A stretch of 49,981 nucleotides of DNA, from assembly GCA_018971025.1 (NCBI GenBank), contig JAGWVE010000010.1, positions 1-49,981 of the forward strand, given 5' to 3'. The notes below the pieces were generated by a model that was given only the letters and a program-made list of their open reading frames with translations, was not told the origin of the DNA and made no database searches. Source of the stretch: Bacteroidota bacterium. GTDB taxonomy: Bacteria; Bacteroidota; Bacteroidia; Chitinophagales; Chitinophagaceae. Positions 1-49,981 of the stretch are shown one piece after another (the first letter of the stretch is position 1; each line of letters opens with the position of its first letter). Position numbers and translations under genes: made by a program.

Positions 1-791
1 TTTGTTCTACCCGGAATATCTTTTCCAGATTTAATAGTAATACAATCGTCACCTACGCTAATATGACAATTGCTGATATGTACATATTTACAGCTCTCCG
101 GATTAATGCCATCGGTATTGGGTGAATGTGGATTGTTTATGGTGACTGCATGAACGGTTACGTTTTCACAAAACTCTGGGTTGATGGTCCAAAATGGAGA
201 ATTACGAATCGTAATGCCTTCTATCAAAATATTTTTACAATACATAGGTTGTATAAAAGGCGGGCGTAAAAATCCGCGTTTCATTTGAGCAGGATCGTCA
301 GGTAGTAATATGTTTTTATTTAAACTATCAAACATAAACTGCCATTTGCTGCGGGGCTGGTCTTTTTTATACCCTTCTACAAAATCCCACCATTTTTTTC
401 CATGGCCATCAATAATGCCACGTCCTTTGATGGCAATGTTTTCTGCTTTGTACGCATAAAATAAGGGTGAAAAACTAACCAAATCGACGCCTTCGTAACG
501 GCTTTCTACCATGGGTAAATAATCGTCAAATTGATCGCTAAAATGAAGCTCTGCGCCTGCATCAATAAGTATGGTGATATTGCTTTTTAAATGAATAGGG
601 CCGGTCAAGTATTTGCCTGCTGGAAAAAAAATAGTACCGCCACCAACTTTAACAGCCGCTGCGATTGCTTTTTGTACCGCTGCTGTGCAAAGTTTACTGC
701 TATCGTTTTTTGCGCCATAGGAAAGCACATTAAAATATTGCGCCTGTGTTACAGAAGCATAGAAACAAATAAGTACTAAAAGTTTTTTCAT
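1..791 (-). CDS. GH28 polygalacturonase-family glycosidase (C-terminus cut by window edge)
   Basis: Translating the minus strand from the ATG at 789-791 gives 263 residues that stay open to the left edge, so the C-terminal part lies outside the window. The first 18 residues are a signal peptide (MKK, hydrophobic core, cleavage near TQA-Q), which places the enzyme in the periplasm or outside the cell. The body is a right-handed parallel beta-helix. GH28 signatures are visible: NTDG at residues 225-228 and GDDC at 247-250, which carry the catalytic aspartates. GH28 enzymes hydrolyse alpha-galacturonosyl or rhamnogalacturonan linkages in pectin; endo or exo mode cannot be read from this fragment. 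It lies 11 bases after the large TIM-barrel glycosidase gene and is probably cotranscribed with it. Family assignment is firm; substrate detail is inference. Confidence 0.9.
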   Translation of the reverse strand, partial: MKKLLVLICFYASVTQAQYFNVLSYGAKNDSSKLCTAAVQKAIAAAVKVGGGTIFFPAGKYLTGPIHLKSNITILIDAGAELHFSDQFDDYLPMVESRYEGVDLVSFSPLFYAYKAENIAIKGRGIIDGHGKKWWDFVEGYKKDQPRSKWQFMFDSLNKNILLPDDPAQMKRGFLRPPFIQPMYCKNILIEGITIRNSPFWTINPEFCENVTVHAVTINNPHSPNTDGINPESCKYVHISNCHISVGDDCITIKSGKDIPGRT

Positions 792-802
792 TGTTTTATG
801 TT

Positions 803-3520
803 TTATTCAAACAGTCCATCTAATTCTTTTTTCAATCCCTTTTCTGTTATGCCAGCATCATAAGGTTTATAGCTTTCGTTTCCAGGCACAAAACCAAGTA
901 GTAGACAAGCACCTTTTGCAAGTGTTAAGGTATGCTTGCCAGGTTTAAAATAGTAGGCGTGTACATTGATAGAAGGCCGTCCTTTTATCAATACGGCATT
1001 GGCGATAAGGATTTCAGATTGTCCGTAATCGTTGGCGCTTGCATCTGTTTCAAGCTCAGGTGCTTTTACATATTGTGGTTCTTTTGCATTAAAATAACCC
1101 ACCAGTACTTTTACGGGCTGCTCATTTGAAAAATTAATTTTTGTGCCTGCTGCCAACTGCTTTTGGTAAACGGCCTGTATCCCTTTCAAACCCTTTAAAC
1201 TAGGCGCCACAGCGGCTATGGTATCGGGGGTATCATCATAAGGTTTTGTATTTTCTGCTACCATATAAAAACTTGTTTCATTCCATACGTCTTGTAAAGC
1301 AATGCTTACAGATTCGTTTTTGAAAACAAAGTTTTGGGGTGGTTGTACAACTGTATTTTTTTGAATCGAATCGATGGCGTGTTTAAATTGTTTTATTTCT
1401 GATTCAAAAGGCGCTAGCATTTCAGACCATTTTTTAAACGTACCATTCACGCCACGCATAGGTATTTTACGTTGAGCCGTTTGCATGCTATTGGCATACA
1501 AATAAGTGCCCTCTGTTAATGCCACCAATCGTTTGTAATAGGTTATAGATTTTTCTAAACTAGGCAATGCTTCAATTAAATCTTTAACATCGTTAGAATA
1601 TTTATACCGGAGTACCGATAATGCTGCCGTTGCTTTTTGCGCATAAAAATTAGCAAGCGCATCGTAACATAGCATGTCATTTTTGATGCGTGCAAATTCG
1701 TCATTATTTTTTGTAGGCTTTATTTGCTTAATTGCAGCAACAGCTTTTGCGGCATGCATTTTTACTTCATGAATAATTTGTGGAGGCGTTTCGCCAATAT
1801 GTTTTTCATGTTTCCACTCTTTAAGTGCGTATTCAATTAATTTTTCACCAACTGGGCTTTCGGCGTCGTATAAAAGATCAAATAATCCATAGCGGTAGGG
1901 ATTGATAAGTTGCGTCATAAGCATCCCCAGGGTTAGCGTTTGACGGTTGCCATCTGTAATCCCAAAACGTCTTAATAGTTTAGGTGCAATTTGTCCGGAT
2001 TCATTATACGCTTCTAATAAGTGTTCACTTTGTTTTTTGGAGCAGCCAAATTTTTGAGCTAAGGTAGAGGCCCAATACACATCTTCTGCTGTGCTATCTC
2101 TATTTGATTTCCATGCATACCTACTCCATGCTTTATACCAAAGCCAGTCTCTTTCTATTTGTAATATACGTTTTCCTTTTACACTATCTGCACTGTAAGG
2201 CCAGTCCCAATAAGATGCCTGCGGATATAAGTGGAGTCCATTGCCATGCATTATTTGATGCATACCCTGCACCGATTTTTGAATAAAGTGTGTAGCGCCA
2301 TACCTAAAAGGTTCGAGGTTGGCAAGAATATGAACATTTTCAATTTGAACAGAACCAAGACCAGCAAGTGTTCTATGTAGTTCGGCCCAGGTACCTCTTG
2401 GTTCGTAGGTTGTTAATGCCTCACCATTAAATTTAGCTTCGGTATATAAATTACTATAGAGAGGTTTGGCAGCTTTTATAACTGAAGGTGCATCTACATC
2501 ATGTGCACGAAGTACAATGGGTGGCTCGGTGGTTTTACCAATTGCGCGTAACCCGTCTTTCATACCTGGAATAATGGTTTTAGTAAACCATTCTATATCA
2601 TCGTTACCTACGCCTTCCATGGCCTCACCCAAACATACCATTAAACCAACGTTTGGATATTTTTCTACAAATGCAGCGATCGATTTTCTGGTATAATCTG
2701 CAATGAGCGGTATAATGGGTCTGTTACGGTCTTGGGTTTTTATTTGATGATGTTGAGCAAAAGGTTTTGAAACGATAATGTTATAAAACATTTGTATCAC
2801 CCATATTCCACGCTTGTCGGCTTCAGCAGTAATAAACTGATAGATCTCTTCATTTTTTTTAAACGTTTCATCACTTACTTCTACCGCATAAGGATAATCT
2901 TTTAACCGTACCAAAGAAGCAAATGGATGTCCGTTCCATAGATACAAAGAATTCATTTTGTTTTCAAGCAATGAATCCAATACTTGAATCCAAAGTTGCT
3001 TGTCATAAAACCAAGGAAATGTTTCGGGTGTATACGGGTACTCGTACACAGTTCGCTCCGGAAGATAATATGGTTTTTGAACACCGATACATGTGCCGCG
3101 AAGCACCATTTCTGGGGCATCAGCAATAAACATGGAAGACGGTATTTTTCCGTATTTTTTTATGCTGTCTGATACTGCTAAACAAGCATATAAAACACCC
3201 GAAGCGTCGGCGCCCGTAATGGTTGTGATACCCGCTTTACTTGTTACTACAAAAGATTCTTTTTTTGCATTGGCAGAATCAATTTGAATTTTTATGGTGT
3301 TGCTTTTTATTTTTAAGGGTGGCGTTACAGAACCATTGATGATTTTATTCCCATTTTTTACTAGCGCATTCGTTAAAAGTTGCGTTGCATAAACCACCCT
3401 AGGTTGCGTGATAGCAGGTGCATCTACAAAATAATACTGCTGAGAAAAAGCAGTGATGGATGCACCTAACAGTAATACAATTAGTAAACTTTTTATTTTT
3501 TGCACTGAAAAAACCTTCAT
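803..3520 (-). CDS. Secreted TIM-barrel glycosidase, GH20/GH67-like architecture, 905 aa, substrate unknown
   Basis: The protein starts with a signal peptide of about 27 residues (ASITAFSQ-Q) and is probably periplasmic. Residues of about 30-135 look like the small alpha/beta domain that precedes the barrel in hexosaminidases and alpha-glucuronidases (GH20/GH67 type). Residues of about 170-480 look like a TIM barrel, with the LYLWNGHPF strand near 192-200 and a GEAMEG strand end at 298-303 whose E299 or E302 could be catalytic. The C-terminal part is helical followed by a beta domain and has no motif I recognise. Its neighbours, a GH28 pectinase downstream and an oxidoreductase upstream, suggest pectin side-chain breakdown, with a uronic acid residue as a possible target. 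An alpha-glucuronidase-like role is only a structural guess; I could not place it in a numbered GH family. Confidence 0.7.
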   Translation of the reverse strand: MKVFSVQKIKSLLIVLLLGASITAFSQQYYFVDAPAITQPRVVYATQLLTNALVKNGNKIINGSVTPPLKIKSNTIKIQIDSANAKKESFVVTSKAGITTITGADASGVLYACLAVSDSIKKYGKIPSSMFIADAPEMVLRGTCIGVQKPYYLPERTVYEYPYTPETFPWFYDKQLWIQVLDSLLENKMNSLYLWNGHPFASLVRLKDYPYAVEVSDETFKKNEEIYQFITAEADKRGIWVIQMFYNIIVSKPFAQHHQIKTQDRNRPIIPLIADYTRKSIAAFVEKYPNVGLMVCLGEAMEGVGNDDIEWFTKTIIPGMKDGLRAIGKTTEPPIVLRAHDVDAPSVIKAAKPLYSNLYTEAKFNGEALTTYEPRGTWAELHRTLAGLGSVQIENVHILANLEPFRYGATHFIQKSVQGMHQIMHGNGLHLYPQASYWDWPYSADSVKGKRILQIERDWLWYKAWSRYAWKSNRDSTAEDVYWASTLAQKFGCSKKQSEHLLEAYNESGQIAPKLLRRFGITDGNRQTLTLGMLMTQLINPYRYGLFDLLYDAESPVGEKLIEYALKEWKHEKHIGETPPQIIHEVKMHAAKAVAAIKQIKPTKNNDEFARIKNDMLCYDALANFYAQKATAALSVLRYKYSNDVKDLIEALPSLEKSITYYKRLVALTEGTYLYANSMQTAQRKIPMRGVNGTFKKWSEMLAPFESEIKQFKHAIDSIQKNTVVQPPQNFVFKNESVSIALQDVWNETSFYMVAENTKPYDDTPDTIAAVAPSLKGLKGIQAVYQKQLAAGTKINFSNEQPVKVLVGYFNAKEPQYVKAPELETDASANDYGQSEILIANAVLIKGRPSINVHAYYFKPGKHTLTLAKGACLLLGFVPGNESYKPYDAGITEKGLKKELDGLFE

Positions 3521-3540
3521 GTATAAATTTTAAAATGCTT

Positions 3541-4608
3541 TTACAAAAGGTCTTGAATAGATACGCCTCCCTGGGCACTGCTTTGATATGCCGCTTCTAC
3601 GCAGGCCATGGTAGCAAGCACATCTTGCACATTATTATCCGGCGTTATAATAACGCCATCAAGTGTTTTCATGATTTCGGCCATGCTACCTATAAATGCA
3701 TGTGGAAACCAACTTCCCTCTATGTCCATCTGTTTCCAAGAAGCTTGCGTACCCAATTCTTTTATGATATATTCAAAACGATCTGCTTCACCTACCGGGT
3801 AGTTTTTTAACAGACCTAAGTTTATTTTTATAGCGCCATTTGTGCCTTCAATTTTTATAAACGCATCCTGATGTGTATTGCCATAATCATGACAATGATT
3901 TGTTTTGATACTTACTCCTACCGCGTTACCATAATCCATGATGATATTAGATTTTACAGATGCCAACGCAGGTTGTGCCGGATGCTTGATTGTTTTTGCA
4001 TACACAGATAATGGATTGCCAAGTACATTTCTAATTAAGTCGATGTAATGAATGCTATGATAAAGTATTTCTAAACGCGGGGCGCTTTGTAAAAATGTCC
4101 AGAGGCTCCAAGGTGTATGCACATTAACAGCAACTTCTATATCCGTAATGGTACCAAAATTTTGTGTGTCCATTATATTTTTTGCAGCTATTATGCATGG
4201 AGCATAACGGAGTTGAAAATTAACTGCTGCTATAAATTTTTTAGATTCCACAAGCGCAACAATTTCTTTGGCTTCTGCAAGTGTGCTTCCCATTGGCTTT
4301 TGGAGTAAAACAGCTGCACCCGTTGGAATTTTTTGAAGTACTTCAATAATGGCTGATGCAGGTAAGGCAATATCAAAAATGGTATTTTTGTTGGCTGTGG
4401 CAATGATTGCATCTAAACTTTCATACACATCTTGTATATCAAAAGACTTAGCAAGTGCCTGTGCTTTACGATTGTCTATATCATAGATTCCTTTTACTGC
4501 ATAGCCAGCCAACTGATACGCTGGTAAATGCGCATCTTTTACAATACCGCCAGCACCAATGCTGAAGATATGATATGGAGTAGCAGGTTTGTAATACGCT
4601 TGTTGCAT
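3541..4608 (-). CDS. Gfo/Idh/MocA-family NAD(P)-dependent oxidoreductase
   Basis: I start the gene at the ATG of 4606-4608 (355 aa). A longer reading frame from 4725 would run back through the RhaT-like gene, and its extra N-terminus has no Rossmann features. From 4608 the protein opens almost at once with the dinucleotide-binding motif GAGGIVKDAHLP. The usual EKP catalytic-lysine motif appears as QKP (LLQKPMG). The C-terminal half is the alpha/beta substrate domain, with the region LYHSIHYIDLIR that usually carries the active-site His. Family members oxidise or reduce sugars, inositols or sugar acids in the cytosol. It starts 2 bases after the RhaT-like transporter stop, so the two are probably coexpressed and may act on the same imported sugar. 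The substrate cannot be read from sequence. Confidence 0.85.
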   Translation of the reverse strand: MQQAYYKPATPYHIFSIGAGGIVKDAHLPAYQLAGYAVKGIYDIDNRKAQALAKSFDIQDVYESLDAIIATANKNTIFDIALPASAIIEVLQKIPTGAAVLLQKPMGSTLAEAKEIVALVESKKFIAAVNFQLRYAPCIIAAKNIMDTQNFGTITDIEVAVNVHTPWSLWTFLQSAPRLEILYHSIHYIDLIRNVLGNPLSVYAKTIKHPAQPALASVKSNIIMDYGNAVGVSIKTNHCHDYGNTHQDAFIKIEGTNGAIKINLGLLKNYPVGEADRFEYIIKELGTQASWKQMDIEGSWFPHAFIGSMAEIMKTLDGVIITPDNNVQDVLATMACVEAAYQSSAQGGVSIQDLL

Positions 4609-4610
4609 AG

Positions 4611-5651
4611 TTATACTTTGGAGAGGCCCAAATAATTTCCAAAAGTTAACAATAAAACGGCAGCTATTAAAATCGTAATCGCTAGTGCTAATATTTGTAA
4701 AATGCGGCGGGTGCACATTTTCCACTCTTTTAAAACCACCCCAGTGAGCACACTAAAGAGTACCAGCAAAATCATATGAATGGCCCAACTAGAAAATTCA
4801 TATTTCCCTAAGTTAACATGACCAAGACCGTAAAAGAAAAATTGAAAATACCATAACACGCCGGTAACAATTGCCATCAAATAATTTGTAGCCAACGACT
4901 TAGGTGTTTTAATAAATTGGGAGAGGGTGTTTTCTTTGATGTGCAAATAAAGGCAGTACAATAAAGTTGTAACAAAAGCACCTGTATTTGAAAATATATA
5001 TACCACGTTTGTTTTAAAATCGGCAGCTCCATGCGCAGCAGCTACTTCTACAATAGGAGCGCCTTCTGCAATAGCAAAACCATAAAAAGCTGATAAAATA
5101 CCTGCTAAAATACAGAGGGGAAGACCTTTGGCAAATGAGAATTGACTATTTGCATTGCCGGCCCCTGTTTCCATTAATTTTTCTTTTTTTCGGCCTGCAA
5201 TACCACATACTACAATGCCTAATGCACCCATAGCAATTCCACTAATGATATAATTAGCGCCTGTTCCTTGTAACGTGGTTAATAAAGTACCATTCATGAG
5301 TGGTGGCAGTAGCGTGCCTACAACACAGGAAATACCCACTGCAATGGCATAGGTTAATGAGTATCCAACATACCTAATAGACATACCAAACGCTGTTCCA
5401 CCAATTCCATAGAGCATGCCGTATATAAAACTAGATAGCATGGCTGCCTTTGGTGCTTCTTGCAACACTGCTGCTAGATCAGGAATCGTAATCCATGCAA
5501 CAAGTATTGGCAGTACCATCCAACAAATAGCAGCCTGTGCCAACCAATAGGTTTGCCAGCTCCAATTTTTTACTTTTTTTTCTGGGGTATAACAAAGTGA
5601 TGCACCTGCAGCACCTACACTATGAAAAAAAATGCCGTTTAGTAAACTCAT
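4611..5651 (-). CDS. RhaT-family sugar:H+ symporter, second paralogue
   Basis: This 346-residue integral membrane protein has about ten hydrophobic helices and aligns along its whole length with the other RhaT homologue in the window (15615-16694). Shared features are the N-terminal segment with KVKxWSWxTxW, the PxLVAWxTIPD-type loop, the small-residue helices around GIGGTAFGMSIRYVG, and the late WYFQFFFYGLG segment (WFLQFFFYGMG in the paralogue). The RhaT family imports L-rhamnose with protons. Because a better-placed rhaT heads the rhamnose operon, this copy may carry a different deoxysugar, methyl sugar or sugar acid. It lies 14 bases after the second CoA-transferase and directly before a Gfo/Idh/MocA oxidoreductase. 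Family is firm; substrate is open. Confidence 0.88.
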   Translation of the reverse strand: MSLLNGIFFHSVGAAGASLCYTPEKKVKNWSWQTYWLAQAAICWMVLPILVAWITIPDLAAVLQEAPKAAMLSSFIYGMLYGIGGTAFGMSIRYVGYSLTYAIAVGISCVVGTLLPPLMNGTLLTTLQGTGANYIISGIAMGALGIVVCGIAGRKKEKLMETGAGNANSQFSFAKGLPLCILAGILSAFYGFAIAEGAPIVEVAAAHGAADFKTNVVYIFSNTGAFVTTLLYCLYLHIKENTLSQFIKTPKSLATNYLMAIVTGVLWYFQFFFYGLGHVNLGKYEFSSWAIHMILLVLFSVLTGVVLKEWKMCTRRILQILALAITILIAAVLLLTFGNYLGLSKV

Positions 5652-5665
5652 GGTATGAATAGTTT

Positions 5666-6808
5666 TTATAAACTAAATCGTTGATCGATTGCTGCATTGT
5701 CTTCTCCTAAAAAAGGAGCTCCTTTTTCTGAACTCAAAATATTTCCATCGATTCGAATGGGACATCTTGTTGTTGTAACAGAAAGTCCTTTACTGTTTTT
5801 TACAACAATTTCCATTTGGAGTTTTTGATAGGCTTCTTCTTGAATAAGTTCTTTGTATTCTAATACCTGTGCACACCAAATATCGGCTGGCTCTAAAATA
5901 GACAACCAGCGCTGTGTTGATTGTGTGACTAAATGATTTGCCAAAATTGTTTTGATGTCATCGCGCTTATCAAACCATTCGGCACTTTGAGAAAACACAA
6001 GTAAATCGGAACAAGACAATAAAGTTGCGAGCTCCACAATATTCCCCATAGCTAGTGCGATATAACCGTTGGCCGTAGCATAGATACCATATGGCGCTGC
6101 GATATATGCATTGGCGCCATTAACAGCACTTCGCTTAGGCAACTGCTTACCATCATTATAATAACAGGTTAGCACTTCAAATTGAAAATCAATACTACTT
6201 TCAAACATGCTCACTTGTACAAGTGCACCTTCGCCACTTATGCCCCGCTGGTACAAACTGGCTAATATTCCTTGTGCCAAATGCGTGCCTGCTAAAATAT
6301 CTACAACAGCCACACCCATGGGGGTTGGATTTTTATCATTGCTACTACTTAACCAGGTAAGTCCGCTAACGGCTTGTAATAATAAATCTTGTCCAGGTAA
6401 ATTTTTCCATGCGCCTTCGGTTCCGTATCCACTTATTTCTGCGTATACAATGGAAGGGTTTATTTTTTTTACCTCTTCGTAACCGAGTCCTAAACGCTCC
6501 ATTACGCCAGGTCTAAAATTATGCATGAGCACATCTGCTTTTGCGAGTAGTTTTTTTATTTTTTCGAGGTCATGCTCATTTTTTAAATCGGCGGCGTAGC
6601 TTTTTTTATTTCTATTGATGGCATGAAAAATAGTAGAATCGCCTTCTAATACAATATCAGAAACATATAATTGCCTACAAATATCGCCAGTTCCAGGCTT
6701 TTCTATTTTGATAACTTCGGCACCCATATCGGCGAGCCTCAAAGCAGCAGAAGGACCAGATAAAAACTGGCTAAAATCAATAATTAATATGTCTTCTAAA
6801 AGCTTCAT
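5666..6808 (-). CDS. Class III (CaiB/BaiF) CoA-transferase, second subunit or paralogue
   Basis: The 380-residue protein has the family III CoA-transferase N-terminus (LSGPSAALRLADMGAEVIKIE, residues about 16-36), the nucleotide-contacting segment HNFRPGVMERLGLGY, and the catalytic aspartate expected near residue 169 of formyl-CoA transferase, seen here as D170 in VAVVDILAG. It is full length for the family. These enzymes move CoA between carboxylic acids in the cytosol through an aspartyl-CoA anhydride. It lies 4 bases after a second 380-residue paralogue. Paired class III subunits are known in benzylsuccinate and malate CoA-transferases, so a heteromer is plausible. Neighbours are a MaoC hydratase and a binding protein, not a known operon. 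The acid substrate is unknown. Confidence 0.88.
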   Translation of the reverse strand: MKLLEDILIIDFSQFLSGPSAALRLADMGAEVIKIEKPGTGDICRQLYVSDIVLEGDSTIFHAINRNKKSYAADLKNEHDLEKIKKLLAKADVLMHNFRPGVMERLGLGYEEVKKINPSIVYAEISGYGTEGAWKNLPGQDLLLQAVSGLTWLSSSNDKNPTPMGVAVVDILAGTHLAQGILASLYQRGISGEGALVQVSMFESSIDFQFEVLTCYYNDGKQLPKRSAVNGANAYIAAPYGIYATANGYIALAMGNIVELATLLSCSDLLVFSQSAEWFDKRDDIKTILANHLVTQSTQRWLSILEPADIWCAQVLEYKELIQEEAYQKLQMEIVVKNSKGLSVTTTRCPIRIDGNILSSEKGAPFLGEDNAAIDQRFSL

Positions 6809-6812
6809 GCTA

Positions 6813-7955
6813 CTATTTTATAAACTCCGATCTTATGTTACTATTGTTCGCGCCTAAAGCTGGTGCAGCTTTTGTTGCAAATATTTTTTGTCCATTGATT
6901 CTGATTGGACAAGTTGTGGTGGTTATTGCTTGTCCGTTTGCAGCTGTTATCACCTGCTCCAATTGTAGTTTTTGATACGCTTCTGTTGCTACCATCCTAT
7001 TCCAATCAAGCACTTCCATAGCCCACAAATCTTTTGACTGTAATTTTTCTAACCAATATTGTGTGGTTTGTGATTGCAAGTGATGATGCAATATCCCTTT
7101 GATTTCATCTCTGTTTACAAAAACATTTTTTTGTGCATACTGCAACAAAGCAGCGCAATCAACAGCGTTTCCTAAAACATGTATATCCATCATGGCAATG
7201 GCTATGTAACCATTTGCGGTTTTGTAAATTCCGTAAGGTGCTCCAAGCATGGGGTTACCATTGTTAACCTGACTTCTTTTAATATCTTGTTTACTGTTAT
7301 AATAGGTCGTTAAAAATTCAAATTGAAAATCCAATAATGACTCCATCAAACTCATGGAAACCAGCGTTCCTTGATTTGTTTTTTGTCTACGAATTAAAGC
7401 AGCTAAAATACCTTGTACCATTTGTGCACCACATAAATAATCAGCAATGGATAATCCAAAAGGAACTGGCGCGTCTGTGCCATTTCCAGTGGTATAGGCA
7501 AGTCCTGTAACGGCCTGCAGCAGTAAGTCTTGACCAGGTTTGTTTTTCCAAGGCCCTTCTTTACCATAGCCACTAATTTCGGCATACACGAGGCGCGAAT
7601 TGATGCTTTTAACAGATGCATAATCCAATCCCACTTTTTCCATGATGCCGGGCCTAAAATTATGGGTTAGGACGTCGGCTTTTTCAATTAATTTTTTTAC
7701 GACAATAAGATCATCCGGATTTTTTAAATCTGCAGTAAAACTTTCTTTATTTCTATTGATGGTATGAAACAATAACGAATCATCACCAGCCCATAAATTT
7801 TTGATGGCTAATTTCCTTCCCGCATCACCACCCTTAGGTCTTTCGATTTTTATGACACGAGCACCCAAGTCGGCGAGTCGAAGTCCTGCAGAAGGACCCG
7901 ACAAATACTGACTAAACTCCAGCACTACTAAACCTGTTAATGGAAGATGACTCAT
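6813..7955 (-). CDS. Class III (CaiB/BaiF) CoA-transferase, first subunit or paralogue
   Basis: This is 380 residues and clearly homologous to the product of 5666-6808 along its whole length (shared LSGPSAGLRLADLGARVIKIE, HNFRPGIMEKVGLDY, PGQDLLLQAVTGL and YGIYKTANGYIAIAM). The catalytic aspartate is kept as D172 in LSIADYLCG, so neither copy looks like a dead subunit. Both copies also end with a similar TTTCPIRI(N/D)G block. The role is CoA transfer between acyl-CoA and a free acid in the cytosol. The gene follows the substrate-binding protein gene by 27 bases. The equal length and close spacing suggest a recent duplication that now forms a heteromer or handles two related acids. Confidence 0.88.
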   Translation of the reverse strand: MSHLPLTGLVVLEFSQYLSGPSAGLRLADLGARVIKIERPKGGDAGRKLAIKNLWAGDDSLLFHTINRNKESFTADLKNPDDLIVVKKLIEKADVLTHNFRPGIMEKVGLDYASVKSINSRLVYAEISGYGKEGPWKNKPGQDLLLQAVTGLAYTTGNGTDAPVPFGLSIADYLCGAQMVQGILAALIRRQKTNQGTLVSMSLMESLLDFQFEFLTTYYNSKQDIKRSQVNNGNPMLGAPYGIYKTANGYIAIAMMDIHVLGNAVDCAALLQYAQKNVFVNRDEIKGILHHHLQSQTTQYWLEKLQSKDLWAMEVLDWNRMVATEAYQKLQLEQVITAANGQAITTTTCPIRINGQKIFATKAAPALGANNSNIRSEFIK

Positions 7956-7982
7956 ATTAAATCCCTAAAGGAAAAATTATTG

Positions 7983-9143
7983 TTACGAGCACACAGTAGG
8001 TGCAAGTGATTGATGATAAATATTGTTTAGTGCCGCTAATACTTCTAACGGTGAACTGGTTTTACCCATTAAATAATCTCGTATCGGGTCTCCTGCGTGA
8101 TCTTGAAAATGTAAATATCCATGATAGCGCGGACGCATATAACCTCTTTGCATAGCAGGTAAATTTGCCTGAAAAAAGTTATGGGTAATGGCATTGGAAA
8201 GTGGGTCGGTCCATGCTTTTAAATGTCCGGGCTGACCACCCGATTGCACATACAAACCTGCTTGTGTTGAACCCGCGCAAACCATTTCAGCAAAAGCCAC
8301 GGCAAGTTCTTTGTGTTCACTAAATGCAGAAACTGAAAGTCCAGTTCCACCAATCGTAGTTTGTAAATGTTTATTGTTAAAACGAACAACGTCCGTGTAA
8401 TGTAATGTATGCTGCGCATAGCCATCTCTTGCATAATTAGAATAACCATATGCAAAAGGACAGTACCAATAATCATTGGTGCTTGACATTGTATTCGCAA
8501 CAGCAATTGGATTTTTATCAAACATGCTTTTGTCTAATAGACGATATAGCGAATACATCATTTCGAGTGCTGCAACACCTGTTGCTGTATCTATCACTTC
8601 TGTTTGATGCATAAATGGCGTTTGTCCATTGGCAATACAAAAAGTATAAAAATTCATCAGTAAATCGATGGGAATCGCTGGTGCTGCTACTTTTCCTTGT
8701 TTTGCAAGTGCAATAACTTCTTCCCATGTTTGTGGAATAGCTACCTGATGTGCTTCTAACAAATCTTTTCGATAACTCGCAAATGGAGCAGCTGCATCAA
8801 TAGCAAGTGCCCACTGGTGTTTATCATATTCATAACTGATATGAGAAGCGCCAACACTATTTTGTAATTGATCTTGTAAATAATGAGCGTCCAAATATTT
8901 TTCTAGCGGCAATACACAATTTGTTGCAGCAGCAGTCCCTACCCATGGATGATCAATGATGAGTAAATCGTAAGATTTAGTAAGTTCTTCGATAGGATAA
9001 TCTGCAAATTGCTGTAAGGTTCTTTTGCTCCATTGAATTTCTACCTGCGGATGCAATTCATGAAAACGCTGAGATGCAGCAAGTAATGGCGTGATGCCCC
9101 TACTATGATTCCATGTAATTCCTTTCAGCACAATATCAGCCAT
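7983..9143 (-). CDS. Extracellular-type solute-binding protein (family 1-like) lacking a signal peptide
   Basis: The 386-residue product has the fold pattern of sugar ABC-transporter binding proteins: an N-terminal strand followed by [12 protein letters not shown], the [11 protein letters not shown] strand, and the hinge region near [23 protein letters not shown] that is typical of family 1 binding proteins. Its N-terminus, [16 protein letters not shown], goes straight into the first strand with no signal peptide or lipobox, so it should stay in the cytosol. No ABC permease or ATPase lies nearby. The start codon overlaps the end of the MaoC gene by 8 bases, which argues for translational coupling and for this start. 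It may hold or sense the CoA-pathway substrate, or may be a repurposed enzyme-like protein. Function unknown. Confidence 0.75.
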
Positions 9144-9585
9144 TGGATTCTTTTTTATTGGCTAATAAAATATGCTCGCAAACCATTACTAATTCACCGA
9201 GCTGATTGTGCACTTCTACCTGTTCTGTTACCAGTCCAAAACCTGGTTTTTTATGATCCTTCTTTTCTTTGATGGTAACAGTCGTTTTGATGGTGTCACC
9301 AATAAAAACAGGTTTTGTAAATCGAAGTCTTTCGTAACCATAGGTCATGGCTACTTCATTGATTACTTCGGCCGTTAATCCAATACCTATGGTAAAAATT
9401 AAAGTGCCATGCGCAATTGGTTTTTTAAAGGGCTGGGTTTTGCACCATTCTGCATCCATATGATGTGGGAAAAAATCACCACTTTGGCCTGCATGTATAA
9501 CAATATCAGTTTCTGTAACCGTTCTACCTTTTGTAACACGGGTAGCTCCAATTTCAAAATCTTCGAAGTATTGCTTAATTGACAT
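9136..9585 (-). CDS. MaoC-like (R)-specific enoyl-CoA hydratase/dehydratase
   Basis: I start at the ATG of 9583-9585 (149 aa, [13 protein letters not shown]), where homology to single-domain MaoC hydratases begins. An earlier in-frame ATG at 9652-9654 would add a hydrophobic, poorly matching stretch. The hydratase-2 motif is present as SGDFFPHH: D37 and H42 match the catalytic Asp and His, while the usual Asn two residues after the Asp is Phe here. The hot-dog fold is supported by PIAHGTLIF and [12 protein letters not shown]. The enzyme would add or remove water from a CoA thioester, which fits the two CoA-transferases downstream. It is the first gene of its unit and is preceded by the largest intergenic gap in the window. 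Confidence 0.85.
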
Positions 9586-9781
9586 AAATATTTGAGTCAT
9601 GCCAACACAGCTTATGAGCACCCAAAAAATGGGTTCAAATAAGAAGGCTAGCAATCGTTTATCTTTCTAAAAGCTAATATTAGCTTACCGAAAGTAATGG
9701 AAGGGGTGGGAGTTATAAATGCCTCGTTTAACTAATATAATGGACTATTTTACTATTTAATTGGGCACTTATGGGCTACAA
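9586..9781. other. Largest intergenic gap, probable transcription boundary
   Basis: About 196 bases separate the zinc alcohol dehydrogenase stop from the chosen maoC-like start; most other gaps here are 0-31 bases. It should hold the end of the rhamnose operon and the promoter of the CoA-transferase unit. I see a perfect 16-base palindrome (listed separately) but no convincing stem with a T-run as terminator, and no exact Bacteroidota TTTG / TAnnTTTG promoter. Confidence 0.5.
9671..9686. promoter_or_regulatory. Perfect 16-base palindrome, candidate operator
   Basis: The bases AAGCTAATATTAGCTT read the same on both strands. The site lies about 86 bases upstream of the chosen maoC-like start. 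On the minus strand it contains ATATTAGCT, a 9-base word also present just upstream of araB (minus-strand reading of 24837-24845). It could be an operator or overlap a -7 element. Palindromes of this length are rare by chance in 200 bases, but AT-rich composition raises the odds and no regulator can be assigned. Confidence 0.35.
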
Positions 9782-10792
9782 CTAACAGGATATCATGGCT
9801 TTAATTACTCCAGTAGCAGGGTCTAGCCAGCTTTCAAACTGATCTGCTACCTGGTCAAATGTTACCCTATGTGTAATATAATTTGTGGGTGAAATATGGC
9901 CCGCCAACATGGAGTCAACTACGTGGTCAAAGTCTATTTTATTGGCATTTCTGCTACTCATCAGGGTGGCTTCTCTTTTATGAAACTCGGGGTGGCTAAA
10001 TGAAATATCCCCTTTTTGAAGGCCTACCAGCACATACCTACCACCATGGGCCAAATAAGGGAATGCCCCCTGAATGGCGGCTAAACTGCCAGTAGCATCA
10101 ATGATAACAGTAGGCATATCGCCGTTGGTGATTGCTTTTAATTGTTGGATGGCATCTTCCTTTATGGGGTTAATGGTATGGTGAACCCCTAAATTTTGAC
10201 TACAAAACGCCAATCTTGCGTCATTGATATCCATAGCAATTACCTGAGCACCTGCAATGCGGGCAAATTCCATGGTGCCAAGACCAATAGGACCTGCGCC
10301 CACCACGAGCACAAATTCGCCAGGTTGAACCCCGGCTCTTCTTACTCCATGTGCTCCAATAGCTAGTGGTTCTACAAGGGCCAATTGGTCGAGACCCAGG
10401 CCCCTGCTTTTTACAAGTGCGGCATCTGGCACAGTTACGTATTCACGCATGCCGCCATGGATGTGTACACCAAAAACTCGAATTGATACACAACAATTTT
10501 CTTTACCTGTTTTACAAGCAATACAAGTACCACAATTAAAATATGGAATTAAAGTAACGGCTTCGCCTACTTCAAATCCTTTTGCATTTGTTTCAACAAT
10601 CGTGGCCGCTAATTCATGACCTAGTATGGCAGGATAATTAAAAAATGGTTGCGTGCCTTCATATGCATGTAGGTCTGTGCCACATATGCCAATACGTTCA
10701 ATTTTTAATAAAGTTTCACCAACATTTGGAACTGGTATGGCTGCCTCTGTGTAGGTAAATTGATGTGGTGTGGTACAAACTAATTGCTTCAT
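9782..10792 (-). CDS. Zinc-dependent medium-chain alcohol/polyol dehydrogenase
   Basis: The 336-residue protein is a standard-length medium-chain dehydrogenase. The catalytic zinc site is visible as C37 in GICGTDLH and the GHE motif at 58-60. The structural zinc lobe has four cysteines, C87, C90, C93 and C101 (or C100). The nucleotide-binding motif GAGPIGLG follows. It is closest in feel to L-threonine, sorbitol or L-galactonate dehydrogenases. It overlaps the upstream kinase gene by 4 bases (ATGA), so it is the last gene of the rhamnose operon. It could oxidise a sugar or sugar acid or act on lactaldehyde or propanediol. The aldolase fusion already carries a dehydrogenase domain, so its job in rhamnose use is not obvious. 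Confidence 0.85.
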   Translation of the reverse strand: MKQLVCTTPHQFTYTEAAIPVPNVGETLLKIERIGICGTDLHAYEGTQPFFNYPAILGHELAATIVETNAKGFEVGEAVTLIPYFNCGTCIACKTGKENCCVSIRVFGVHIHGGMREYVTVPDAALVKSRGLGLDQLALVEPLAIGAHGVRRAGVQPGEFVLVVGAGPIGLGTMEFARIAGAQVIAMDINDARLAFCSQNLGVHHTINPIKEDAIQQLKAITNGDMPTVIIDATGSLAAIQGAFPYLAHGGRYVLVGLQKGDISFSHPEFHKREATLMSSRNANKIDFDHVVDSMLAGHISPTNYITHRVTFDQVADQFESWLDPATGVIKAMISC

Positions 10793-12153
10793 ATGCTTGC
10801 GTAATATTTTAAATCAATCATACTTGCTGGAATAGAAGTTGGATTCCAACTTTCGTGAATGGCCAGCGCTGCGCCAACCGCTGTAGCCTGCGCCACAGAA
10901 GCCGCATAGACTTCAATGTCTTTAAATGCGAGTGCTAACATATTCATATATATGGAGTTTTTTCCAAAGCCTCCATCCACAAAAATGCGCTTCACTTTTG
11001 TGTTTCCAAGTACCAAAGACGTAGATGCTTTTTGTTGTACAATAAGTGCCGCAATAAGTGTATGATATGCTGTTTCAAGATTTGAAAATGTATCTAAATC
11101 ATGTTTTTCAAAATTAGATGGATGCACGCCTACTGCAATATTTTCATGTTCATTTTTTTCAAAAAAACGAACATCAATCAAGCGGTTATCATACACAACA
11201 TCTTTATAAAAATCTGGTGCTACACCAAAATGTGCTGCTATTTTTTTTGTTTGCATTTCATGTTCATGCCCTGCAAATAAGCGAGCTGCTTTGACAGGCT
11301 TACCATGATAACCCATGTAAAACAAACAATCTTTTTCAAGTTCTTCTGGTGTTAGTGGACTATTGTTAAAAGGATGTAAACTAATACACCAAGTACCTGT
11401 AGAAATTAAAATAAAGGGCATCGAAAATGCAGTCAGATAAGGGATTAGCGCGGCAGAACTGTCATGTAAACCACTGCCCACCTGCATGTTAGCGCCCTCA
11501 ACGTTTACGGATACAGTATGCGAAGCTGGCGTAATGGGAGGCAGTAAAGCATCTATTTTTTCTGCTTTTACCCAATTGTGGTATTGGTTTGTTTGAAAAT
11601 TCCAAAGTTGTGTGTGGCAACCGATACTCGTAAGTTCGGAACTGGTTTGATGCGTAATGAGATAGCTCATGTACTGCGGTAAGTGAAGTGCAGTAGCCAC
11701 TAGTTCATAAATTTTAGGCTTTTGGTATTTAAGCCAATACAACTGCATACCTGAATTCAAATGCCCTAATGTAGGGGATGCTGTTTCTACAGCCATTTGT
11801 TCAGCCAGCCCATATTTTTGATGAAACGCTTGTTGCAGCTGCTCCGGATATGTTTTTAAATAATTATAAAGTGGAGCAATTACTTTTCCATCGGCATCTA
11901 CATAAACAAAGCTCGCGCCGTAGGTAGAAAAATTAAGTGCGCATATTTTATATTTATTGTCTTGAACCGCTGTTGTAAGTGTTGCAAGTACCCATTCCGA
12001 AAGTGCTTGAATATCTTCACAAGGATCGCCATCATCATCTGTTATTTCATGCGTAGCTTCCACCTTTTCATATACAATATGATATTGCTTGTCAAATAAA
12101 AAGAACTTTTTATTTGTTTTACCGATATCAAAAATGGCAATAACAGATTCCAT
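10789..12153 (-). CDS. FGGY-family carbohydrate kinase, probable L-rhamnulokinase
   Basis: The 454-residue protein belongs to the actin-like FGGY sugar kinases. The N-terminal phosphate loop is FDIGKTNKKFFLFD (residues about 8-21). The C-terminal ATP-binding domain has VDGGFGKNSIYMNMLA, and a sugar-domain loop contains GLHDSSAALIPYL. Its place between the rhamnose isomerase gene (11 bases upstream) and the dehydrogenase (4-base overlap) makes L-rhamnulose, giving L-rhamnulose-1-phosphate for the aldolase fusion, the most likely substrate. L-fuculose or another ketose cannot be ruled out from sequence. The length is a little below E. coli RhaB, as in other Bacteroidota rhamnose loci. Confidence 0.82.
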   Translation of the reverse strand: MESVIAIFDIGKTNKKFFLFDKQYHIVYEKVEATHEITDDDGDPCEDIQALSEWVLATLTTAVQDNKYKICALNFSTYGASFVYVDADGKVIAPLYNYLKTYPEQLQQAFHQKYGLAEQMAVETASPTLGHLNSGMQLYWLKYQKPKIYELVATALHLPQYMSYLITHQTSSELTSIGCHTQLWNFQTNQYHNWVKAEKIDALLPPITPASHTVSVNVEGANMQVGSGLHDSSAALIPYLTAFSMPFILISTGTWCISLHPFNNSPLTPEELEKDCLFYMGYHGKPVKAARLFAGHEHEMQTKKIAAHFGVAPDFYKDVVYDNRLIDVRFFEKNEHENIAVGVHPSNFEKHDLDTFSNLETAYHTLIAALIVQQKASTSLVLGNTKVKRIFVDGGFGKNSIYMNMLALAFKDIEVYAASVAQATAVGAALAIHESWNPTSIPASMIDLKYYASI

Positions 12154-12164
12154 GATTCTAACAA

Positions 12165-13439
12165 TTATAAGCCCGTAGCTACAGCATTGGCGCCTCTTTC
12201 ACTAATCAGTTGCGCGCGAACTTTGTTGGTTCTAAAAAACGAGATCGGATCCAGCGCGCCACCTAATTGAAGTCTTGCTTCTGCTACAATCGGACGTACA
12301 TCTGTACGGTAAGCGGTTTGCAATATTTCTTGACAAGTAGTTACATCATTTTGTACCTGCGCTGCACGAAGTGCATCGGTATCCACAAGTAAAGCTTGTG
12401 CATATGCAATTTTAATGGCTTCTACGCTTTGTAATAAATCTTCTAGCGGATCTTTTACGTTATGACTTGCATCAATCATCCATCCTAAATCTTTGGCATG
12501 ATTCATTTGTCTAGCATCCATGCCTTCTATAAGTTCATTGAAAATTAAAAATAGTTGATACGGATTAATGCTGCCTACTGTTAAATCATCATCGCCATAT
12601 TTGCTATCATTAAAATGAAAGCCTGCTAATTTTTTTTCATTTAACAACAAGGCCACAATTTGTTCAATGTTGGCATTGGGTAAATGGTGTCCTAAATCAA
12701 CAAGTGTAAGGGCTTTGTCGCCAAGTTTACTTGCGTATAAATAAGACTGCCCCCAATCACCCACACTCATAGAATAAAAATTAGGCTCAAATGCTTTGTA
12801 CTCTACAAACACTTTCCAATGGTCTGGTAAAGCATCATAAATTTCATGCAAACTTTCGAGCGTATTGTTAAATGCATTTCTAAAATTTAATTGACCTGGA
12901 AAACATGAACCGTCTGCAAGCCATACAGATAGGGCTTCTGAGCCAAGTGCAATACCATGCTTGATCACTTCAATATTATGATCGATGGCTTGTTTGCGAA
13001 CCGCTTTATCTACGTGTTGTAAAGAGCCATATTTATAACTATGCGCCGCGCCTGGTTGGTCCTGAAAAGTATTTGAGTTAACGGCATCAAATTTTAAATG
13101 ATGCTGCTGTGCAAGTTCTTTTAAAGCGGCGGGGTTAGCAGGTATATCCCAAGGAATGTGTAATGAAATAGAACCGCTCGATTGATTGAGTTTGTGCAGT
13201 AGTCCAACATCTTCTAATTTTTCTTCGATACATCTTGGTTCTCCTGCACCAGCAAATCTTCCAAAGCGAGTACCACCGGTACCCAGTGCCCAAGAAGGAA
13301 TCGCAATTTGAAACGCTTTTAATTTTTCCAACACCGATGCATACTGTGGTATATCGGCTGCTAAAAAATCAATCTTTCTTTTATGTCCAGCAAAATGTTG
13401 TTGGTTGTGCTGATCAAGTGCTGTTTGTTGGAGTACCAT
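12165..13439 (-). CDS. rhaI: L-rhamnose isomerase, RhaI type
   Basis: The 424-residue TIM-barrel isomerase converts L-rhamnose to L-rhamnulose in the cytosol. It is of the RhaI type rather than the E. coli RhaA type. Likely metal ligands are E213 in FVEYKAFEP, D248 in LVDLGHHLPN, and H275 and D278 in FHFNDSKYGDDD. The N-terminal GTGGTRFGRFAG and the IPWDIP segment also fit this subfamily. The next gene upstream is the rhamnulose-1-phosphate aldolase fusion and the next downstream the kinase, so three consecutive steps are encoded side by side. No truncation is seen. Confidence 0.9.
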   Translation of the reverse strand: MVLQQTALDQHNQQHFAGHKRKIDFLAADIPQYASVLEKLKAFQIAIPSWALGTGGTRFGRFAGAGEPRCIEEKLEDVGLLHKLNQSSGSISLHIPWDIPANPAALKELAQQHHLKFDAVNSNTFQDQPGAAHSYKYGSLQHVDKAVRKQAIDHNIEVIKHGIALGSEALSVWLADGSCFPGQLNFRNAFNNTLESLHEIYDALPDHWKVFVEYKAFEPNFYSMSVGDWGQSYLYASKLGDKALTLVDLGHHLPNANIEQIVALLLNEKKLAGFHFNDSKYGDDDLTVGSINPYQLFLIFNELIEGMDARQMNHAKDLGWMIDASHNVKDPLEDLLQSVEAIKIAYAQALLVDTDALRAAQVQNDVTTCQEILQTAYRTDVRPIVAEARLQLGGALDPISFFRTNKVRAQLISERGANAVATGL

Positions 13440-13470
13440 ATGTTTTGTTTACAAAATTTGAATGAATCGT

Positions 13471-15594
13471 TTAACGAACAAATGCATTAGCGACGCCGCC
13501 ATCTACATTTAAAATATTGCCCGTAGACTTTTGTAGCAGCCCGCCAACAAAAGCGTAGCAAGCATTTGCAATGTCTTCGGGTAAAATGGCTTCATTTAAT
13601 AACGTACGCTTTGCATAATAAGCGGGTAGTTCTTCTACAGTTATACCATATGCTTTTGCGCGACCTTCGGCCCAACCGCCTGCCCAAATATTAGAGTCTG
13701 CGATAACAGCATCTGGGTTTACGGTATTGACACGAATTTTATCGGCACCTACTTCGGCGGCCATCAGTCTTGTCAAATGCGCTTGCGCGGCTTTTGCAGA
13801 ACCATAGCCAGGATTGTTTGGACCTGCAACTACCGAATTTTTAGAAACGATATTTACAATATCACCGCCAAGTGCCTGACTACGCATTACTGCAATAGCA
13901 GCTTTAGAAACCAAGAATTGACCTTTTACTAAAATATTATAAAGTCTGTCCCACTCTTCGATGCTGTGCTCTGCGATTGATTTTGAAATACTAATGCCTG
14001 CGTTGTTTACTACGATGTCAACACCACCAAATGCAAGTGCAGCCTCTTGCATAGCCGTTGTGATCGAAGTTTCATCGGTTACGTTTAAGAGCGCCGCAGA
14101 CACGGCATCTTTACCAAATAATTGTTTAAATTCTTCGGTAGCGGTGTCTAAACGTTCTTGATTGATATCATTTAAAATAACGCATGCACCTTCTGCTGCG
14201 AATTTTTTTGCAATGGCTTTTCCAATACCGCCTGCACTACCGGTTACAAGTGCAACGCGGCCTGTTAATGATTTTGGTTTTGGCATTCTTTGCAGTTTCG
14301 CTTCTTCCAATAACCAATATTCAATATTAAAAGCTTCTTGTCTAGGTAGTGATGTGTATTCCGAAACGGCTTCTGCCCCGCGCATCACGTTAATGGCATT
14401 GATATAAAACTCAGCTGCTACGCGCGCGGTTTGTTTGTCTTTTGCAAAAGTAAACATACCTACCCCTGGATATAATAACACAACAGGATTGGCATCACGC
14501 ATAGCCGGACTATTTGCATGCTTACATGTATTGTAGTAGTTCGCATACATAGCTCTATAGTCTTCAAAAGCAGGTGTTAATTGTGCTTTTATAGCTGTTG
14601 CATCTGATAGGTCTTGTGCTGGTGTAAGTGGTAATACAAGCGGACTAATTTTAGTACGCAAAAAATGATCTGGACATGAAGTCCCCAGTGGTGCTAAACG
14701 GTCTAGATCATTGGAATTGATGAATTCAAGTACACGTTCATCATCTGTAAAATGTCCAATCATTTTTGTATGTGACGAGCAAAGACCTCTTAGTACGGGT
14801 GCTAATGCAGCAGCTTGACTCAAACGCTCGTTTGACGCTAGCGATGCTATTTTTGAACCTCCAAATACAGGTCCTTTTTTACCATAATGATCTTCTAAGT
14901 ACTGCGCACAAGTTTCAACAACATCAAGTGTATTTAAATAAGATTCATAGGCCGTATCACCCCATGTAAAGAGACCATGCGAACCTAACATAATGCCTTT
15001 GATACCAGGGTTTTCATCTAAGCACTGTTTTAGTTGTAGGCCTAAATCAAAACCTGGTTTTTGCCACGGCACCCAACCAATTTTCCCACCAAATAATGTT
15101 TGGGTAATTTGTTGGCCATCTTTTGCGGCAGCGATTGCAATAGCTGCATCGGGATGCAAATGATCAATATGATTAAAAGGTAAAAAACCATGTAAAGGTG
15201 TGTCGATAGAAGGTGCTTTAGATGCTAAATCATAAATACAATGATTAAAAAGTTCTACCATTTCATCTTCATGTGCTAACCCTCTGTATACATTTTTTAA
15301 ACTACGTAGTCGATCCACATAAAGCGCAGCCAAGCCGCTTTTGGTTAGGGTGCCAATGTCACCACCACTTCCTTTTACCCACATTACTTCTGTTGCTTCG
15401 CCGGTTAATGGATTTTTAGCCATGGCCTTACAAGAAGTATTGCCACCACCATAATTGGTTAAACGAAGATCTGCGCCTAATAAATTAGAACGGTAAATAA
15501 GCAGGGCCACTTCATCGCCTGCCATTGTTTTTGCTTTTTCATCATCCCACAAATAACTTACGTGTTTGTAGTTGTCTCTTTTTTCGATTGCCAT
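13471..15594 (-). CDS. Bifunctional rhamnulose-1-phosphate aldolase / short-chain (lactaldehyde) dehydrogenase
   Basis: This 707-residue fusion has two domains. Residues of about 25-430 are a class II (zinc) aldolase: the metal-binding cluster NHIDHLHPDA (H142, H145, H147) and GSHGLFTWG (H206) are present. Residues of about 443-707 are a short-chain dehydrogenase with TGSAGGIG at 451-458, NNAG at 530-533 and the catalytic YGSAK at 597-601. The expected reactions are cleavage of L-rhamnulose-1-phosphate to DHAP and L-lactaldehyde, then oxidation of lactaldehyde to lactate. It follows rhaT by 20 bases and precedes rhaI by 31. The fusion is typical of rhamnose loci outside the enteric bacteria. 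Both halves keep their catalytic residues. Confidence 0.92.
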   Translation of the reverse strand: MAIEKRDNYKHVSYLWDDEKAKTMAGDEVALLIYRSNLLGADLRLTNYGGGNTSCKAMAKNPLTGEATEVMWVKGSGGDIGTLTKSGLAALYVDRLRSLKNVYRGLAHEDEMVELFNHCIYDLASKAPSIDTPLHGFLPFNHIDHLHPDAAIAIAAAKDGQQITQTLFGGKIGWVPWQKPGFDLGLQLKQCLDENPGIKGIMLGSHGLFTWGDTAYESYLNTLDVVETCAQYLEDHYGKKGPVFGGSKIASLASNERLSQAAALAPVLRGLCSSHTKMIGHFTDDERVLEFINSNDLDRLAPLGTSCPDHFLRTKISPLVLPLTPAQDLSDATAIKAQLTPAFEDYRAMYANYYNTCKHANSPAMRDANPVVLLYPGVGMFTFAKDKQTARVAAEFYINAINVMRGAEAVSEYTSLPRQEAFNIEYWLLEEAKLQRMPKPKSLTGRVALVTGSAGGIGKAIAKKFAAEGACVILNDINQERLDTATEEFKQLFGKDAVSAALLNVTDETSITTAMQEAALAFGGVDIVVNNAGISISKSIAEHSIEEWDRLYNILVKGQFLVSKAAIAVMRSQALGGDIVNIVSKNSVVAGPNNPGYGSAKAAQAHLTRLMAAEVGADKIRVNTVNPDAVIADSNIWAGGWAEGRAKAYGITVEELPAYYAKRTLLNEAILPEDIANACYAFVGGLLQKSTGNILNVDGGVANAFVR

Positions 15595-15614
15595 CAGTTG
15601 CTATTTTATTTTTA

Positions 15615-16694
15615 TTAAGGCTTAAGGGAATTGCCATAACCTACTACGATTACAGAAAGAATAATAGTAGCAATTCCTATAATGATTGTTCTACTTGTTT
15701 TTGTGCTCACCCCTTTCCATTCACGAAGTAAGAGTCCCCACATGTTTGCGACCAAAATAATAAAAGACATATGCAGTATCCAAGAACTCGCACCATTGCC
15801 CATTTTACTTTCGCCCATACCATAAAAGAAGAATTGTAAAAACCACATGGTACCACCTATTGCAGATAATACATAGTTACGCATAAGGGGTGTTTTTTTA
15901 TTGGTATAATCAGTAAAGGTTTTATTTCTAAAATTTAAAATCATACACCAAATAAAATTGGTGGTTAAACCGCCCCACAAAATCACTACAAAAATGACGT
16001 TGTTCTTGAATAAAAATTCGCCTTGTTCTGGATGCGCTGCTTTCCAAATATCGTTAGCAACTGCGCCCATGCTAGATCCGGCTTCTATACCAAAACTAAA
16101 ACAAGCACTGAGTACACCAGAAACAACGGCTAAAAAAAGTCCTTTGGCTAATTTAAATTCACTACCAGAAGCGTCTACTTCTGCGCCACCCAATTCTTTA
16201 TCTTTCATACCACCCGCTTTGCCAGAAATAACTATACCAACAATACAAATGAATAGCCCTAATAATACAAGCTGTCCCCAAGGCGTTGTAATTAAATCAT
16301 GAAAAGTATCTTTTCCTTCTGTTGGATTAAACTGATAATAAATAGAAGGAATAATGGCTCCAAATAAAGAACACAATCCTAAAATAATGGAACTACCAAG
16401 CGATACGCCTAAATAACGAACGCCAAGCCCATAGGTAAGCCCACCAATACCCCATAATAGACCCATAAAAAATGTAGTACCAATAACGGCAGATGGCGCA
16501 TCACTAATAATCGTACCAAATCCTGGAATGGTTAAATAAGCAGCAATAGGAGGCACAATAAGCCAAGAAAAAAGGCCGCCTACAATCCAAAAAGTTTCCC
16601 AACTCCAGCCTTTTACTTTTTTGTATGGCATGTAAAAACTTCCGGAAGCAAAACCTCCAATGAAGTGAAAAATAACGCCTAGAATAATACCCAT
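15615..16694 (-). CDS. rhaT: L-rhamnose:H+ symporter RhaT
   Basis: The 359-residue membrane protein has about ten transmembrane helices with the RhaT signatures: an N-terminal GVIFHFIGGFASGSFYMPYKKVKGWSW-type segment (residues about 6-33), GLLWGIGGLTYGLGVRYLG, and GGTMWFLQFFFYGMG near the C-terminus. It is the usual family length. It imports L-rhamnose across the inner membrane with protons. It is the first gene of the rhamnose catabolic set, which strongly supports the substrate. It starts 25 bases after the aldose epimerase stop, so read-through from the arabinose operon is possible. Confidence 0.9.
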   Translation of the reverse strand: MGIILGVIFHFIGGFASGSFYMPYKKVKGWSWETFWIVGGLFSWLIVPPIAAYLTIPGFGTIISDAPSAVIGTTFFMGLLWGIGGLTYGLGVRYLGVSLGSSIILGLCSLFGAIIPSIYYQFNPTEGKDTFHDLITTPWGQLVLLGLFICIVGIVISGKAGGMKDKELGGAEVDASGSEFKLAKGLFLAVVSGVLSACFSFGIEAGSSMGAVANDIWKAAHPEQGEFLFKNNVIFVVILWGGLTTNFIWCMILNFRNKTFTDYTNKKTPLMRNYVLSAIGGTMWFLQFFFYGMGESKMGNGASSWILHMSFIILVANMWGLLLREWKGVSTKTSRTIIIGIATIILSVIVVGYGNSLKP

Positions 16695-16719
16695 GAGTTA
16701 AAATTTAAAATGATTGTAT

Positions 16720-17835
16720 TTATTGAATGGATAATTGATACGTAGTAAGTGAGTGATATACTTGTCCTACCTGTAATAATGTCGTTGGAAAATTGGGCTG
16801 ATTGGGTGAATTTGGAAAATGCTGTGTTTCTAAACAAAGCGCCGTTCTATGGTTCACTTTTTTTCCATCATGATTGGTAAATTTTCCGTCTAAAAAATTA
16901 CCGCTATAGAATTGTAGGCCTGGCTCTGTGGTAGCAACCTCCATTTTTCTACCGCTCACCGCGTCGTACAATGTTGCAACCACTGTTAAACTTGAATCTT
17001 TTTTATTGAGCACCCAGTTATGGTCATATCCACCTTTAACAGAATCGATGCGTGCCCCAATTTTTTCAGATTTTTTAAAATCAAAAGGTGTACCAGCAAC
17101 AGTAGCGATAACACCTGTTGGGATAAGGGTACTATCCACTGGCGTGAAATGGTCAGCATCAATTTGTAAGTAATGATTTAAAATAGGCTCCGCTACATTA
17201 CCCGATAAATTATAATAATTATGCTGTGTTAAATTCACATAGGTTGCTTTGTCTGTAGTAGCAGCATACTCAATTGATAAAGCGTCATTGTCTGTAAGTG
17301 CATAGGTAACGGTTACTTTTAAATTACCAGGATAGCCTTCTTCCATATCTTTACTTAGATAGGTTAACACAAGTGTTGGCGTCGTATCATTGACAATAGC
17401 AGCGTCCCACACTACTTTATCAAAACCTTTATTGCCACCATGTAAATGATTGCTACCATCATTGGTTGCAAGGGCGTAACTATTTCCATCAATCTCAAAT
17501 TTTCCTTTTGCAATTCGGTTACCATACCTACCAATCAAGGCACCAAAATAGGGTGGCTTTTGTAAGTAAGGAGCTAGGCTATCAAAGCCTACTACAATAC
17601 TTTCTTTTTTTCCGTTTTTATCCGGGAAAGTCCAAGACGTAACAATACCACCATAGGTAGTAATGCGTACTTGATTTCCTTTGGCATTTGTTAACGTATA
17701 TAATTCTACATTTTTTCCATCCACATTACCAAAAGCCTCTTTTGTAATTCCTTTTTGGATGCTGTCATTTGTTTTATTAGACTGACAGGCAAATAAAAAT
17801 AAGACGAGACTACAGAGAATTGATATTTTTTTCAT
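16720..17835 (-). CDS. galM: Aldose 1-epimerase (mutarotase), lipoprotein
   Basis: The 371-residue protein begins with a lipoprotein signal ending in LFAC (C17), so it is tethered in the periplasm. The epimerase fold is clear: H132 in NHLHGGNKGFD and H205 in LTQHNYYNLSG match the two active-site histidines, and E336 in LCLETQHFPNSPNQ matches the catalytic base. It interconverts alpha and beta anomers of aldoses. As the last gene of the arabinose set it probably speeds anomer equilibration of L-arabinose or galactose before uptake by the symporter. Placement outside the cytoplasm differs from the textbook cytosolic enzyme but is common in Bacteroidota. Confidence 0.9.
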   Translation of the reverse strand: MKKISILCSLVLFLFACQSNKTNDSIQKGITKEAFGNVDGKNVELYTLTNAKGNQVRITTYGGIVTSWTFPDKNGKKESIVVGFDSLAPYLQKPPYFGALIGRYGNRIAKGKFEIDGNSYALATNDGSNHLHGGNKGFDKVVWDAAIVNDTTPTLVLTYLSKDMEEGYPGNLKVTVTYALTDNDALSIEYAATTDKATYVNLTQHNYYNLSGNVAEPILNHYLQIDADHFTPVDSTLIPTGVIATVAGTPFDFKKSEKIGARIDSVKGGYDHNWVLNKKDSSLTVVATLYDAVSGRKMEVATTEPGLQFYSGNFLDGKFTNHDGKKVNHRTALCLETQHFPNSPNQPNFPTTLLQVGQVYHSLTTYQLSIQ

Positions 17836-17854
17836 GACGCATGTATTTGTTGCA

Positions 17855-18541
17855 TTACAATAATTTAATGCCTTGTTTTTTTAATAGATTATATTTCTTT
17901 TTATCAAACGTATATAAGAAGGATCCTTTACGAGAGGTTGTTTTTTCTTTCTCTGTTAAGCGGTTGAGAATATTTAGCGAAAGAATTTTTTTAGTAAAGT
18001 TTCGTTTATCAAAACTGTTGTTGTACACAGCTTCATATAGTGCTTGTAATTGCTGCATAGTAAATTTGGTAGGCAATAATTCAAACCCAATAGGATAGGC
18101 AATGGCTTTTTGTTGCAATCTCTCTAATGATAAAGCAATCATTTTTTTATGGTCAAAAACAACCGCCGGAATTTTATGTAATGAATGCCAGCTTGCTTGG
18201 TGCTTTTGTAACAATGCTTCTTTATAATCGTCTAATTTGATGAGCGCAAAATATGCCACCGAAATAACACGCCCTGCCGCATCCCGCTTGACGTCGCCAA
18301 AACAGTGCAGTTGCTCCATGTATACATTATCCAATCCCGTTAAATTTTCCAACACACGTGTAGCCGCGTCGTGCACACTTTCTTTGGCAGACACAAAACC
18401 ACCCATCAAAGACCATTTGCCTTTTTCAGGTTCTAGTGAACGCTTCACTAAAAGGGCCTTGATTTCGGTTCCGTCAAAACCAAAAATGATACAGTCAACA
18501 GCTACCAATAAACGGTCGTGGTTGTTATACGCTTTTGTCAT
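17855..18541 (-). CDS. NUDIX-type transcriptional regulator, AraR-like
   Basis: I use the ATG at 18539-18541 (228 aa); the codon before it is TTG. The N-terminal half is a NUDIX fold, but the NUDIX box (residues about 47-70, GGFVSAKESVHDAATRVLENLTGL in two parts: GGFVSAKESV and RVLENLTGL) has lost the catalytic RExxEE glutamates. The C-terminal part (about 150-228) fits the winged-helix domain of NrtR/AraR proteins, with KRNFTKKILSL as the likely recognition region. In Bacteroides such a protein was described as the L-arabinose-responsive repressor of arabinose genes. Its place inside the araB-araD-araA-symporter operon fits autoregulation. It starts 3 bases after the symporter stop. Confidence 0.85.
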   Translation of the reverse strand: MTKAYNNHDRLLVAVDCIIFGFDGTEIKALLVKRSLEPEKGKWSLMGGFVSAKESVHDAATRVLENLTGLDNVYMEQLHCFGDVKRDAAGRVISVAYFALIKLDDYKEALLQKHQASWHSLHKIPAVVFDHKKMIALSLERLQQKAIAYPIGFELLPTKFTMQQLQALYEAVYNNSFDKRNFTKKILSLNILNRLTEKEKTTSRKGSFLYTFDKKKYNLLKKQGIKLL

Positions 18542-18544
18542 CAA

Positions 18545-20245
18545 TTACCAGAATTTTACGTAGAGTGCACTTAATATCATCAGTGTAATAACAATTAAAA
18601 TAAGTGTAGACTTACTTACTTTAAACATGCTTGCATCAATGTCAAATGCTTTCGGATTCACTTTTGGACCTGCTAAACTAATTGCAACCATAGTTGCTAC
18701 CGTAAGCACAAACGACCAGCCCATGTTAATTAAGAACGGAATTTCATACAATCCATTTTTATTTAAATAAGCAGTGAACATGATATTTTCATGACCTAAA
18801 AGTCCTACAGCATAATTGTTAAAGAAAATTGACAATGCAAATCCAGTGATTAAACCAACCATGGCAGCAGTACCTGTTGTACGCTTCCAGAAAAATCCTA
18901 AAATAAACATAGCAAACACACCCGGGCTAATAAAGCCAGTATACTTTTGAATAAATGTAAAACCACCTTCACCACCAATACCCAATAAATCTTTCCATGT
19001 AAAAAGAACGGCAACAATCATAGACACTAGTACTGTTAATCGGCCGGTCCACACCATCTTTTTTTCGTTCGCATCTTTGTTGATGTATTTTTTATAAATG
19101 TCTAATGTAAAAATGGTTGAAATACTATTTGCTTTTCCTGCCAAAGAGGCAACAATTGCAGCTGTCAAAGCAGCGATAGCAAGGCCTTTGAGACCAGCAG
19201 GTAAAAATGCTAAGATGGCAGAATACGCACCATCTTTGCCGCCTTCAAAACCAGGAAGTTGTCCGTTTTTGTATAAAACAAAAGCAGCAATACCAGGCAA
19301 CATCACAATCACTGGCATAAATAATTTCATAAAGCCAGCAAACAAAATACCCTTACGTGCCGTTTCTAATTTTGCACCAAGTGCTCTTTGTGTAATGTAT
19401 TGATTACAACCCCAGTAATTTAAATTTACAATCCACTGACCTGCAAAATACATCGCAATACCAGGAAGTACAATATACTTGTCTCTTGCCAACTGACCTG
19501 CAACACTCATATCTGTGTTGTTTGGTTTAGGCAAAATCATTTTGAAATGTTCTGGTGCTTGTGCAAGTAATGTTTTAAACCCAGCGATAGCACTACCATC
19601 TAAGACACCATTGATGCGCTGATCTACAATTTGAAGCGCCATATATACAGTTGCAAAACCACCAATAATTAATACAGCTACTTGAATAACATCGGTGTAG
19701 CCAATTACTTTCATACCACCGAGTGTAATAAACAAAGCCATAATCATCAGCCCTACCATTACAACGTGTAGATATTCGCCACCCAATAAACCATTGATGG
19801 CAACTGCACCTAAATATAAAATAGAAGTAAGGTTTACAAATACATATAAGAACAACCAGAAAATGGCCATAACCAATGAAACAGATTCGTTGTACCTCGT
19901 TTTTAAAAACTGAGGCATGGTATAAATCTTGTTTTTTAAATAAATAGGGATAAACCAAACAGCAATAATAATGAGTGCTAGCGCGGCTATCCACTCGTAA
20001 GCGGCCACTGCAGTACCCACAAAAAATCCTTCGCCACTCATACCAATAAATTGCTCTGCAGAAATATTAGAAGCAATCAGTGATGCGCCAATAGCCCACC
20101 ATGTTAGAGAACCTTCTGCTAAAAAGAAATCTTGAGAAGCAGAAACATCGTTTTTCTTTTTCTTATACACCCAGTATCCATAACTGGCAACAATAATAAA
20201 ATAAAAGACGAAAATGATTTTGTCGGATAATGCAAGTGTGTTCAT
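18545..20245 (-). CDS. SSS-family sodium:sugar symporter, probable L-arabinose importer
   Basis: The 566-residue protein has about 14 transmembrane helices. Family signatures are the first-helix region SLIASNISAEQFIGMSGEG and the conserved LGGMKVIGYTDVIQ segment, both typical of SGLT-like sodium:solute symporters. The C-terminal ALYVKFW ends in the membrane. It sits between the HAD phosphatase and the AraR-like regulator of the arabinose operon, so L-arabinose uptake is the most likely role. In Bacteroidota such SSS proteins commonly take the place of ABC sugar importers. Other pentoses or galactose remain possible. Confidence 0.85.
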   Translation of the reverse strand: MNTLALSDKIIFVFYFIIVASYGYWVYKKKKNDVSASQDFFLAEGSLTWWAIGASLIASNISAEQFIGMSGEGFFVGTAVAAYEWIAALALIIIAVWFIPIYLKNKIYTMPQFLKTRYNESVSLVMAIFWLFLYVFVNLTSILYLGAVAINGLLGGEYLHVVMVGLMIMALFITLGGMKVIGYTDVIQVAVLIIGGFATVYMALQIVDQRINGVLDGSAIAGFKTLLAQAPEHFKMILPKPNNTDMSVAGQLARDKYIVLPGIAMYFAGQWIVNLNYWGCNQYITQRALGAKLETARKGILFAGFMKLFMPVIVMLPGIAAFVLYKNGQLPGFEGGKDGAYSAILAFLPAGLKGLAIAALTAAIVASLAGKANSISTIFTLDIYKKYINKDANEKKMVWTGRLTVLVSMIVAVLFTWKDLLGIGGEGGFTFIQKYTGFISPGVFAMFILGFFWKRTTGTAAMVGLITGFALSIFFNNYAVGLLGHENIMFTAYLNKNGLYEIPFLINMGWSFVLTVATMVAISLAGPKVNPKAFDIDASMFKVSKSTLILIVITLMILSALYVKFW

Positions 20246-20275
20246 AGGATCAATCGTTTTAAGTGTTTGGTGTTG

Positions 20276-20929
20276 TTATAGTAAGCTAATTAATCGTTCA
20301 TCGTTATAGTCATCAATAAAAAAAAGTACATTGGGTAAGTGATTAAATTCATGTACCTGATGATAGGTTTTAATCACCACCGCTTTCATGCCAGCTTTGT
20401 GTGCTGCTTCTACGCCTTTAGGAGAATCTTCAAAAACAATACAGTTTTGATAAGAGACACCTAAACCATCGGCGCATTTTATAAATGTTTCAGGATCTGG
20501 TTTACTAACAATTACATCATCTGCACTTACAATCGTAGAAAAATAATGTCGCAAGTGAAGTCCATCTAAAATGTAATCAATATTAAACATGATAGCCGCA
20601 GATCCAATAGCCATCGGTATTGTAGCAGCATGCGCTTTTTCAAAAAATGTGTCTAAGCCATTTATAAGTTTCAAGTGCGGGGTAAATTCACGCTGGTAGC
20701 CGCGTTCTTTTTCAAAAGACATTTCTGTCATTTGGGCTTTTGTAAAATGATCTTTGCCAAAAATGCGAATCAGCAACTCTTCATTTTTACCATACATTTC
20801 TTTTTTAACTTCTTCCCAGGTTAAACGAGCACCCAACTGATTAACAAGAATTTCATACCATGCACGTGCATGAAATTCCATATCATCAATAATGGTTCCG
20901 TTTAAATCAAAAAGAAAAGCGTTTTTCAT
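20276..20929 (-). CDS. HAD-superfamily (beta-phosphoglucomutase-like) hydrolase with altered motif I
   Basis: The 217-residue protein has the HAD fold with a helical cap. Motif I is DLNGT (residues 8-12) instead of DxDGT: the nucleophile D8 is kept but the second Asp is N10, encoded by AAC. Motif II is GSAA, motif III is the lysine in VSKPDPETF, and motif IV is FEDSPKGVEAA. The family contains sugar phosphatases and phosphomutases. It lies 2 bases after araA and 30 before the symporter, so it may dephosphorylate misformed pentose phosphates that build up during arabinose use. The Asn change could lower or alter turnover. Confidence 0.85.
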   Translation of the reverse strand: MKNAFLFDLNGTIIDDMEFHARAWYEILVNQLGARLTWEEVKKEMYGKNEELLIRIFGKDHFTKAQMTEMSFEKERGYQREFTPHLKLINGLDTFFEKAHAATIPMAIGSAAIMFNIDYILDGLHLRHYFSTIVSADDVIVSKPDPETFIKCADGLGVSYQNCIVFEDSPKGVEAAHKAGMKAVVIKTYHQVHEFNHLPNVLFFIDDYNDERLISLL

Positions 20930-20931
20930 GC

Positions 20932-22434
20932 TTATTGTTTGTTTATATGATAATACACATCACTCCATTTTAATTCATTTTTGAACTGATGCAGTGTTGT
21001 TTCTTTTCCGATAAGTGAAAATTCGATACCCGCCATCGCAGCAAAATCTTCTAAATGTTCTGTAGTTAAATTTTGCGAATAACAAGTATGGTGCGCGCCA
21101 CCTGCATAAATCCAAGCTGCACAACCAGTATGCATGTTTGGATACGGTTTCCATAAAACCCTTGCTACTGGTAGCTTTGGTAAGGCATGCACAGGTGCAA
21201 CCGCCAATACTTCATTGACCAATAAACGAAAACGGTTACCCATATCAACAATCGAAGCATTGAGTGCGGGACCAGGCGCCGAGTTAAATACAAGCCTTAC
21301 AGGATCTGCTTTCCCACCAATACCTAATGGATGTATTTCGCAACTAGGTTTAGCGTCTGCTATACTCTCGCAAATTTCTAACATGTGCGCACCAAGTACC
21401 ATACGATTAGATGGATTAAAATGATAGGTATAATCTTCCATAAATGAGTTGCCTCCTTGAAGGCCCGTACCCATTACTTTCATAGCTCTAACGAGTGCAG
21501 CCGTTTTCCAATCACCTTCGCCACCAAAACCATAACCTTTGGCCATCAATCTTTGAGAAGCGATACCTGGCAATTGTGCCATGCCGTGTAGGTCTTCAAA
21601 TGTATCTGTGAATCCTTTAAAATTACCCGCCACTAAAAAAGCTTCCATGCCAATTTCAATTTTTGCTGCTTCTCGAAGTGAAGCATGCTGTGCACCGCCT
21701 TTTTGTAAAGAAGGCATCAGGTTGTAACTTGATGCATAGATAGCTACGAGTGCATCAATTTCTGCTTCTGTTACTTTGTTAATGACTTCTACCAAATCTC
21801 CAATTCCATATGTATTGACAGAATAACCAAACTTAATTTCAGCTTCCACTTTATCTCCATCGGTTACGGCCACTTGTCGCATGTTGTCGCCAAAGCGAAC
21901 AAATTTTGCACCCTGCCAGTCGTTCCAACCCGCAGCAGCTCTTGTCCATGTTCCAATTTTTGCAATGGTTTCTTCATCCTGCCAGTGTCCCACCACTACT
22001 TTTCTATTGAGACGCATACGGCTCATGATAAATCCAAATTCTCTATCGCCATGTGCAGATTGGTTGAGGTTCATGAAATCCATATCAATAGCATCCCAAG
22101 GGATATCTCTATTAAATTGCGTATGAAAATGTAAGAGTGGTTTTTGCAAAATCTTTAACCCGCCAATCCACATTTTTGCTGGAGAAAAAGTATGCATCCA
22201 TGCAACAATACCGATACAGTTTTTTGCAGTATTGGCTTCTTGACAAATGGCAAATATTTCTTCAGGAGATTTTACGGTTGGTTTCCAAATAACAGCTACT
22301 GGAATTTGTTGATTTGCATGTAGCGATTCGGCAATGGCTTTTGCATTGGTAGCTACTTGTTGCAAGGTTTGCTCCCCATATAAATCTTGACTACCCGTTA
22401 CAAACCAAACTTCTAATGTTTCTAAACTTTTCAT
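20932..22434 (-). CDS. araA: L-arabinose isomerase
   Basis: I use the ATG at 22432-22434 (500 aa, [20 protein letters not shown]); the upstream TTG extension adds only four residues. Length and the N-terminal [13 protein letters not shown] block are diagnostic for AraA. The metal-binding glutamates and histidines lie in the [18 protein letters not shown] and MLEIC segments of the central barrel, and the [14 protein letters not shown] region near the C-terminus carries the last His. It isomerises L-arabinose to L-ribulose in the cytosol. It lies between araD and the HAD gene in the arabinose operon. Confidence 0.95.
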
Positions 22435-22461
22435 AATTTTTATCAATTAATCGATCCTATT

Positions 22462-23160
22462 TTATTGACCATAATAACTATCTGGTCCATGTTTTCTTTC
22501 GTAATGTTTTCTAATAAGCGCATCTTTTAATCGAGGTGCTTTAGGATTTATTTGTTCTGTCAATAAAGCCATCTGAGCAATTTGTTCGAGCACTGCACTG
22601 TTGTGAACGGCCTTGTCTGCATTTTTACCCCAAGTAAATGGCGCGTGATTGCCTACTAAAACCATTTCAACTTCTTTGTAGTCGAGTCCCCGTTCTTTAA
22701 AACAATTGATGATTTGAAAACCGGTTTCTAGTTCATAATTGCCTTCAATCATTTCGTCTGACATGGGTGCGGCGCATGGAATATTAACGGTATTGTAATC
22801 GGCGTGCGTGGTTCCAAAAATGGGAATGTCACGTTGAGATTGCGCCCAAGCCGTACCATACACAGAATGCGTATGCACAATGCCACCAATGGTTTCCCAG
22901 TGTTTGTACAAAACAGCATGTGTTTTGGTATCGGATGATGGTCTTAATTTTCCTGCAACGGTATTGCCTTCAAAATCTACAATTACCATATCTGCTGGAG
23001 ATAAATTTTCGTAAGGAACACCACTAGGCTTGATAGCAAAAACACCCATGCTTCTATCCACTGCACTCACATTTCCAAATGTAAAAAGCACGAGTCCTAA
23101 TTTGGGCAATTGCATATTGGCTGCATACGCTTCGTCCATAATATGTGCATACTTATTCAT
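22462..23160 (-). CDS. araD: L-ribulose-5-phosphate 4-epimerase
   Basis: The 232-residue class II aldolase-fold protein matches AraD. Zinc ligands are H96 and H98 in IVHTHS and H172 in GNHAPFTWG; D120 in the HAD segment matches the catalytic Asp of the E. coli enzyme (numbering differs by one). The phosphate-binding FGNVSAVD and KPSGVPY loops are present. It epimerises L-ribulose-5-phosphate to D-xylulose-5-phosphate, which enters the pentose phosphate pathway. The gene starts 8 bases after araB and ends 27 before araA. Confidence 0.95.
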   Translation of the reverse strand: MNKYAHIMDEAYAANMQLPKLGLVLFTFGNVSAVDRSMGVFAIKPSGVPYENLSPADMVIVDFEGNTVAGKLRPSSDTKTHAVLYKHWETIGGIVHTHSVYGTAWAQSQRDIPIFGTTHADYNTVNIPCAAPMSDEMIEGNYELETGFQIINCFKERGLDYKEVEMVLVGNHAPFTWGKNADKAVHNSAVLEQIAQMALLTEQINPKAPRLKDALIRKHYERKHGPDSYYGQ

Positions 23161-23168
23161 AACCGCTA

Positions 23169-24809
23169 TTAAAGTTTTGTTTCAATAAATTGTCCAAGAT
23201 TTTTATACTGCTCGTAACGCTTTTGATAATATGCTACGCGTGATGCGTTTGGTGTATACGTAGCATCAAAGCCCTGACCCATAGCATGCATGGCATCTTC
23301 AACTTTTTCATAGACACCTGCAGCAGTTGCTGCAAACATTGCTGCGCCAAGTGCACATGTTTGTTCCGACTTATGAATACGGATAGGCATGTTTAAAACA
23401 TCTACCATTACCTGCATGATATAAGGAGATTTTTTTGCTACACCACCAAGTCCAATAAGTCCTTTTACAGGAATGCCTTGAGCTACAAACCTTTCTACTA
23501 TAGCTTTTGCACCAAAACAAGTAGCTTCCACAAGTGCCTTAAATAATTTAGGCGCAGTGGTGCCTAAACTTAATCCTGCAAATGCACCATGCAACATTTG
23601 ATTGGCATCAGGTGTGCGTCTTCCATTTAACCAGTCTATGGCTATTTCATCTTTTTCATCAAGTGGAAGTTGCGCTGCTTGTGCAGTTAATGCAGCCATT
23701 ATTTTTTCTGCTGCTTTGTTTTTTTCTTCTTCGTCTTCTATCAAATCTAAACTCCAAGAAAGAATATTTTTTAACCATGCATAAGCGTCACCAAATGCAG
23801 ATTGTCCTGCTTCCATTCCAATCATACCCGGAATAATAGATCCATTTACTTGACCACATATACCACCTACCAGTGTGTCTTTTACTTCGGATGCTGGTGC
23901 CACCAACATATCGCAGGTAGAAGTTCCAATAACTTTGCTCAAATAATACGGTTCAATTTGACCACCCACAGCACCCATATGTGCATCAAATGCACCAACA
24001 GCAACCACTACATGGGTATTCAAACCCAACCTGGTTGCCCAATTTTCAGATAAATGACCTGCAGGCTTATCTGAAGTGTAGGTTTCTTTAGGGAGTTTAC
24101 TTGTAAAGCCAGAAAGGATTGGATCTAAGCTTGAAAAAAATGAGTCGGGCGGATATCCACCAAACGCTTCACTCCAAAGACCTTTATGACCCGCACTGCA
24201 AACGCCTCTTTTTATTTCTGACACATGTGTACCGCCTGTTAAAACAAACGGAATCCAATCACAATGTTCAACCCAACTATGAATTGCGCCTGCTACTTTT
24301 TCATCAGCTCTTAATACATGAAGTAGTTTTGCCCAAAACCATTCGCTGCTATAAATACCACCTACATACTGCAAATAATTGGTATCAAATTTTGTAGCAT
24401 GCGCATTGATAGCAGCAGCTTCTGCTACACTAGTATGGTCTTTCCACAAAACAAACATCGCATTTGGATTCTCTGCAAATTCGGGACGCAATGCCAGCGG
24501 TGTACCTGTGGCATCAACGGCTACAGGCGTTGACCCTGTTGTATCTACAGCGATTCCTTTAATATTTTTTGCAACCACTGGACCTACTTGTTCCACACAA
24601 TCTTTAATGGTTGACTCGAGTCCTTCTAGGTAATCAAGTGGATGTTGACGAAACTGATTTTCGGATGCATTGCAATACAACTGCTTTTTCCAACGAGGAT
24701 AAAAAAATACAGAAGCGGCAAGCTCCTGTCCTGTTGCTGCGTTAACAACAATGGAACGAACAGAATCGGTTCCATAGTCTACGCCAATCACATAAGATGG
24801 TTGTTCCAT
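23169..24809 (-). CDS. araB: Ribulokinase
   Basis: The 546-residue FGGY kinase has the AraB N-terminus GVDYGTDSVRSIVVN (about 9-23) and the conserved FDAHMGAVGG and LIGLGGVAKKSPYIMQVMVDV segments of the C-terminal ATPase half. It is full length for AraB, longer than rhamnulokinase-type relatives. It phosphorylates L-ribulose. It is the first gene of the arabinose operon and follows an 86-base gap with a candidate operator, so this is where arabinose-responsive transcription probably starts. Confidence 0.95.
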   Translation of the reverse strand: MEQPSYVIGVDYGTDSVRSIVVNAATGQELAASVFFYPRWKKQLYCNASENQFRQHPLDYLEGLESTIKDCVEQVGPVVAKNIKGIAVDTTGSTPVAVDATGTPLALRPEFAENPNAMFVLWKDHTSVAEAAAINAHATKFDTNYLQYVGGIYSSEWFWAKLLHVLRADEKVAGAIHSWVEHCDWIPFVLTGGTHVSEIKRGVCSAGHKGLWSEAFGGYPPDSFFSSLDPILSGFTSKLPKETYTSDKPAGHLSENWATRLGLNTHVVVAVGAFDAHMGAVGGQIEPYYLSKVIGTSTCDMLVAPASEVKDTLVGGICGQVNGSIIPGMIGMEAGQSAFGDAYAWLKNILSWSLDLIEDEEEKNKAAEKIMAALTAQAAQLPLDEKDEIAIDWLNGRRTPDANQMLHGAFAGLSLGTTAPKLFKALVEATCFGAKAIVERFVAQGIPVKGLIGLGGVAKKSPYIMQVMVDVLNMPIRIHKSEQTCALGAAMFAATAAGVYEKVEDAMHAMGQGFDATYTPNASRVAYYQKRYEQYKNLGQFIETKL

Positions 24810-24818
24810 ATAGCGTGC

Positions 24819-24835
24819 ATTACATTTCTTGTAAT
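24819..24835. promoter_or_regulatory. Inverted repeat upstream of araB, candidate AraR operator
   Basis: ATTACA, five bases, then TGTAAT forms a perfect inverted repeat starting 10 bases upstream of the araB start codon. A further ATTACAC half-site lies upstream on the minus strand (24864-24870). A weak -7-like word TATATTAG (minus strand, about 24838-24845) sits just before the repeat, so a bound regulator would cover the transcription start. The only arabinose-type regulator in sight is the NUDIX protein of the same operon. Assignment is inference. Confidence 0.45.
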
Positions 24836-24895
24836 AGCTAATATACTGAACTTTTTAGAATAAGTGTAATTTTTACGTTTATTTATTGACGTCGC

Positions 24896-27238
24896 TTATC
24901 GAGTGTCTGAAAGGGCTATCACCACGTCTTTTTTGCGGGCTGCTGGCCAAACCAAGAGCTTTACAATTTTGCCCGCTTTGTACTCAAGTTCGATGGTAGT
25001 TTGCTGGGGCGCATGGAGTTTATAGTGAACATCCCAGTTTTTAGGCCATACAGGCAAAAGCCTAATGGTATTGCCATCTGTTTGCAAAAGCATTTCTTGT
25101 AAACCAATCATGGCAGATCCACCATGGTTATGATCGGGTGTCCAGTCAAATCCAGGTCCCCAAAAAGCAGGAAATCGCTGATTGCTATTGGCAAATTTTA
25201 AACTCGTTAAACGCGCTGCTTCTATGGTGAGTCCTAAACGCGCTGCAAAAATATTATCCTGCTTCCACCCCACATGACTTCTAAACTTAACTGCGAGCGT
25301 ATCATACAAGTAAGTATGCATAGCTGTGTCGAGGCCTGGTTTTCCAATACCAAAAATGCCATATGGAAATACCGGATAGAATTGAGGACTCTCCGTATTA
25401 TTTACGCGCTCCCAGTTTTGTGCGGGCGCAATAGTGGTATAACCATTTACTACACGAAATGGGATGGGTGGAATTTTTTGTAAAAAATTTTGAAAATAAA
25501 CACGCTCTTTGTTTGTCAAAAATGTAGTAGACAAAAGTTTTTTGATTACCGTTTGTAATGCAGCAATTGTAGAACTTGGATTGGTTGCTAGCTTAAATGT
25601 TTCGGCGCCTGATCCTGGATAAATTACCAAATGCCCATTTTCATCTAGTACTGGATGACCTCTTTTTTTTGCTTCATAAGTGTAGTGTTCATCAAAAAAT
25701 TGAAGGCAACTTTTAATGAGTGGTATATATGTTTGAATGTTATAATTGCTATAGGTTTGTGCTTCTAAAATCATCAAACAAAACTCAAGAGCGGTATCCC
25801 ATTCATATTCTAACCACTTATTGTATTCTATGCCGTAATCCGCACTATCAGGGCGTTTAAAGCCATATTCTGCTGGATTTGGTAGTCCAAAATTTTCCAT
25901 TTGTTCCGTAAAACTTGCGCCACCATGATGCCAGTATACTTGACTACGTAGCTCCGCTGCGGGTAACAAATTTTTATAAAAATTGAACTGCGGTGTCATG
26001 ATATCAACGTCGCCAGATTTTAGCATTGGCCAATACACGAGTCGTTGATTTTGTGCTGTAAAAGTTCCACCACCCCAGTTGCGATGATCTGGTGTTGCTT
26101 TAATACTCGAATCCGTAAAAACAGGATCTACGGTAAATAAACCGCCATTAAATTTTGTTGGATAAGAACCTCCAGCATTACAACCAAGTAAATAACGAAA
26201 CAGTTGATAATTTCTACTGATTGCAAAAACAGTATCCCTATTTATATTGTTCGTTTCACTATTTGCATGCTCCGTTGCAACATGAATATAACTTCTATTC
26301 CAAAATGAATGCCACCAATTTGTTGCCGCTTTTTGGGTAGACATTTTATTATGACTAATTGCATTTTTTGCTAGTGTCGTTATCCATTTTTTTGCATTGG
26401 TTGTGGTATCATGTTTTAAATAAACTACAATTTTATTGGAACGACTTGGTGTGCGTGATTGTATAGACCATCCTTTAAAGTCGGTACCTGCATAACTGCC
26501 TTCGTAATTTTGATAGGGCCGCATATTTGTTCCAAACATATATCCTCCACCTATAAATTTTTTTAGCGGGTTCCATATGTTACTTGCTTCCTTTTCTAAG
26601 TGCTGCTGCTTAACGGCAAAATCAAAGATGGAACTATCCTTGTTTTGATGGTAGAAAACCACCCCATTTTGATGGTAATACACACTGTCTTTGGGGGCTA
26701 CTACCTGCACATTTTTAACCCATTTCCAGCTATTGGCATTGTTGGCCTTCCCAGATAATGGGCGGTTTTTGTAACGCCAGCTTTCGTAGGCAGCAACCAC
26801 CGCTACCGGTTGATTACTCTCTATGTCTATGTGAACCAGTGCTTTATACATATCTACCCACACGCGCATGGAAGCGGATAGCTTATCATTTTGACCTTTT
26901 ATTAGAATGGCCCCATCTTTTAAAACCAAGGACTGTACAAACAACTGCCCCGCCAAAGGGTTGGGGGTTAGATCAATTTTTATCCGCCCCGCTTTAAGCG
27001 CGGTATTGTTTATGTCGAACCAACCCGACTGTTGTAGGTATAAGTATAAGCTTCCGTTTTCTACCCATACATTGGCGCCAATGCCACCACCGCCACAGGG
27101 CATAGATGCTGCTGCATTTTGACTAGGTGTTGTCCAAGTAATATTGTAAGCGTCCAGTGCACTTAATTGTGCACGCGACATCATTGGAACAACTGCCAAT
27201 GAAAAAATAAAATAAAAGAGAAGGCTTTTTTTGTACAT
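24896..27238 (-). CDS. Secreted DUF5703 / GH95-like glycosidase
   Basis: I start at the ATG of 27236-27238 (780 aa), which gives a clean signal peptide (MYKKSLLFYFIFSL, cleavage near SRA-Q); the longer frame from 27256 would overlap the previous gene. The N-terminal domain has the block SMPCGGGGIGANVWVENGSL typical of DUF5703. The later part is an (alpha/alpha)6 barrel related to GH95, with HHGGASFTEQMENFGLP and FWGPGFDWTPDHNHGGSA as conserved segments. GH95 enzymes remove alpha-L-fucose or alpha-L-galactose; the DUF5703 group has no activity that I know of. It forms a pair with the esterase gene 11 bases upstream. A pectin side-chain or hemicellulose substrate is likely. Confidence 0.78.
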   Translation of the reverse strand: MYKKSLLFYFIFSLAVVPMMSRAQLSALDAYNITWTTPSQNAAASMPCGGGGIGANVWVENGSLYLYLQQSGWFDINNTALKAGRIKIDLTPNPLAGQLFVQSLVLKDGAILIKGQNDKLSASMRVWVDMYKALVHIDIESNQPVAVVAAYESWRYKNRPLSGKANNANSWKWVKNVQVVAPKDSVYYHQNGVVFYHQNKDSSIFDFAVKQQHLEKEASNIWNPLKKFIGGGYMFGTNMRPYQNYEGSYAGTDFKGWSIQSRTPSRSNKIVVYLKHDTTTNAKKWITTLAKNAISHNKMSTQKAATNWWHSFWNRSYIHVATEHANSETNNINRDTVFAISRNYQLFRYLLGCNAGGSYPTKFNGGLFTVDPVFTDSSIKATPDHRNWGGGTFTAQNQRLVYWPMLKSGDVDIMTPQFNFYKNLLPAAELRSQVYWHHGGASFTEQMENFGLPNPAEYGFKRPDSADYGIEYNKWLEYEWDTALEFCLMILEAQTYSNYNIQTYIPLIKSCLQFFDEHYTYEAKKRGHPVLDENGHLVIYPGSGAETFKLATNPSSTIAALQTVIKKLLSTTFLTNKERVYFQNFLQKIPPIPFRVVNGYTTIAPAQNWERVNNTESPQFYPVFPYGIFGIGKPGLDTAMHTYLYDTLAVKFRSHVGWKQDNIFAARLGLTIEAARLTSLKFANSNQRFPAFWGPGFDWTPDHNHGGSAMIGLQEMLLQTDGNTIRLLPVWPKNWDVHYKLHAPQQTTIELEYKAGKIVKLLVWPAARKKDVVIALSDTR

Positions 27239-27249
27239 GCTTTTTAATG

Positions 27250-28677
27250 CTACCAATTATCCGATCTAAAACTACTTGCTGGAAAACCTTCTGTGTTAAA
27301 TAATTCAGCAACTACAAAATCTTTAAAGGCATAACGCACTGCTACTGGTTTTTCAATTTCAGGAGAGGACACAAGCACTCTTCCGTTATTGATTACAGCA
27401 CGAGCTGGCCTATATACTTTATCTGCGCCTGCAATTTCAAAATTGGTAATGGGTTTGCCATAAGATGTAAGTCCATTGATGCTGTTTGTAAATTTAACAG
27501 CTATCACATTACCTTTAATTTCGAGGTTATCATATAATGGTGAAGCGTATCCAAATCCTTTCTGGTTATAGGTTTTAGCCATTGCCATATAGGCAAAACG
27601 CTTTCCGCCAATTTCTTTATTAGAAGGATGAATATTAAATTCTTCACCAATATCCGTGAGTACAATCATGCCTGCATTTGAAATATTTGCCAATGCTTTT
27701 CTTTGTGCATCCCTCAAATAAGCACTGTTAAATTTAGGTGCTGAATCGGTTGTAAAATTGGTATAATTATACGGCGCAATTTGTGCATAATAAAAGGGTA
27801 AACTATCATTCAAACTTTTTGCACGTATCATTTTTACAAAAGCGGGCATTAAACTTTCGTATTGTTTAGGTCTGCTATTATTGCTTTCTCCCTGATACCA
27901 AATACATCCTTTAATCGTGTAACCTAAAAAGGGATGCAACATACCATTGTATAATGTTGTAGGTGTATTGTTATTGATTTTGACGCCATCCTCAGTTAAA
28001 GAAGGACGTTTAATATCGGCAAACTCTTTTAAAGAAGCCTCATCCATAAACGCTTCAATAACGGATCCACCATAACTAATATTGATAAGGCCAATAGGCA
28101 CTTTTAATTGATCATATAAAGTCTTGCCAAAATAATAAGCCGTTGCACTAAAATTGCTTACTGTTTCAGGGGCTGCAGATTTCCAAACCTGCATTTTGCA
28201 GGTATCTTGAGGAGTACGTTGTACAGATCGAGGAACGGTGTATAATCTAATTTGATCGTTATTTGAATGAATTATAGCCTCGTTAGAACCAAGTATTGGT
28301 TGGTCTCTAAACCCCTTTAAAGGCATTTCCATATTGCTTTGTCCACTACACAACCACACTTCGCCAATTAAAATATTTTTAAGTGTAAGTGTCTCGCCAT
28401 CAGTTATTGTCATCTCGTAAGGACCACCAGCAGCAGCGGTTTCAAGCCTTAAAGACCATTTGCCATCGGCACCCGTAACGGTAGTTTGTTTTTTATTATT
28501 CCAAGATGTTGTAACAGTAATTTTTGTTTGAGGTGAGGACCATCCCCAAATAAGGGGCTTAGCTGCTTGTTGCAACACCATATTGTCAGCAATAAAATAG
28601 GGAAGTGAAACCTTTGCTTCCAACATTTGAAAACTTAGTGATAGTGCAATAGCAAAGAATAATTTTGTGAATTTCAT
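27250..28677 (-). CDS. Sialate O-acetylesterase-like SGNH carbohydrate esterase
   Basis: I start at the ATG of 28675-28677 (475 aa) because it opens a signal peptide (MKFTKLFFAIALSLSF, cleavage near LEA-K); in-frame starts a few codons upstream do not. The catalytic serine block is CSGQSNME (S114), a second block is WYQGESNN, and the Asp-His pair lies in TDIGEEFNIHPSNK. Between these is a jelly-roll insertion typical of the family. Most bacterial members that look like this remove acetyl groups from plant polysaccharides rather than from sialic acid; O-acetylated pectin would fit the neighbours. It is the first gene of a two-gene unit with the DUF5703 protein. Confidence 0.88.
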   Translation of the reverse strand: MKFTKLFFAIALSLSFQMLEAKVSLPYFIADNMVLQQAAKPLIWGWSSPQTKITVTTSWNNKKQTTVTGADGKWSLRLETAAAGGPYEMTITDGETLTLKNILIGEVWLCSGQSNMEMPLKGFRDQPILGSNEAIIHSNNDQIRLYTVPRSVQRTPQDTCKMQVWKSAAPETVSNFSATAYYFGKTLYDQLKVPIGLINISYGGSVIEAFMDEASLKEFADIKRPSLTEDGVKINNNTPTTLYNGMLHPFLGYTIKGCIWYQGESNNSRPKQYESLMPAFVKMIRAKSLNDSLPFYYAQIAPYNYTNFTTDSAPKFNSAYLRDAQRKALANISNAGMIVLTDIGEEFNIHPSNKEIGGKRFAYMAMAKTYNQKGFGYASPLYDNLEIKGNVIAVKFTNSINGLTSYGKPITNFEIAGADKVYRPARAVINNGRVLVSSPEIEKPVAVRYAFKDFVVAELFNTEGFPASSFRSDNW

Positions 28678-28778
28678 ACATGCATTTTTTAGCATGCTCA
28701 ATATAAAACAAAAAACTTATGCTAGATTAATCGCTTTTGTAAATTATTTCTTTAGTAATTTGCGTGTATCAGCGCCTT
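28678..28778. other. Divergent intergenic region between esterase and AraC-family regulator
   Basis: These 101 bases lie between two genes that point away from each other, so they should contain both promoters and any regulator site. On the plus strand TTTG at 28736-28739 and TAATTTG at 28756-28762 resemble a Bacteroidota promoter, but the spacer is about 16 bases and the second element is one base short. I found no clean inverted repeat that I would call an operator. Confidence 0.4.
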
Positions 28779-29696
28779 ATGGATAAAAAAGACAAACAAG
28801 GATCTCACAAAAATATTTGGTACGGTCTCGGGAGACAAAGAATTGAAATCCCTAAAGCGGTACTAAAAAGCAAAGTATTGAACAATGCTTTTCTAAAAGG
28901 TTTGTATTTATGTAGTCTAGGTTATTATCCAAAAGCAAAAGGCCATTATACCTACCGAAAAAATGGTCTTCAAGAAAACTTTTTGTTTTATTGTGTTGAC
29001 GGTCACGGCTGGTACAAGCTAGGGGGCGTTCAATATGAAGTGGGTCCTAACGAATTTTTTATTTTACCTCAAAATGAAGAGCATTCGTATGGAAGTTCCG
29101 AAGAAGATCCATGGAGTATTTACTGGATTCATTTTGGTGGTGACTCGCTACCACAGTTTAATGCAACACCTGCCACAAAAAATCATTTCAAGCCTCATTA
29201 CACCAAAGACAATGGAGATATTGTTGCGCTGTTCGTAAAAATATACCAAACATTAGAAGCCGGTTACAGTATTGACAACCTCAGTTTTGTAAACATGAGC
29301 TTGTATCATTTTATTTCATTGTTTATTTACAATGCAAAACATTATCCAGTAAATCAAAGTGTAAAAACAGATTGGATAGACAACGCTGTTGCTTATATGC
29401 AACAACATATCAATTCAAATATTACACTTGGTGATTTGTGTAAACACTGCCAGTACTCAACCTCTCGTTTTTCAAGTTTATTCAAACAAAAAACAGGTTA
29501 TCCGCCTATCGATTATTTCATTCAAATGAAAATGCAAAAGGCAACCCAGCAGCTAGATTTTTCTGACCGGTCTATCAAAGACATCGCACTTTCGATGGGT
29601 TTTGATGACCCTTACTATTTTTCAAAGCGCTTTAGAAAAGTAATTGGCGTTTCTCCTCAAAAATATAGGTTACTGAAAGAAAAAGTAATGATCTAA
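28779..29696 (+). CDS. AraC-family transcriptional regulator with cupin sensor domain
   Basis: This is the only plus-strand gene that I accept. I use the ATG at 28779 (305 aa); the frame also opens at a GTG five codons earlier. Residues of about 35-140 form an AraC-type cupin sensor (FLFYCVDGHGWYKLGG, VGPNEFFILPQNEEHSYGS). Residues of about 205-300 hold two helix-turn-helix motifs, NITLGDLCKHCQYSTSRFS and SIKDIALSMGFDDPYYFSKRF, ending in the usual GVSPQKYR. It should activate transcription in response to a sugar. It diverges from the esterase unit and runs tail to tail with the GH106 gene with a 7-base gap. Rhamnose is a reasonable effector guess because Bacteroides RhaR is an AraC protein; nothing in the sequence proves it. 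Confidence 0.9.
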   Translation: MDKKDKQGSHKNIWYGLGRQRIEIPKAVLKSKVLNNAFLKGLYLCSLGYYPKAKGHYTYRKNGLQENFLFYCVDGHGWYKLGGVQYEVGPNEFFILPQNEEHSYGSSEEDPWSIYWIHFGGDSLPQFNATPATKNHFKPHYTKDNGDIVALFVKIYQTLEAGYSIDNLSFVNMSLYHFISLFIYNAKHYPVNQSVKTDWIDNAVAYMQQHINSNITLGDLCKHCQYSTSRFSSLFKQKTGYPPIDYFIQMKMQKATQQLDFSDRSIKDIALSMGFDDPYYFSKRFRKVIGVSPQKYRLLKEKVMI

Positions 29697-29703
29697 GTCC
29701 TGC

Positions 29704-32700
29704 TTATTTATGATGTGCTTGCATTATTTCTACAGCACCAATAATCCCAGAAGGTTCTAGCTTATTTTTTGAAAAATCAAAAGGGTAGGTCGTGTATGTA
29801 AACCGCTCGCTAGTTGGTTTTGAGGCATCTCCCAACAAACGGTTATGCCAGGTATTGGTAACAACAATTTCAATGCTATTATTTCCCTTGCGTACCGCTT
29901 TAGAAATATCCAAAACATAGGGAGGCGTCCAAATAGTTCCGCAATCTATCCCGTTTACATACACCGTTGCTATATCATGAATTTCTGCAATTTCGATACG
30001 CGTATCCACAACATCATGAACCGTAAAAGTATTTTGATAGCGCATGCTTCCCGAATAATACTTGATTGCTGGATTTACATTTTTACTGATATCAGAAAGT
30101 ACTGTTGTTTCGAGTGGTAAAACCGGTCCACCCATACTGGAATCAAAATATATTTTCCATTTTTTATCAAACGTAATAGGCGCCGTATTGGATACTAACA
30201 AAGGCGCTTTTTGAACGATGCTTTTTTCTGGTACTTCTGTAAAAACAATAAACCTAGATTCGTTGGGGGCTAAATCTAATGCTAATACATTTTGTGTATC
30301 ATTGGTTTTGGAGTAGACAGGTATTTGACTTTGTACAGTAACCGGATCTAGAATAACAGGCACACCAGCTTGTCTAAATTGTAGTTGAGGCTGAATGTTT
30401 TTGCCGGATTGATTGGAAACAAAATAAATATGGGTGTTGCCATACATGCGGTGTGTAAATGAAATGTCAGACGCTTTAACCACTGTATCATTTACTAATG
30501 TTACATCAGGCGCAGTGCCAAACTCTGTAAAATTAGACCTCTGTATTGGCCCTTGTATCAATTTGCCTTTGCCATACACAGCCCCTAGGTTGTTGGCATG
30601 CACACCCATTTTCCAAGCAATGCCCGCTTGATTAAAAGCATTGGTAAAATTAGTAGCGTAGACTTTATCTACAATAACAGTAGCGCCTGCTGCTACCAAA
30701 CGCATAATATGTTCAACAACCGCTGGTCTAATATGTAGGGTAGGATTCATCAGCGTATCCGCAGCAATCACGAGTATTTTATATCTACCGCCACTTGGGG
30801 TTTGTAACGCTCCATTGGTATACCTAAGTTGTTCAAGTGCATCCGCATTAAATGAATCATATAAATAGCCCCTCAGTGGATTGATCCAATCTTTTGCTTG
30901 ATAGGTGTTTGCAGTAAAACTAACACCCACAGGTTCTTGTCGCATGGGCTGCCCCGTATTTTCTAATCGAAGTTGTTGTGCTTGTATTTTTTCGGGTTCA
31001 AAAAGTCCTGGCAAAGTTTGGGTGAGTGCAGATGGGAGTGAAGCCCTAGATGGTAATTCGTCGCCACTAAATACTGCAATATCAGCAATAGGTTTGCCAA
31101 GTTGTAATAAAGACTGGGTGCGCGCTAAATACTGAATCCATGCTTTGCTTTGATTAAACCATGTTTGATTGCGCTGAAAATAGACGCCAATAGGATCAAG
31201 CGTAACCCCTGGAACCCTATCTGTAAAAGGGTTGTGCATGAATACGTGTATCGCTAATTTATTAATACCCAACGCAAAATTTCGATCACCTAGCATTTTT
31301 AAATTTCCTGGATGCTCTTTCCAATCCATGCGAAGCGTGGTAAAGGCTTCTGCTTGAATTATATTTTTTCCATAAATATGTGCACCACTTATAGCGTCCA
31401 ACACATCATTGGGTTTATCGTGCGTAGGGCTATTGTTCCAAAATTCTCCCATGGGCATGTCCACGTTTTTATAATGTAACATGCCATCACTTAACATCGT
31501 AGGCGCCACACTTTCTGCCGAAAAAAGAATGCCTTTTTGTTGTACTAGATGTTTAAGTGTTCCAAAAAAATTATCGTTGATCAGTTCTGCAATGGTTGTT
31601 CTTATGTCGTATAAAACAGCTTCTGTTTTTTGAATAGACTCGATAGGTATACCAGCCATAACGGGTAAATAAGGCAACAAATCGTATCCCCTTTTTTGCT
31701 TAAACGCTGCTGGAAAAACATCCGACCAGTTTTGACTTCCACATTCCCAACTATCTACATGAAAAATTTTAACCACTTCCTTAGCAGTAGCAGCATCTAC
31801 ACCATGGTATAACTTGTCAAACCATTTATTAAATTGAAGGGTAACGGCTGCAGGATTAAACTTATCGCATTCCAATCCTTTTCCTCCTCCTGCTGTTTCA
31901 TTTTTGTGACCCGTACTGGTTGCACCGATTCTAACTAGCATCCAGTTACCAGGAGGCAGCGTAGCTTGCAACTGACCCTTAGCATCTATTTTTCCAGTAA
32001 GGTTGATGCCTTCATTTTGTTGCAAAACTTTTGTAGACACAGTTGTATCATTGTTGGCTCCAGCAATTCTCCAAACGCTTCCATTTTTAGCTTCAAAATT
32101 ATCTACAACAAGCTCGTCTGAAAGGGTAATATGTTTGATTTTTAAAGTAGGCTTCCATTTTGCTGCATCTAAACTTTCTGAGCCAGGTTGCAACCCTTTT
32201 TTGTCATATACAAACCTGATATAACGGGCCGTAGTAGTAGGTATCGAGAATGTATAGGGCGCATCGGTATCCTGCCAGCCATGTCTAGGCGGTATTAGTT
32301 TTTTAATGCTTGTAAAATTTACTCCATCGTTACTTGCTTGAATTTCTAATGCAAGTGAAGCGTAATTATTAGTACTGTAAATCGTAGCTGATGAAAAAGA
32401 ATAGGCGTTGTGATAATCATATTGTATCCAACAACTCGAATCAGATTTAAATGTGCTCGCACCCTTTGCACCCGGATACGGAAGCGAGGTTACAACACCC
32501 GCTACATTTGATGTTACCGTAATATTTTTTACAGCATCTGTATTTGCTAACACCGATTTTGTTGGAAAAGCAACCAGTGAAATGTCTTTATAATAGCCTT
32601 CGTTTATTGCTGGTTGTAAGAGTTGTATGGGTGCACTTACACCACCTTTTACATACTGTTTGGTAAAAACAATTTTTTGCATAGAAAGTGCAGGTGTAAT

Positions 32701-33111
32701 CCAAGGTCCGCCGGCAAGTGCAAAACCATCACTTACATGAAGGCCTAATTGAAGGTGCAATCTTTTAGCTTCTTTCATAGCAAACGCAACCAGTTCAAAC
32801 CAGGCAGGGCTTAGCTGCTGCACTTGTGGTGCATAATTTATTTTAACACTGCTTGTGTCTTTAATAAACATAAGATAAGCGCCACCCAATCCCACTTTTT
32901 GCATCGCTTCTAAATCGGCAGTGATGCCTTTTTTAGAAACCGACCCATGTAACCAATACCAAAACACCCAAGGCTTTGCAGCTTGCGGAGGTTGTAAAAA
33001 ATCCTTTTCGATGCGCGAAAAATAAGATCCATTTTGTGCAGCACAAAATGAATGACTCACAACAACAAGTAAGAGTCCAATAAAAATATGTTTGCTTCCG
33101 CGTTTGAACAT
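29704..33111 (-). CDS. GH106 alpha-L-rhamnosidase, secreted
   Basis: The 1135-residue protein has a signal peptide ending near FCA-A and the diagnostic GH106 N-terminal block KPWVFWYWLHGSVSKKGITA, followed by DLEAMQKVGLGGAYLMF. The TIM barrel (about 30-640) contains FHVDSWECGSQNWSD and the FSAESVAPTML strand with probable catalytic glutamates. Discoidin- and jelly-roll-like beta domains are inserted and follow; the C-terminal one has ATVYVNGIDCGTIWTPPY. Length is normal for the family. GH106 enzymes cleave alpha-1,2-linked and related L-rhamnose from rhamnogalacturonan and arabinogalactan. It begins directly at the stop of the GH2 gene with no gap and ends the right-hand operon. Confidence 0.92.
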   Translation of the reverse strand: MFKRGSKHIFIGLLLVVVSHSFCAAQNGSYFSRIEKDFLQPPQAAKPWVFWYWLHGSVSKKGITADLEAMQKVGLGGAYLMFIKDTSSVKINYAPQVQQLSPAWFELVAFAMKEAKRLHLQLGLHVSDGFALAGGPWITPALSMQKIVFTKQYVKGGVSAPIQLLQPAINEGYYKDISLVAFPTKSVLANTDAVKNITVTSNVAGVVTSLPYPGAKGASTFKSDSSCWIQYDYHNAYSFSSATIYSTNNYASLALEIQASNDGVNFTSIKKLIPPRHGWQDTDAPYTFSIPTTTARYIRFVYDKKGLQPGSESLDAAKWKPTLKIKHITLSDELVVDNFEAKNGSVWRIAGANNDTTVSTKVLQQNEGINLTGKIDAKGQLQATLPPGNWMLVRIGATSTGHKNETAGGGKGLECDKFNPAAVTLQFNKWFDKLYHGVDAATAKEVVKIFHVDSWECGSQNWSDVFPAAFKQKRGYDLLPYLPVMAGIPIESIQKTEAVLYDIRTTIAELINDNFFGTLKHLVQQKGILFSAESVAPTMLSDGMLHYKNVDMPMGEFWNNSPTHDKPNDVLDAISGAHIYGKNIIQAEAFTTLRMDWKEHPGNLKMLGDRNFALGINKLAIHVFMHNPFTDRVPGVTLDPIGVYFQRNQTWFNQSKAWIQYLARTQSLLQLGKPIADIAVFSGDELPSRASLPSALTQTLPGLFEPEKIQAQQLRLENTGQPMRQEPVGVSFTANTYQAKDWINPLRGYLYDSFNADALEQLRYTNGALQTPSGGRYKILVIAADTLMNPTLHIRPAVVEHIMRLVAAGATVIVDKVYATNFTNAFNQAGIAWKMGVHANNLGAVYGKGKLIQGPIQRSNFTEFGTAPDVTLVNDTVVKASDISFTHRMYGNTHIYFVSNQSGKNIQPQLQFRQAGVPVILDPVTVQSQIPVYSKTNDTQNVLALDLAPNESRFIVFTEVPEKSIVQKAPLLVSNTAPITFDKKWKIYFDSSMGGPVLPLETTVLSDISKNVNPAIKYYSGSMRYQNTFTVHDVVDTRIEIAEIHDIATVYVNGIDCGTIWTPPYVLDISKAVRKGNNSIEIVVTNTWHNRLLGDASKPTSERFTYTTYPFDFSKNKLEPSGIIGAVEIMQAHHK

Positions 33112-36420
<3,309 letters not shown>

Positions 36421-37695
36421 CTAAGATATACTGCCCTTATCGTCAACTGGTTTTTTTCTCCAGTAATTAGCGAGAATACTGCCACTAATATTCATCCATG
36501 GACTAAAAACGGCGGCCGCAAGGCCTACGGTACCAAGCTTTCCCATACTGCCAGCAATTCCACTTGCCATCCCACCGTTTTGTAAGCCCACTTCAAAAGC
36601 AATGGTTCTACTTGAGTTTTTATCCATACCAAAAAACCGGCTAAACCAATATCCAAAAAAATAACCGGCCGCATTGTGTATCACAGAAGCAATAAATAAT
36701 AGGAAGCCTACTTTCATTAAATTTTCTCTTCCTGCTGCTGTCGTTACTAAAATAAAATATACAATGCCTACCATAGAAATAAAAGGCATCACTTTATCGA
36801 TAGCAGTAAATCTTTTATACAGCTGGTGGTATACAAATCCTACAACAACAGCACCCGCCATAAATCCACTCAACACAAAACTTTGGCGGCCATTTATAGA
36901 AACAATTTGATCTTTATAAAAAAGTACAAACAATAACCAACATGCACTTAATGCAAGAAAAAGAATAGATTTTTTTTGTTGTGATCCTGTAGCATTTTTT
37001 AAATAATCGTGTACAAGCGCAGCACCAATAGGCACGATCACAATTTTTACAATTTCAACCATCATGTCAACAAAGTTGATTTGAATTAAACTACCCGCAA
37101 AGGTTTGCATTAACAGCGGCGTTAAAAAAGGCGCAGCTAATGTTGCCATGGCTGTAACAATTACACTTAACACCAAATTAGCCTTTGCTAAATACACCAT
37201 TACATTGCTTGCTAATCCACTACTACAACTTCCAATTAATATGACACCTGCAGCGATTTCTGGTTCAAAATGAAACAGTTTAATAAGTAGTAACCCCATC
37301 AGTGGCATTACCGAAAAATGACAAAATAACCCAATAAGCACACCTTTACCAGTGGTATGTAGTCCAGAAAAATCTTTCAAACTCATATGCGTACCCATTC
37401 CAAACATAATAAGCTGTATCACAACAAGGATGAGTGTTTTATCACGCAAATTTACCCCACCCCAAGTTTTAAAAGACTCCGGAAATAACATACCGGCTAC
37501 AACTGCTGCTGCAATCCATGCCGTATACTGATACCCTTTTAAACTTTCTACCGAACCTGTTGCAAGCGCACAAAAAATGGCAGTAACTAGTCCAGCATAA
37601 CAACTTAGTGTTGTTTGATGTAAGAGCATTGCAACAATGGTTCCAACTATTGAAACGATAAAAATATAAGGTGCGATTGATTGAATCTTTTTCAT
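36421..37695 (-). CDS. BASS (bile acid:sodium symporter) family transporter
   Basis: I start at the ATG of 37693-37695 (424 aa, MKKIQSIAPYIF), 4 bases after the preceding stop; an ATG at 37713 would overlap that gene by 14 bases. About ten to twelve helices are present. Family features are IMFGMGTHMSLKDF, ILIGSCSSGLASNVMVYLAKANLVLSV (the crossover helix region) and FEVGLQNGGMASGIA. BASS proteins carry organic anions with sodium, for example bile acids, ketopantoate and pyruvate. Because the next three genes upstream are an acid-racemase-like protein, an acid-sugar kinase and a RuBisCO-like protein, I infer import of a sugar acid. Confidence 0.85.
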   Translation of the reverse strand: MKKIQSIAPYIFIVSIVGTIVAMLLHQTTLSCYAGLVTAIFCALATGSVESLKGYQYTAWIAAAVVAGMLFPESFKTWGGVNLRDKTLILVVIQLIMFGMGTHMSLKDFSGLHTTGKGVLIGLFCHFSVMPLMGLLLIKLFHFEPEIAAGVILIGSCSSGLASNVMVYLAKANLVLSVIVTAMATLAAPFLTPLLMQTFAGSLIQINFVDMMVEIVKIVIVPIGAALVHDYLKNATGSQQKKSILFLALSACWLLFVLFYKDQIVSINGRQSFVLSGFMAGAVVVGFVYHQLYKRFTAIDKVMPFISMVGIVYFILVTTAAGRENLMKVGFLLFIASVIHNAAGYFFGYWFSRFFGMDKNSSRTIAFEVGLQNGGMASGIAGSMGKLGTVGLAAAVFSPWMNISGSILANYWRKKPVDDKGSIS

Positions 37696-37699
37696 GCTG

Positions 37700-38374
37700 T
37701 TATTTAGAAGCATCTAATAATTGAGTTGCCAAATATTCCATTGCGATAGGAGGGCTTGCTAAAATGGGAACTATTTTATCTGCCTGTTCAAGTGTGTCTA
37801 CAACACGCGCCATACTTGCTTGCGCAAGCACAATAACGTCTACTGCTTTGGAGAGGCTTATGAGTGCTGCCGCTACTTTTTGATCATGCGTTTTTTGATC
37901 GCCACTCATGAGCGCTTCAAAAGCACCTTCACACAACACTGTTTTAATTTGAATTTCTTTTCCAACTTTTTCCGCTCTGCGTTTTACCAAATCAGAAGTG
38001 GGTGCCAGTGTTGTTTGCAAGGTTGCCACAACACCAATTTTACTGCCCATGGCAACCGCTTTATCTGCCATGGGTTGGTCTACACGTAGTACGGGTATGT
38101 CTTGCAGCGATGCTGCAATTTCTACAGCAGGACCAATAGAGGAACAAGTAAATAAAATATAATCGGCACCAGCCTGTTTTGCAGAAGCAGCGTATGCAAC
38201 AACTCTAGAAGAGGTTTCTTTGGTAAGTGTACCTGCTGCGATTGTATTTTTAATTAAACTATCATCAACAATATTAAATGTTTTAATGCCTGGCAAATAG
38301 TTGGCACAAAGTTCTGCGAAGCCAGGAACAAGGGTGGCTGAAGTGTGAATTAATCCAAGTGTTTTTGTATGCAT
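37700..38374 (-). CDS. Asp/Glu-racemase-superfamily protein with one active-site cysteine
   Basis: The 224-residue protein has the two-lobed racemase fold. The first active-site segment is ILFTCSSIGP with C77. The second segment, where racemases carry a cysteine in a GCTH-like motif, reads VIVLAQASMARV (about 180-191) and has no Cys. Loss of one cysteine is known from arylmalonate decarboxylase, which keeps the other one. The protein may therefore be an isomerase or decarboxylase on a sugar acid rather than an amino acid racemase. It lies between the DUF1537 kinase (21 bases) and the BASS transporter (4 bases) and is very probably part of the same pathway. Confidence 0.8.
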   Translation of the reverse strand: MHTKTLGLIHTSATLVPGFAELCANYLPGIKTFNIVDDSLIKNTIAAGTLTKETSSRVVAYAASAKQAGADYILFTCSSIGPAVEIAASLQDIPVLRVDQPMADKAVAMGSKIGVVATLQTTLAPTSDLVKRRAEKVGKEIQIKTVLCEGAFEALMSGDQKTHDQKVAAALISLSKAVDVIVLAQASMARVVDTLEQADKIVPILASPPIAMEYLATQLLDASK

Positions 38375-38395
38375 ATTCGTATTTGAGTTATCTCA

Positions 38396-39673
38396 TTAAA
38401 AAAGTGAAAAATAATTTTCTGGTCCAACCTGTCCGCCTTTAAAATTTACTTCCACACCATTCATATTTTTATTGCTAGAGTGAATGATGCAAAGGGGTGC
38501 GCCTTTTATAATGGTTGTCACCATTTCTACGGCTTCAATATCTAAAGCCCTAGCGGCGTAACTACTCGTATCGCCACCTGCTATAATTATTCTTTGCAAA
38601 CCACAATGTGTAGTAGCATGTTTAGCAATTTGTCCAAGCATGGTACCCATCGTAGCAGCATCTATCTGCTCCGTTTTTTGTGGACCGGAGTGCACAATAA
38701 CTTTATTATTTGCTAACAATGCTTTTTCTACAGCATCAAAATAATAGTCAAGATCATGTGCGTTTGTATCCACAATGATTTCAGCAAAACCATGTGCTAC
38801 CGCATGTTTAATTTGATTGGCAGTAATGGGTGAGCAGCTCCCTGATACAACAAGAAGTTTATTAACCGGACTTAATGTTGGCCAAGCGGTTGAGCGTTCA
38901 AGTCCTTGGGTACTTGACCACTGCATACCAAGCGCTGTTTCTACACTTGAGCCGCCAACTACAAAAACAGGCGCCGCTGTTTGCTTTATATAGGACAACC
39001 ATTTTCCAATGGATTCTAAATGTTGATGTGTTAGCGTATCTAGCAAAACCACTTTTTCATTTTCCAACTGCTCCATCCATGTTTCGATAGGTAAGGCTAA
39101 TTGTAAAACGTCCAATAAACCTACCGGGCATGTGGTTTGTTGTGCTAATAATATTTTGAGGTCACTTTCTAATGAAGGCGTAACAGGATGATGCCTCATA
39201 GATGGATGACGATCTAGCCTAAATATTTTTCCGTTACTACCAATTCCAAAAGACGCAAATAAATTTCCAAAAGCACAATACCTGCCAAGGCCTGGAGCAC
39301 CACCAATCACTGGAACAATTGTAGGCTCAAAAACTTGAATGCCACAATCAATGGCTTTGCCAATACTGCCAATTTTTTCAGAAGAGTCAAACGTAGAACA
39401 AACTTTATAATGAACAAATAAAGGTTGATGTGATTTGATAGATTCAAAAGCCGCTATCAATTCGGGTTCCATAGCTGCAGTTGATAAAGACCTTGTTTTT
39501 CCGGCAACACCAAATACTTCTATGTCCGGATATTTTTCTAACTGCTTTGTAGTAGGTGGTTCTAAAAATAAAACGGCCTTAGCACCATACGATGCAATAG
39601 ACTCTAACGCATCGGTGCTACCCGTAAAATCATCTCCATAAAATGCCAACAATATTTGACTATGCATGCCCAT
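38396..39673 (-). CDS. Four-carbon acid sugar kinase family protein (DUF1537)
   Basis: The 425-residue protein has the two DUF1537 domains. The N-terminal substrate domain opens with FYGDDFTGSTDALES. The C-terminal nucleotide domain has VVSGSCSPITANQ, GGDTSSYAARAL and KGGQVGPENYF. DUF1537 enzymes phosphorylate 3-oxo-tetronates or 3-oxo-isoapionate with ATP. ATG codons at 39673 and 39667 are both possible; the first abuts the RuBisCO-like gene stop. Pairing with a RuBisCO-like protein points to the oxo-isoapionate-type branch more than to tetronates, which use a class II aldolase-type decarboxylase. Family is firm, substrate inferred. Confidence 0.88.
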   Translation of the reverse strand: MGMHSQILLAFYGDDFTGSTDALESIASYGAKAVLFLEPPTTKQLEKYPDIEVFGVAGKTRSLSTAAMEPELIAAFESIKSHQPLFVHYKVCSTFDSSEKIGSIGKAIDCGIQVFEPTIVPVIGGAPGLGRYCAFGNLFASFGIGSNGKIFRLDRHPSMRHHPVTPSLESDLKILLAQQTTCPVGLLDVLQLALPIETWMEQLENEKVVLLDTLTHQHLESIGKWLSYIKQTAAPVFVVGGSSVETALGMQWSSTQGLERSTAWPTLSPVNKLLVVSGSCSPITANQIKHAVAHGFAEIIVDTNAHDLDYYFDAVEKALLANNKVIVHSGPQKTEQIDAATMGTMLGQIAKHATTHCGLQRIIIAGGDTSSYAARALDIEAVEMVTTIIKGAPLCIIHSSNKNMNGVEVNFKGGQVGPENYFSLF

Positions 39674-40921
39674 TTATTTGGTATTAAATTTTTGAGCGGC
39701 ACTATTAAATTCGGGAAATTGTGCACGTGCTTCGTCAAATGAAAGCCCATCTACGGCTGCTTTCCAGGCCTGTTGTATCGCAACAACACCAGCAGCCGGT
39801 CCCATAGGATGGGCCATAATACCGCCACCAGCCATATATAGGAGATCTACTGTTTTGGTTCTTCGATAGGTTTCAAAAGCCTGACCACCCCACTGTCCCG
39901 ATGATACAACGGGCACTACATTTTGTTGCTGAAACAAAGGCTGTTGTAATGCCTGAATAGAAGCAACAACACTTTCATCTGTTTCCCAAAATTTATTTTG
40001 TAAACCATTTACATGAAGTTGGTCTACGCCTACTAAGCGCCAAATTTTTTGATAGGCTTTAAAATCAATACCTAATAATGGATGCCTTGTTAACATGCCC
40101 CAGCCATTGCGGTGTGCATGAATAGCAATCGTACCTATATCACATATTTTTTTGGTAGCGCTTAACCCTACACTATTGATACTAATCATTGCGGCGGTTC
40201 CGCCAGCAGTTACTATTTTTTCATAACGCTTTTGCATCTCATCTATTTCTGCAGAAATATTAAATGCATACATTGCTTTTTTACCAGTCTTGCTTGCATG
40301 GGCTTGTATCACTTCCATCACCGCATCTACGCGGTCATAAAAATTAGCATTCGCAGCAGACCCTAACAATTCATCGTCTTTAATAAAATCAATTCCGGCA
40401 GCTAAAAGTGTTTCAACAATAGTGGCTGTTTGCTGTGGCGTTAAACCAATAGAAGGTTTAATGATGGTTCCAATAAATGGCCTATTTGTTTCTACACCCA
40501 TTAATTTCCGACAACCTGCTACACCAAATTTTGGACCAGAAAAAGTTGCGCCAAAACTAGGTGGCAATTCAATGTCCATTAATTTAAGACCCGTAAACTG
40601 AGTGATCTCATACAAATTTCCTTGTAAGGTAGAAATCAAAACAGGCAGGTTGGTACCCATGTTTTCCATACTCCAACTTACCTGTACCTCCGCCCTATTA
40701 AATTGACCGGTACTGCTTGTAGCACCCGGTATAGATGGGGTTGTTACGGTTTCTAGATGCTTAACCGATTCTACCTTGGCTGCAAAACGCTCTTTGAGCT
40801 CGGCTGTTTCACCAGGCACTGCAACAAAAGTACCTGACGACTGTTCGCCTGCTAACACCATGGCCGCTTTCTCAGGATCGTAAGGTGTTTCAATATAGTA
40901 AGTGGCAGTAATTCTTTCCAT
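39674..40921 (-). CDS. RuBisCO-like protein (form IV), probable acid-sugar-phosphate lyase
   Basis: The 415-residue protein is a RuBisCO large-chain homologue. Active-site equivalents are kept: K155 in GTIIKPSIGL (spinach K175), K181, D183 and E184 in FIKDDE (the carbamylated lysine and magnesium ligands), H268, H270 and R271 in IHAHR, K310 in loop 6 (NGLQNKFWE, K334), S340/S341 in VVSSGQWGG, and GGGIMAHPMG at 365-374. There is no small subunit or phosphoribulokinase nearby, so carbon fixation is very unlikely. The adjacent DUF1537 kinase suggests a branched 3-oxo acid phosphate as substrate, by decarboxylation or by transcarboxylation and hydrolysis. Methionine salvage (enolase) is a weaker alternative, since no salvage genes are present. 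Confidence 0.88.
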   Translation of the reverse strand: MERITATYYIETPYDPEKAAMVLAGEQSSGTFVAVPGETAELKERFAAKVESVKHLETVTTPSIPGATSSTGQFNRAEVQVSWSMENMGTNLPVLISTLQGNLYEITQFTGLKLMDIELPPSFGATFSGPKFGVAGCRKLMGVETNRPFIGTIIKPSIGLTPQQTATIVETLLAAGIDFIKDDELLGSAANANFYDRVDAVMEVIQAHASKTGKKAMYAFNISAEIDEMQKRYEKIVTAGGTAAMISINSVGLSATKKICDIGTIAIHAHRNGWGMLTRHPLLGIDFKAYQKIWRLVGVDQLHVNGLQNKFWETDESVVASIQALQQPLFQQQNVVPVVSSGQWGGQAFETYRRTKTVDLLYMAGGGIMAHPMGPAAGVVAIQQAWKAAVDGLSFDEARAQFPEFNSAAQKFNTK

Positions 40922-40947
40922 TTATATTTTTAAATATTTCTAATGTA

Positions 40948-42972
40948 TTATTTTAAAACAGGCAACCATACACTCATATCTGTTTTACCTCTATTTGCCC
41001 AAGCAAAATAAGGTATCATCGTAATTTTTATAGGCGCTTCTGTTTTTGTTAAGGGTTGGTATAAACTATGATTCCAATTTTTTGTTCCAAGTAATTTTGC
41101 TGTTCCTTCTAAGGCCATCATTTTTGTTTGTCCAACCAACACTGATTTTGGCGTAAAAACAATACCACTAGGTACTGCAACATTAAACAAATTGGTGTTT
41201 TTAAGATCCGCACTTTCTAAACAGTAAACAATGGGCCCACGCTTAACAGTTACTTGATTTTTATTTTCTTCTACAAGCGGATTGGCTTCCAATAAAGTTG
41301 CTGGCATATCCATATTAAATGTTATCACACTGCCTTTAGCAACTACTTTATCGAGTACGAGATACCCATTTAGGGTTTGTGTTTTTTTACTGATGTCTAC
41401 ACCATTACAAACAATAGTATATTTAGTACACCACTGAGGTACGCGCAAATATATTTTTTTACCAGGCGCTATTTCTTTAACTACGAATTGAACATTGCCG
41501 CTCCAAGGGTAATTTGTTGTTTGATCGATAGCTACTTCAGACCCGTCTGCAAATTTGCTTTTTAATTGATTGGCACCGTACAAGTTCACAAACAATGCAT
41601 CGCTATTAAACGTGTACATATAATTGTTAAGCTCTGCAATGGTTCTTACTAAATTTGGTGGGCAACAATTAGACTTGCTAATGTATGGCACCCTTCCACC
41701 TTCCCAGCGCAAATGATACGGATAGTTAGCTGTCGCTGCTAGTGGATTGGTATAAAAATATGCGCTACCATCGAGGCTTACGCCACTTAGCACACTATTG
41801 TACAACGAAAGTTCCAACACATCCATGTATTTGCTTTCGCCGGTTAATAAAAACATACGCCAGTTCCATAACATATTTCCAATGTTCGCGCAGGTTTCGT
41901 TGTGTGCCGAAAAATTTGGAAGTTGAAAATCTCTACCGTAGGCCTGATGGATTTTTTGAACGGTATCAGGCTTATATGCTGTGCCATCAACACTTACGCC
42001 ATCATACAAGGCGCCGCATCCGCCTGTAACGTACATTTTTGTTTCCGTTACATTGTGCCATAATTTATCAAGCGTACTTAGTAAGGTTTTATCACCCGTT
42101 TCGGCAAACACATCGGCAACACCGGCACACAAATAATTAGCGCGCACAGCATGTCCTACAATTTTTTCCATTTTTCTAAATGGCGCCCTATCGCTATTGT
42201 CATCGGTACCCTCTACGGTTCCCCTGATATCAATTAAATAATTAACGAGCTGCAAGTATTTTTTTTCTGAAGTGGTTCGGTAGAGTTCTACAAGTCCCAT
42301 ATAGTGAGAAGGACAAATAGCGTTTCTGGCTTGCTCTGGTGTAGCTGTTGCATAAAAACCAATTAAAAAGTCAGCTGCTTTTTGGGCCACATCTAATAAA
42401 GTCTTTTTTCCGGTGGCCCTGTAATGTAAACAAGCGGCTGTCATTAAATGACCAAAATTATAGGCTTCAAAACTGAGCTGGTCATCAAACATTTTTGCTT
42501 TACCGGATTTCTTTTGTTCGATAATGCTTTTGGTATAAATGTATCCATCCTGCTTTTGGGCTTTAGCAATAACACCAATGGCTTCATCCAACCAGCCTTC
42601 TAATTTTTTGTCCTTTGTGGTAGCATATACAGCAGTAACCGCTTCTAAAGTTTTATAAAAATCGCCGTCATGAAAAGAAGGCCCTCTAAATCTTCCTGTA
42701 TCAAGTCCGGCAGCTACTTTAAAATTTTTATAAGCAAAACAAAAAGAATCGCTGGTATAGGTTTTCCATAATTCAGGTAGCATGGTATTTCTACAAACTT
42801 CAAAACGCTCTGCTAAAAAACCATTGGTAAAATGAACATCCGATAAGCCTAGGGTTTGCATTTTGGCAAAAGGGCTATGCTGTGTATTTACCAAACTGTT
42901 TTGAGCACTACCTGTAAGGGCAACCGCAGCTAACAGCAAACACGAAAAAAATATAAAACGTACTTTATTCAT
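40948..42972 (-). CDS. GH127 beta-L-arabinofuranosidase, secreted
   Basis: The 674-residue protein has a signal peptide ending near GSA-Q (23) and the (alpha/alpha)6 barrel of GH127. The characteristic metal and catalytic set is present: E359 and C361 in HNETCANIG, and the CCPPN motif with C436 and C437, one of which is the nucleophile cysteine. C-terminal beta domains follow. GH127 enzymes release beta-L-arabinofuranose, for instance from plant glycoproteins and pectin side chains. The gene is 26 bases upstream of the RuBisCO-like gene and 14 bases downstream of the GH78 gene. Confidence 0.92.
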   Translation of the reverse strand: MNKVRFIFFSCLLLAAVALTGSAQNSLVNTQHSPFAKMQTLGLSDVHFTNGFLAERFEVCRNTMLPELWKTYTSDSFCFAYKNFKVAAGLDTGRFRGPSFHDGDFYKTLEAVTAVYATTKDKKLEGWLDEAIGVIAKAQKQDGYIYTKSIIEQKKSGKAKMFDDQLSFEAYNFGHLMTAACLHYRATGKKTLLDVAQKAADFLIGFYATATPEQARNAICPSHYMGLVELYRTTSEKKYLQLVNYLIDIRGTVEGTDDNSDRAPFRKMEKIVGHAVRANYLCAGVADVFAETGDKTLLSTLDKLWHNVTETKMYVTGGCGALYDGVSVDGTAYKPDTVQKIHQAYGRDFQLPNFSAHNETCANIGNMLWNWRMFLLTGESKYMDVLELSLYNSVLSGVSLDGSAYFYTNPLAATANYPYHLRWEGGRVPYISKSNCCPPNLVRTIAELNNYMYTFNSDALFVNLYGANQLKSKFADGSEVAIDQTTNYPWSGNVQFVVKEIAPGKKIYLRVPQWCTKYTIVCNGVDISKKTQTLNGYLVLDKVVAKGSVITFNMDMPATLLEANPLVEENKNQVTVKRGPIVYCLESADLKNTNLFNVAVPSGIVFTPKSVLVGQTKMMALEGTAKLLGTKNWNHSLYQPLTKTEAPIKITMIPYFAWANRGKTDMSVWLPVLK

Positions 42973-42986
42973 AAACTATACAATCG

Positions 42987-45140
42987 TTATAATGCAGCAT
43001 ATCCAATGCTGTAGGATTTATTTTTTTCAATAACTATTTCATAATAATTATTTTCTTTGGGTGTAGCAAGCGCCCCCGTAGGTACTGTTTTACTTCTGAT
43101 GCGAAGTACGCCCTCACCCGTTGGAGATTGAATTTGAATACTTGTGGTAGAAACTTTTAAAGCAATAACACCATTAGGCGTTGGCACTTTTCCTTCCATC
43201 CACTGAAGCCCACCAAGTGCTGGTGTTACGGTATACTTTGCAAAGCCAGGTGCTGTTGGCTGAACACCTAAATAGTATTTTCCCAACAAATAAATTGGAC
43301 TAGCGCCCCATGCATGACATAGACTCTTACCAAATTTTCGGCCATACATGCTGTAATGTTCTTCACCCTTTTTTTCGGGATTGTATTCTTCCCAAAAACT
43401 TGTAGCACCTAAATCCAACATGCCGCCCCAATAAGCTTTCATTTGGTCTAGCACATAATTTTGTTCTCCCATAGCACAAAGTGACTCTAATTCATAAAAA
43501 CGCATATAAGGCGTTGTTATTTTTTGAATACTATCATTGAGCAGTACTGATTTTTTTACCGCCTGCTTTTGCGCTTCTGAAAAGTAATTAAAGAAAATAG
43601 AAAACATATTGGCATAGCGGGTAACATTTTGAGTTTGAACGCCATCTATTCTACTATGCACCAAGGCCTGCTTGTCTTTATTCCAGTATAATTCAAATAA
43701 TTTTGTGCGCATTTCTACAGCCAACTTTTTATACGAACCAACATGTGTTTCATCTTTTACAATGTCAGCACAGAGTGCCATAGTTTCTAAACTTCTAGCA
43801 AACAAGAGTTGTTCAAAACTTACTTCTCCTTTTTTACTTAAGCCAGCAGCCCAATCAATAAATATCCAATCGCCAGGCATCCATTCCAACAAACCATTTT
43901 TATTTCTTCTGGCCATCACATAGTCCATCAAAGACTTCATTTTATCGTAGTTCTGCTCAATAAATTTTTTATCGCCAGTAAATAAATAGTAATCATAAAT
44001 ACTTAGGAACCAATAAAAGGTATAATCCATGATGGTATTGATATGACCTGTTACCGGATCTTTTCCTCTTAGTGCATACATGGTTCTGGTAACGGTTGCG
44101 TTGTCATTCATCAAATAATAATTCATTAAATAACTTTGGTACGCGTCTCCACTCCAAACCCATCGGTCTCTTTTTATGCCATCTATAAAAAACTCACGTG
44201 TACTTAAATGCAGCGTATATTTTGCAACATCATAAATTTTATTGATAGCTGCGTCATTACATGTAAATGAACCCTTGTCTTCTATATCTGCGTATTCATA
44301 TAGTGCTGATGCTTTGCTATAGGAAACATTTCCTTCAGTTACAATTTGTACATATCTAAAAGCTTTAGACAATACCATGGTAGAATCTTTTTTTGTGGTA
44401 TTGCTAATGTCTAACACATCGATGGTTACGGCTTCATTTTTATCCAATGCCTCTTCTTTACTTTCACCATAATAAATAGTAACCCGTCCTTTTCCTTGCA
44501 GTCCGTGCAGTTTAATAAATCCAAAGGTTTCTTTTCCAAAATCATAGAGCCTAGATCCACTATTCGTAGTTACTTGAGTGGCTTCGAGGGGTTTTGTTGG
44601 CAATTTAAATGCCGAAGGAAGCGCTGTAGGGCTATTAAAATTCCAAGAACCCGCAGACAACCACTTGGTAGCAGAAACATCAGAGGTTTTACCAGTTTCG
44701 TCAATCCATTCTTTGTCTTCAAAAGTGGTTAACCAACTGGCATCAGAAACAATTGTTTTTCCTTTTACAAAAACAGTTGGCACCGATGCCTGATTGAATA
44801 CTTTGATATTAATTTTATGCTTACCCGCAGGAACCAACAGTGTTTTAGGCGTACCATCTATTGGCTTACCATCTAGTTTTACATTGTACTGGCCTTCTAC
44901 ATAAATATGTATGGTTTCAGGTGCAGATAAAGTATATACTTTATGGAAATCCATCAAATTATAATGACTGTCTACTTTCCAAAACACAGGAAAGAAAACA
45001 CCTCTGTCGGTTCTTCTATTTTGCATTTGGTTGGAAAGCCAAATTTCATAATCGCCCGGATACCAAATCCAGGTTTGCGCTGAGGCGGTATAACCCAATA
45101 GAAACGCTAGTACAACTAGTAAAGAACCTTTCTTTTTCAT
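42987..45140 (-). CDS. GH78 alpha-L-rhamnosidase, secreted
   Basis: I start at the ATG of 45138-45140 (717 aa); the codon opening the longer frame is TTG. A signal peptide (MKKKGSLLVVLAFLLG, cleavage near ASA-Q) precedes beta-sandwich domains of about 25-280, the (alpha/alpha)6 barrel and a C-terminal beta domain. The GH78 acid region IKRDRWVWSGD is at 322-332 with D325 as the likely general acid; the later glutamate lies in TSFWEEYNP. The enzyme is a little shorter than many GH78 proteins. It removes terminal alpha-L-rhamnose from pectic chains. It follows the SSS symporter with only 2 bases between. Confidence 0.9.
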   Translation of the reverse strand: MKKKGSLLVVLAFLLGYTASAQTWIWYPGDYEIWLSNQMQNRRTDRGVFFPVFWKVDSHYNLMDFHKVYTLSAPETIHIYVEGQYNVKLDGKPIDGTPKTLLVPAGKHKINIKVFNQASVPTVFVKGKTIVSDASWLTTFEDKEWIDETGKTSDVSATKWLSAGSWNFNSPTALPSAFKLPTKPLEATQVTTNSGSRLYDFGKETFGFIKLHGLQGKGRVTIYYGESKEEALDKNEAVTIDVLDISNTTKKDSTMVLSKAFRYVQIVTEGNVSYSKASALYEYADIEDKGSFTCNDAAINKIYDVAKYTLHLSTREFFIDGIKRDRWVWSGDAYQSYLMNYYLMNDNATVTRTMYALRGKDPVTGHINTIMDYTFYWFLSIYDYYLFTGDKKFIEQNYDKMKSLMDYVMARRNKNGLLEWMPGDWIFIDWAAGLSKKGEVSFEQLLFARSLETMALCADIVKDETHVGSYKKLAVEMRTKLFELYWNKDKQALVHSRIDGVQTQNVTRYANMFSIFFNYFSEAQKQAVKKSVLLNDSIQKITTPYMRFYELESLCAMGEQNYVLDQMKAYWGGMLDLGATSFWEEYNPEKKGEEHYSMYGRKFGKSLCHAWGASPIYLLGKYYLGVQPTAPGFAKYTVTPALGGLQWMEGKVPTPNGVIALKVSTTSIQIQSPTGEGVLRIRSKTVPTGALATPKENNYYEIVIEKNKSYSIGYAAL

Positions 45141-45142
45141 AA

Positions 45143-46723
45143 TCAATGACCGTTAAAAATGAAGTATAAACAAATAATGACCAAGCCTAATAAGCCAAAC
45201 AAAAGTTTTACTTTTTTACTTGTTACCGGAATAGGACTTGTTTGCAAAGTAGCGGTTGGTGAATTTTTATCCAATAATGAAATCACAATAGCTGCTATAA
45301 ATAAAATTGCAAAAATGTAAAAAGATAAAAGCATAAAATGCGGCCAAGCTGGATAAGCATTCGCCGGAAATATCCATAAATACAATACGCCAATACCTAA
45401 ACTAAAAGCAGATCCAAAACTAAGAACAATATTTACAGCTCGTTTAGTAGTGCGAGACCAAAACACACTCAATAAAAACACAACGGCTAAGGATGGCGCT
45501 AAAAATCCAAGTACAGCCTGAAAAATATTAAATAAGTTTTGTCCTTTGATGTTGTCAATTGCAATGGCCATAAATACAGCAAACACACATCCAACAGCAA
45601 TCACCCATCTACCTACTTTGATTTGTTCTTTTGTAGTTGCCTGAGGACGGTAGTTTTTTACATACACATCGGTTGTAAAAACGGCGCTCAATGCATTCAG
45701 TGAAGAACCAATTGTACCAACTAGTACTGCAATTAAAACACAAATCACCAAGCCATTCATACCAGCAGGAAAGAGGTTGGTAACCATGGTCATATAAGCC
45801 AGATCCGAATTGCTTCCTAACTCTGGATACAAAACAAAGCAAATAATACCCGGTAAAATAAACATGGGTAAGGCCAACACTTTTAGCCATCCAATAAAAT
45901 TAACACCTAATTGCCCCTGCTCTAAATTTTTGGCACCCAGTACACTTTGTACCATGGCCTGATCGGTACAAAAAAAGGCAACAGCTGCAACCGGATATCC
46001 GAGTAACATAGCTGGCCAAGGATAATTTTTATCAGAAGCGGGTTTAATTAAATTCCAATAATCTGCAGGCACTTTATGAAAAAGTGCAGAGAGGCCTCCA
46101 ATTTTTTGAACCCCTAAATATGACAATGATAGAGAAACGATAATTAAAAGAATCATTTGAAAAACATTCACTTTAGCAATCGCTTTTAGTCCACCGGCAA
46201 AAGTAAATATGCCAGAAAACGCAACAAGCACTATAACGGATTGCCACATAGGAATGCCTAATATCTGCCTCACTAGAACCCCGCCACTAAAGAGTCCCAA
46301 ACTAAGCCAACTCACTAAAATTTTTATAAGCGCATACCAAGCCAATATTTTTTGTGTACTATCACCATAACGCTGTCCCATGTAGGCTGGCATAGTAGCA
46401 ACTTTAGCTGCAATATATTTAGGTGCAAAAACCATGGCGAGCAGGAGTAAAAAAACAAATGCATACCATTCAAAATTACCGGCCACCACACCTGTTGCAT
46501 AACCAATACTTGCAAATGCCAATAAAGAAGAAGGGCCCACATTGGTGCCCCACATATTAAATCCAATATTGTACCAGTTAAGTGAATTGTTGGCTAAAAA
46601 AAGGGTTTCGTCTTTTTTATTTTGCTTAAAGCTTACTACATATCCAATGGTCAGTAGTACGATTAAATAAATAGCAATAATAATAAAATCAAGCTGCGTG
46701 AGCTTATCGTAAATTGTATTCAT
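45143..46723 (-). CDS. SSS-family sodium:solute symporter
   Basis: The 526-residue protein has about 13-14 helices and SSS signatures (GTNVGPSSLLAFASIGYATG in the first helix region, FAGGLKAIAKVNVFQM, and the FCTDQAMVQSVLGAKNLEQ loop). The gene starts 20 bases inside the end of the oxidoreductase gene, an overlap that suggests translational coupling. It differs clearly from the arabinose symporter at 18545-20245. Its setting between a Gfo/Idh/MocA oxidoreductase and a rhamnosidase suggests uptake of a mono- or disaccharide released by the secreted enzymes here. Substrate unknown. Confidence 0.85.
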   Translation of the reverse strand: MNTIYDKLTQLDFIIIAIYLIVLLTIGYVVSFKQNKKDETLFLANNSLNWYNIGFNMWGTNVGPSSLLAFASIGYATGVVAGNFEWYAFVFLLLLAMVFAPKYIAAKVATMPAYMGQRYGDSTQKILAWYALIKILVSWLSLGLFSGGVLVRQILGIPMWQSVIVLVAFSGIFTFAGGLKAIAKVNVFQMILLIIVSLSLSYLGVQKIGGLSALFHKVPADYWNLIKPASDKNYPWPAMLLGYPVAAVAFFCTDQAMVQSVLGAKNLEQGQLGVNFIGWLKVLALPMFILPGIICFVLYPELGSNSDLAYMTMVTNLFPAGMNGLVICVLIAVLVGTIGSSLNALSAVFTTDVYVKNYRPQATTKEQIKVGRWVIAVGCVFAVFMAIAIDNIKGQNLFNIFQAVLGFLAPSLAVVFLLSVFWSRTTKRAVNIVLSFGSAFSLGIGVLYLWIFPANAYPAWPHFMLLSFYIFAILFIAAIVISLLDKNSPTATLQTSPIPVTSKKVKLLFGLLGLVIICLYFIFNGH

Positions 46724-47771
46724 CTAGTAATGCTTTAATTTTTACAGGTGCGCCTGTTTGTAAACATAAGTCCATGGCTTGAAGCAACACAACCGTTCCA
46801 ATGCCTTCTTTTAAATCCGGATAGGCAGTAAAATTTTGTTCGATGCTATCAGCAAAGTATTCCATATAGTTTTGATATTCTCCAGCATGATGGCTTTGCC
46901 CCTCAAACCTAAAATAGTATTTAAGGGTAGCATCTCCCCAAGTAATTATTTTTTCTTCCCCTTCTTTGTTGGTAACAGCGTAACGCAGTTCATGATAATC
47001 TGCTTGACTCGCTCCATGCGTGCCTCTTAAAATACAACTCATCCCGCTTTCTCTTTGTACAGGCTGTGTTGGAGAAGTATATACGCCACTTACCCTTGCA
47101 ATTTTTCCATCCGATGCTTTAAAAATAAAATGCATGGTGTCTTCGTTTTGCAATCCTGCTTCTTTGGCATTTTTACTGATCATTCCATACCCCATCACTT
47201 CTTCAATATCTGGCATATAATACCTGATAAAATCTACCGGATGACTGAGTCCTCCAAACAACCATTTAAAAGATTTTTCTTTAGCCCATGGCTTTGCTAA
47301 AAACCACCTGTGGTCTGCATTGTAATGACTTTCGATGGTTATAAGTTCACCAATAACCCCAGCCTCAAAATCTTGTCGTTGACGTTTGTAGGGTTCAAAA
47401 AAACGTGAGCTCTGACCAACAAATACTTTTTTGCCAGATGCTTTTTGTAGCGCTACAAGTTCGAGTGCATCCCGTAAATTATCAATAAGTGGCTTGGTAC
47501 AAATAACATGTTTGTTGTGTTCAAGTGCTAGCTTTATATGTGCGGCGTGTAAATGATCGGGCGTATAAATGGCAATAATATCAATGTCTGGATCCACAAG
47601 CATGTCTGCATAACTTGTGGTGTATTGATGAAACTTAAATTCTTCGGCCCTGGTTTTACACAAATCTTCATTCGCGTCACAAATCATTTTTAATTGCAGC
47701 TTGCTACTTTGTAGTGCAGCACTCATGGCACTTCTTCCTTCACCTAATCCTAAAATTCCAATTTGTAACAT
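46704..47771 (-). CDS. Gfo/Idh/MocA-family oxidoreductase
   Basis: I start at the ATG of 47769-47771 (355 aa, MLQIGILGLGEG); a longer frame from 47885 would run into the preceding gene and adds 38 unrelated residues. The Rossmann motif GLGEGR is at the N-terminus, the catalytic lysine motif is CTKPL in place of EKP, and the substrate-domain segment is GGLSHPVDFIRYY. It lies 4 bases after the beta-helix gene. D-apiose dehydrogenases belong to this family, which makes this a candidate for the first oxidation in the acid-sugar route, but the family is too broad to assign a substrate from sequence alone. Confidence 0.85.
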   Translation of the reverse strand: MLQIGILGLGEGRSAMSAALQSSKLQLKMICDANEDLCKTRAEEFKFHQYTTSYADMLVDPDIDIIAIYTPDHLHAAHIKLALEHNKHVICTKPLIDNLRDALELVALQKASGKKVFVGQSSRFFEPYKRQRQDFEAGVIGELITIESHYNADHRWFLAKPWAKEKSFKWLFGGLSHPVDFIRYYMPDIEEVMGYGMISKNAKEAGLQNEDTMHFIFKASDGKIARVSGVYTSPTQPVQRESGMSCILRGTHGASQADYHELRYAVTNKEGEEKIITWGDATLKYYFRFEGQSHHAGEYQNYMEYFADSIEQNFTAYPDLKEGIGTVVLLQAMDLCLQTGAPVKIKALLDEYNLR

Positions 47772-47775
47772 AGTA

Positions 47776-49981
47776 TTAATTTTTTTGGCTGCTTGCCGGT
47801 GAAAGAAAAACCCAAACCTCTCCAGGCTTCGTTCCTGCAATACCTTCTTGGTATTTTGACATGAGCTGATTCCATGTAACAACACGCGGATTGTTCTCTG
47901 TGGTTTTCGGATTTAATGCATCTAGCGACTCGCCTTTTGGAATACTAATAACCAGTACCAGCTGTCTTCCATTTTTATATATAAGTAGTTGTTGGAAATT
48001 AGCATTGCAAAAACCGGCAGACACTTCTTTCCATTGTGAAAATTGTGTTGCGTGGTAATGTAAATATTCTTCTTGCATTTTGGGATCCGCAACCAAGTTG
48101 GTTGTTAGTACAATATGATCCCATGCTTTAGCAGTTGTCGTATCTGTGCAATGTTTTTTCTTACTGTACGCATAAAACATATCATGGTACACTTTTACTT
48201 CGGCGCTTGCAAAAGCTTTTTGAATTTTACCTTGTAAAACGGTCAAATCAGCAATAGCTGCATAGATAACCACTCTGTTTTTCCAAATATATAGGGTATT
48301 GGTGTCTACCAAATTTTTACTAAGTACCTGTTTAAGTAAAGCAATGTCTACAGCACTATCCGGCTTTGCTACAATTTCGATAACACCAAAGTAGGCTTCA
48401 TTGATAGGTTGTTTGCGCTGTACAGATGTTCTTTGTGTTAGTAGATATTGATATTGCTTTTGTACACCAGCTTGTTGTTTTCTTTCTAATTCATTGATAT
48501 TTCCATTGCCTTCCCACACATTTCCGGGTCCATTTGCGTTTTGTAAATACTTGGTACTTGGCGTCCAATTGTTTTGAAATCGAATATTAGAAGAGCCTTC
48601 ATCTGCGTACAAATAAAACCAGTGACTAGGCAAATGTGCATAGGGTGCTTTGTAAATACTATCAATTACATTATGCGCTACGGTTGAATTGTTTTGATAA
48701 CCCAATGTATAAATTCCTGCACAATCATAATTGTGTTTTCCGTAATGATTGATGGCATTGTAACCAATATAATTATTTCCAGCAATGGTGGGTATAGGAT
48801 TCCAGCCCCAGCCAATACTAATACCCGTGTAAGAAGTATTGTTTATTTCGTTGTATGCTATGGTAGAATTTCTAAGCGTACCAAAACCAATACCAACCGT
48901 ACCCCAATCTTCATTTGCTAGATTGGTAAGTAAGTTGTTTTTGATATTGATGTGTTCACAAATATCAGCTTCTGAATTTGGTGTGTAGGGTATATGAATT
49001 TCTCTTCCTTCTGTGCCATAGTTGCCTGCTAATATTCCATTGCCGCCAATATCTTTTAGCAAAGAGCTTTGTACTGTTAAATTTTTTACGCCAATAACAG
49101 CGTCGATTCCGGTGGAAGCTGTGTGTTCAATACTACATCCACTCAACGCAACTGCGTTTGTATAACGAAGTGAAATAGCAGCGCTAGGTCTACCCACCCA
49201 TGCTTGATTGTCCAAATTTGGATTTAGTGGCGTGCCCGCTGGTTTTAATTTGTAGGCCTCTGTCATGTATAAGCCTAACTGATGAGGAACGTTTCCTTTT
49301 TGAGAAGGTCGTAACCAACTACTATGCTTAAAGGAAATATTTTCAAATGAAATATTTGAAACAGGCGCATTTGCAGTGCCTTCAAATGAAACAAGTGTTT
49401 CTACATAAGGTGCTACAACATTTGCAGACAACATGTTTTCATTTGTCCGCGGATAATAATAAAGTAATTTATTTTTTGTGTCTAAGTACCACTCACCAGG
49501 TTCATCTAAAAACTGAATTGCATTGGATAAATAAAAAGGAGAATTGCCTGTTTCTTTACTGAGCCATGGTGCAGGCCATGGATGGTCGCTTTGTATGCCC
49601 GCTTCTGGTTGTTCAAAAAATAAGGTGGTGGTATTATTTTTTGTTTCCATTTTACGAATACGCAGTGTAGCAATTTCCCACCACTGCGCAATAAACATTT
49701 CAACACCTATGCTGTTTTCTAGTCCCTCAAATGCAGGTGAAGTAATGGTGCAAGTTTGATCTTTTTTATTCCAATCTACAATGCGGTCCATGGTTTCACC
49801 TGCTGTAGATTTTGCACGCACTGCTTTTATATCATTGACCCATAGCTGTCTAAAATTAAATGCTGTCCCGTGCACATCTGGCACCGCAGCCACCCAAACA
49901 TTTTTATATGCTTTACTTGATAAACCTAGAACTGGTTTTGTAACAGGTTTCCAATGATCAATAACCACACCGCCACTTATA
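47776..49981 (-). CDS. Secreted parallel beta-helix glycosidase (GH141-like) fused to RhaM-like L-rhamnose mutarotase domain (N-terminus cut by window edge)
   Basis: The frame is open to the right edge (734 residues visible); the true start and signal peptide lie outside. Residues up to about 505 of the frame from 49968 form a right-handed beta-helix with FRQLWVND, FLDEPGEWYLDTK and repeated N-x-I/V rungs, as in GH141 proteins (alpha-L-fucosidase and xylanase activities are known). Residues of about 525-601 look like a ferredoxin-like domain. Residues of about 614-726 (DNA 47791-48129) match L-rhamnose mutarotase RhaM: Y635 and H639 in EEYLHYH fit the catalytic Tyr-x3-His, with W699 and the C-terminal EVWVFL strand. 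It heads the visible part of the right-hand operon. The fusion is unusual. Confidence 0.8.
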   Translation of the reverse strand, partial: ISGGVVIDHWKPVTKPVLGLSSKAYKNVWVAAVPDVHGTAFNFRQLWVNDIKAVRAKSTAGETMDRIVDWNKKDQTCTITSPAFEGLENSIGVEMFIAQWWEIATLRIRKMETKNNTTTLFFEQPEAGIQSDHPWPAPWLSKETGNSPFYLSNAIQFLDEPGEWYLDTKNKLLYYYPRTNENMLSANVVAPYVETLVSFEGTANAPVSNISFENISFKHSSWLRPSQKGNVPHQLGLYMTEAYKLKPAGTPLNPNLDNQAWVGRPSAAISLRYTNAVALSGCSIEHTASTGIDAVIGVKNLTVQSSLLKDIGGNGILAGNYGTEGREIHIPYTPNSEADICEHINIKNNLLTNLANEDWGTVGIGFGTLRNSTIAYNEINNTSYTGISIGWGWNPIPTIAGNNYIGYNAINHYGKHNYDCAGIYTLGYQNNSTVAHNVIDSIYKAPYAHLPSHWFYLYADEGSSNIRFQNNWTPSTKYLQNANGPGNVWEGNGNINELERKQQAGVQKQYQYLLTQRTSVQRKQPINEAYFGVIEIVAKPDSAVDIALLKQVLSKNLVDTNTLYIWKNRVVIYAAIADLTVLQGKIQKAFASAEVKVYHDMFYAYSKKKHCTDTTTAKAWDHIVLTTNLVADPKMQEEYLHYHATQFSQWKEVSAGFCNANFQQLLIYKNGRQLVLVISIPKGESLDALNPKTTENNPRVVTWNQLMSKYQEGIAGTKPGEVWVFLSPASSQKN

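Follow-up and report, generated by a model that had tools for sequence, protein, structure and literature searches.

A four-gene cassette encoding a RuBisCO-like protein, set beside a GH127 hydrolase, as a candidate route for aceric acid catabolism

Comparison of genes and genomes leads us to propose that four adjacent genes of the window (the whole 49,981-nucleotide stretch of DNA analysed) form a portable cassette for the catabolism of aceric acid, and that the GH127 enzyme beside them would free this sugar from side chain B of rhamnogalacturonan II (RG-II); we put the probability of this reading at roughly 65%. Aceric acid, 3-C-carboxy-5-deoxy-L-xylose, is a rare branched sugar of RG-II, and we found no description of its fate after release in the open-licence literature searched. 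The four genes encode a RuBisCO-like protein (RLP), a DUF1537 kinase, a racemase-like protein (RACE) and a BASS transporter, and lie inside an RG-II-type operon of 11 consecutive minus-strand genes that runs from the GH141 gene (49968) to the GH106 gene (29704).

13471..15594, minus strand: bifunctional rhamnulose-1-phosphate aldolase/SDR (NF006191, 1388 bits, cut-off 1240)
29704..33111, minus strand: GH106 of the RG-II rhamnosidase type (5mqm_A, E 2.1e-302)
33112..36396, minus strand: GH2 LacZ-type beta-galactosidase (Pfam)
36421..37713, minus strand: BASS transporter, 430 aa, intact ORF, SBF PF01758; proposed aceric acid uptake
37700..38374, minus strand: RACE (racemase-like), 224 aa, intact ORF, Asp_Glu_race PF01177
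38396..39673, minus strand: DUF1537 kinase, 425 aa, intact ORF, SBD_N PF07005 and NBD_C PF17042
39674..40921, minus strand: RLP, 415 aa, intact ORF, RuBisCO_large PF00016 and PF02788
40948..42972, minus strand: GH127, closest to PDB 5mqo_A, directly upstream of the RLP gene
42987..45146, minus strand: GH78 alpha-L-rhamnosidase (3cih_A, E 1.3e-285)
47776..49968, minus strand: GH141 with a C-terminal RhaM domain, of the BT_1002 type (RG-II) (5mqp_A, Pfam)

An earlier, sequence-only reading had picked out the four adjacent minus-strand genes at 36421-40921, and its identities agree with the Pfam domains, which score over the cut-off in all four proteins. The gaps of 0-21 bases that it described hold for RLP-DUF1537 (0) and DUF1537-RACE (21 bp), but the RACE and BASS genes overlap by 14 bp. 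The GH127/GH78 and GH2/GH106 enzymes that it saw on the flanks belong to the same operon, with spacings of 26 bp between GH127 and RLP and 24 bp between BASS and GH2. The contig fits its own genome in composition, with a GC content of 0.386 against 0.365-0.398 in six other contigs and tetranucleotide correlations of 0.95-0.97 with them, two of the eight contig stretches taken having been left out as consisting of N only.

As regards substrate, each reaction, stereochemistry and step order, the scheme that we infer would run as follows. The BASS protein would import aceric acid, and RACE would convert the aldose to the 2-ketose HOCH2-CO-C(OH)(COOH)-CH(OH)-CH3. The DUF1537 kinase would phosphorylate the CH2OH adjoining the ketone, and the RLP would take the carboxyl group off the phosphorylated beta-keto acid as CO2 to yield 5-deoxy-L-xylulose-1-phosphate, which the rhamnulose-1-phosphate aldolase already used for rhamnose would split into DHAP and acetaldehyde. 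A search of 51 RLP genomes found the RhaD fusion in 47 (the 51 being 20 RLP-positive genomes of the order and phylum samples and 31 of 80 further ones). The candidate importer is a BASS family member (PF01758) and PanS-like, at 206.7 bits on a model whose cut-off is 400.

The substrate is suggested by the GH127 neighbour. Against the PDB this full-length GH127 is closest to 5mqo_A (E 4.6e-227, 758.7 bits, residues 12-672), 392 bits ahead of the next solved relative (366.7 bits), and we take 5MQO to be BT1003. BT1003 is described as an aceric acid hydrolase in two reports (PMC5698469, PMC10850190). By this resemblance the window GH127 would hydrolyse off the aceric acid of side chain B in RG-II, which favours 'a different branched acid sugar', the fallback of the sequence-only reading. 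The structure nearest to the GH106, 5MQM, is presumably BT0986, and the GH141, whose frame is still open at the window edge (to 49980), matches 5mqp_A, 'Glycoside hydrolase BT_1002', with E 3.9e-141. BT_0993 cuts Gal-beta-1,2-aceric acid, according to PMC11739564, and the window GH2 is possibly its counterpart; the PDB matches of the GH2 are generic beta-galactosidases only and lend no support to orthology with BT_0993.

The four genes are conserved together in relatives, where their separation would have told against the sequence-only reading: DUF1537, RACE and BASS genes all lie near the RLP gene in 90 of 100 RLP loci (a set that includes four pairs with identical RLPs), a clustering far from chance. 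Among the incomplete loci, L069 has no DUF1537 nearby, L071 is without DUF1537, RACE and BASS among its nearby genes, L117 and L124 are without BASS near the RLP, and L127 has the RLP alone. RACE was found in 15 of 15 RLP-positive genomes against none of 48 RLP-negative ones, and the cassette is either there as a whole or missing. Among the 80 loci of at least 19 kb, GH127 is the most frequent non-cassette companion drawn from the window's genes (42 loci; the next, 22). It is the direct same-strand gene upstream of the RLP in 28 of these 80, and no such GH127 is within reach in 38; in three of the 15 RLP-positive genomes of the order it lies away from the RLP, elsewhere in the genome (G083, G215) or on another contig (G350).

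The association extends to whole genomes. Within the order, 15 of 396 genomes have the RLP (E<=1e-60) and 31 a close GH127 (E<=1e-200); GH127 occurs in 15 of 15 RLP-positive against 16 of 381 RLP-negative genomes, and the RLP in 15 of 31 genomes with GH127 against 0 of 365 without (Fisher p 5.6e-19, kinship ignored). The GH127 line was set after a gap had been seen between 7.8e-203 and 6.1e-154, and at E<=1e-120 the counts become 15 of 37 against 0 of 359; the stricter line is not universal, since the best matches in Verrucomicrobiota and Planctomycetota fall at about 7e-143 to 3e-196. A phylum sample of 395 genomes has GH127 (E<=1e-120) in 8 of 8 RLP-positive genomes and in 25 overall. The RLP threshold of E<=1e-60 applies to both samples and leaves out a weak match in G053 (2.3e-33). 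GH127 was also found in 48 of 50 RLP sets, comprising 49 of the 80 further RLP genomes and one plasmid, most of them picked because GH127 does not adjoin their RLP. The MAG of L057 has an RLP and no GH127 match, as does L126, whose RLP has no cassette alongside. We set aside the Croceibacterium plasmid (L046) as an independent case of the GH127-RLP link, its neighbour being only distantly related within the family (24% over 364 aa); no close GH127 was found on this plasmid, which carries RACE (56%).

Four phyla, Bacteroidota, Balneolota, Verrucomicrobiota and Planctomycetota, show the link between cassette and GH127, and the cassette probably allows its hosts, soil and water bacteria, to consume aceric acid. 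Cultured strains carry the cassette, and the proposal is directly testable in them. That 16 of the 31 GH127-positive genomes of the order are without the cassette suggests that a genome can release aceric acid and yet not use it, or the reverse; 15 of these 16 have one or more further RG-II hydrolases of the window's types near GH127. Co-occurrence in genomes cannot tell aceric acid from other RG-II sugars, a distinction that only neighbourhood and chemistry make.

The same genomes bear on a highly improbable alternative, in which the CoA-transferase/MaoC cluster at 3541-9654 of the window would consume aceric acid, leaving another branched acid to the RLP cassette. The CoA-transferase gene is present in 25 of the 31 GH127-positive genomes and in 0 of 32 others, where the RLP is present in 15 of the 31, and L132, L138 and L139 have this cluster next to GH127. 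However, it has a RhaT-type permease in the window, and related cluster genes in L073 adjoin a FucP-type one, both types transporting neutral deoxy sugars and not acids; how the cluster could take off the 3-C-carboxyl group is not apparent, and the presence of both CoA-transferase and RLP in 14 of 15 RLP-positive genomes suggests different substrates.

The RLP belongs with the RuBisCO-like (form IV) proteins by its domains (PF00016, PF02788) and by a predicted RuBisCO large chain fold (pLDDT 85.0; best match 3nwr, TM 0.90), and it retains the catalytic Lys/Asp/Glu/His motifs. It does not group with the methionine-salvage enolases, a placement that would have told against the sequence-only reading; the two MtnW models, with cut-offs of 513.6 and 409, gave 117.6 and 164.7 bits, and that identity was rejected. 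Its nearest named family is OiaX (NCBIfam NF042437), yet it scores below the equivalog cut-off of 700 and falls outside the OiaX clade: four module RLPs reach 512.7 (window), 513.8, 507.0 and 496.7 bits against 760.2, 777.3 and 789.9 for three annotated OiaX proteins, cassette RLPs split from these in the tree, and they keep the RuBisCO-type residues E26, N102 and H303, which are absent from OiaX. We propose that the RLP decarboxylates a branched beta-keto acid sugar in its phosphorylated form. The kinase, in which both DUF1537 acid sugar kinase domains (PF07005, PF17042) are present, scores 354.9 bits for OiaK (NF042436) and 153.7 for 3-oxo-tetronate kinase, and four further module kinases (L018, L027, L030, L038) show the same preference; that it misses the OiaK cut-off of 700 says little, because the kinase adjoining an annotated oiaX in L151 misses it too (472.2). 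It is OiaK-like and would phosphorylate the ketose formed from aceric acid.

An RLP and an acid-sugar kinase of OiaX/OiaK type in an RG-II setting are thus what the sequence-only reading had recognised, but the D-apionate route that it drew from them was not borne out, and we discarded a plain apionate pathway as the main reading on the OiaX score, the tree split and a missing gene. No apionate oxidoisomerase had been visible, and a search of the 51 RLP genomes (E<=1e-5) found a like protein missing in 50, the window's own included; the query was taken for the oxidoisomerase because in L151 it follows oiaX and the kinase, and no curated model names it. A cassette for D-apiose, in which apionate would reach 3-oxo-isoapionate by some route before kinase and RLP acted as OiaK and OiaX, is unlikely. 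In its favour, apiose occurs in RG-II, the highest-scoring NCBIfam models are OiaK and OiaX, the score of the window kinase is close enough to those of kinases that neighbour proteobacterial RLPs (472.2, 427.6) to be compatible with OiaK activity, and in L151 the annotated oiaX and kinase sit with the oxidoisomerase-like gene. Against this stand the RLP evidence, the scarcity of that gene, a cassette with no lactonase or dehydrogenase, and a GH127 neighbour of the aceric acid hydrolase type rather than an apiose enzyme.

Quite improbable is a cassette for the DHA of RG-II, for which an aldolase would cleave DHA into pyruvate and an aldehyde acid of four carbons, RACE would isomerise the latter to 3-oxo-tetronate, the DUF1537 kinase would phosphorylate this, and decarboxylation by the RLP would give DHAP. 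DUF1537 kinases are known to act on 3-oxo-tetronate (NCBIfam model), and proteins like BT_1020, presumably a DHA hydrolase, follow the RLP in L069 and L071 and occur in 8 of 100 loci. Yet GH127 is also in 7 of those 8 (in the eighth the BT_1020-like match is partial and at the locus edge) and in 42 of the 80 long loci, the kinase prefers the OiaK model as given above, and the cassette holds no aldolase.

RACE is an Asp/Glu racemase family member by PF01177 and by its predicted fold (pLDDT 95.8). Such racemases use two catalytic cysteines, of which RACE appears to keep one: C77 is invariant (79 of 79 aligned sequences), and all 79 read QASM at 185-188, where the second Cys motif was placed by eye. 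Another cysteine away from that site, C148, is conserved in 72 of 79, and RACE is therefore not cysteine-poor as such. A true Asp/Glu racemase was rejected for want of the second catalytic cysteine, and also because the carboxyl-bearing carbon of aceric acid has no hydrogen to racemise. Hydantoin racemase 2eq5 has the same fold, its first-site Cys aligning with C77 in a weak match; arylmalonate decarboxylase, of the same superfamily and fold, retains the other Cys, and RACE differs from the superfamily in its invariant Q185-A-S-M at the by-eye site. We propose that RACE is the aldose-ketose isomerase for aceric acid, a role for which we know of no precedent in the superfamily. Among annotated neighbours of the RLP no general candidate for a dedicated isomerase or aldolase was found; a xylose-isomerase-like TIM barrel was dismissed as not general, occurring in only 7 of 82 clustered loci.

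That these parts make up a full transferable aceric acid pathway, with a new clade of RLP decarboxylases and an aldose-ketose isomerase that would be the first to have the Asp/Glu racemase fold, reached through loss of one racemase cysteine, is a more tentative proposal, to which we give somewhat less than even odds. If true, it would close a gap in RG-II turnover, give a concrete substrate to an RLP clade of Bacteroidota, Balneolota, Verrucomicrobiota and Planctomycetota, and add a reaction to the racemase fold.

Several known systems resemble the cassette in part. D-apionate catabolism with an OiaK/OiaX branch was reportedly described by Carter et al. in 2018, a paper to which PMC6302742 refers; that branch likewise has a DUF1537 kinase and an RLP acting as beta-keto acid decarboxylase, and the substrates would share the core HOCH2-CO-C(OH)(R)-COOH, 3-oxo-isoapionate having CH2OH, with one methyl fewer, where the proposed ketose of aceric acid has CH(OH)CH3. 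The cassette adds RACE and BASS and is missing the oxidoisomerase-like gene in 50 of the 51 genomes. In the 3-oxo-tetronate pathway (OtnK/OtnC) a DUF1537 kinase is followed by decarboxylation to a ketose phosphate, the same order of steps, but the cassette has an RLP in place of the aldolase-type OtnC and a kinase nearer to OiaK. The window operon unites GH127, GH78, GH141 and GH106 counterparts of the RG-II apparatus of B. thetaiotaomicron (BT_0993, BT1001, BT1002, BT1003) and differs in bringing its own proposed aceric acid pathway. Finally, in 5'-deoxyadenosine salvage, cleavage of 5-deoxyribulose-1-phosphate is proposed in PMC6302742; a 5-deoxy-pentulose-1-phosphate would give DHAP and acetaldehyde in both systems, whereas in the cassette the source would be a plant wall sugar and the entry RLP decarboxylation.

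The four genes that the sequence-only reading had placed side by side on the minus strand are all in position as intact open reading frames, with a Pfam assignment that agrees for each:

36421-37713, minus strand, BASS transporter
37700-38374, minus strand, RACE, an Asp/Glu-racemase-fold protein
38396-39673, minus strand, DUF1537 kinase
39674-40921, minus strand, RLP, a RuBisCO-like protein

This cassette is embedded in a run of 11 minus-strand genes in the order GH141, Gfo/Idh oxidoreductase, SSF symporter, GH78, GH127, RLP, DUF1537, RACE, BASS, GH2 and GH106, with gaps of -110 to 26 bp, the negative values hinging on the called start codons. The GH141 reading frame is still open at the window edge; 26 bp separate the end of GH127 from RLP, and 24 bp separate BASS from the start of GH2.

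The cassette is real and widespread. Among 100 RLP loci (the best 80 named loci, of which more exist, 19 from further genomes and one from a plasmid, with identical RLPs in four pairs), DUF1537, RACE and BASS are all present in 90, bearing out the expectation that the genes stay together in relatives. Contig ends truncate four of the ten incomplete loci (L031, L050, L106 and L120); L069 has no DUF1537 gene nearby, L071 and L127 lack DUF1537, RACE and BASS, L117 and L124 lack BASS, and L126 has none of the three within 930 bases downstream. Among the carriers are Niabella aurantiaca DSM 17617, Terrimonas ferruginea DSM 30193 and the cultured Flavobacterium pectinovorum and Pedobacter sp. Leaf170. 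The lineages represented are Bacteroidota, Balneolota, Verrucomicrobiota and Planctomycetota, together with one MAG labelled Williamsia (L094). The latter carries a Bacteroidota-type rhamnogalacturonan II (RG-II) locus whose RLP groups with that of L029, from the family of the window, with support of 100, and its contig is probably mis-binned.

We note several variant arrangements. Three Sphingobacterium loci (L122, L123, L129) have the rearranged order RACE-BASS-RLP-DUF1537, and in L122 the cassette is preceded by an FGGY kinase and by an ABC sugar transporter that comes with a DUF2291 protein; relatives of these occur in L123 and L129. BT_1020-like and GH43-like proteins follow RLP in the usual DUF1537 position in L069 and L071, with RACE and BASS downstream of them in L069. 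Relatives of an enolase-superfamily acid sugar dehydratase are encoded at L054 14847-15920, L113 8886-9998 and similar sites (two were scanned), and the L113 protein has relatives near the cassette in 6 loci.

Judged by the homology of its neighbors, the setting of the cassette is RG-II breakdown, in keeping with the pectin context first proposed. PDB searches return as top solved relatives 5MQP, labelled BT_1002, for the window GH141, 5MQM for GH106, 3CIH for GH78, and 5MQO, which we take to be BT1003, for GH127 (758.7 bits versus 366.7 for the runner-up). BT1003 is described as the hydrolase that acts on aceric acid when RG-II is degraded (PMC5698469) and is named aceric acid hydrolase in PMC10850190. 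BT1002 targets RG-II chain A (PMC10154630), and the GH2 enzyme BT_0993 acts on galactose that is joined to aceric acid by a beta-1,2 bond (PMC11739564); the PDB search gave no proof that the window GH2 is the BT_0993 ortholog. The minus-strand ORF at 803-3520 passes the NCBIfam alpha-D-galacturonidase model (1399 bits, cut-off 1300), and no Pfam domain was found in it.

In a sample of 396 genomes of the order, with RLP scored at E<=1e-60 and GH127 at E<=1e-200, RLP is present in 15 and GH127 in 31; all 15 fall within the 31, and RLP is found in 0 of the 365 genomes without GH127 (Fisher p 5.6e-19, kinship not corrected). Across the phylum, RLP is present in 8 of 395 genomes, every one of which belongs to the 25 that carry GH127 at E<=1e-120. 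GH127 is encoded in 48 of 50 RLP-bearing genomes or records (49 of the best 80 named plus one plasmid, picked mostly for a GH127 not adjoining RLP), with best E below 1e-142, and genome searches failed to find it in the MAG of L057 and in L126. A GH127 match of at least 200 bits lies inside the locus in 28 of the 31 remaining named loci (not L052, L106 or L125), and a Rufibacter plasmid carries both genes. In the 80 loci that are 19 kb or longer, GH127 heads the list of non-cassette companions among the window's genes (42 loci, versus 22 for the gene ranked second), and in 28 it lies immediately upstream of RLP on the same strand. Counting against the link, 38 of these loci have no GH127 in reach, and in three genomes of the order sample (G083, G215, G350) GH127 is located elsewhere than RLP.

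Gene content indicates that the cassette is gained and lost as one unit, since RACE is found in none of the 16 genomes with GH127 and no RLP, and in seven (L130, L131, L132, L133, L136, L137, L147) GH78, GH127 and GH2 run as they do in the window, only without the cassette that would separate GH127 from GH2; the L130 run has one additional gene. Near GH127, 15 of these 16 genomes (all but G244) carry one or more further RG-II hydrolases of window type. On proteobacterial plasmids, a close GH127 was found in 0 of seven (the search covering the plasmids only), and RACE had no match on two of four. The C. pinatubonensis plasmid has a 33% RACE match, and that of Croceibacterium a 56% match followed by an MFS transporter, with RLP and the kinase elsewhere on the same plasmid adjoining a distant GH127-like protein; this may represent a related pathway.

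The window contains a second unusual minus-strand cluster:

3541-9654, minus strand, CoA-transferase cluster: two class III CoA-transferases, MaoC dehydratase, solute-binding-protein-like ORF, RhaT-type permease and Gfo/Idh

This seems to be a CoA-dependent pathway for a further RG-II sugar, because the CoA-transferase is present in 25 of the 31 GH127-bearing genomes versus 0 of 32 others searched. The solute-binding-protein-like ORF (7983-9143, minus strand) lies between the CoA-transferase and MaoC genes, and no ABC permease domain was found among the neighboring ORFs scanned.

The proposal that the cassette serves D-apionate, in which OiaK is the kinase and OiaX the RLP decarboxylase, is not supported. 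The window RLP (512.7 bits) and three more module RLPs (513.8, 507.0 and 496.7 bits) fall below the NCBIfam OiaX cut-off of 700, and three annotated OiaX score 760-790. The OiaK cut-off tells little, since the kinase adjoining oiaX in L151 itself falls short (472.2 bits). Besides oiaX, the L151 apionate operon encodes a four-carbon acid sugar kinase, together with a 'phosphogluconate dehydrogenase C-terminal' protein that, from its gene context, is probably the apionate oxidoisomerase, although named by no NCBIfam model; it has no match at E<=1e-5 in 50 of 51 RLP genomes, and L117, from a Planctomycetota MAG, shows a split match of 45-46%. A tree built by a quick method with a very long outgroup splits 99 module RLPs from the three OiaX with full support, the module branch itself, L127 included, having an SH-aLRT of 86. 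The L127 RLP (10001-11245, Aestuariibaculum) is thus placed within the branch from a locus with no other cassette gene.

Motif alignment to type III RuBisCO indicates that the RLP keeps K155, K181/D183/E184, H270/R271, H303, K310, E26 and N102, all invariant or nearly so in 24 members compared; we take these to be K175, K201/D203/E204, H294/R295, H327, K334, E60 and N123 of the spinach enzyme. E26, N102 and H303 are other residues in the three OiaX. The RACE model is of high confidence (pLDDT 95.8) and has an Asp/Glu racemase fold (3ojc, TM 0.78). C77 is present in 79 of 79 members and C148 in 72, and H10, D37, R97, D99, H163 and D164 are invariant; residues 185-188, where the second cysteine motif was placed by eye, read QASM in all 79, with a cysteine elsewhere in 180-192 in one. 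Asp/Glu-type racemases work with two bases, and one-face proton transfer by an isomerase needs just one, so that, with QASM at the second motif, RACE may plausibly be an aldose-ketose isomerase.

Co-occurrence by itself would suit any RG-II sugar; the chemistry narrows the choice, and from neighborhood and chemistry together we infer that the substrate is aceric acid, 3-C-carboxy-5-deoxy-L-xylose. One aldose-ketose isomerization would yield HOCH2-CO-C(OH)(COOH)-CH(OH)-CH3, and phosphorylation of this 2-ketose at C1 followed by RLP decarboxylation would give 5-deoxy-L-xylulose-1-phosphate. By our own derivation, its C3/C4 configuration would be that of rhamnulose-1-phosphate if protonation goes the xylulose way, and because of this match rhamnulose-1-phosphate aldolase could end the route with DHAP and acetaldehyde. 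The window encodes this aldolase at 13471-15594, and 47 of the 51 RLP genomes in which it was sought have it. Since the enzyme is common, finding it does no more than fit the route, which would require no additional dedicated gene.

By NCBIfam score the apionate pair OiaK/OiaX is the nearest relative of the window kinase (OiaK 354.9 bits versus 153.7 for 3-oxo-tetronate kinase) and RLP (OiaX 512.7 versus 233.9 for type III RuBisCO). The substrate of OiaK and OiaX is 3-oxo-isoapionate, HOCH2-CO-C(OH)(COOH)-CH2OH, and its phosphate. Decarboxylation of 3-oxo-isoapionate-4-phosphate by an RLP is among the work cited in PMC6302742. The proposed 2-ketose of aceric acid has a core identical to that of 3-oxo-isoapionate, plus one methyl group.
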